Assembly: GCF_030160295.1 (NCBI RefSeq)
Contig: NZ_BSOB01000063.1
Coordinates: forward strand, 1-33,147
DNA: 33,147 nucleotides
Direction of reading: 5' to 3'
Source: Dyella acidisoli
GTDB taxonomy: Bacteria; Pseudomonadota; Gammaproteobacteria; Xanthomonadales; Rhodanobacteraceae
A program made the translations under genes and the position numbers. Of this stretch, positions 1-33,147 are shown one piece after another; position 1 is the stretch's first letter; each line of letters begins with the position of its first letter. The notes beneath the pieces are model-generated. The model searched no databases, was not told the DNA's origin, and saw only the letters and a program-made list of their open reading frames with translations.

Positions 1-118
1 TTTGGGCCCGCAAAGAAAAGTGACCCGGTCGCTTCGCGACCGGAAGCGCCGCAGGCAATGCCACAACAAACGACACACCCAGCTGAGGCGAGACGCTAAT
101 CAGGTCCCAAGGGGAGAG
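1..118. repeat. Left copy of a dispersed repeat, inverted relative to the right end
   Basis: The stretch starts with TTTGGGCCCGCAAAGAAAAG and continues through AGCGCCGCAGGCAATGCC and CCCAGCTGAGGCGAGACGC. The reverse complement of 32735-32860 contains the same blocks in the same order, with scattered mismatches and an indel in the middle, where this copy carries a short GGTCGC/GCGACC hairpin. No coding sequence is credible here. The AAAGAAAAGT block is a kind of intergenic repeat I associate with Xanthomonadales; that part is recollection. Confidence 0.75.
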
Positions 119-250
119 CCAGGGTGGGATGACGCGAGCAAAGCCCGCGCCCTGCAGTGCCCAGACAATTGTCGGGCACTGATTAAAGGTCATCGCAAGA
201 CAGCTTCACCCCAACCCCAACCCTCCCCTACTACACGTAGGGGAGGGAGA
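113..250. repeat. Composite inverted intergenic repeat, copy 1
   Basis: A left module (GGGGAGAGCCAGGGTGGGAT followed by GCGAGCAAAGC) faces a right module (GCTTCACCCCAACCCCAACC, then CCCTCCCC and TAGGGGAGGG around CTACTACACG). The arrangement recurs at 4001-4159 and 26634-26789. The spacer differs in each copy, as expected for paired mobile palindromes. The remaining bases up to 346 show no gene and no clear promoter. Confidence 0.7.
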
Positions 251-346
251 GAAAACCCGCACGCAACCGAAACCGTCCAGCCAAGCACTTACGGGCACAT
301 AGCCGCACTCGCTGCAGCTGTCCCACCCTAGATTGAGGCGCTACGG

Positions 347-1852
347 ATGCTAAGGATTCAGGTCGGCCACTCCTACTTCCTGCGGTACGACCGGAAACAA
401 TGGGAGCGCGGCAAGCCCTATCCCCCGCTTGCGACGATCCAGATCGCCGCGCTGCTGCGGCAGATGGGGCACCGGATCAGCCTGTTCGACGCCATGCTCG
501 CCGAAGGCGTGGAGGACTATGCGGCCACGCTGCACGAGGCAACGCCCGATGTGGTGGTCTTCTACGAAGACAACTTCAACTTCCTGACCAAGATGTGCCT
601 GAGCCGCATGCGTGAAGCGGCCTGCCACATGATCGGCGAAGCACGCGCGCACGGTGCGCGGGTCATCGTGGCCGGCTCCGACGCATCCGACCAGCCAGAG
701 GCCTTTCTCGCTGCAGGCGCGCATGCCGTGCTGATCGGCGAGGGCATCGCGGCGCTGGTCGAATTGATCCAGCGCCTTGAGCGCAATCCGGATATCGACA
801 ACGCCAGTTGGGTTTCCGGCATCACCGGTGTCGCTACGTTGGTGAGCGAGCAAACCCATGTCACGCGCATCGGCGTGGTGCCGCCCGATCCGCGGCTGAC
901 GCTTCGCCCTGCGTGGGATCTGCTCGACATCGATCGCTATCGCAACTTATGGCACGAACGTCATGGCTATTTCAGCCTCAACATGGCGGCCTCGCGCGGC
1001 TGCCCGTTCCGCTGCACATGGTGCGCCAAACCGATCTGGGGCAACCACTACAAACAGCGCAGCGCCGAAGACATGGCTGCGGAGATGACGTACCTGAAAC
1101 GCACCTTCCAGCCCGATCACATCTGGATGGCCGACGACATCTTCGGTTTCCACGTCGACTGGGTGACGGAATTCGCCGAACACCTGCACGTTGCCGACGG
1201 CTCCGTGCCATTCACCATCCAGACGCGTGCCGACCTGATCAGCGAACGCATGGCCGATGCACTGAAGCTGGCTGGCTGTGCGGAAGCGTGGATCGGCGCG
1301 GAAAGCGGCAGCCAGCGTGTGCTGGATGCAATGAACAAAGGCACCAAGGTGCCGGAACTGATCGCCGCACGCGAGCGGCTCGGTAGCCATGGCATACGCG
1401 TCGGCTTCTTCATCCAGCTCGGCTACCTCGGCGAACAATTGGACGACCTGCTAGCAACACGCGAACTGGTAACGCAGGCTGCGCCGGATGATATCGGCGT
1501 GAGCGTTTCCTATCCCCTGCCCGGCACAAAGTTCTACGAACAGGTCAAGGCGCAGCTCGGCAAGAAAACACATTGGGACGACAGCGACGATCTCGCCATG
1601 ATGTTCCGCGGCGCGTACGACTCGGAGTTCTATCGCAGCGTGCGCAACCTGCTGCACGAACAAGTCACGTTGCAGCAATCGCATCAGACGAAAACACCCG
1701 AGCTTTACGACGAAGCATGCGCTGCACTGAATGCGCAATGGGACACGCTGATCGCCAGCGAATACACACACCGTACCGAACACGCCACTTCGCCGATCAC
1801 CACGATTGCCACGATCGCCACACGCCATGTTGCCACCGCTCAGACTCGTTAA
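347..1852 (+). CDS. B12-binding-domain radical SAM protein
   Basis: A 501-residue protein with a probable cobalamin-binding-like Rossmann domain at about residues 25-145, followed by a radical SAM core. The [4Fe-4S] signature CxxxCxxC is at C219, C223 and C226 (CPFRCTWC). IGAES near residue 325 and later segments fit the TIM barrel of this class. No DxHxxG cobalamin-ligand motif is obvious, so B12 dependence is not proven. Such enzymes usually perform radical methylations or rearrangements, often in secondary metabolite or oligosaccharide pathways. The N-terminal KPYPPLATIQIAALL is typical of this subgroup. ATG at 347 has GAGG about nine bases upstream. The next gene overlaps its 3' end, suggesting a two-gene operon. 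I recall a TIGRFAM family of oligosaccharide-associated B12/radical SAM proteins with similar features but cannot verify membership. Substrate unknown. Confidence 0.88.
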   Translation: MLRIQVGHSYFLRYDRKQWERGKPYPPLATIQIAALLRQMGHRISLFDAMLAEGVEDYAATLHEATPDVVVFYEDNFNFLTKMCLSRMREAACHMIGEARAHGARVIVAGSDASDQPEAFLAAGAHAVLIGEGIAALVELIQRLERNPDIDNASWVSGITGVATLVSEQTHVTRIGVVPPDPRLTLRPAWDLLDIDRYRNLWHERHGYFSLNMAASRGCPFRCTWCAKPIWGNHYKQRSAEDMAAEMTYLKRTFQPDHIWMADDIFGFHVDWVTEFAEHLHVADGSVPFTIQTRADLISERMADALKLAGCAEAWIGAESGSQRVLDAMNKGTKVPELIAARERLGSHGIRVGFFIQLGYLGEQLDDLLATRELVTQAAPDDIGVSVSYPLPGTKFYEQVKAQLGKKTHWDDSDDLAMMFRGAYDSEFYRSVRNLLHEQVTLQQSHQTKTPELYDEACAALNAQWDTLIASEYTHRTEHATSPITTIATIATRHVATAQTR

Positions 1853-3032
1853 AGCCGGCCTGCGCCGCACCACTGAAACATTGGCCCAGGAGCTGGCCCG
1901 GCCGGGCAACCCCGCGCCGGATTGGAATGAACTTGAATGGCAATTGGCGTCGGCAGCCGCTGTCGTACACGGTGTATCGCCGTTGCTTTGCCATTATTCG
2001 TCATGGCAAAACCCCGCATGGCGGCGCTTCCTGGAAAGCCAGCGCGAGCACGTCGAATACCGCCATCAGCGCATTGCCGATTTGCTCAGGCGCATCGACG
2101 CCGAAGCACGCTCGGTTGGCTTGGCCATGGTTGCGTTGAAAGGCTCCACGCTGCACGCGATCGGGCTCTACGCACCGGGCGAGCGTCCCATGGCTGACAT
2201 CGATCTACTTGTGCGTGAGGAAGATCGCGAAGCGGCCAGCGTGCTGCTGCAATCGCTGGGTTACGTGGAATCGTTCACGCAATGGAAGCACCGCACGTTC
2301 AAGCCCGTCATCGGCGAGCCTGTCGTTTGCCTGGGCGAGCACCGCGATACGCCCATCAACATCGAGCTGCATACGCGTATCCAGGAACGGCTGCCGATCT
2401 CCACCGTCGACATCACCGACCGCATCTATCCAAGCCAGCCGTCACCGGGCTTGAACCCTTATCCATCGAACGGCGCCTTGATGAGCCATCTGCTGCTGCA
2501 TGCCGCAGGCAATCTCTGCGGGCGCAGCATGCGCCTGATTCATCTCAACGATATTTCCCTGCTGGCCACGCGCATGCTGGCCAGCGACTGGCAAGCACTG
2601 TGGGATGAACACAACGGTGAATCGCCCTGGTGGGCACTGCCGCCGCTGCGCATGGTGGCGCGCTATTACCCCAATGCCATTCCGCGCGCAGTGCTGGAAC
2701 GCATCGAACCCGACTGCACGCCTGTGTTGCGTGCGCTATCGCGCAGGCAGACGCTTACGCAGGTATCGTGCTCAGCGTTGTGGCTTAGCGCCTTGCCCGG
2801 CATCGAGTGGTCGCGCTCGATGCGCGAGGCTGGGCGTTGCGTGAAGAATCGCCTCAAGCCAACTGAAGAGGCTAAGCAGGAGCGTGCTGACATGGTGCGC
2901 ACGCAGGTGTGGCTGCAAGGGCAAAGCTGGGTGACGTTGAAGCATAGCCGTCGCCTGCTTACTTGGCTGACCCGGCCTGTGCCGCGGATGGATACGTTGT
3001 ATGTGGTGCGGGAGGCGTTGGATCACTTCTGA
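1827..3032 (+). CDS. Nucleotidyltransferase-like protein (PF14907 type)
   Basis: About 401 residues. The N-terminal half has the pattern of the uncharacterised nucleotidyltransferase family: ALKGSTLHAIGLY, then RPMADIDLLV (a G..D-x-D-like metal site), then VLLQSLGYVE. The family often sits in exopolysaccharide or peptide-modification clusters; its substrate is unknown. I chose ATG 1827 (MLPPLRLVKAG); an in-frame TTG at 1806 would add seven residues. Either start overlaps the upstream radical SAM gene, so the two are probably translationally coupled. The C-terminal part has no motif I recognise. The stop is followed four bases later by a REP element. Confidence 0.78.
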   Translation: MLPPLRLVKAGLRRTTETLAQELARPGNPAPDWNELEWQLASAAAVVHGVSPLLCHYSSWQNPAWRRFLESQREHVEYRHQRIADLLRRIDAEARSVGLAMVALKGSTLHAIGLYAPGERPMADIDLLVREEDREAASVLLQSLGYVESFTQWKHRTFKPVIGEPVVCLGEHRDTPINIELHTRIQERLPISTVDITDRIYPSQPSPGLNPYPSNGALMSHLLLHAAGNLCGRSMRLIHLNDISLLATRMLASDWQALWDEHNGESPWWALPPLRMVARYYPNAIPRAVLERIEPDCTPVLRALSRRQTLTQVSCSALWLSALPGIEWSRSMREAGRCVKNRLKPTEEAKQERADMVRTQVWLQGQSWVTLKHSRRLLTWLTRPVPRMDTLYVVREALDHF

Positions 3033-3036
3033 GTAC

Positions 3037-3060
3037 GTAGGTTGGAGTGAAAAGCTCAAC
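3037..3060 (+). repeat. REP-like element with GTAGG foot
   Basis: GTAGGTTGGAGTGAAAAGCT followed by CAAC: a GTAG foot and a small imperfect hairpin (GTTGGAG / GCTCAAC). It lies four bases past the stop codon of the preceding gene. It is a diverged form of the elements at 3282-3305 and 16886-16909. Confidence 0.75.
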
Positions 3061-3110
3061 AATCATGCGGCATCAAGTCAGTCGCGTGATGAAGGTCACC
3101 GCTGGGGGGC

Positions 3111-3187
3111 GTCATTCCCGCGCAAGCGGGAATCCATTTTCAAGGATGCATCAGAGCAAGATGGATTCCCGCTTGGGCGGGAATGAC
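3111..3187. repeat. 77-bp palindromic repeat with ATTCCCGC hairpin arms
   Basis: Two 27-base arms (3111-3137 and 3161-3187) are inverted copies matching at 26 of 27 positions. Each arm is itself a small hairpin of the form CCCGC-NNAA-GCGGG flanked by GTCATT and AATCCAT. This resembles the dispersed ATTCCC...GGGAAT repeats of several proteobacteria (for example neisserial dRS3); homology to dRS3 is not claimed. Between this and the next REP, a TTGGGG/CCCCAA hairpin lies near 3236-3254. Confidence 0.75.
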
Positions 3188-3281
3188 GACTGTGAGGTAA
3201 GAGGGACCTTCACGGCGACCTGCATCAGTACATGGATTGGGGGGCAAACCCCAACCTTGCCATGCACACATACATCACGAC

Positions 3282-3305
3282 GTTGGGGTTTTCACCCCAA
3301 CCTAC
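3282..3305 (-). repeat. REP element with GTAGG foot
   Basis: The reverse complement starts GTAGGTTGGGGTGAAAACCC and is identical over 24 bases to the element at 16886-16909 next to the REP-associated transposase. The TAG inside GTAGG is the stop codon of the HAD gene at 3302-3916, so the element directly forms that gene's end. Confidence 0.85.
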
Positions 3306-3916
3306 GCCAGCAATCCCAAATCCACCAAACGCTCGCGCAGCCCCGCCGGATCACGAAACCACCATCCGTGCATGCCAAGCGCCTCGGCCGTCGCCACATT
3401 GCGCGATGAATCATCGATATATAGCGCCGTCGCCGGATCAACCGCATAGCGTTGAAGCAATCGCTGATAAATACGCGGATCAGGCTTCACCAACTGCTCC
3501 TCGCCGGATACCACGATGCCTTCGAACCATTGCAGGAACGGATACATCTGCCGCGCGATGGGAAAGGTCTCCTGCGACCAGTTGGTGAGCGCCAGCACGC
3601 GCACGCCGCGCGCCTTGAGATCCGCCAACACCGCCACGCTGCCGTCGATCGGGCCGAGCAGCGTTTCTTTCCAGCGCAGGTGGTAGGCGTCGATCAACTC
3701 GGCGTGTTCGGGGAAGCGCGCGCGAAGCACGGCCGTGGCTTCGCTCCATGGCCGCCCTGCATCCTGTCGTTCGTTCCACTCGCTGTTGCAGACTTCGCGC
3801 AGGAACCATTCCATGCGTTGTTCATCTTCGATCAGCTGGCGATAGAGTTGGCGTGGGTCCCAGCCGATCAAAACGTTGCCGAGGTCGAAGATAACGGTGT
3901 TGATAGGCTTGCGCAT
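3302..3916 (-). CDS. HAD-superfamily phosphatase (YihX/haloacid dehalogenase-like)
   Basis: A 204-residue HAD-like hydrolase. Motif I is FDLGNVLIGWD at residues 9-19, where the second position after the nucleophile Asp is Gly rather than the usual Asp, as in YihX-type proteins. Motif II is LALTNWS, motif III is the Lys of LVKPDPRIY, and motif IV is YIDDSSRN. A cap of about 80 residues between motifs I and II fits subclass I. Likely a phosphatase on a small sugar phosphate or similar; substrate unproven. ATG 3916 gives the usual family start; earlier in-frame starts would add residues encoded by intergenic repeats. It stands alone. Its TAG stop lies within a REP element. Confidence 0.88.
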   Translation of the reverse strand: MRKPINTVIFDLGNVLIGWDPRQLYRQLIEDEQRMEWFLREVCNSEWNERQDAGRPWSEATAVLRARFPEHAELIDAYHLRWKETLLGPIDGSVAVLADLKARGVRVLALTNWSQETFPIARQMYPFLQWFEGIVVSGEEQLVKPDPRIYQRLLQRYAVDPATALYIDDSSRNVATAEALGMHGWWFRDPAGLRERLVDLGLLA

Positions 3917-4000
3917 GCGTGCTCTGAAAGGAATGACTCGTGCGTTGGTGTGTAAATCCCAACGTTGCCATATGTCTACATCGCTATGCGAGATGCAGTT

Positions 4001-4159
4001 CCCTCCCCTGCTTGCAAGGGGAGGGTTAGGGTGGGGTGGCGCGAGCAAAGCTCGCATCCGGCTTAGGCCGTAATCGTAATGATATACGGCACGATCAAAC
4101 ATCCACGCGAGCTTGCTTCACCCCACCCCAGCCCTCCCCTACTACACGTAGGGGAGGGA
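4001..4159. repeat. Composite inverted intergenic repeat, copy 2
   Basis: The left module (CCCTCCCCTGCTTGCAAGGG, GAGGGTTAGGGTGGGGTG, GCGAGCAAAGCTCGC) and the right module (GCGAGCTTGCTTCACCCCAC, CCCAGCCCTCCCC, TAGGGGAGGG) are inverted versions of each other around a spacer of about 50 bases. It lies between the HAD gene's start and the autotransporter's end, so it could act as a transcription barrier for the autotransporter mRNA. Confidence 0.75.
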
Positions 4160-4180
4160 GCGCGCATGCCGCCACATCGG

Positions 4181-7100
4181 CTAGAAACTCAACCGCACGC
4201 CTGCACTCGCACGCCATCCACCCGCCACCGCATCAGCCCTGGATGTATGCCCCGCTTCCGCAAACACACTCCAACGCCCGGCTAGCGCAACATGCCCACC
4301 TACCGCTACTTCACCTGTCGTGGCACGCCGCGACGGCATCGTCACCGGCACGGAGCCGCCATCGAGCGTAGCGGTAATGTCCGGCCGACTGCCTGCCGTG
4401 TGCACCACCGCCACGCGCGTATACACGTCGCCGGTGATTACGGGCGAAAGGAAAAACGTCTTGCCGGCCAGCACACCAGCACGTGACAAAAGGGTGTGGC
4501 TCTGATTCACGTCGAACTGGACATCGCTGCTGGCGGTATAGCGGCTGCGGCCGATCGAGCCGTATGCAGCTTGCACTTGCGGTTCGATATAGCCACCCCG
4601 CGCACCTTGAAAACGGTAGCCCGCACGCACGGAGACGCTTGCCGCCGTGGAACCGTAGTGGCCGGACGTCGTACCAAACGCATCCGACGATGAATAGTTG
4701 TTGCGTAATTGCCCGGCACGCACCACCGCGTCGGCGAACAGGCCTTGGCCGGAATTCCACGTGTTATAGACACCGATCGAATCGTCACGCAAGTCCGCTT
4801 TGCCGTCCTGCAGATCGGCGTGCGACTGCGTATGCGTGTAAACCAAACCAATCGCGTCGCGTCCGCCATCGAATGCCAATTGGCGTTCTGCACCGACCGA
4901 CACATTGACCTGGTTTTGCCGGTAGGTGCGACCATCGCTACTGCTTCCGTTGAAGTCGCTGCCATCTGTATCCACCCACAGGCCGGATACGCTGGAGGCG
5001 TCGCTCAAACGCAGCGATTCGCTGTGACGAGACACCGCCTGCTCATCGATCTGCCAAATGTTCGACATGGCGAGCGCTGCATCGCCCGCCACCAGCACAC
5101 CGGTGGAAGGCGTTACTGCCACCGTGCCGCCGCTCAGCGTGGTAGTGCTGCTGGTCGTGGTTGTTGCGGCTTGCGTCGTCGAACTGCTGCTCGTGCTGGA
5201 CGCACCGGTACTCGTCACGCTGGATGTACTTGTAGCCGTAGAGCCGCTCGACGTACTTGAAGCACTGGTTCCGCTTGAACTGGTCGAGGTAGACGTGCTG
5301 GATGTCCCCGACGTGCCAGACGTATTGCCTGTTGTCGAGCTGGTCGTCGAACCCGTTGTCGAACTGCTCCCCGTACTGGCCGTCGTGCCCACACCCGTAG
5401 TGCTGGTACCGTTACCGAGAATATCGATGCCGGTGAGCAAAATCTGCTTGTGATTGGCGCTCAAGCTGACCACAGGCACGTAGGAAAAGCGCACCAGCGC
5501 ATTCTCATAAGTGGTACCCCATTGGCTGGTCAATCCGGCAACACTCAGGAAGCTCGCCGTGCCACTCGCAGCTGAACTGGCGTCGACGATTACGATCGGG
5601 CTCGAAGCCGCGATCGTCACGCCCTTCTGAATCACCGTGGCATTGACCCACGACGTACTGTCGAGCACCGGATCGTAAGCGATGCGAACGTCCTGCTTGC
5701 CCTGTGCAGTGAACGACTTGATACCGCTACCGAACACTACCTTGTCCGCCTGCCCGCCACGGATATTGCTGAGCAAGGTAAATACCGCACCATCGGAAAG
5801 ATTCACGCTGGCGCCGTTGCTACTCGTGCTGCCGACCTGCAGGGTACGCAAGCTGTAGGAAGGCACACTGCCACGCGAGAACGCACCCCAGCTTGCCGCC
5901 ATGTCGATCGCACTGCCGGAACCAAGAACAAGGCTACCGGAACCGAAATCCGTGGAGAGCGTACCGGTACCGGTGGGAATCCAACTTGCCCCATTCGTAA
6001 ACGAGAGTTTCGCGATGCCGCTCTGCGTATAGCCAAGCACCAGGCCTTTCAGATACGAGGTGCTGGTATCGAAGTTCAGTGTGGTCGTGCCGTTGTATAC
6101 GGTGCCGGCGGAATCCGTCACGCTGCCAGTCAATACATCGCCGTCGACGTTTACCGATTGATTGCCTGCCTGATTGGCCGTAACGGTGGCGTTGTTCCCG
6201 GTTGTTGCGACGTTCCAGATCGCATATCGGTGTCCCGTTCCGCTGGTGGTTTCAGCGACATCCAGACCGCCCGCAAACGTCACGCTGCCGCCGCTGTTCA
6301 GTACGCCATACACGTTGCAAGTCGAGCAACTCGTACTCGCGCGCAATGTTGCTGTCTTGCCGATATTGGTGAATGACACCACACCGTTGTTGTTGATCGC
6401 ATAGTCTTCGGTGGTCGCCGACACATTGACGTTCGCCGCACCGGCAAAGGTCATGAAGCCGCCCATGCCGTACAGATTGCTCAAGCCGGTAGGGTTGCCG
6501 AACGGCACGTAACCAGTGGTATTGGTGACCGATACAGTGAGATCGCCGCCGACATAAGTCCGCGCAGTGCGAAAGGTATTGTCGATGCCGTACGCGGAGC
6601 GCGGCCCGTTGGCCGTGATGGAAGCGTTGCCGGAAATCCCCAGATTGCCCTGGTTACGGATGCCCATCACAGTGGACCCGTTCGACGTGGCCGTCAGCAA
6701 CAGGTTGCCATTGATGGTGAGCTTGGAATTTTGGTTATCGTTGTAGATGCCATGCACGTTGTCGCTGGGCCAGATGCCGTAACCCACCACCGTGGCATTG
6801 CCATTGATGACAACGCTGCTGCGCCCGCCGCCGGAGTTATAGATGGCGGCAGTGGACGAGCCGCGCGCCTGTGCGGTGAAGGATGCGTTGCCGTTGAAAG
6901 TGACCTGCCCCTGGTATACCCACAATGCCTGCGAATAACCCGGTGTGTGTGTGGTGATGGAAGTCGTGCCGTTGAAGGTGGCCGTGCCCTGGTAGACGCG
7001 GACGCCGGTGGCGTCGCTGTTCAAGGTGTCATCCGCTTGCGCGTAGATGGTGCTATTGCCGTTGACGGTAAGGTTGGCACCGCTCTGCACGTTGATCGTA

Positions 7101-7576
7101 TCGACTTCGCCCCAGGACCCAACTGCCGGGCGCTTGGCCGTGAAATCCAACTGCCCCGCGCCGTTCGTGCCTGCTTGCAGAATCACCTTTGGACTGCTGT
7201 TCACCAGGTCGACGCTGTAGACGTTGGCGCCGCTGCCCGTCGTGCTGATGCTGTCGCCGCTGGCGAAGCTGTAGACCAGGTTGCCGCTGGTATCCGTGGA
7301 TTTGCTGTATTGCGTATCGGACGAGGTTCCGGTCAGCGTAGTGGTGTATGTCGTCGGTGCAGACTTCGCCTTGCTGACGGTCAACGCGGCAAAGGTCGCC
7401 AGAATCGAAATCGGTATCGCTTTGCGACGCTGGCGCGACCTCAATCGTTTCATCGCCTCGGCATAATTGGCTTCGACAGAAAGCTGCCAGGCATCAGGGA
7501 GCTGCGCAAACAGATACGGCTGCCTGCGGTAATACCGCCACAGCTCGATGCTCGATGCGTCGATTTTTTTGCTCAC
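4181..7576 (-). CDS. Classical (type Va) autotransporter with Ser/Thr-rich linker
   Basis: About 1131 residues. The start is followed by about 50 hydrophilic, Arg-rich residues and a hydrophobic stretch (AIPISILATFAALTV, about 53-67), giving an unusually long signal region that may slow Sec export. The passenger (about 75-715) is rich in repeating 'VNGNSTIYA', 'FNGNASFTA', 'INGNATVVG' units and should form a beta-helix; no catalytic motif is recognised. Residues about 719-815 are a linker almost wholly of Ser, Thr and Gly. A barrel domain (about 850-1131) of alternating strands ends in SAGVRLSF with the terminal Phe expected for BAM assembly. I chose GTG 7576 because AGGGGA lies 7 bases upstream; a TTG 69 bases further out lacks this. 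Likely a surface adhesin or biofilm factor; function not shown. Confidence 0.87.
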   Translation of the reverse strand: MSKKIDASSIELWRYYRRQPYLFAQLPDAWQLSVEANYAEAMKRLRSRQRRKAIPISILATFAALTVSKAKSAPTTYTTTLTGTSSDTQYSKSTDTSGNLVYSFASGDSISTTGSGANVYSVDLVNSSPKVILQAGTNGAGQLDFTAKRPAVGSWGEVDTINVQSGANLTVNGNSTIYAQADDTLNSDATGVRVYQGTATFNGTTSITTHTPGYSQALWVYQGQVTFNGNASFTAQARGSSTAAIYNSGGGRSSVVINGNATVVGYGIWPSDNVHGIYNDNQNSKLTINGNLLLTATSNGSTVMGIRNQGNLGISGNASITANGPRSAYGIDNTFRTARTYVGGDLTVSVTNTTGYVPFGNPTGLSNLYGMGGFMTFAGAANVNVSATTEDYAINNNGVVSFTNIGKTATLRASTSCSTCNVYGVLNSGGSVTFAGGLDVAETTSGTGHRYAIWNVATTGNNATVTANQAGNQSVNVDGDVLTGSVTDSAGTVYNGTTTLNFDTSTSYLKGLVLGYTQSGIAKLSFTNGASWIPTGTGTLSTDFGSGSLVLGSGSAIDMAASWGAFSRGSVPSYSLRTLQVGSTSSNGASVNLSDGAVFTLLSNIRGGQADKVVFGSGIKSFTAQGKQDVRIAYDPVLDSTSWVNATVIQKGVTIAASSPIVIVDASSAASGTASFLSVAGLTSQWGTTYENALVRFSYVPVVSLSANHKQILLTGIDILGNGTSTTGVGTTASTGSSSTTGSTTSSTTGNTSGTSGTSSTSTSTSSSGTSASSTSSGSTATSTSSVTSTGASSTSSSSTTQAATTTTSSTTTLSGGTVAVTPSTGVLVAGDAALAMSNIWQIDEQAVSRHSESLRLSDASSVSGLWVDTDGSDFNGSSSDGRTYRQNQVNVSVGAERQLAFDGGRDAIGLVYTHTQSHADLQDGKADLRDDSIGVYNTWNSGQGLFADAVVRAGQLRNNYSSSDAFGTTSGHYGSTAASVSVRAGYRFQGARGGYIEPQVQAAYGSIGRSRYTASSDVQFDVNQSHTLLSRAGVLAGKTFFLSPVITGDVYTRVAVVHTAGSRPDITATLDGGSVPVTMPSRRATTGEVAVGGHVALAGRWSVFAEAGHTSRADAVAGGWRASAGVRLSF

Positions 7577-7582
7577 CGTATT

Positions 7583-7589
7583 GTCCCCT
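7583..7589 (-). promoter_or_regulatory. Ribosome binding site deciding the GTG start
   Basis: On the minus strand AGGGGAC ends six bases before GTG 7576. This is the best Shine-Dalgarno near the 5' end of the autotransporter gene and supports the GTG start over the upstream TTG at 7645. Confidence 0.6.
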
Positions 7590-7780
7590 GTATGCGGACG
7601 ATCACCGCCGGCCGTAGGCCATCGAGCAGTTCGTTCGTAACGCAATGGTGCGCATCTGGGCGGGATTCAGCGATGTCATTTCAGGACATGCGTGCGCACT
7701 CTTGACAGAGTTCCCGCGCGAAAGACGTTAGATGTGAAACCAATCACACTGCACCTTTCGGCCGTACGCAATCAATGTAC

Positions 7781-7818
7781 GTTGGGTTACCCCGGACTTG
7801 ATCCCGGGGTAACCCAAC
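7781..7818. repeat. Strong 15-bp hairpin
   Basis: GTTGGGTTACCCCGG (7781-7795) pairs perfectly with CCGGGGTAACCCAAC (7804-7818) around an 8-base loop. It sits downstream of the operon that ends at 7861, where it could stabilise the mRNA 3' end or terminate it. No T run follows on the minus strand, so I do not call it an intrinsic terminator. Confidence 0.7.
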
Positions 7819-7834
7819 ATGTTCCAACGGCATT

Positions 7835-7864
7835 GTTGGGTTACGCTGCGCTAGCCCAACCTAC
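7835..7864 (-). repeat. REP element with GTAGG foot
   Basis: The reverse complement begins GTAGGTTGGGCTAGCGCAGC and closes with GTAACCCAAC, a GTAG foot plus imperfect hairpin. TAG within the foot is the stop codon of the glycosyltransferase at 7861-8970, as for the HAD gene. Confidence 0.8.
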
Positions 7865-8970
7865 GCAGATCGCGCGCCAAGCAAACGCTGATATAGCGTT
7901 TCGAATAATCGCGCTGTGCAATCGGCATCTTCTTTCATGGCGCAACGCTGCGCTTCGCCAGCCAGCCGCAATCGCAATGCTTCGTCGTCGAGCAGTTTGC
8001 GTATCGCCACTGCCAAAGCGACCCAATCGCCTGGCCGTACTGCAAGCGCCGCGGAGGGTGTCCACTCCACAAGATGCCCCACTGCTGTGCCAACAGTCGG
8101 CACGCCCGTCACCGCCGCTTCGAGCACAACCAGCGGCCCTGCCTCGTGCAAGGACGACATCACCAGCAAATCGGCTGCTTCCATGAGCGGGCGCAGCTCG
8201 CGTTGGGTCTTGAAGCCGAGGAAGCGGACACGCTCTTGCAAGCCAAGCTGGTTGGACATGGCGTGCATCTCACCGCCCAACGTATCGACGCCGACGATAT
8301 CCATCTGGAAATCCAGGCCTTCCTTGGCCAGTGCCGCCAGCGCACGCAGTAACGTAGGTTGATCCTTTACGCGATTGATGCTCGCGACGTGGATCAAACG
8401 CGCTGGTCTTCCGTGCCGCTCACGCGGCGCTGCCTGCGGCCAGACGCGAAGGTCGACACCCAACGGCACGCGTGCCGCCTCCAGGCCCAATACGCGCAGC
8501 GACTGGATGATCGGCGCGCTGGCGGCGGTGATGGCATTCGCTCCGCGCAGCACCAGCGCTTCGCGCAGGCGGCCTTTCCATGTACGACGGCCGCCGTAAT
8601 CGATCTCATGCAATGCAACGAGTTCGCCGCCGGCAATGTGCACCACGCTCGGCACTCGCAGCAATTTGGCCGCGATGACCGCAAAGAGGCCACAGGAGCC
8701 GGAGAAGATGGCTTGGATTAGGTCGAAGGGCGCGCGCCGATGCTCGTCGCGAATCGCCGCGATGGCGCGCAAGCGCGTCCATCCATCGCCGATGTTGTGG
8801 ATCTTCGCACCAGCCTGTTCCCAGTTCGCTGGTTTCGGTTCCTGGCGGAACACGAAAACATGCACCTCATGTCTACGTGCCAAGCGCTCGATCAAAGCAA
8901 GGAAGGCGGGGATGACACGGAACTCACCACTGCGGTCCACACCGCCTGGCAGCACCAGGGCGAGTTTCAC
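7861..8970 (-). CDS. Glycosyltransferase, GT4-type (GT-B fold)
   Basis: A 369-residue protein. MKLALVLPGGVDRSGEFRVI at the start contains the N-terminal Rossmann loop; the C-terminal lobe carries RLIHVASINRVKDQPTLLRA, a typical GT4 donor-domain strand, and EAGPLVVLE, an E-x7-E motif, at about residues 279-287. These bind the nucleotide-sugar donor in GT4 enzymes. It should act at the cytoplasmic face, adding a sugar to a lipid or small-molecule acceptor. The start is GTG 8970; its first bases overlap the upstream gene's TGA (GTGA), so translation is coupled. It is the last gene of the operon, and its stop codon is supplied by a REP element. Confidence 0.88.
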   Translation of the reverse strand: MKLALVLPGGVDRSGEFRVIPAFLALIERLARRHEVHVFVFRQEPKPANWEQAGAKIHNIGDGWTRLRAIAAIRDEHRRAPFDLIQAIFSGSCGLFAVIAAKLLRVPSVVHIAGGELVALHEIDYGGRRTWKGRLREALVLRGANAITAASAPIIQSLRVLGLEAARVPLGVDLRVWPQAAPRERHGRPARLIHVASINRVKDQPTLLRALAALAKEGLDFQMDIVGVDTLGGEMHAMSNQLGLQERVRFLGFKTQRELRPLMEAADLLVMSSLHEAGPLVVLEAAVTGVPTVGTAVGHLVEWTPSAALAVRPGDWVALAVAIRKLLDDEALRLRLAGEAQRCAMKEDADCTARLFETLYQRLLGARSA

Positions 8971-10094
8971 CGCGCGCCACCTGTATGGTTGTCACGCACT
9001 TTCGCATACGCAGTCGCCCACTGTTTCCCTACCGCTGCGAATGAAAGCGACGCGTCGAAATGCGCACGCACTTCGGCTGGCGAGGTTCTTTTGGCCACTG
9101 CGCGCAACAGTGCATCGGCCAATCCGGCAGCGTCGCCGTGTCGCCAAAGCTCACCGATGCGGCCACCACCTGTCAGCGTACGAAAGGACGGAATGTCCGT
9201 AACGACCGGCACGGCACCGCACGCCATCGCTTCCAGCAAGGCGTAACCGCAGCTTTCAGCACGGCTGCCGGAGACGAACAGATCCGCCGATTGCATCAGG
9301 CGCTCGATGCGCGTGTGCGGCACTTTACCCAGCAGATGCACGCGCCCGGTCAACCGCGGATCACGGGCGATGCACTGTTGCACTTCGGCAAGCAAAGGCG
9401 CGCTGCCGAAGGCGCACCAGAGTTGCAGTTTGGGAAGCTGCGTTGCGGCCCGTGCAATGCCTTCGAGCACCGTCAGCGGATCTTTGCCTGCGCTCAGATG
9501 CCCTACCCACAACACGCACGGATCACCATGCAGCCCGGTTGCGGCACGCGCACGTACGCGATCGCCCAGCGTGAAACGGCATGTGGATTCGGGAATCGAA
9601 AACAGCTGCGTCTGCGGACCAAATAGACCGGAGCGGGTAAACGGCTGCGCCAATTCGGCCGCCGTAAACACCACGCCCGTCGCACAGGCGTACCAATATC
9701 GCCATTGCGGCCGGCGCCACCAGCGCGGCAGACGGTCCGCGTGATCCTGAAACAGGATCGGCAAACGTGGCAGATGGCGTGAGATGGCAAACGCATCTTC
9801 TGCACAAGCCAAGCTATGTACGTGCAATACGTCGGCGCGGATATCATCGAGCAAGGCCGCAAAATCGCGGGCGCGCGTGGCCGCCGTCTTCGTTTCGCTG
9901 ACGTCGACGAAACGGAAGTCGACACCATTGCGCGTGACCTGCTCTGACTGCTCGGCGACTTGAATGACCGAGACCTGCACCCCGCTGCTTGCGGCGGTTT
10001 CCGGAATATCCAACAGCGACGGCCATTGCTGGAACACTTCGTCCGGGGCAAGGCCTTTCGGCGCAGGATGAAAATTGATCTGTGCGACGTGCAT
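8967..10094 (-). CDS. Glycosyltransferase, GT4-type (GT-B fold)
   Basis: About 375 residues. The N-terminal acceptor lobe starts MHVAQINFHPAPKGLAPDEV. The donor lobe has VLWVGHLSAGKDPLTVLEGI and the E-x7-E motif ESCGYALLE followed by AMACGAVPVVT, the classic GT4 signature. ATG 10094 shares one base with the upstream TGA (TGATG), so the start is firm; a longer in-frame opening upstream is out-of-family. Two consecutive GT4 enzymes at the operon end suggest a di- or oligosaccharide attached to the operon's product. Donor and acceptor are not predictable here. Confidence 0.88.
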   Translation of the reverse strand: MHVAQINFHPAPKGLAPDEVFQQWPSLLDIPETAASSGVQVSVIQVAEQSEQVTRNGVDFRFVDVSETKTAATRARDFAALLDDIRADVLHVHSLACAEDAFAISRHLPRLPILFQDHADRLPRWWRRPQWRYWYACATGVVFTAAELAQPFTRSGLFGPQTQLFSIPESTCRFTLGDRVRARAATGLHGDPCVLWVGHLSAGKDPLTVLEGIARAATQLPKLQLWCAFGSAPLLAEVQQCIARDPRLTGRVHLLGKVPHTRIERLMQSADLFVSGSRAESCGYALLEAMACGAVPVVTDIPSFRTLTGGGRIGELWRHGDAAGLADALLRAVAKRTSPAEVRAHFDASLSFAAVGKQWATAYAKVRDNHTGGAR

Positions 10095-11608
10095 CAAAGT
10101 CCCGAAACCTGCGGCATGCGCAGCTGCACCAGCCGGTTGGCGAGATCCAGCTCCCACGGCCGATCATAGCGTCGATAGCGATAACGCCAGGTCGCCATCG
10201 CACTCAGGCTGCGCTTGGCCCAGGGCGGCGAGCGCATATCCTGCACGGTGGGGAAGCGGCAGCGCAACACGGTGACGAAATCATGGATGCGTTGACGCAG
10301 CTTGTCGGTGAGCCAGGGCGCGTCCATGTGGCAGGCATAGTCGACCCATTGTTTCTGCGTCCATTCTTCCGGTGTTTTCGGGAACACGATCGGCTCGCCA
10401 TGAAGATCATGCAGCGGAGTAGCCGGTCGCTTGGCACGATCTTTCTCGTGTCGGGCATAGTCCGGTAGCGGTGTATAGACGTAGACGACGACTTCTGTTT
10501 CCGGATTGATGCGTTTCAACTCGCGAATGAACTCGAAGGTGTGCTCGGTTTCCTCTTCGGTGTTCTCCGGCGGCGCGACCATGAACGACAGCTCCGGAAT
10601 CACGCCGTGACGCCGGCATAGCTCGACCACTTGATACGTTTGGTCCGGCCGCGTGCCCTTGCGGATTTCCTTCAGCATCTGGCTGCTGGGTGATTCCGCG
10701 CCGATATACGCCATTTTCAGCCGGCTTTTGCGCACCAGCTTCCACGAGCTTTCCGATAGCCTCAGCAACGCATCCGCGCGGGCGAAGCACCACCACGGCA
10801 TTTCCATCTTTGCCATCACTTCAAGCAGCGGAACCATGTCCTCTTCGCGATCGAAGAAGTTGTTGTCGAAGTACAGGATCGAATCGGCTCCCAACCCGTA
10901 CTTGAGGTAGCTCAAGTCGCGCTCCAGTCTCTCCGCAGCCGGCAATAAAGTCTTGCCGCCGAACATCGCAGCCACCCCGCAGAACGTGCAGCGGAATCGG
11001 CAACCGATGGTTGCCTGATGCGCGGCGGTACGCCGGCCAAGATACGTGCGTGCAAGATAGCGGCGCGGATCGCCCAGCTTGTCGTAGGGCAGCACCGCGC
11101 CATGGTCGTGCACCGAAAAATGGCGATTCGGGTTGTGCACGATGCTGTCGCCGTTCTTCCACGACAGGCCGCCGATATCGGCCAGTGTGGGCTCAGGCGT
11201 GCGCAAGGCATTCAGCAGCTCGGGCAGGCTCTCCTCACCTTGCCCACGGATCGCGTAATCGACATAAGGCGCCGCAAGCGCCGTGTTGGTGTGGAGCGTG
11301 GGGAAGTAGCCGCCCCAGACGATGGGCATATCAGGGAAGTGCTCGCGGACGGCTTTCGACACCTCGATCGCCGGTGCAACTTGCGGACCGCCCATGACGG
11401 TAACGCCTACCGCGTCGAACCTGTCCTGCTCCATCGTGCGCAACGTTGCGTTGACCAAGTCCCGGTCGACGTTGCCGTCGATGATTTTGCTGCTGCCGTG
11501 CTTGTCCAGCGCAGCAGATAGATGCAACAGGGCCAACGGGAAGCGCGCATTGGAGGCACGCGAGGTGATGGTGGGGTTGATCAGTAGTGTGCGAGGTGAG
11601 TTATTCAT
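10094..11608 (-). CDS. B12-binding-domain radical SAM protein
   Basis: About 504 residues, the second such enzyme in the window. An N-terminal B12-binding-like fold (about 5-135) contains VGVTVMGGPQVAPAIE and IVWGGYFPT. The radical SAM triad is C203, C207 and C210 (CRFRCTFC), followed by a barrel with YIGAESPS and a C-terminal extension with YVYTPLPDY. The domain order matches the BchE/magnesium-protoporphyrin cyclase-like class; substrate unknown. ATG 11608 (MNNSPRTLLINPT) is the natural family start and lies five bases downstream of the preceding methyltransferase gene. Shine-Dalgarno pairing is weak, consistent with coupling. It is distinct in sequence from the radical SAM protein at 347-1852, so the pair is not a recent duplication. 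Confidence 0.88.
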   Translation of the reverse strand: MNNSPRTLLINPTITSRASNARFPLALLHLSAALDKHGSSKIIDGNVDRDLVNATLRTMEQDRFDAVGVTVMGGPQVAPAIEVSKAVREHFPDMPIVWGGYFPTLHTNTALAAPYVDYAIRGQGEESLPELLNALRTPEPTLADIGGLSWKNGDSIVHNPNRHFSVHDHGAVLPYDKLGDPRRYLARTYLGRRTAAHQATIGCRFRCTFCGVAAMFGGKTLLPAAERLERDLSYLKYGLGADSILYFDNNFFDREEDMVPLLEVMAKMEMPWWCFARADALLRLSESSWKLVRKSRLKMAYIGAESPSSQMLKEIRKGTRPDQTYQVVELCRRHGVIPELSFMVAPPENTEEETEHTFEFIRELKRINPETEVVVYVYTPLPDYARHEKDRAKRPATPLHDLHGEPIVFPKTPEEWTQKQWVDYACHMDAPWLTDKLRQRIHDFVTVLRCRFPTVQDMRSPPWAKRSLSAMATWRYRYRRYDRPWELDLANRLVQLRMPQVSGL

Positions 11609-11613
11609 GATTT

Positions 11614-12357
11614 TTATGCATCGCAAGGAGCAGTTCCTTCTCTCCGGAGGGGAGAAGGAATGGAAAGTCGCCGCAGCCGGAAGACCAACGCCACCGGTAC
11701 CCGCAGCGCAATAGGATCGAAATGCGCATCGGCAGGAATATCCGCGGGGTCGAGCATCGGCTCCAATACATCCTCGATCACCAACCCAAGCGCCGCGCAT
11801 GCGGCATGCCAATGGCTGTAAAGATGTTGCGTGTGTTGCACGGCATAGCGTTGGCCATCGGCTCTGAAATCACGCTGCCAGCCAAGCGCCGGCCCGATCG
11901 GGTGCACATCGCTGCACAACACGACGCCACCCGGCTTGGTCACCCGATGCAACTCGCGCAAAGCGCCATGCAGATGCTCCAGATGTCCAATCACCAAGCC
12001 ACAGATAGTGACGTCGGCCCATGCGTCTGGTATCGGCAAAGCGGTCACGCTGCCCTGCGCAAGCCCAATGCCTGCGTTAAACCGGCACGCGGTCAACTCG
12101 GCGTACGCACGCCGCAACATGGCATCGGAGAGATCTACACCGATCGCACTCGCTGCACCGCGCCGCAATGCGCGCAGCATGTAACGCCCGCTGCCACAGC
12201 CGGCATCCAGCACGTTTTGTCCATGCAGATCGGCCGGCATCAGCGTGAGCATCGCGCGCTCTTCCGCCTGCATCACCGGGTTGTGCGCATGCGCGGGATA
12301 ATTCGGTGCCCACAAGGCATAAGCTGCGGTAGGCGAAAGTACGGGAGGACGCGACAT
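11614..12357 (-). CDS. Class I SAM-dependent methyltransferase
   Basis: About 247 residues. Motif I is NVLDAGCGSGRY at about residues 47-58; the post-I acidic position is GVDLSDAML; motif IV-like ADVTICGLVIGHLEHL and a motif V region KPGGVVLCSDVHP complete the Rossmann methyltransferase pattern (methyltransferase 11 type). It should transfer a methyl group from SAM to an oxygen, nitrogen or carbon of a small substrate. ATG 12357 overlaps the upstream amidohydrolase's TGA by one base (TGATG). Its position between an amidohydrolase and a radical SAM enzyme argues for a tailoring role in the same pathway. Confidence 0.87.
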   Translation of the reverse strand: MSRPPVLSPTAAYALWAPNYPAHAHNPVMQAEERAMLTLMPADLHGQNVLDAGCGSGRYMLRALRRGAASAIGVDLSDAMLRRAYAELTACRFNAGIGLAQGSVTALPIPDAWADVTICGLVIGHLEHLHGALRELHRVTKPGGVVLCSDVHPIGPALGWQRDFRADGQRYAVQHTQHLYSHWHAACAALGLVIEDVLEPMLDPADIPADAHFDPIALRVPVALVFRLRRLSIPSPLRREGTAPCDA

Positions 12358-13586
12358 CAACCGATCCCTCCGCTCATGGCCAGCTTGGGTGCGCGTCGGC
12401 TCTGGCCGGCTGCTAATTCCAAGCCTGGCTCAAGCGCCATCAGCGCCGGCTCCGCCAGCGATTTGGCAAGCAGTTTTGGTTTGCCGTCCAGCAGCACCGG
12501 CACAGCATCCACACCCGCTTCGGCAAACCACTCGGCGAAATCCGGATCGGTTATGCGCGGCACGCCTTCGCGCAGCACGGCACGAATCTGGCTGCGCTCA
12601 ATGCCGACCAGGCTGTGCATGGGATCGCCGCCAAGGTCTTCCACGATCACCATGTCTGCGTGCGCACCGGGCGACAGATGTCCGCGCGATGGCATGCGCA
12701 GAATCTGCGCGGCCTGTGTCGTAACCAACTGCAAAAGCTGCATGGTGCTGAGTTCGTAGCGATCGATCACACCAGCCAGCTCTTGCAGCAGATCGCGCGC
12801 ACCGCTCAATCGCGAATCGCTGCCAAGCGCCAGCCTGCCCACCGCACACAAGCGTCGCGGATCGAGCGTGCGACCAAGCAAAGCCAGATTGCTGCCTGGG
12901 CACCACACCACTGCAGCACCACGGGCGATCACGCGTTCGATGTCTTGCTCAGACAGTCCAACGCCATGAATCAACACGCTGTTGCTTGCCAAGCAGCCGA
13001 ATTGATCCAGCAGCGCCAGCTCGGCTTGCGCCACTGCATCCGTGCCTTCGGCCAGATGGATCAACCACGGGTGATCAGGCGGTGTAGCAGCAAAACTTTC
13101 CTGCAGCGGCGGACCGTAATCGGGCCAGCCGAGTGCATAGCTCCAGCCGTAATCGCGCAGCAGCGCAATCGGAAAATCATCCTCATCCAGCATTGGGTGC
13201 CATGGATCGTGATGCGCTACGCAAGTGATGCCGGCCAGCAGGTTCTTCAGCGCGCCGTGTCGCAACCGCAAGGCCTTGGGCATTTGCAGCGCGGCGACAA
13301 CCTCAGGGGTGGCGAAATGCGCCTGGAAAGCAGCAATCCAGGCATAGCTGTTCGGGAACGGCGCGTGCGCTGGCAACGGTGGAACGGCATTGACGTGCAG
13401 GTGATCGTGCGCGTTGATCAAGCCCGGGAAAATCAGGTGATCGCGCAGATCGACTTGATACGCGGAAGACGCAACGGAGGAAGCGATCCGTCCCGCACTG
13501 ATCGATACCGTCGCACGCGATACGCCGTCCGACGTTACCGCCGCGGCGTGACACAAACTGGCGTCGGTATGGATTCGCCTGTCCAC
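12357..13586 (-). CDS. Amidohydrolase-superfamily metal-dependent hydrolase
   Basis: A 409-residue protein of the TrzN/MtaD-like amidohydrolase superfamily. NAHDHLH at residues 58-64 supplies the HxH metal site; further ligands are likely the His of WLIHLAEGTD and IHGVGL and the Asp of LGSDSRLSGARD. The composite beta-sandwich domain is formed by the N-terminus plus the C-terminal LSPGAHADMVIVEDL. Members of the family deaminate or hydrolyse cyclic or aryl substrates using Zn or Fe. The start is GTG 13586, four bases after the upstream methyltransferase's stop. The gene between two methyltransferases suggests processing of the same intermediate. The exact reaction is unknown. Confidence 0.87.
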   Translation of the reverse strand: MDRRIHTDASLCHAAAVTSDGVSRATVSISAGRIASSVASSAYQVDLRDHLIFPGLINAHDHLHVNAVPPLPAHAPFPNSYAWIAAFQAHFATPEVVAALQMPKALRLRHGALKNLLAGITCVAHHDPWHPMLDEDDFPIALLRDYGWSYALGWPDYGPPLQESFAATPPDHPWLIHLAEGTDAVAQAELALLDQFGCLASNSVLIHGVGLSEQDIERVIARGAAVVWCPGSNLALLGRTLDPRRLCAVGRLALGSDSRLSGARDLLQELAGVIDRYELSTMQLLQLVTTQAAQILRMPSRGHLSPGAHADMVIVEDLGGDPMHSLVGIERSQIRAVLREGVPRITDPDFAEWFAEAGVDAVPVLLDGKPKLLAKSLAEPALMALEPGLELAAGQSRRAPKLAMSGGIG

Positions 13587-13590
13587 AGCG

Positions 13591-14394
13591 TCAACGCCGA
13601 TGCATGGTGATCAGGAAGTGATCACCCATGTCGCGCAAAAGTGGCCGCGCGCCTAAGCGATCGTCGAGCCGGCCGAGACGTTCGCAACCTTTGCGGTGGC
13701 GGCGATAAAACTCCACCAGATACGGCGGCGGCATGAACAAGCTCAGCGCACGGTAATCATCCAGTGCGAAGTGCGGTGCGAATGCACGATAGAACTCGCG
13801 CGGCAGGTAATAATGCGTCCAGATGGTATGGCGATTCATGCCCACCGCTGTCGCGCCTCGTGCCGCGCGCACACGCGCACGCTTGAAGCGGCCCTTCATG
13901 AGGTAGTAGCCCACCTCCCAGGGACAGATCCGACCGATCACCGAAAATACCAACTTGCCGCCGGGCCGCAGCAGGCGTGCGCATTCGGCTGCGACTGCGC
14001 CCAAGTCCGGCGCGCAGTTCAAGGGACCGAAGTTCGAATAGATGCCATCGAACTCCCCTTTCAGCCGGCCGAGCTGATGCACGCCGACGTGCACCGCTTC
14101 AACCTGCGCCTCGACGCCTGCCGCGGCAGCACGGTCGTGCGTGCGTTCGATCATGCGCGGCGACCAGTCACTGGCCACCACCTGATAGTCGCGCATGGCA
14201 AATTCCACCGCGTCGATACCCGTACCGCAGCCCAGGTCGAGCAGCCGCGAGCCGGGTGGCAAGGCCTTGCACACCGTATCCCACAAGGTGAGACGCATGC
14301 GCTGGATCAACTCGTTATTGCCGCGTGGACCGTCGTAATCCGCCGCCACGCTGTCGAAAGCCCGCTGCGTATCGAGCAACTGCGACTCACTCAT
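13591..14394 (-). CDS. Class I SAM-dependent methyltransferase
   Basis: About 267 residues. SRLLDLGCGTGIDAVEFA is motif I; VVASDWSPRMIERT is the post-I segment; FDGIYSNFGPLNCAPDL and RLLRPGGKLVFSVIGR mark motifs IV and V. A C-terminal segment (MPPPYLVEFYRRHRK) is a likely substrate cap. I place the start at ATG 14394 (MSESQLLDTQRAFDSVA), with AGGGG just upstream; an in-frame GTG at 14439 with GGAG seven bases upstream would add 15 residues and cannot be excluded. It is the first long gene of the operon running down to 7861. I recall a TIGRFAM methyltransferase family from polysaccharide loci that may include it, but cannot verify that. Confidence 0.86.
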   Translation of the reverse strand: MSESQLLDTQRAFDSVAADYDGPRGNNELIQRMRLTLWDTVCKALPPGSRLLDLGCGTGIDAVEFAMRDYQVVASDWSPRMIERTHDRAAAAGVEAQVEAVHVGVHQLGRLKGEFDGIYSNFGPLNCAPDLGAVAAECARLLRPGGKLVFSVIGRICPWEVGYYLMKGRFKRARVRAARGATAVGMNRHTIWTHYYLPREFYRAFAPHFALDDYRALSLFMPPPYLVEFYRRHRKGCERLGRLDDRLGARPLLRDMGDHFLITMHRR

Positions 14395-14557
14395 CGCCCC
14401 TGCCCGCTGGCCCGTTCCAAGCTCGTAGGTCCCGCTCACTGCAATCTCCGTTCTGCCGGTATGCGGCACATGCGTGAGTGCTGGCAGGGGGGAATTTGGT
14501 TGAATAGTCCAGAGGCTAGGCAAAGCAGTGGGGCGATATGGAGTAGGCTCTACGTCC

Positions 14558-14737
14558 CTATTTGGGCATCGACAGCGCACCTGGCTGCGCCCAGTCGCCG
14601 CTGGGGACCGGAGGAATGCCGCTGTCGTCAATCTGCTCCCGATCCTTCGGCGCTCGTAGGCGGGCCTGCTCCAGCTTCATCGGAGCATGGAGATCGACCT
14701 CAGACCTAACGTTTGGTCCAGTATTCGTTTCTTTCAT
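14558..14737 (-). CDS. Small ORF of 59 residues, possible leader gene of the operon
   Basis: ATG 14737 to TAG 14558. The product begins MKETNTGPNVRSEVDL and ends SGDWAQPGALSMPK; it is hydrophilic and acidic in the middle, with a Pro/Gly-rich tail and no signal peptide, membrane segment or Cys. Shine-Dalgarno support is weak (AAGG about nine bases upstream). It lies 163 bases upstream of the methyltransferase ATG in the same direction. I recognise no family. It could be a regulator, a peptide precursor modified by the operon, or a chance ORF; third-position base choice in its second half is GC-rich like the neighbours, which mildly favours a real gene. Confidence 0.4.
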   Translation of the reverse strand: MKETNTGPNVRSEVDLHAPMKLEQARLRAPKDREQIDDSGIPPVPSGDWAQPGALSMPK

Positions 14738-15039
14738 GGGAACTGGCCTTTCTGCCCACTCTTTTACCAGCCTCTGAAGAATAAGTTCTTCAACGTCAAG
14801 AATGTGACGCGAATAATGTGCTGGCAGCCCATTCTGTGCCGCCGCAGCTTCTTGGCCGAGTGTCGAAGGGGACTACGGGTTTTAGCTCAGTGGTGACGGC
14901 GGCACATATCTTTGCTATCAACGAGCTACTTCCATTGCAGGCACGCCTGAGGGAACACAATGATTGGATCGAAGAGGAAATAGTTACCTGCGCTCCTTAC
15001 TTGACTACGGACCTGAAAAACAAGACTTACTAACGAAGC
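14738..15039. other. Intergenic stretch, probably the operon's promoter region
   Basis: This marks the shift from high-GC operon sequence to the lower-GC island. A plus-strand reading frame (14818-15033, 71 codons) ending LTTDLKNKTY has no recognisable family or ribosome binding site; it may be decayed sequence. I see no clear sigma-70 promoter, tRNA or terminator. The leftward operon presumably starts transcription here. Confidence 0.4.
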
Positions 15040-15420
15040 TCACATGCCCCAACGGGTTCTTAGCAAATTTAGATGCTTCGTGTTGCTTGGTGAGGGGCGC
15101 TGCTGGTAGTACATCAACACGTTATGCCGCGCCGTTTTGTCTCCAGTATCACCAAGCCTCTCCATCCAAGCCCAGCCCTGTTTCTCATCACCTTCGTAGA
15201 GCAAATAATAATCAATCAGGCTATTTATCGCTTTTACATCGCCATGCATTGCTCGATCTTCGACTTTCGGCAATTCAGCTTGATTGATCTTATAGCTTTC
15301 GCCAGGTGTCGGCGCCTGTGTGTCTTGTGATGCATGTGCGACACACCCAACTGCGCTGACAACGCAAAACACCAGAAGCATGACAGCTTTTGCACCAATA
15401 GAAACTCGCCAATTAGTCAT
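15040..15420 (-). CDS. Small exported protein, possible lipoprotein with Sel1/TPR-like helices
   Basis: A 126-residue protein. Residues about 10-30 (AKAVMLLVFCVVSAVGCVAH) form a signal sequence; SAVGC is a weak lipobox, so it could be a lipoprotein at Cys 26, or alternatively be cleaved after VAHA. The mature part has a helical pair (AMHGDVKAINSLIDYYLLYE, then KQGWAWMERLGDTGDKTARH) resembling Sel1/TPR repeats. Lower GC than the operon. Small helical-repeat lipoproteins are common among immunity and accessory proteins near RHS loci, so an immunity role is possible, but this is inference. No homologue is named with confidence. Confidence 0.6.
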   Translation of the reverse strand: MTNWRVSIGAKAVMLLVFCVVSAVGCVAHASQDTQAPTPGESYKINQAELPKVEDRAMHGDVKAINSLIDYYLLYEGDEKQGWAWMERLGDTGDKTARHNVLMYYQQRPSPSNTKHLNLLRTRWGM

Positions 15421-15465
15421 AAAAACTCAACCTAGCACCGCTTCTCTGCACAGAGTCAACAGCTG

Positions 15466-15903
15466 TCAGTTGATATCTCCGCCTAAATCTTTCTCCTCTG
15501 ATCGGAAATAATTATCCAAGTACAAAGGCACGCCGAATTCAGCCAGTCTTCGCATCAATACAATAGAGAAGGTGGGGCCACCATCAAAGCTTGATTGGAA
15601 GTGCCCACACCACCAAATAACATCAGACTTTTTTGCCAATGAGCAGATCAAATCTCTTTTTGGCCAAAGCTCCTCCATGAGTTCCAACAACCCTTCTTCG
15701 AGACTTTTCCATTCCCTTGTTACTTCACAATATTTGCCACCGTATGACCACAATGACTCAGTCCATACACTATTTTGTCCGCGCTTCTCCCCTTTCAATC
15801 TAGACAAACTTGGAGGAAGTTCGAGAAAGTTAGTTACGGATTCCGGATCCACATCAATACCTGAAACACGCAATTGTATGGAATAGCTATGCACTCTAGT
15901 CAC
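15466..15903 (-). CDS. DUF4279-type protein
   Basis: A 145-residue soluble protein with no signal peptide. An N-terminal strand pattern (YSIQLRVSGIDVDPESVTNF) and the C-terminal segment FDGGPTFSIVLMRRLAEFGV followed by PLYLDNYF match what I know of DUF4279, where a 'GGP-F-x-(5)-RLA-x-GxPL' region is conserved. Its function is not established; such proteins often lie near RHS and other polymorphic toxin loci. AT-rich composition and position 45 bases upstream of the previous small gene suggest a shared transcript. May be an orphan immunity protein. Confidence 0.72.
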   Translation of the reverse strand: MTRVHSYSIQLRVSGIDVDPESVTNFLELPPSLSRLKGEKRGQNSVWTESLWSYGGKYCEVTREWKSLEEGLLELMEELWPKRDLICSLAKKSDVIWWCGHFQSSFDGGPTFSIVLMRRLAEFGVPLYLDNYFRSEEKDLGGDIN

Positions 15904-15924
15904 CCTTTAAATGTTCCGCATCTA

Positions 15925-16089
15925 TTAAAACAATTCTGAGGCGGCGTTTCCAAGGAAAATTAATATGCGCGCAGCGATCAGCGCTGCTGCTGCAGTTGCT
16001 TTCTGTTGAGGAGTAGTTGGATCCTTAATCAAAAACTGGGGTTTGGTTGCACTTTCCGTCAGTTGAACGCGATAGTTACCGATAGCCAT
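15925..16089 (-). CDS. Small ORF, 54 residues, with a hydrophobic C-terminal segment
   Basis: ATG 16089 to TAA 15925. The product starts MAIGNYRVQLTESATKPQFL and has an Ala-rich hydrophobic segment (ATAAAALIAARILIFLGNAA) near its end, long enough for one membrane helix. A GAGGA lies about 12 bases upstream of ATG, somewhat distant. It is in the same direction as the DUF4279 gene 21 bases downstream, so they could form an operon. I recognise no family; a small membrane peptide is the plain reading. Confidence 0.42.
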   Translation of the reverse strand: MAIGNYRVQLTESATKPQFLIKDPTTPQQKATAAAALIAARILIFLGNAASELF

Positions 16090-16140
16090 CGATCTTGCCC
16101 ATCCTCATGATGAGGTCACTCTGTAACGGACCCAAGATCC

Positions 16141-16889
16141 ATGCCTCGCCAGCCCCGACTCGATCTCCCCTATATTCCCCAGCACATTGTCCAACGCGGC
16201 AACGATAGGCAACCATGCTTCTTCACCGACATCGATCGTATTCGCCACCTTGATGAACTTCGCGAAATTACTCTGCACGAGCATTGCGTTGTACATGCTT
16301 ACGTTCTAATGACTAATCATGTTCATCTTCTGATGACGCCCACCGACAGTGGACAGATTGCACGAGTCATGCAGGCACTGGGGCGTCGCTATGTACGGTA
16401 TGTCAATGATCGGTACCGTCGTACGGGCACCTTGTGGGAAGGCCGATACAAGTCGTGCCGGTGGATAACGATTCGTATATTCTGCGCTGTTACCGTTATA
16501 TCGAATTGAACCCACTTCGAGCGCGAATGGTCGCGATGCCCCAAGACTATTCATGGTCGAGTTTCACCTACAATGCGCTTGGGGCACCTAACCTCCTAGT
16601 CCGGCCGCACCCATCATATCTTTCACTTGGCGCCGATTCGACAGAGCGTTGTGACGCGTATCGCACATTCGTGATGTATGCCGCCCCATCCGAAGAACTT
16701 GAAGATATTCGGCGACATTTGCAAAGCTGCAAAGCCAGCATGCCTACGGCTCTGAGCGCTTTCGTGCAGCCATTGAGGCCCAACTCGGGCGGCGTGCTGG
16801 ACCGGCCAGAATCGGAAGGCCAAGAAAGTCGAAGTTACCCGATGAAAGTGCAACCTGACCCCGGTTTCGGTAGACCCCGGTTTCGGTAG
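16141..16889 (+). pseudogene. REP-associated tyrosine transposase (RAYT, IS200-like), frameshifted
   Basis: The first part (16141-16509) reads MPRQPRLDLPYIPQHIVQRG and contains MTNHVHLLM (HuH motif) and the YVRYVNDRYRRTGTLWEGRY segment, unmistakable for TnpA_REP. At YKSC the frame is lost: the expected continuation YILRCYRYIELNPLRARMV is in the next frame and runs on to 16889. Around 16458-16461 the bases tgc cgg tgg would restore family sequence (C-x-V-D) if one base were added, so a single-base deletion is the simplest explanation. The product would be inactive unless the frame is restored. The ORF ends in the TAG of the REP element at 16886, and GTAG-footed REPs are what these enzymes act on. 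Confidence 0.87.
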
Positions 16890-16909
16890 GTTGGGGTGAA
16901 AACCCCAAC
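16886..16909 (+). repeat. REP element next to the RAYT gene
   Basis: GTAGGTTGGGGTGAAAACCC followed by CAAC, identical in reverse complement to 3282-3305. It directly abuts the RAYT gene's 3' end, the usual RAYT-REP arrangement. Just before it a 16-base unit ending CCCCGGTTTCGGTAG occurs twice in tandem (about 16857-16889). Confidence 0.85.
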
Positions 16910-17412
16910 ATCGCCATGCCCAGCAGAATCAAGGTGTTGAGGTTTACCCGCTAGCTACGAAATCCTTGGCGCCCTGGGTCGATGAGCTATGGGGCGATGG
17001 GAGGATATGGAACAACATGCTCTTCACGCCTAATCTCCTTCGGTTGGGAGATTGGACTCCAAATTGCCGTGCGACTCAAAACCGGGGGACGTCGCGGATG
17101 TCTGCGCAAATCCCGAATTCGGGATTGACACAAAATCACCTACAGGTGCAGAGTTGTTCGACGTGCGGATTGAGAGCAACTTTCACCGCATCAATGCCAT
17201 CGTGGCTGACGTCTCAGGGGAAAACATTTTGGCGCACAGAATGGACGTTTCGTCGCAGCACTTCGTTTTGTCGGATTGCCGCAGATTTGCCTCTGACACT
17301 GGCTGAGCTCCGCCAGAAAAGACGGTCACCATCACTCATAGCGCGATGCCAGAGCAGCAAGCTCTTGGATGTTGGGCGCTCTCTTACTTCGGCTTCAAAC
17401 AAGGGAATTGTC
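16910..17412. other. Stretch without a recognisable gene, upstream of the RHS gene
   Basis: About 500 bases of intermediate composition. Open frames exist, including one continuous with the RHS frame (from 16966) and one at 17052-17306, but none has a recognisable domain or a good ribosome binding site. I therefore start the RHS gene at 17413. It may be decayed sequence from transposition plus the RHS promoter. Confidence 0.45.
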
Positions 17413-20400
17413 ATGGCAAAGATTTCGAATCTTTCCAAGTTCTTCAGTCTTGCGCGCGCGGGTGAAAAGGGAGCCAACGCTCCGCTCAATGTGCGGACAC
17501 CTGCCGCCAAACACACCCAGCGTCGACCGAGTCGAATAAATTCCAAATTGACTATAGCTCTGGTTGGTCTGGTTGCGGTCGCTGGAATCAATAACCAGTT
17601 GGTAAGCGTTGCTCATGCCGATGATGCGGTTCCCACGAAAAACAACGATAACGACGGTGGCGGTGGCGGTGGCGGTGTTGGCGGCGTCACCAATGCGCCA
17701 CCCGTGAATGTGCCTGGCTATATCCCTCCCTCTGTCTACCCTACCCAAATCACGCTGGGCCCCGGACAGGGCTATGTGGGGCCAATAATCGAACCCGTGG
17801 GTATGGGCCCGAGTGGCGGTGGTTCTATACATACGCCGGCGAACAAGGCCCCGACAAGCAAAAAGAATCAAAATTCGAACCCCTGCCCAGACAATCAAGG
17901 CGATCCCATCATGATGAGCACAGGCAATAAGGCCTTGTCCGTGACGGAGTTTTCGCTGCCCGGCGAGATGGGGCTGAAGTTCGAAAGATTCTATAACTCG
18001 AAGAGCTATGGCGGCGAGTTATCCATTGGCGGATGGCAGACAAGTATTGACTTCCACCTATATGGAACGGAGTGCAGTAACGGCGGCGGCTACAGACCCA
18101 ATTGCGCGCCGGTAACCTTATTACGACCGGACGGTTCCACGTTGAATTTTTCGCTAGTGACGCCAGTGGCGGCAACATCGACGCCAGTGCAAGTAACTGG
18201 CCCATTTAATGGCGCTGGCACCGCGTTACTAACCTACAATGCTTCGAACAATACATATGTAGTTCAAGATGAAGATTCCCATGTACTGACCTTCAATAGC
18301 TCGGGCGCGTTGCTATCAATTAACGATTTAGCTGGTGTCGGCTGGACTATCACCCACCCCAATTCGTCCACGACCGTTGTCACTCACACAAGCGGCCAGT
18401 CCTATACGATCGCTATCACCGGAGGCACAGACGCGCTAGGCGACACTGTACAAACGACGGTGACTGATCCTGCTGGAAACGCGTACGTCTATAACACGAC
18501 GATTACTGTGGCATCGATTGTGCTTTACAGCAGCTTAGGTCGTATCAATTCAGTAACGTACCCCGGCTCACCAACCACGACTGTTTCCTATACCTACATA
18601 TCTCCTTCGTCGACGTTGGCGGACCTCTTAACAGGGGTGGCTTATAACGGCATTGCTCATGACGTAACGACTTACGACAGCAGCGGAAATGCCAATTCCA
18701 CGAGCATGGCAGATGGAACACAAAACACATCCATCGCCTATAGCTCCAATAGCGTAGGCAGAGTGGCGACCGTTACAAATGCACTGGGACACGTCAGCGT
18801 CTACCAATACAATTCAAGTGGCCTTTTGGTATCGATCACTGGCGATGCCTCGGCACACTGTACCGCCTCATACGCAAGCGTCACATATGACGCGAACGGC
18901 AACATGTCATCTTCAACAGATAACAACGGAAACGTTACTGAATATACCTATGCCAGTAACGGACTGTTGCAGCAAGAAGTAGAAAATCCAGGAGCAAGCC
19001 AGCGTGTCACTAACTTTGTCTGGGACACGACTCCGGGCGCAAACAGGCTTTTATCTGTCACTGTTGTTGGCTATCTCGAAACGTCTTACACATACAATGC
19101 CCAAGGGAGGTTGGCGTCAATCGCAAAGACAAATTTGTCGAGCAATGGGGTAGCCAATCAAGCCCAAACCACAACATACAGCTATGCACTGTCAGCAAAT
19201 GGATTGGTAACAAGCAAAACAATAACGCTTCCGTCGCCAAGCAACTCCAATACCATCACTTACAGTTACAACAGCGAGGGCTTTGAGACAAGCGAAACGA
19301 ATGTATTAGGCCAGTCAACTACTTATAGCAACTTCACTGGCAGAGGCTTACCCCAAACCGTCACAACAGAAAATGGCGATGTAAACAACTACGGTTACAA
19401 CGCCGGTCGACTCACGACTATTTCTCATACTCACGATGGCGCAACAAATACGGGCTACGTTTACTACGATGCCAATTCGCGTCAGATATCAGAGATCGTA
19501 CTGTTTGACAACGAAATAACCACCAACAGTTACGACGCCGACTTCAAACTCTTGTCATCCAAATGGACCGGCCCTTCTGGGGCCGTAATCACCAAGGGTT
19601 ATTCATATGACAACAACGGCGATGTAACGAGCGTTAGTTGGACTCGGCAGGGGGTGAGTGCAGCCGACCTTATTACACATACCTCTTACGACGAGCTTGG
19701 ACGCCCCATCGTCCAAAGCGGCAACCATGGTCAGAGCCTAACGACCGCATATGATCGGAACGGCAATGTGGCGTCTGTTACTGACGCAGCCGGAAATGTC
19801 ACGTCGCATAAGTACGACGCGTTTAATCGTCTACAGTCTTCGGTTGACGCAACTGGAAGGTCTACTTCGTACACCTACGACTTGGGCGATAACACCCTTC
19901 AGGTCACGGACCCTAGAGGCCTGTCTACAACATATCGCCCTGACGCGTTTGGTGATCTCTGGTCAATAAATAGCCCCGATACTGGTACAACCAGTTATGC
20001 CTTTGATGCATTCGGCCGCAGAACATCAAAGACAACAAATGACGGTGTGACAACCACGTACTCATATGACACTCTGAACAGAGTTACGTCGTTCAGTGCT
20101 GGGGGAAAAACGATTACCTATGCCTACGATTCCTGCACGTACGGCAAAGGCTATTTGTGTAGCTTCACGGACCCAACTGGCACGACGTCTTATACCTACT
20201 ACATTGAGGGCACTCTCGCTAGCAAGTCCTGGAGTGACGGCTCGTTGAGCAATTCAACCAGTTACGCTTATGACGGAATGAATCGGTTACTTCAGATATC
20301 TGAAGGTGGGATCATCACCGTCAACTACGCCCTGATTGATAATCAAGTTGGCTCGGTAAATCTGAGTTACTACGGACACAGTGCGAATGTGGTTTCTAGC

Positions 20401-21921
20401 GTCACTTACGATGCAGTTCGACATCCCATTGGCTGGACATACGGAAACGGCGTTCAGAGGAGCCAGGCGTATGACAATGACGGGAGAATCACTTCCATCA
20501 CGTCAACGATTGGCAGTTCAACGGTTCAAAGCCTGTCCTATGCGTGGGACAGTCTTAATCGCATCACGGGGATCACGAATGGCGCTTACCCCGTGGTTTC
20601 GCAAAACTTTACCTACGACAGCCTGTATCGACTGACCGGCATGACTGGGCCAGCACCAGTCACTCTTACATATGATCCAAACGGAAATCGGACTCAACAG
20701 GATTGGAAAACAAATGATGCCGTGACCATTTCGAGTTCGAGCAATCAGATGACGGCTCGCGGCACTCACTCGTATACCTACAATGCCAACGGCAGCAGGG
20801 CGACAGACACCGTTAGTGGGGTAACAACCACTTACAACTACGACCCATTTGGAAACCTTTCGAGTGCGGGTCGTCCTACGGCCATTAGCAACTGTGAAAC
20901 AAACGGAACTTGCCCGACATACCCCGCCGGCACCACCGCATACGTTTCCAACGCGCTCGGACAGCGCATCATTGAAGACGGCCCGAATGGCTTTGAGCTA
21001 TTTAACTATGGGATAGATGGTCAACTCACGGGCGAAAACGTGGTTCCGAGCAGCGGTTCAAGCACATCGAATTATTACGTTTACTTGAACGGTGAACCTG
21101 TCGCACTTGTCAACAATGAAAACACACTTTACTACGTGCATGACGACCATCATGGACGTCCTGAAGAGATCACAAACTCAAGCGGCAGTATGGTTTGGCT
21201 CGGTTTGAATTATGCGTTCGATCGCTCCATTTTGGTCGAAGGCATTCAAAACGTAGATATTGGTTTGCCTGGCCAGGTTTATGACTCGAACACTGGTAAC
21301 TGGAGCAATGGATTCCGCGACTACGACTCAAGTAATGGACGGTTTCTGGAGTCTGATCCAATTGGTTTGAGCGGTGGAGTCAATACATATGCCTATGTGG
21401 GTGGCGATCCATTGGACAACGTTGATCCTTCAGGGTTAGCCACTATGGTTCTCGTGGGTGGTTCGACTGCTGGCAACCCATTTGGTCATGTTGCTTTGGC
21501 GTTCACTGGGCAAGGGGTCTATAGCTACGGAACAGGGACGGCCTTTGGATCAAGCACAACGGACTACTTGGCTAAGCAGGCTACTTATAGGTCTACCACC
21601 GCTTACGTTCTAAACACGACGCCTGAACAAGAACAGAAGATGATCGATTACCTACAGAGTAATTACTCTCCTCAATCTGGCGGTAAGTATTCCGTGCTGA
21701 GGCATGATTGTGCGACGGCAGCTAATGGCGCGCTATCAGCGGCAGGAATTGGTGATGGCATCATTGACGGAGCTGCGCAGGCAGGAGGTATTTTGCTACC
21801 GCAGTTGCCTTCTACGTCAGCGATGATAGCTGCGTCTTATCCCGGCGCATCGATAGTTCAGATACCACAGGGCGGCAGCGCCCCATCATTCCTTGGCTCA
21901 TTCAATCCAATGGTGCACTGA
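17413..21921 (+). CDS. Sec-exported RHS/YD-repeat protein with C-terminal permuted papain-like toxin domain
   Basis: About 1502 residues. ATG 17413 has AAGGGA upstream. A basic N-terminus leads to a hydrophobic segment (LTIALVGLVAVAG, 46-58) and likely cleavage after VAHA (near 69), then a Gly-rich stretch. A DUF6531-like module with FERFYNSKSYGG follows at about 165-240. Many YD repeats (for example TYDANGNMSSSTDNNGNVTE) form the cage. The RHS core (about 1205-1343) ends ESDPIGLSGGVNTYAYVGGD and DPSGLA (1338-1343). The C-terminal domain (1344-1502) has PFGHVALAF (His 1359) and RHDCATAANGAL (Cys 1433), a His-before-Cys order and YVLNTTPEQEQ element resembling permuted NlpC/P60 or DUF4105-type papain folds. 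It probably acts as a peptidase, amidase or acyltransferase toxin. No PAAR domain is seen. Its stop overlaps the next gene (TGATG). Confidence 0.88.
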   Translation: MAKISNLSKFFSLARAGEKGANAPLNVRTPAAKHTQRRPSRINSKLTIALVGLVAVAGINNQLVSVAHADDAVPTKNNDNDGGGGGGGVGGVTNAPPVNVPGYIPPSVYPTQITLGPGQGYVGPIIEPVGMGPSGGGSIHTPANKAPTSKKNQNSNPCPDNQGDPIMMSTGNKALSVTEFSLPGEMGLKFERFYNSKSYGGELSIGGWQTSIDFHLYGTECSNGGGYRPNCAPVTLLRPDGSTLNFSLVTPVAATSTPVQVTGPFNGAGTALLTYNASNNTYVVQDEDSHVLTFNSSGALLSINDLAGVGWTITHPNSSTTVVTHTSGQSYTIAITGGTDALGDTVQTTVTDPAGNAYVYNTTITVASIVLYSSLGRINSVTYPGSPTTTVSYTYISPSSTLADLLTGVAYNGIAHDVTTYDSSGNANSTSMADGTQNTSIAYSSNSVGRVATVTNALGHVSVYQYNSSGLLVSITGDASAHCTASYASVTYDANGNMSSSTDNNGNVTEYTYASNGLLQQEVENPGASQRVTNFVWDTTPGANRLLSVTVVGYLETSYTYNAQGRLASIAKTNLSSNGVANQAQTTTYSYALSANGLVTSKTITLPSPSNSNTITYSYNSEGFETSETNVLGQSTTYSNFTGRGLPQTVTTENGDVNNYGYNAGRLTTISHTHDGATNTGYVYYDANSRQISEIVLFDNEITTNSYDADFKLLSSKWTGPSGAVITKGYSYDNNGDVTSVSWTRQGVSAADLITHTSYDELGRPIVQSGNHGQSLTTAYDRNGNVASVTDAAGNVTSHKYDAFNRLQSSVDATGRSTSYTYDLGDNTLQVTDPRGLSTTYRPDAFGDLWSINSPDTGTTSYAFDAFGRRTSKTTNDGVTTTYSYDTLNRVTSFSAGGKTITYAYDSCTYGKGYLCSFTDPTGTTSYTYYIEGTLASKSWSDGSLSNSTSYAYDGMNRLLQISEGGIITVNYALIDNQVGSVNLSYYGHSANVVSSVTYDAVRHPIGWTYGNGVQRSQAYDNDGRITSITSTIGSSTVQSLSYAWDSLNRITGITNGAYPVVSQNFTYDSLYRLTGMTGPAPVTLTYDPNGNRTQQDWKTNDAVTISSSSNQMTARGTHSYTYNANGSRATDTVSGVTTTYNYDPFGNLSSAGRPTAISNCETNGTCPTYPAGTTAYVSNALGQRIIEDGPNGFELFNYGIDGQLTGENVVPSSGSSTSNYYVYLNGEPVALVNNENTLYYVHDDHHGRPEEITNSSGSMVWLGLNYAFDRSILVEGIQNVDIGLPGQVYDSNTGNWSNGFRDYDSSNGRFLESDPIGLSGGVNTYAYVGGDPLDNVDPSGLATMVLVGGSTAGNPFGHVALAFTGQGVYSYGTGTAFGSSTTDYLAKQATYRSTTAYVLNTTPEQEQKMIDYLQSNYSPQSGGKYSVLRHDCATAANGALSAAGIGDGIIDGAAQAGGILLPQLPSTSAMIAASYPGASIVQIPQGGSAPSFLGSFNPMVH

Positions 21922-22358
21922 TGCCAGGAACTAAGTTCAAATCGGCAATCGTGATGATTGCCATCGTCGCTGTCGTCGCTGCCTGCTATTACTTATTGAA
22001 GCCAAGGCTTATGTCAGACAAAGGATTTCTTGAGATCGCTCAGGCACCAATTTGGTCGGACTTGCAAGGAATAGAATTCCAGCATCGAGCAAAAAGAGAT
22101 TTGAAGTTACCAGTATTGCTAAAAGGAGCTGTTGATTCTGGCAAATACGATGTACTTGGTGTCGTCGGGAAAAGTTCCCGCACTCCATCCGTATGGATCG
22201 TTCTCAACGTGAATGCCGGAGTGAATGGTATTTATGCAATGCCGAGTGACGTGGACTATGCACTTCCTTGCAGCTATCTGCGTGATCTTACCTCCAAAGA
22301 GGTGATTGATAGTAAGGTTCGGGTTGCTCTTCAGTCACATTGCATAGAATCTTTGTAA
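21921..22358 (+). CDS. Membrane-anchored probable immunity protein for the RHS toxin domain
   Basis: A 145-residue protein starting at the ATG that overlaps the RHS stop by one base. A short basic N-terminus (MPGTKFK) and one hydrophobic helix (SAIVMIAIVAVVAACYYLL, about 8-26) predict a single N-in anchor with about 118 residues outside the cytoplasm. Two Cys in the C-terminal part (LPCSYL, SHCIESL) could form a disulfide there. No family recognised. Immediate placement after a polymorphic-toxin C-terminus, coupling and envelope location match an immunity protein guarding the periplasm. The assignment is by context. Confidence 0.7.
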   Translation: MPGTKFKSAIVMIAIVAVVAACYYLLKPRLMSDKGFLEIAQAPIWSDLQGIEFQHRAKRDLKLPVLLKGAVDSGKYDVLGVVGKSSRTPSVWIVLNVNAGVNGIYAMPSDVDYALPCSYLRDLTSKEVIDSKVRVALQSHCIESL

Positions 22359-22381
22359 GCCGACAGTGAAATGCAATCGTG

Positions 22382-22582
22382 ATGAGTAAACAGGGCGCGG
22401 GTAAAATCATCACGCGCACTCTTGAAGCTGACACGCTGCCGAGTGCCAGCGAGCTGGCTATGCTTGCTCGCTTAGCTTCTATGCCGGACAGCGACATCCC
22501 GCCCAATTCACCCGGTACCGAGTGGACGCGGCCAGGTGCCCCTTCGCCCATCATCACGTTCGCGCTTAAGCCGCGCGACTAG
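22382..22582 (+). CDS. Small hypothetical protein with BrnA-like segment
   Basis: About 66 residues from ATG 22382 (a GTG lies one codon before). The segment ELAMLARLASMPDSDIPPNS resembles the 'L-x-x-MPDxDIDTSDIPE' turn of BrnA-type antitoxins, and the end IITFALKPRD is basic. No BrnT-like toxin lies beside it. It could be an orphan antitoxin or a decayed remnant. No signal peptide or membrane segment. The next gene is on the opposite strand. Confidence 0.4.
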   Translation: MSKQGAGKIITRTLEADTLPSASELAMLARLASMPDSDIPPNSPGTEWTRPGAPSPIITFALKPRD

Positions 22583-22650
22583 CTAGGTGCATCGCTGCAT
22601 CATGTTTGACTTATCGTTGCATTACCGAGGACGCTTCACCATTCCTACAA

Positions 22651-22679
22651 GAACCCCTCCTCCAAAGAAAGAGGGGTTC
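22651..22679 (-). terminator. Possible terminator hairpin between convergent genes
   Basis: GAACCCCTC (22651-22659) pairs with GAGGGGTTC (22671-22679) around an 11-base loop. On the minus strand it lies just past the stop of the pepsin-like autotransporter and is followed by TTGTAGG, with only a weak T run. On the plus strand no T run follows. It may stop both convergent transcripts. Confidence 0.5.
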
Positions 22680-22686
22680 ACCATTG

Positions 22687-25600
22687 CTAGAACTGCCACG
22701 TCACATTGCCACGGAATCCCGCATCGACCGCATGCGCAGCGATCTGGCTGTCGTAGGAAATACCCAGCTTCATCGACTTGTTCACTGCGAGGTCGAGTCC
22801 GGCATCGACGATCAGCGCATTGCGGGAAATCGGCAGACCTTGCACCGTGAAGGAACCGCCATCCGCGAAGGCCATCGATGCATCCGGCTGCACGTTGCCG
22901 AAAGCATGACGCCATCCCAGCGTGGCATGGGCAGTGAATGCGTCACCCTGGAAAATGAAGTGGGTCGCTGAGTGCGCACCCAGCGTCGTGTAGGTGACGG
23001 AACGTTGGTTGCCCTGCCCCGTCAACGCCATTGCACCGCCACGTTCCTGGAAGCCATCCGTATCCAGCCGCACGTAGGCGGCTTGGGCAAACGGCTCCAG
23101 CGTGGCCTTCTTGTACGTCAGTTGGTAAGCGGCTTCACCGAATACCTCGGTGGTATGCGCGTCGGCGCTGCCGCGTAGATGGTTGGAGACATCCGGTATC
23201 GCAACGGTGCGCGTCGTATCCATGGCGTGTTGCGTGTAATCCACGCCTGCGCTCAATCCAAGTGCGCCGAATCGCGTGCCCGCATAGGCACCGAAGTAGC
23301 CGTCGTCGCTCGACAGTGACGAACCGCGTTGATTCACGTTGAAGGCGGTTTTCGTATATCCGCTAACCACACCAGCCCGGGTGTTTTCGCCGAACGGCAT
23401 ATCCGCACCAACGAGAAAGCCGCCCAACGTACGCGACATGGCTGCGTCGTTTCCGGTGCTGTCCTGATGTCCCCAGGAACCGACGAATTGTCCCCACCAT
23501 GTGACACCGTTGGCCTGCGTTTTGGCAGGTTGCGTGGATGCCCCGCCAGCGCCTGACCAGCTGGCATCAGCCTGACGCAAACGCCCGGTCACCGCGTCAC
23601 GCACGATGCGCGAATCTTCCAGGAACGTGTTTTGTGCGCTGGCGTAGATTTCTCCTGACAACTGATCGGCGGCAGCGCGTATTTGCGCGTCGCTTTGCAA
23701 ATTGGTCAGCGCGATGAAGGGTGCGCTGGCAACAGACAAACCCTGCACCGCTTCGAGCACGGCCGTCTGGTTGCGCGTTTGCGCGGACGCCACCAACGAG
23801 CGCTGCTGTACCACGTCCAGATAGAAATGGTCCGCATCATATTGCGGCACAACCTTTAGCACCGCGCTCAGCGTTGTATCGCCCGCAATCGTGTAAGTAC
23901 CGCTGAGGCCGCTATTGGCCGTCAGCAAGGTGTAGCGCGAACCGGTCTGAAAAAGCGGTACGGACGACGCCGACGGAACCAGGTCGACGATGGCGCCCGT
24001 CGCCAGCGTAGCCGTTCCACCGACCGCGATCTGACTCGACGCACCTGCTTGCGCAAGATTCCACTGCGCCACATACGTAGCACCCGCAGCCTGCGTGTAA
24101 TTGCCGGCGACATTCAACGTTTGATACGTGCCTCTCGCCGTACCCGGAGCGACGGTGCCAGCCACCATCAGGCCGCCGCCAATGCTGCCGTTACCGAGCA
24201 GCGTGCCCGTATCCACCACTGAACCAGCGACCGATCCCTGCAGATTAAGCGCGCCCTGCGGACTGATGCCAGTGAGTCCGCTGTACGTATTGTTGCCGGT
24301 GAGCGTTTCCATGCCGTTGGCGACGATCAAGCCACCACCGGTTCCACCGCCGAGGCCGCCATCCGACAATTGTCCGCTAAACGAACCACTGGCTTGCGTG
24401 AGTTCAAGCGTACTGCCGCCCAGATAAACCGTACCGGCACCGGAGAGCGATTGGATGCCTACACCGCTCGACGCACGCGAAATGTCGAACGTGCCATCGG
24501 CTTGAACGCCGGCCGACGTTGCGATGCTTCCCGGCCCTGCCAGCCCCAGCCAGCCACCCTGCGCGATCACGGTGGCGCCCGTGTACGTATTGGTTCCGCT
24601 CAAATTGGCGATGCCGCCAGACGCCACGGTAAACGGGCCGGCACCTGAAATAGTGCCGGCAAGACCCAGCGGCCCCATTGCTGCGGTCACCGTGAAATCG
24701 GTCGTAAGCGCCGCATCGGTGACGTAGAACGGCGTGTAGGCCGTTGCCTGGTTCTGCAGGTCATACATCACTGCGTTGTTCATGAAGAACGATACGCCGT
24801 ACAACGCCGAGCCCGATCCACTGAAAGCATTGCCACCCGGCGTCACCACATTGCTTTGGTCGCCGGTGCTGTCGTCACCAGTGGTGATAGACGTTGGCTT
24901 TGAACCAGGCGATGCGCCCGTCATCGTCAGCGTTACGCCACCCACTTCGTTGCCGTTGGCATTGATATGCCCGGCGTTGGTTTCACTGGCCAGCAATCCG
25001 TTGTCGTTGAGGTAGATGGTAGGCGTACCCGAATCGAGCAACGTTTGCAGCGTGGCGGTGTATTTGCCGTTGTTCAACGTGTAGTTGAACAGGGTGTCGA
25101 ACTGCTGTGCTGCGTTCGCGCCGGAAAGGTTGAACGAGCCTTGCGCGCCGCCAACCCATGGCACCACACTGAGAAACTGCGCACGCAAGGCTGGCGTAAG
25201 GCCGAGAATGAAGCACGCCTGCCCGCAACCGCCAGGCACGCCAGGCTTGCCATTCGCTTCCACGATATAGCCGGTGGTGGTGAGCATGCCGGGCGGGCCG
25301 CCGTTGTCGCCGGGATAAACGAAATCACCCGCGCCAAACGTGCCGTAGTAATGCCCTTCTTCCGGCGCACTGCCCTGGTTGATGAGCTGCTGCCAGGTAA
25401 GATCCTGATACAGCGTTACCGTTTGATTCGACGAATTGATGTTCGTCGTGATGGCAGCACCCTGCGTATCGCCACCGGGTGTGTTCGGCGCAAATTGATT
25501 CGACGTCATCACCCAATCCAACGCCGCGGCGACAGGCAGGCCTTGCGACGTCGTAGCTCCGTACACCTTGCTGCCCGTTGCCGAGCTGTAGAACTGGATG

Positions 25601-25941
25601 CTCGAAACCGTAGCGTTCTGCTGCCAATACCCGTAAGTGCCATCTCCATAGGCATACAGATACGGCGAGCTGGTCACCGAGCTGGCCAAATTGGGAAACC
25701 ACGATACGGAACCACTTCCGCTACCCACATCGATATTGAACGAATCGGAACCCGTATCGAACAAATATTCCTGCGGCGTACCTCCATTGACACCTACGTT
25801 GATGCCAAGGCGATAGATGTACGAACTCCCTCCGTTGGATTCCTGGATGATATCCAGCGGGATATCGCTTGCTGCGGCGTAACCATGCGACAACAGACCA
25901 ACCAGAGCGCACCACAGCGCCCTTTGCTTCAACTTCTTCAT
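22687..25941 (-). CDS. Autotransporter with pepsin-like (A1-type) aspartic protease passenger
   Basis: A 1084-residue protein. A signal peptide (MKKLKQRALWCALVGLLSHG, then YAAA, cut near 24) precedes a two-lobed pepsin-like domain at about 26-407. Visible parts: YLFDTGSDSFNI with Asp 62 as first catalytic residue; YAYGDGTYGYW with Tyr 98 as likely flap; LLDSGTPTIYL with Asp 303 as second; and GVSFFMNNAVMYDLQNQATA near 382-401, matching the FDxxxxxxGFA ending of pepsins. The Asp-Asp gap of 241 residues is larger than pepsin's, so loops are extended; a lone C239-C243 pair may be a disulfide. Then come autotransporter-associated repeats (NTYTGATVIAQGGWL, NTYSGLTGISPQGAL), a helical pre-barrel segment, and a barrel (about 815-1084) ending RGNVTWQF. 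Predicted surface endoprotease; substrate and self-release are inferred. ATG 25941 has GGGGGA just upstream. Confidence 0.87.
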   Translation of the reverse strand: MKKLKQRALWCALVGLLSHGYAAASDIPLDIIQESNGGSSYIYRLGINVGVNGGTPQEYLFDTGSDSFNIDVGSGSGSVSWFPNLASSVTSSPYLYAYGDGTYGYWQQNATVSSIQFYSSATGSKVYGATTSQGLPVAAALDWVMTSNQFAPNTPGGDTQGAAITTNINSSNQTVTLYQDLTWQQLINQGSAPEEGHYYGTFGAGDFVYPGDNGGPPGMLTTTGYIVEANGKPGVPGGCGQACFILGLTPALRAQFLSVVPWVGGAQGSFNLSGANAAQQFDTLFNYTLNNGKYTATLQTLLDSGTPTIYLNDNGLLASETNAGHINANGNEVGGVTLTMTGASPGSKPTSITTGDDSTGDQSNVVTPGGNAFSGSGSALYGVSFFMNNAVMYDLQNQATAYTPFYVTDAALTTDFTVTAAMGPLGLAGTISGAGPFTVASGGIANLSGTNTYTGATVIAQGGWLGLAGPGSIATSAGVQADGTFDISRASSGVGIQSLSGAGTVYLGGSTLELTQASGSFSGQLSDGGLGGGTGGGLIVANGMETLTGNNTYSGLTGISPQGALNLQGSVAGSVVDTGTLLGNGSIGGGLMVAGTVAPGTARGTYQTLNVAGNYTQAAGATYVAQWNLAQAGASSQIAVGGTATLATGAIVDLVPSASSVPLFQTGSRYTLLTANSGLSGTYTIAGDTTLSAVLKVVPQYDADHFYLDVVQQRSLVASAQTRNQTAVLEAVQGLSVASAPFIALTNLQSDAQIRAAADQLSGEIYASAQNTFLEDSRIVRDAVTGRLRQADASWSGAGGASTQPAKTQANGVTWWGQFVGSWGHQDSTGNDAAMSRTLGGFLVGADMPFGENTRAGVVSGYTKTAFNVNQRGSSLSSDDGYFGAYAGTRFGALGLSAGVDYTQHAMDTTRTVAIPDVSNHLRGSADAHTTEVFGEAAYQLTYKKATLEPFAQAAYVRLDTDGFQERGGAMALTGQGNQRSVTYTTLGAHSATHFIFQGDAFTAHATLGWRHAFGNVQPDASMAFADGGSFTVQGLPISRNALIVDAGLDLAVNKSMKLGISYDSQIAAHAVDAGFRGNVTWQF

Positions 25942-25969
25942 TCATCCCCCGATGACATGCAAAAAAAAA
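25942..25969 (-). promoter_or_regulatory. 5' leader with a run of nine T, and GGGGGA ribosome binding site
   Basis: On the minus strand GGGGGA (25945-25950) lies three bases before ATG 25941, slightly close. A run of nine T (25961-25969) lies 20-28 bases before the start codon, next to the ribosome binding site. Such a run could vary in length by slippage and change expression. A CTATCT/AGATAG hairpin sits at 26042-26057. No sure promoter. Confidence 0.45.
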
Positions 25970-26093
25970 CAACATCCTGGAGGTTAAGGACGAAAAAGAA
26001 GTGAAAAACCCTACCCTGTATGGCCTGACTTATTTCTCGGCCTATCTGCAGAGATAGCGCAAGGAAGCAAATGGCCCGATTTGATATCCCGCC

Positions 26094-26576
26094 TTACGAG
26101 CTGGAAGCATCCACGTAGCCGACGATGCGCGCAGGCGAGCCAACGACGATTGCAAACGGCGGCACCGATTTGGTCACCACGGCACCGGCACCTACCATTG
26201 CACTCTCTCCGATGGTGATCCCCGGCAAAATCGTAGCGTTCGCACCGATCGAGGCGCCCTTGCATACGCGGGTCTGAAGGAAGGCAGCCGGTCGCACTCG
26301 CGAGCGCGGGAACGGATCGTTGGTGAATGTAGCGTTGGGGCCGATGAAGACGTCGTCCTCGATGCGAATACCGTCCCACAACTGCACACCGGACTTGATG
26401 GTCGAGCGGCTGCCAACCTCCACATCGTTTTCGATGAAACAATGGGAGCAGATGTTCACGTCCTCGCCGATGCGCGCACCTTCGAGGATGACGACGTACT
26501 GCCACACCCGTGTGCGGGCGCCGATGTGGGGGCTTTGTACGTCGGCGGACGGGTGGATCATGGCCGGGTCGCTCAT
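26094..26576 (-). CDS. Hexapeptide-repeat N-acetyltransferase, probably for a 3-amino-3,6-dideoxysugar
   Basis: About 160 residues of left-handed beta-helix repeats ([LIV]-G-x(4)), for example [20 protein letters not shown], and [13 protein letters not shown] with PRSRVR around it, a feature of the FdtC/QdtC-like sugar N-acetyltransferases. They use acetyl-CoA to acetylate dTDP-3-amino-3,6-dideoxyhexose, finishing Fuc3NAc or Qui3NAc. A ketoisomerase (32214-32651) and aminotransferase (31026-32138) of that pathway are in the same operon. I start at ATG 26576 ([13 protein letters not shown]); longer readings would include repeat-encoded residues. It is separated from the Wzz-like gene by a repeat-filled gap. 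Confidence 0.84.
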
Positions 26577-26633
26577 GAAGTGCTCTTGGGTGCTGAATAC
26601 GTTTAGCAATGCTTCCAACACATCGCAAACCAG

Positions 26634-26789
26634 TCCCCTCTCCCCTTTGGGGAGAGGGTTAGGGTGAGGGGCGAAGCTTGCGAGAAACTCATTTGATACG
26701 TGCAAGTTTTGCTTTTTTTCTCGCACAGAACCAACTATTGCACGAGATTGGCCCCTCACCCCAGCCCTCTCCCCGAAGGGGAGAGGGAG
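26634..26789. repeat. Composite inverted intergenic repeat, copy 3
   Basis: The left module CCCCTCTCCCCTTTGGGGAG plus AGGGTTAGGGTGAGGGGCGA is inverted relative to the right module CCCCTCACCCCAGCCCTCTC plus CCCGAAGGGGAGAGGGAG, with a spacer of about 70 bases. It lies inside the polysaccharide operon between the Wzz-like gene and the acetyltransferase and could weaken read-through to the acetyltransferase. Confidence 0.75.
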
Positions 26790-26836
26790 CGCCGCGACAT
26801 TGAATTTTCCCGAAGGGCAGTCAGCCCACACCGGAA

Positions 26837-27694
26837 TTACGAAAGCTCCTTCGCCGCAATCCGCGACGTAGCGGCGGAAACTGCAGCACGCCGCCGCAAC
26901 GCATTCCGGCGCACTGCCGCCAATGTTCCCAGGAACACGCCCAGCACGCCCCCCATGCCCCACATCAGCAAGTGATTAGGAAATACTGGATCTTCCGAGA
27001 CGTAGACCGGCCACATCAGCGAGGTGTCGTACGTGTAAGTGGTGCTCAAGCGCGCCTCAAGATCGGCGCGCGCTTGCTGCAGGGAGCGGACCTCGTCATT
27101 CTTGCTGGTTAGCAAGACGCCCGCGAAATTGTCCTTGCTCTGTGTGGCGACTTGTTGCAGATGATCCCTTTCTGCCGTGGTTTGCTGCAGATCTGTCAGT
27201 ACTTCGGCAAGGTGCGCGCGTGCGAAATTCAGCTGTGTGGCTTCCGTGCTGCGATGAATGTCCCTCAGCCGCTCGACCGTTGCTTCGGCCAGCTTGCGAG
27301 CCATCTCCGGCGAATGCGCACGCACGCTGAGCTTGATCAGCGGACCGGCGTAAGGCAGCGGTTCGATCTTCAGACTATGGCGATAAAGTGCGCCTTCGGG
27401 TGTACGCGACCCAATGCCGATGCTCTCTAGTGTTTCGTTCTGGAACGGGATCAGCTTCACGCGCTCCATCACGCGCGCAAACGGTTCGGCCTTGGGATCC
27501 TGCCCTGCCGGCACGAAACCGACCTGCCCGATCTGAATCCAGGCGTCGGCTTGCCACTGCGGTTTGGTCACGCGCAGGAAGGTGAAGGTGGCGGCAAGAA
27601 CCACGATCAGCACAGCCATGAACCAGCGCCATTCGCGCAGCAGGATGCGCCACATATCGATCAAATAGACTTCATCTCGTTGCATAGTTGGCAT
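26837..27694 (-). CDS. Wzz-like polysaccharide chain-length determinant
   Basis: About 285 residues, the two-helix layout of polysaccharide co-polymerases: a TM near 24-45 ([19 protein letters not shown]), a periplasmic coiled-coil region with AQ-rich helices ([20 protein letters not shown]), and a second TM near 240-260 ([20 protein letters not shown]). No cytoplasmic kinase domain is attached. It should set the length of the polymer made by the Wzy gene next door. ATG 27694 overlaps that gene's stop by 23 bases; an internal ATG at 27685 is the alternative. Family Wzz (PF02706) is inferred from topology and context. Confidence 0.8.
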
Positions 27695-28829
27695 GCTCGT
27701 CTGAAAGATGGGGTAGCGCGTTACGGTTCGGCAGCCATACGGCCAGCACCTGCAGCACCAGGCAAACGGCGATAAAGCCGCCGTTGGTAAAGGTGTAGGC
27801 TTGCGGAGCGAACGGCGACATCAGGCACACGTACGCAACGCGCAGAAAAATAAGCAAAGGAAACAGCGCAACCGACGCCTGCAGACGTCGTACGCTCCAC
27901 GCCAGCAGCGCGTAGAGACCGATGATCGAAAGCATGGCGCCGATGGGACCAAAGGCCATCAGGAACGGAAAGAATTCCGTACCTACGTTGATGTTAGGCG
28001 CGTCCAGTGGAATATCCGTGTCTGCTGTGGCAATGGCACCGGCGCCTGGCATCAACTGACTGACCAGGAATGCAGCGTTCGTGTAGTGCTTGGCGAAGAT
28101 CGCGCCGAAGTTGTATGGGCCAGCGCTGATATAGAGCAGCAGCCACTTCACACCCTGTGGTGAATCACGGTAAGCGTCGCTGAAAGGCAAAGTGACCGTA
28201 TCCAGCGAACCCGAACGCAGCATGCCCAGCACGGAAAATACGGTACCGCCCAGCACCACCAGAAAGACCACGCGCAGCCAAGGCACACGCTTATGCAAAC
28301 CCCGGCGCAACAGCAGCACCATGGCGAGTGCAAACAGCGACGCGAAAATGCGATTGCGGTCGATCACCAGCACCGGAAACACCACGCCTACCGTGATCAG
28401 CGCCCAGCGCAACCAGCGATTGCGCGCGCACAGCAAGCCGATCGGCGGCAACGTCCAGCACATGTCGGAAATATGCCGGATATGCTCGTGGCCGCCCTCC
28501 ATCGTGGCGTAGGACGACGGATTGGTAATGAGCGGAATCGGAAACAGCGCAAGATCGAGCAAACAGAAAAGCCCGACCGCTACTGCATAAGCCAGGGCTA
28601 CGAATGCTTCGCGCGTACCGGCATAGTGATGCTGGCGAAATTGCACCATCAGTGGCAGCCGCGGACCGAACAGAAGGTCGATCAGCAGCACACCCAGCGA
28701 CGCGGTCGCCAACAGCAACACGCCCTGCAGATAGTCATCCGGCATATCAAAGCTGTACAGCGTCAGCCCGCATGCCAGCAGCACGGGCAGCACCAGATAG
28801 GTGGAAGGCAGGCGCAGCAGCCAGCTCAT
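27672..28829 (-). CDS. O-antigen polymerase-like (Wzy-type) membrane protein
   Basis: About 385 residues, hydrophobic, with about ten predicted membrane helices. Clear ones include TYLVLPVLLACGLTLYSF, AFVALAYAVAVGLFCLLDLA and LRVVFLVVLGGTVFSVLGML. A periplasmic loop after the middle carries YNFGAIFAKHYTNAAFLVSQ and other polar residues. Such polymerases are poorly conserved, so the call rests on topology and on its place between the glycosyltransferase/flippase and Wzz. It would join lipid-linked repeat units in the periplasm. ATG 28829 overlaps the upstream GT2 stop in an ATGA. Confidence 0.75.
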   Translation of the reverse strand: MSWLLRLPSTYLVLPVLLACGLTLYSFDMPDDYLQGVLLLATASLGVLLIDLLFGPRLPLMVQFRQHHYAGTREAFVALAYAVAVGLFCLLDLALFPIPLITNPSSYATMEGGHEHIRHISDMCWTLPPIGLLCARNRWLRWALITVGVVFPVLVIDRNRIFASLFALAMVLLLRRGLHKRVPWLRVVFLVVLGGTVFSVLGMLRSGSLDTVTLPFSDAYRDSPQGVKWLLLYISAGPYNFGAIFAKHYTNAAFLVSQLMPGAGAIATADTDIPLDAPNINVGTEFFPFLMAFGPIGAMLSIIGLYALLAWSVRRLQASVALFPLLIFLRVAYVCLMSPFAPQAYTFTNGGFIAVCLVLQVLAVWLPNRNALPHLSDEHANYATR

Positions 28830-29782
28830 GTCTTCTCCAGCAGCGTACCGATAGGTGGCAGCCTCAGTTTGGACACGGCCAGCAACGCGAGGTACACCAG
28901 CATGTGGAACGCCAGCACGAACATGCGCTTCTGCAGGAACGCGATCTTTGCGCAAATGTAATGCGCTTGCGCTTTGAGCAAGGTGCGGTGTGGTTCGTCG
29001 AACAGATCCGCGCGGCGCCGCGCCACCTCACATGATTCAGTGAGGTTTACGATACGCGTGGCCGTATGCCGCGTCTTGCTCACGTTATTGCCATGCAGGC
29101 GATACGCGCCCACGTGCACGTCGATAAAGCCAAGAGCATCACACGCGGCCACGCGCAAGAAGAAATCCCAATCGTCGATGCGCAACCCTTCCGTCCAGCG
29201 GCCGATGGTCTCCAGCGCGCTCTTGTGTAGTAACGCAACGGGACCGCCAATCGCCCACTGGCTGATCACCGCCCGGCGGATACCTTCATCGCTGCTGTAC
29301 AAACGCTTGTCGGCATGATGCAAATCGCGCATGCCGCTGTCGTGCAACTTGTTGCCGTACTGGTCCACCACAATGGAATCGCCAACCACCGCCCGCTTGG
29401 TGGGATGCATTTGCAGATAGCGCACCTGCGCCTCCAGACCGCCCGGTAAAAGGTAGTCATCGCTGGCGCACAGGCGCAGGAACTCGCCTCGCGCACGTGC
29501 CGCCAACTCGTTCCAGGCAGCACTGATGCCCCGGTTTTCGCGCTGCACGTACTCCACACGCAGCAAATGGCCCTGCGCCTTGATCCATTCGGCGATCTTT
29601 TCCCCGGTGCGGTCGGTGGAGCCATCGTCGATAACCACGATCTCCTTGGCCGGATAGGGATCTTCCAGCACGCTGTCCAGGCAACGCTGCACGAAGCGCT
29701 CGTGGTTGTAGGCCGGGATCAACACGGAAACCAGGGGCTTGGCCGCGGCCGGCGTAGTCATCACTTTGGCTGCTGTCGTCAT
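28826..29782 (-). CDS. Family 2 glycosyltransferase
   Basis: About 318 residues. LVSVLIPAYNHERFVQRCLD begins the GT-A fold; IVVIDDGSTDRTGEKI provides the first Asp pair; LRLCASDDYLLPGG holds the metal-binding DxD-like pair; RIDDWDFFLRVAACDALGF is the later ED-like acidic stretch. A C-terminal hydrophobic segment (FVLAFHMLVYLALLAV) may sit on the membrane. It adds a sugar to the undecaprenyl-linked repeat unit. ATG 29782 overlaps the upstream flippase stop (ATGA). Confidence 0.87.
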   Translation of the reverse strand: MTTAAKVMTTPAAAKPLVSVLIPAYNHERFVQRCLDSVLEDPYPAKEIVVIDDGSTDRTGEKIAEWIKAQGHLLRVEYVQRENRGISAAWNELAARARGEFLRLCASDDYLLPGGLEAQVRYLQMHPTKRAVVGDSIVVDQYGNKLHDSGMRDLHHADKRLYSSDEGIRRAVISQWAIGGPVALLHKSALETIGRWTEGLRIDDWDFFLRVAACDALGFIDVHVGAYRLHGNNVSKTRHTATRIVNLTESCEVARRRADLFDEPHRTLLKAQAHYICAKIAFLQKRMFVLAFHMLVYLALLAVSKLRLPPIGTLLEKT

Positions 29783-31029
29783 AGCGCCCCCAAATAGCGT
29801 CGCGCAACAACCAAGTTGAACGCGAGATAGAACAGGTAATTCACGGCAAAGGCGTACATCGCACCGATCAAACCGAACGACGCGGTGAATACGTAAACCA
29901 AGGCCAAGTAGCTCAGTGCGAACACGCATTCAGAAATCACAAACAGCCGCGTCATGGCCTTGGCCAGCATCAGATACGACAGCATGAAGGATGCAATCTT
30001 GAGCACATCACCCAGCAGTTGCGGCGCGTACAAGGCGTTCGCGGATGAAAAGTCCGCGCTGAACAACAAGCGTGTCACCCACCCGCGCATCGCGTAGACG
30101 AACAGCGCCATGACGACAACAGCCGGCAACAGATAGCGGTAAGCATTGCGCAACTCGTTCGCCAGTGATGCGCGATCATGTGTGGCAGCAAGCTTGGGTA
30201 GGTAATAAATGTTGATCGCGGTGGTGAGGAACAGCAGGTAGGCATCCGACACCTTGCTCACCGCCTGCCAATAACCTACCCGCTCCCAGCCAAACTGCAG
30301 CGCCAGATGGTTGCGCACGGCGATGTTGATCAGCGGCAACAGCAATGCCGAGGTAAGCGTCATGATCGAGAAGGCAGCGAGCTTCAGGCTCATCTCGCGA
30401 TCGAAATGCATGCGCAACATCCCGCGCTGGAAATAAGGACTGCGCCGCCAGGCTGGCAGCCCCACCACCAGCAACAACACCTGCCCAGCCACCAGCGCCA
30501 ACAATGCGCCATACAGATGCAGCCAACGCGACAGCCCCAACGCCAGCACCACACTCAGCACCGAACCAAGCACCTGGATGAAAGCCAGCCGGCGCACATC
30601 CATGAAACCGTTGATCACGGCCAATATGTAATTGGCCAACGCAATGCCGAGCTGCGCGACAGCGAGAATGCGGATCAGATTTTCGTAATGCGTATCGCCC
30701 AGCAGCCATAGCGAAAGCTGGCGGCTCATCAATAACGCCACACATCCCATCAACACGGAAGCGATGCATGCGTACCACAGCGCCGCGGCCAGCAGCCGCG
30801 AAAGCCGTTGCGCATCGTGGCGATATTCCGCCACGTATTTCACGATGCCCGCGCTGATGCCGCCGCCGGCGAGCACCGCCAGCAATGACATCAAGCTCAT
30901 GAATTGGCCGAGCTTGCCCACCCCTTCTGGTCCGGCCAGCCACGCCACCAGCTTCACGATCACCAACCCCGCCAGCAGACGCGCCGCGGTGGCGATGGTC
31001 GAATAGAAGCCGGCGCGCACGATGCTCAT
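29779..31029 (-). CDS. Wzx-type lipid-linked oligosaccharide flippase
   Basis: 416 residues with about twelve membrane helices, beginning MSIVRAGFYSTIATAARLLA and KLVAWLAGPEGVGKLGQFMS, a pattern of MATE/Wzx-like polysaccharide transporters. It should flip the completed undecaprenyl-pyrophosphate repeat unit to the periplasmic leaflet. ATG 31029 overlaps the aminotransferase stop in an ATGA. Confidence 0.85.
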   Translation of the reverse strand: MSIVRAGFYSTIATAARLLAGLVIVKLVAWLAGPEGVGKLGQFMSLMSLLAVLAGGGISAGIVKYVAEYRHDAQRLSRLLAAALWYACIASVLMGCVALLMSRQLSLWLLGDTHYENLIRILAVAQLGIALANYILAVINGFMDVRRLAFIQVLGSVLSVVLALGLSRWLHLYGALLALVAGQVLLLVVGLPAWRRSPYFQRGMLRMHFDREMSLKLAAFSIMTLTSALLLPLINIAVRNHLALQFGWERVGYWQAVSKVSDAYLLFLTTAINIYYLPKLAATHDRASLANELRNAYRYLLPAVVVMALFVYAMRGWVTRLLFSADFSSANALYAPQLLGDVLKIASFMLSYLMLAKAMTRLFVISECVFALSYLALVYVFTASFGLIGAMYAFAVNYLFYLAFNLVVARRYLGAL

Positions 31030-32138
31030 GCCGCGGCCTCGAATGTCTGGCAGGCGGCAATCACTCGCTGCACGTCTTCATCGCGCAAGGTCGGCCCGAT
31101 CGGCAGACTCAGCACTTCGTCGTGCAATTGCTCGGTCAACGGCAAATGCAGTTCATGCAACGCGGGATACGCCGCCTGGCGATGCGGCGGCGTCGGGTAG
31201 TGCACCTGGCTATGCACGCCATGCGCCTGCAGATGTCGTTGCAAAGCTTCCCGCTGTGCGCAACGCACAACGAACAGATGCCAAACATGCCGTGCCTCGT
31301 CGGCCACCGCCGGCAGGTGGATCAAGGGATGGCTGATGCCTTCGCGATAACGCCGCGCTACGTGGCGACGTTTTGCAATGTCCTCGTCGAGGTATTTCAG
31401 CTTCACGCGCAACAACGCAGCCTGCAGTTCGTCCAGGCGCGAATTGATGCCTTGGTAAAGATGCTGGTACTTCACTTCCGAGCCGTAATTGCGCAGCGCA
31501 GTGACGCGCGCGGCCAACAGGCTGTCGTTCGTGACGACCGCGCCGCCATCGCCCAGCGCCCCCAGGTTTTTTGCGGGAAAAAAGCTGAAGCCTGCGGCAT
31601 GTCCCCATGCACCGGCCTTGCGCTCATGGCTTGCCGCGCCATGCGATTGCGCCGCATCCTCGATCAATAGCAATTGATGGCGCTCTGCCAACTCGGTTAA
31701 AGCAGCCATGTCGGCGAGTTGACCGTACAAATGCACAGCCATGATCGCGCGCGTGCGTGGACCGATCGCCGCTGCGACACGTATCGGGTCGATATTGAAA
31801 CTTACCGGATCGGGCTCCACGGGTACCGGCACCAACCCGCTTTCGGTAATGGCGAGAAAGCTGGCAATGAAAGTGTTGGCAGGCACGATCACCTCATCGC
31901 CATCGTGCAGTGCGCCCAAGGCCTTGTAGCCGCGCAGGATCAGCGACAGCGCATCCAGGCCGTTGCCCACTCCGATCGCGTGGCGCACACCGCAGTAGTC
32001 GGCGAACTCCCGCTCGAACGCCGCAACTTCCTGGCCAAGGATGTACCAGCCCGAGTCAATCACGCGCGCAGCGGCGGCCTTCAGCTCGTCGGCGTGACGC
32101 GCGTTGATGTCTTTGAGATTGAGAAAGGGGATGTCCAT
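31026..32138 (-). CDS. DegT/DnrJ/EryC1 sugar aminotransferase, 3-keto-6-deoxysugar type
   Basis: About 370 residues, PLP-dependent. The N-terminus MDIPFLNLKDINARHADELK and YCGVRHAIGVGNGLDALSLI are typical; LLIEDAAQSHGA holds the Asp near the pyridine ring; FSFFPAKNLGALGDGGAVVT contains the likely PLP Lys. Family members of the FdtB/QdtB branch aminate dTDP-3-keto-6-deoxyhexose, taking the product of the neighbouring ketoisomerase. ATG 32138 is the common family start; an in-frame ATG at 32192 would add 18 residues. The gap from the upstream gene's stop is 75 bases. Confidence 0.88.
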   Translation of the reverse strand: MDIPFLNLKDINARHADELKAAAARVIDSGWYILGQEVAAFEREFADYCGVRHAIGVGNGLDALSLILRGYKALGALHDGDEVIVPANTFIASFLAITESGLVPVPVEPDPVSFNIDPIRVAAAIGPRTRAIMAVHLYGQLADMAALTELAERHQLLLIEDAAQSHGAASHERKAGAWGHAAGFSFFPAKNLGALGDGGAVVTNDSLLAARVTALRNYGSEVKYQHLYQGINSRLDELQAALLRVKLKYLDEDIAKRRHVARRYREGISHPLIHLPAVADEARHVWHLFVVRCAQREALQRHLQAHGVHSQVHYPTPPHRQAAYPALHELHLPLTEQLHDEVLSLPIGPTLRDEDVQRVIAACQTFEAAA

Positions 32139-32213
32139 ATCAGGCGTTGCAATCGCTGTTCCACTGAAAAGGCTCGCAGGCGAGCTGCGCATACTCTGGT
32201 GCGCTGATAAGGA

Positions 32214-32651
32214 CTAGCCGTTTTGGCATGCAGCCAACTCTCCGCGATACAGGGGGCTTTTCACCTCACTCAGGAATTCGTCGTAGTTGGTGATGTAATC
32301 GGTGGGGTCGTACAACTGGTCGGCCAACACCATCAACACGCAGTCGTCGCTGAAGTCGTACATCTCGCGCCACACCATGTTGCCCAATAGGAGACCTTGC
32401 GAAGGATCATCAAGCACGACCTCCACCGGCCCCGTGCCATCGTCAAGCAAGAACGTAACCGAGCCGCGCACCGCCACCGCCAGCTGGTTCAAGTGGCGAT
32501 GCGCATGCTGACCGCGATGCACCTCGTTCTTGGTGGCGAACAGGTAATACACGCGCCGGATATCGAAGGACACGTTGCGATCCTTCTCCAAAGCAATGAG
32601 CATGCCGCGCTCATCGCCATGCTGCTGCAACTGGACTCGTTGAATTTGCAT
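32214..32651 (-). CDS. dTDP-4-dehydro-6-deoxyhexose 3,4-ketoisomerase (FdtA/QdtA type)
   Basis: 145-residue single-domain RmlC-like cupin. HGDERGMLIALEKDRNVSFD and RRVYYLFATKNEVHRGQHAH fit the WxcM-like/FdtA family; the HRGQHAHRHLNQ segment holds the conserved His cluster; the DPSQGLLLGNMVWREMYDFS stretch is typical too. It converts dTDP-4-keto-6-deoxyglucose to the 3-keto isomer for the aminotransferase that follows. Whether it yields the galacto (FdtA) or gluco (QdtA) form cannot be told by eye. RmlA and RmlB, needed for its substrate, are not in the window. It is the first gene of the polysaccharide operon; ATG 32651 has no strong ribosome binding site. Confidence 0.88.
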   Translation of the reverse strand: MQIQRVQLQQHGDERGMLIALEKDRNVSFDIRRVYYLFATKNEVHRGQHAHRHLNQLAVAVRGSVTFLLDDGTGPVEVVLDDPSQGLLLGNMVWREMYDFSDDCVLMVLADQLYDPTDYITNYDEFLSEVKSPLYRGELAACQNG

Positions 32652-32734
32652 GTTGTGGACCGGCCGTCGGCTTCCGTGGATGCGTCATGCAAATGAGTGC
32701 CGGGCTGTCAGGAAAAGGTTGTGGTTGTGTTGCT

Positions 32735-32860
32735 CCCCCTCGGGGTCTGATTGGCGTCTCGCCTCAGCTGGGTATGTCGTGGTGTTGGGGCATTGCCTGC
32801 GGCGCTTTCGGAGCTTTCGGTCCCTAAAGGGCCCGAGTCACTTTTCTTTGCTGGCCCAAA
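32735..32860. repeat. Right copy of the dispersed repeat, inverted relative to 1-118
   Basis: It reads GGCGTCTCGCCTCAGCTGGG, then GGCATTGCCTGCGGCGCTTT, then CACTTTTCTTTGCTGGCCCA; the reverse complement parallels the left end, with a larger middle holding GGTCCCTAAAGGGCC. Followed by a second AAAGAAAAGT-type block to about 32878. The stretch 32652-32734 shows no gene and no clear promoter for the operon at 32651. Confidence 0.75.
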
Positions 32861-32969
32861 GAAAAGTAACCCAAAGAAATGGCCTCAAGAGCTCATGGCA
32901 TTGCATAAGTTACAAGCTTGAACGATGACGCCCTGCTTTGATCGTTGACGGGCCAAGCCTCCACCGCGC

Positions 32970-33092
32970 CGCTATACCGCGAGGCGTCGAGACGTTGAGG
33001 GCTTAAAGCATGCCTGCCCAAAGGCTGAGCTTTGCTGAGATCCGCCCGATCTGCTTTAAGTCCTCAGCGCTTCGACGCCTCGCGGTATAGCG
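32970..33092. repeat. Large imperfect palindrome with 41-base arms
   Basis: The left arm 32970-33010 starts CGCTATACCGCGAGGCGTCG and ends GGGCTTAAAGCA; the right arm 33052-33092 is its inverted copy, matching at 37 of 41 positions, with a spacer of 41 bases. Weaker similarity extends outward (GATCGTTGACG against CGTTGAACC...GATCAA). There is no open frame with support. It may be a mobile palindromic element or a structured RNA. Confidence 0.75.
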
Positions 33093-33147
33093 GGAGCGTT
33101 GAACCATGGGCGATCAACCACCTATCTAGCCAGAAACGTTCAGGCTT

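Follow-up and report, generated by a model that had tools for sequence, protein, structure and literature searches.

A gene on the minus strand of the Dyella acidisoli contig NZ_BSOB01000063.1, lying in a stretch of 33,147 nucleotides that we refer to as the window, encodes what is very probably a type Va autotransporter whose N-terminal passenger part is a catalytically competent aspartic endopeptidase of the pepsin fold, most likely with a role in digestion outside the cell. The architecture, the fold and the invariant catalytic set were computed directly, and they support the initial annotation, which had proposed a pepsin-like protease displayed by an autotransporter; the surface endopeptidase activity is a prediction. 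The annotation is amended in that the domain is that of a whole exported bacterial family, with barrel-less sister forms, and not a one-off. Fold and display system are each known; their pairing appears to be undescribed, and it recurs as a family. The features of the gene are summarised in Table 1.

Table 1. Features of the autotransporter gene and its product, with positions in the window
Feature	Position	Strand	Basis
Complete gene, autotransporter with pepsin-like passenger	22687..25941	-	ORF of 1084 aa, ATG start; PF03797; full-length model
Sec-type signal peptide, residues ~1-25 (MKKLKQRALWCALVGLLSHGYAAAS)	25867..25941	-	Reading of the sequence by eye
Bilobed pepsin-like aspartic protease domain, residues 26-407	24721..25866	-	AF2, Foldseek, VIA-align
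N-lobe catalytic motif Asp62-Thr-Gly-Ser65	25747..25758	-	D62 in 176/176 homologues with a letter
Flap YGDGT, Tyr98 (pepsin Tyr75)	25636..25650	-	Tyr in 175/177; chymosin match
N-lobe psi-loop motif GTFG, residues 200-203	25333..25344	-	G200 176/177, G203 174/177
Close pair Cys239...Cys243	25213..25227	-	C239 156/177, C243 138/177
C-lobe catalytic motif Asp303-Ser-Gly-Thr306	25024..25035	-	D303 172/172 with a letter; aligned to pepsin DTGT
C-lobe psi-loop motif LYG, residues 380-382	24796..24804	-	G382 168/168 with a letter
Strand-rich passenger stem, residues 408-712 (read as beta-helix)	23806..24720	-	Model; Ssp 8e7f by profile and fold
Helical linker, residues 713-792	23566..23805	-	DSSP of full-length model
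12-strand outer-membrane barrel, residues 814-1084, last residue Phe	22690..23502	-	PF03797; model; EstA/AaaA/NalP matches

The interval originally assigned to the protease, 24721-25866 on the minus strand, corresponds exactly to residues 26-407 of the frame at 22687-25941, and FDTGS (Asp62), YGDGT (Tyr98), DSGT (Asp303) and the segment MYDLQNQATAYTP (392-404) all lie where they had been placed. Read by eye, the chain opens with a signal-like basic start, a hydrophobic core and then small residues, and residues 1-10 and 14-21 have pLDDT values below 50 in the full-length structure model. This model was built from a 55-row alignment and has a mean pLDDT of 90.3 and a pTM of 0.68, the latter rendering the placing of the domains relative to one another unreliable. 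In it, the protease domain is followed by a stem rich in strands (about 406-712), a helical stretch (716-792), a loop of low confidence (794-809) and the barrel, for which twelve long strands were counted at 814-1083. The C-terminal barrel with a final Phe that the annotation had described was recovered by Pfam (PF03797, residues 815-1064, E 3.9e-60), and the last residue is Phe.

Foldseek searches with the full-length model returned EstA, AaaA, NalP and EspP for the barrel, together with the autotransporter Ssp (8e7f) and pepsins. The autotransporter repeats that had been inferred are weaker by sequence than was implied, since the only other Pfam match in the whole protein, the PATR repeat PF12951, fell below threshold (15.8 bits, where the cut-off is 27), but a regular strand-rich stem was modelled, and it matched that of Ssp 8e7f both by profile (E 1.1e-21) and in Foldseek (31% identity over 204 columns). 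Moreover, the NCBIfam model NF051851 (EprS) matched residues 542-1084 with an E value of 8.5e-88, its 295.5 bits falling short of the cut-off of 1700. The elements of a type Va autotransporter, a signal (by eye), a passenger, a 12-strand C-terminal barrel and a terminal aromatic residue, occur in one chain, and the chassis is the one known from serine-protease autotransporters, although its tip bears another kind of enzyme. A scan of positions 21800-26300 for sigma-70-like promoters yielded no site where 2.5 were expected by chance, and it was thus uninformative.

The claim of a pepsin-like A1 domain was borne out by structure prediction. An AF2 model of residues 24-425 (pLDDT 95.5, pTM 0.94) showed the whole domain as the two-lobed fold characteristic of family A1, with pepsins matched by both Foldseek and VIA-align. 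The likeness is distant: among the 50 matches listed for each program, the Foldseek superpositions were loose (TM by query length 0.38-0.51, rmsd 6.1-13.7 A) and the pepsins matched by VIA-align shared 10-18% identity. Sequence similarity to pepsin 1am5 was marginal (E 0.0074, best single stretch E 0.22), and our profile A1 matched chymosin at E 0.023 over profile positions 63-123, while a phmmer search of PDB sequences with the protein found no match of relevance. Neither Pfam nor NCBIfam gave any match for residues 26-407, and no Pfam aspartic-protease model was matched. Among 11 members of the autotransporter profile A2 compared with these libraries, one gave PF13650 (Asp_protease_2) at E 0.038, and the other weak matches of single members (KH_2, DUF3439, PGRS, LIC20036 and RadC, E 0.045-8.4) were unrelated. 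This exposes a naming gap, in that the two databases recognise the stem and barrel alone in this protein. A single-lobe retropepsin acting as a dimer was also considered and rejected, as a single chain here comprises two lobes and a pair of D[T/S]G motifs.

Conservation was assessed in 177 distinct proteins, the query included, gathered in three protein searches of which the first gave 127 matches, with 120 used. Loss of either aspartate in homologues, which had been put forward as grounds for abandoning the assignment, was seen in none of them (176/176 for Asp62 and 172/172 for Asp303), although motif-keepers may be over-represented in the set because the search gathers proteins by 5-residue words shared with the query. 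The single gap at Asp62 occurs in P0147, a 571-aa ORF that starts later, and the gaps at Asp303 occur in five ORFs of 210-335 aa. Among the rows with a letter in the 177-row alignment, Gly64 and Gly305 were likewise invariant (176/176 and 172/172), with Ser65 in 175/176 and Thr306 in 145/172, and in the first 120 homologues alone both Asp and both Gly were present in 120/120. The sequence thus carries Asp-Thr/Ser-Gly in each lobe, a flap Tyr and, in each lobe, a psi-loop motif of the form hydrophobic-hydrophobic-Gly, as defined in the relevant passage of PMC2761423; for the first-lobe psi-loop, Gly alone was counted across the family. Given a high-confidence bilobed pepsin model and two aspartates that are invariant across the homologues found, the motifs are not attributable to chance. 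Cysteines occur at 11, 239 and 243, so that only the 239/243 pair follows the signal region, and 82 of the 113 barrel-bearing homologues have exactly two Cys after residue 30, all but two of the 82 (80) with a spacing of 3 or 4. In an alignment made by eye, Asn69 occupies the position of pepsin Trp39.

A fold of this kind need not be an enzyme. Pregnancy-associated glycoproteins and a xylanase inhibitor are non-enzymes of the family, and basic 7S globulin was among the Foldseek matches to our domain. Both of the former are placed in family A1 in the account of PMC2761423, and the domain might by analogy be a binding module, a pseudoprotease or an adhesin that has dispensed with catalysis. We consider this very unlikely, since the two Asp, the Gly that follows each, the flap Tyr and the psi-loop Gly are near-universal down to the twelve most distant homologues, at 23-29% identity, and a binding module of this fold would not need a catalytic set kept in nearly every homologue.

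Sec export of autotransporters, insertion of their barrels and emergence and folding of the passenger from the C-terminus to the N-terminus are established. For the present protein, Sec export would come first, followed by insertion of the barrel in the outer membrane, through which the passenger would thread C-terminus first, so that the protease domain, being N-terminal, would be the last to emerge and fold, outside the cell. The first strand of the full-length model is at residue 25, too close to the signal-like start for a propeptide to fit in between, and a pepsin-type propeptide may be unnecessary if folding comes last; delayed folding would then take the place of zymogen control. The protein offers a direct test case of whether a pepsin can dispense with its propeptide when folding waits until after translocation. 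Cleavage of substrate by an Asp pair beneath a flap follows from the chemistry of family A1, and we infer that Asp62 and Asp303, one from each lobe, would activate water for the cleavage of extended peptides lying beneath the Tyr98 flap. The likeliest role for the enzyme, displayed on its stem or released, would be the degradation of extracellular proteins in acidic surroundings, for nutrition or competition.

There is a smaller, but appreciable, chance that the main target of the protease is its own passenger, the cutting of which would release the enzyme from the barrel, or else neighbouring surface proteins, with general digestion secondary. The architecture would be the same as in the preferred explanation, and the likelihoods that we attach to the two overlap. 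PecA, a surface aspartic protease of the PE_PGRS proteins, is described as cutting itself and other surface proteins (PMC6819658), APRc, an outer-membrane retropepsin, is reported to process autotransporters in vitro (PMC4140852), and the low-confidence loop modelled at 794-809, just before the barrel, could be a cleavage site. On the other hand, the long stem would keep the domain at a distance from the loop in the same molecule, and no cleavage site was identified in any of the analyses run here. Digestion outside the cell stays the preferred role.

An acid optimum for this candidate self-secreting acid protease is plausible, if weakly indicated, and is suggested by the Thr at the 218 position, the acidic surface and the acid habitats of hosts. 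The same position is Ala in six of the seven bacterial homologues described in PMC2761423, the abstract of which prints Asp. The inference is weak because the stem is likewise acidic (13 vs 4), because shewasin A is reported to be active at pH 4 even though it has Ala at pepsin position 218 (PMC4814920), and because Asp303 of pepsin, named in PMC2761423 as the partner of Thr218 (pepsin numbering), corresponds in an alignment by eye to Val383. An argument for acid adaptation from the pI of 4.05 calculated for the domain was set aside, and little weight is placed on this value, which resembles the floor of the calculator and is accompanied by an acidic stem.

A partner gene was sought in 21 neighbourhoods (20 fetched loci and positions 14001-33147 of the window) comprising 276 ORFs of at least 100 aa delimited with a crude ORF caller, and only the autotransporter itself, in 17 loci, recurred in more than four. 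The next clusters of ORFs comprised one in four loci (L053, L054, L055 and L067) and two in three loci; the four are exactly those missing from the autotransporter cluster, and theirs is probably an antisense frame picked by the ORF caller. With no recurring neighbour found by this crude caller, there is no sign of a dedicated inhibitor or activator, and the gene is read as standing alone.

A paralogue with 56% identity is present in the host genome (C17:139552-142782). The domain was detected in 6 of 16 genomes of the genus, in 23 of 147 sampled from the family and in 20 of 398 sampled from the order, all 20 within the host's family; each count includes the host's own genome and genome G145, in which a frame of 88 residues contains no more than a short remnant. 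For the phylum, a search with the full-length profile was discarded because its matches, in 133 of 398 genomes, were mostly to the stems and barrels of other autotransporters, and the domain-only profile used instead detected the domain in 4 of the 398 sampled genomes, the host's own being counted. Named sources among the matches listed in the protein searches include Dyella, Rhodanobacter, Fulvimonas, Acetobacter, Neokomagataea and Zymomonas, and also Serratia, Paracoccus, Mesorhizobium, Ancylobacter and Aquabacter. In some sources, members are named "subtilase-type serine protease", a label that is probably wrong for the enzyme domain.

Architectures pairing the domain with a barrel, for which a search had been advised, proved common in the family, a barrel like that of the query being detected in 113 of the 177 homologues. 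The domain is not always paired with a barrel; barrel-less relatives have about 640-720 residues and carry a piece of the stem. One intact gene of this kind, at L069:4211-6181, encodes 656 aa with a signal-like start, and no barrel was seen by eye in its neighbouring ORFs, in three of which NCBIfam named none. With no barrel gene evident beside it, this locus, like other barrel-less forms with a signal-like start, lends something to the very unlikely proposal that the domain acts in the periplasm or is stuck at the outer membrane, with the barrel serving as an anchor and not as a secretion pore. Against it, the full 12-strand barrel, the autotransporter-type stem and linker and the Cys-poor passenger constitute the normal set for secretion, and we retain display or release outside the cell. 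Among other relatives, P0155 has a PEP-CTERM motif that exceeds the curated cut-off, P0150 and P0163 have one that falls short of it, and P0162 carries TIG repeats. A tree of the homologues, produced by a quick method from 103 of the 177 rows after 14 had been dropped by length and the 113 barrel-bearing rows reduced to 53, has rows with and without a barrel intermingled, with at least nine changes of barrel label forced by starred branches. Repeated gain of the barrel is not claimed, because several of the barrel-less rows could be fragments from the ends of contigs, and because long branches come together.

The chances are about even that these proteins constitute one branch of a large superfamily of exported bacterial pepsins carried on several display systems, which would include the autotransporter barrel, a PEP-CTERM anchor, a barrel-less stem, a secreted TIG-repeat form and, by profile, the mycobacterial PE_PGRS proteins. 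Delayed folding would replace the propeptide as a safety catch in the autotransporter form, and the superfamily would be unnamed in Pfam and NCBIfam except for its PE-PGRS_C corner.

In the openly licensed literature, no paper was found describing an autotransporter with a pepsin-like or aspartic protease, including in Dyella and the acetic acid bacteria, nor one pairing PEP-CTERM with an aspartic or pepsin-type enzyme. Bacterial pepsins are described as rare and generally cytoplasmic in the pertinent passages of PMC2761423, PMC4814920 and PMC6819658, and the few exported exceptions mentioned are PecA (PMC6819658), Amuc_1434 (PMC13271334) and an unsequenced Synergistes enzyme (PMC2761423). To these the present proteins add a Gram-negative family that is recurrent and equipped for export; Dyella, Rhodanobacter, Acetobacter and Zymomonas are among the named sources of its members.

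Family A1 enzymes, including pepsin, cathepsin D and plasmepsin, share with the domain the bilobed fold, DTGS and DSGT motifs, flap Tyr and a psi-loop Gly in each lobe, and they differ from this bacterial, autotransporter-fused form, which is 10-18% identical and has a single close Cys pair and no evident propeptide. The bacterial proteins shewasin A, shewasin D and the seven homologues of family A1 are likewise described as two-lobed, and they have two Asp and, for the most part, a flap Tyr (PMC2761423, PMC4814920). Whereas the present protein has an export start and an outer-membrane barrel, none of the pepsin homologues in seven bacteria is credited with a signal peptide in the account of Rawlings and Bateman (2009, PMC2761423), and shewasin D is reported to accumulate mainly in the cytoplasm (PMC4814920). 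Amuc_1434 of Akkermansia, likened here by description only, is an exported bacterial aspartic peptidase termed a secreted member of family A1 in a passage that mentions no autotransporter (PMC13271334). APRc of Rickettsia is, similarly, an aspartic protease of the Gram-negative outer membrane, but it is described as a retropepsin type that processes autotransporters instead of being one (PMC4140852).

PecA and PE_PGRS16 (PE-PGRS_C, PF20729; structure 4ehc) are surface-exported bacterial proteases of the pepsin fold that differ in lacking a barrel and in using type VII secretion behind a PE domain, as described in PMC6819658. The initial annotation had named such proteins for comparison only. 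PF20729 gave no match to the domain at E values up to 10, but a link emerged by profile through secreted intermediates. The distant relative P0163 matched PF20729 at E 2.7e-6 (27.4 against a cut-off of 33), with no match to PDB sequences at E up to 1. The A5 profile of five secreted-form rows matched 4ehc (PE_PGRS16) at E 5.9e-5 over the first-lobe motif and flap region only, and it matched the autotransporter profile A2 with an hhalign probability of 99.8 (E 4.7e-30), a partly circular comparison because the A5 rows were found using A2. The absence of 4ehc among the 50 VIA-align and 50 Foldseek matches listed is no evidence against kinship, and the profile matches suggest that the relation is probably one of homology and not merely of analogy. 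The serine-protease autotransporters Ssp and EprS have a homologous stem and barrel (NF051851 over residues 542-1084; 8e7f) and carry a serine peptidase where the N-terminal enzyme here is of the pepsin type. The family provides a bridge between autotransporter proteases and the mycobacterial surface proteases.

Directly upstream of the protease gene, and on the same strand, lie surface polysaccharide genes encoding a hexapeptide transferase, Wzz, a glycosyltransferase, a polysaccharide synthesis protein and a DegT aminotransferase. The RHS/YD-repeat gene is convergent with the protease gene. The window also carries a second autotransporter, for which neither Pfam nor NCBIfam named a passenger domain. 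Elsewhere in the host genome a paralogue matches the protease autotransporter over the whole protein; close to this paralogue is an open frame of 5283 aa in which stem units are repeated. A short protease-domain remnant, lying inside an 88-aa frame of one genome in the host's genus, looks like gene decay.

Features in the window and in related loci
Feature	Position	Strand	Length	Remarks
Second autotransporter	window 4181-7645	-	1154 aa	PF03797 (E 5.1e-32) and NCBIfam barrel model
RHS/YD-repeat protein	window 16966-21921	+	1651 aa	
Surface polysaccharide genes	window 26094-32192	-		
Paralogue (L003)	G000:C17:139552-142782			56% identity
Protease-domain remnant	G145:C14:12651-12749			
Barrel-less relative	L069:4211-6181		656 aa	intact

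The barrel-less relative at locus L069 is followed, after 28 bases, by a 350-aa ORF, and no barrel gene was seen around it among neighbouring ORFs inspected by eye, three of them also with NCBIfam; it is possibly a periplasmic or released version of the protease. Among the other homologues, P0100 has its protease domain preceded, on the N-terminal side, by an LprI lysozyme-inhibitor domain. A PEP-CTERM sorting motif is present in P0155, above the curated cut-off, and in P0150 and P0163, both below it; this suggests that the same protease domain uses a different surface-anchoring route in these three proteins.
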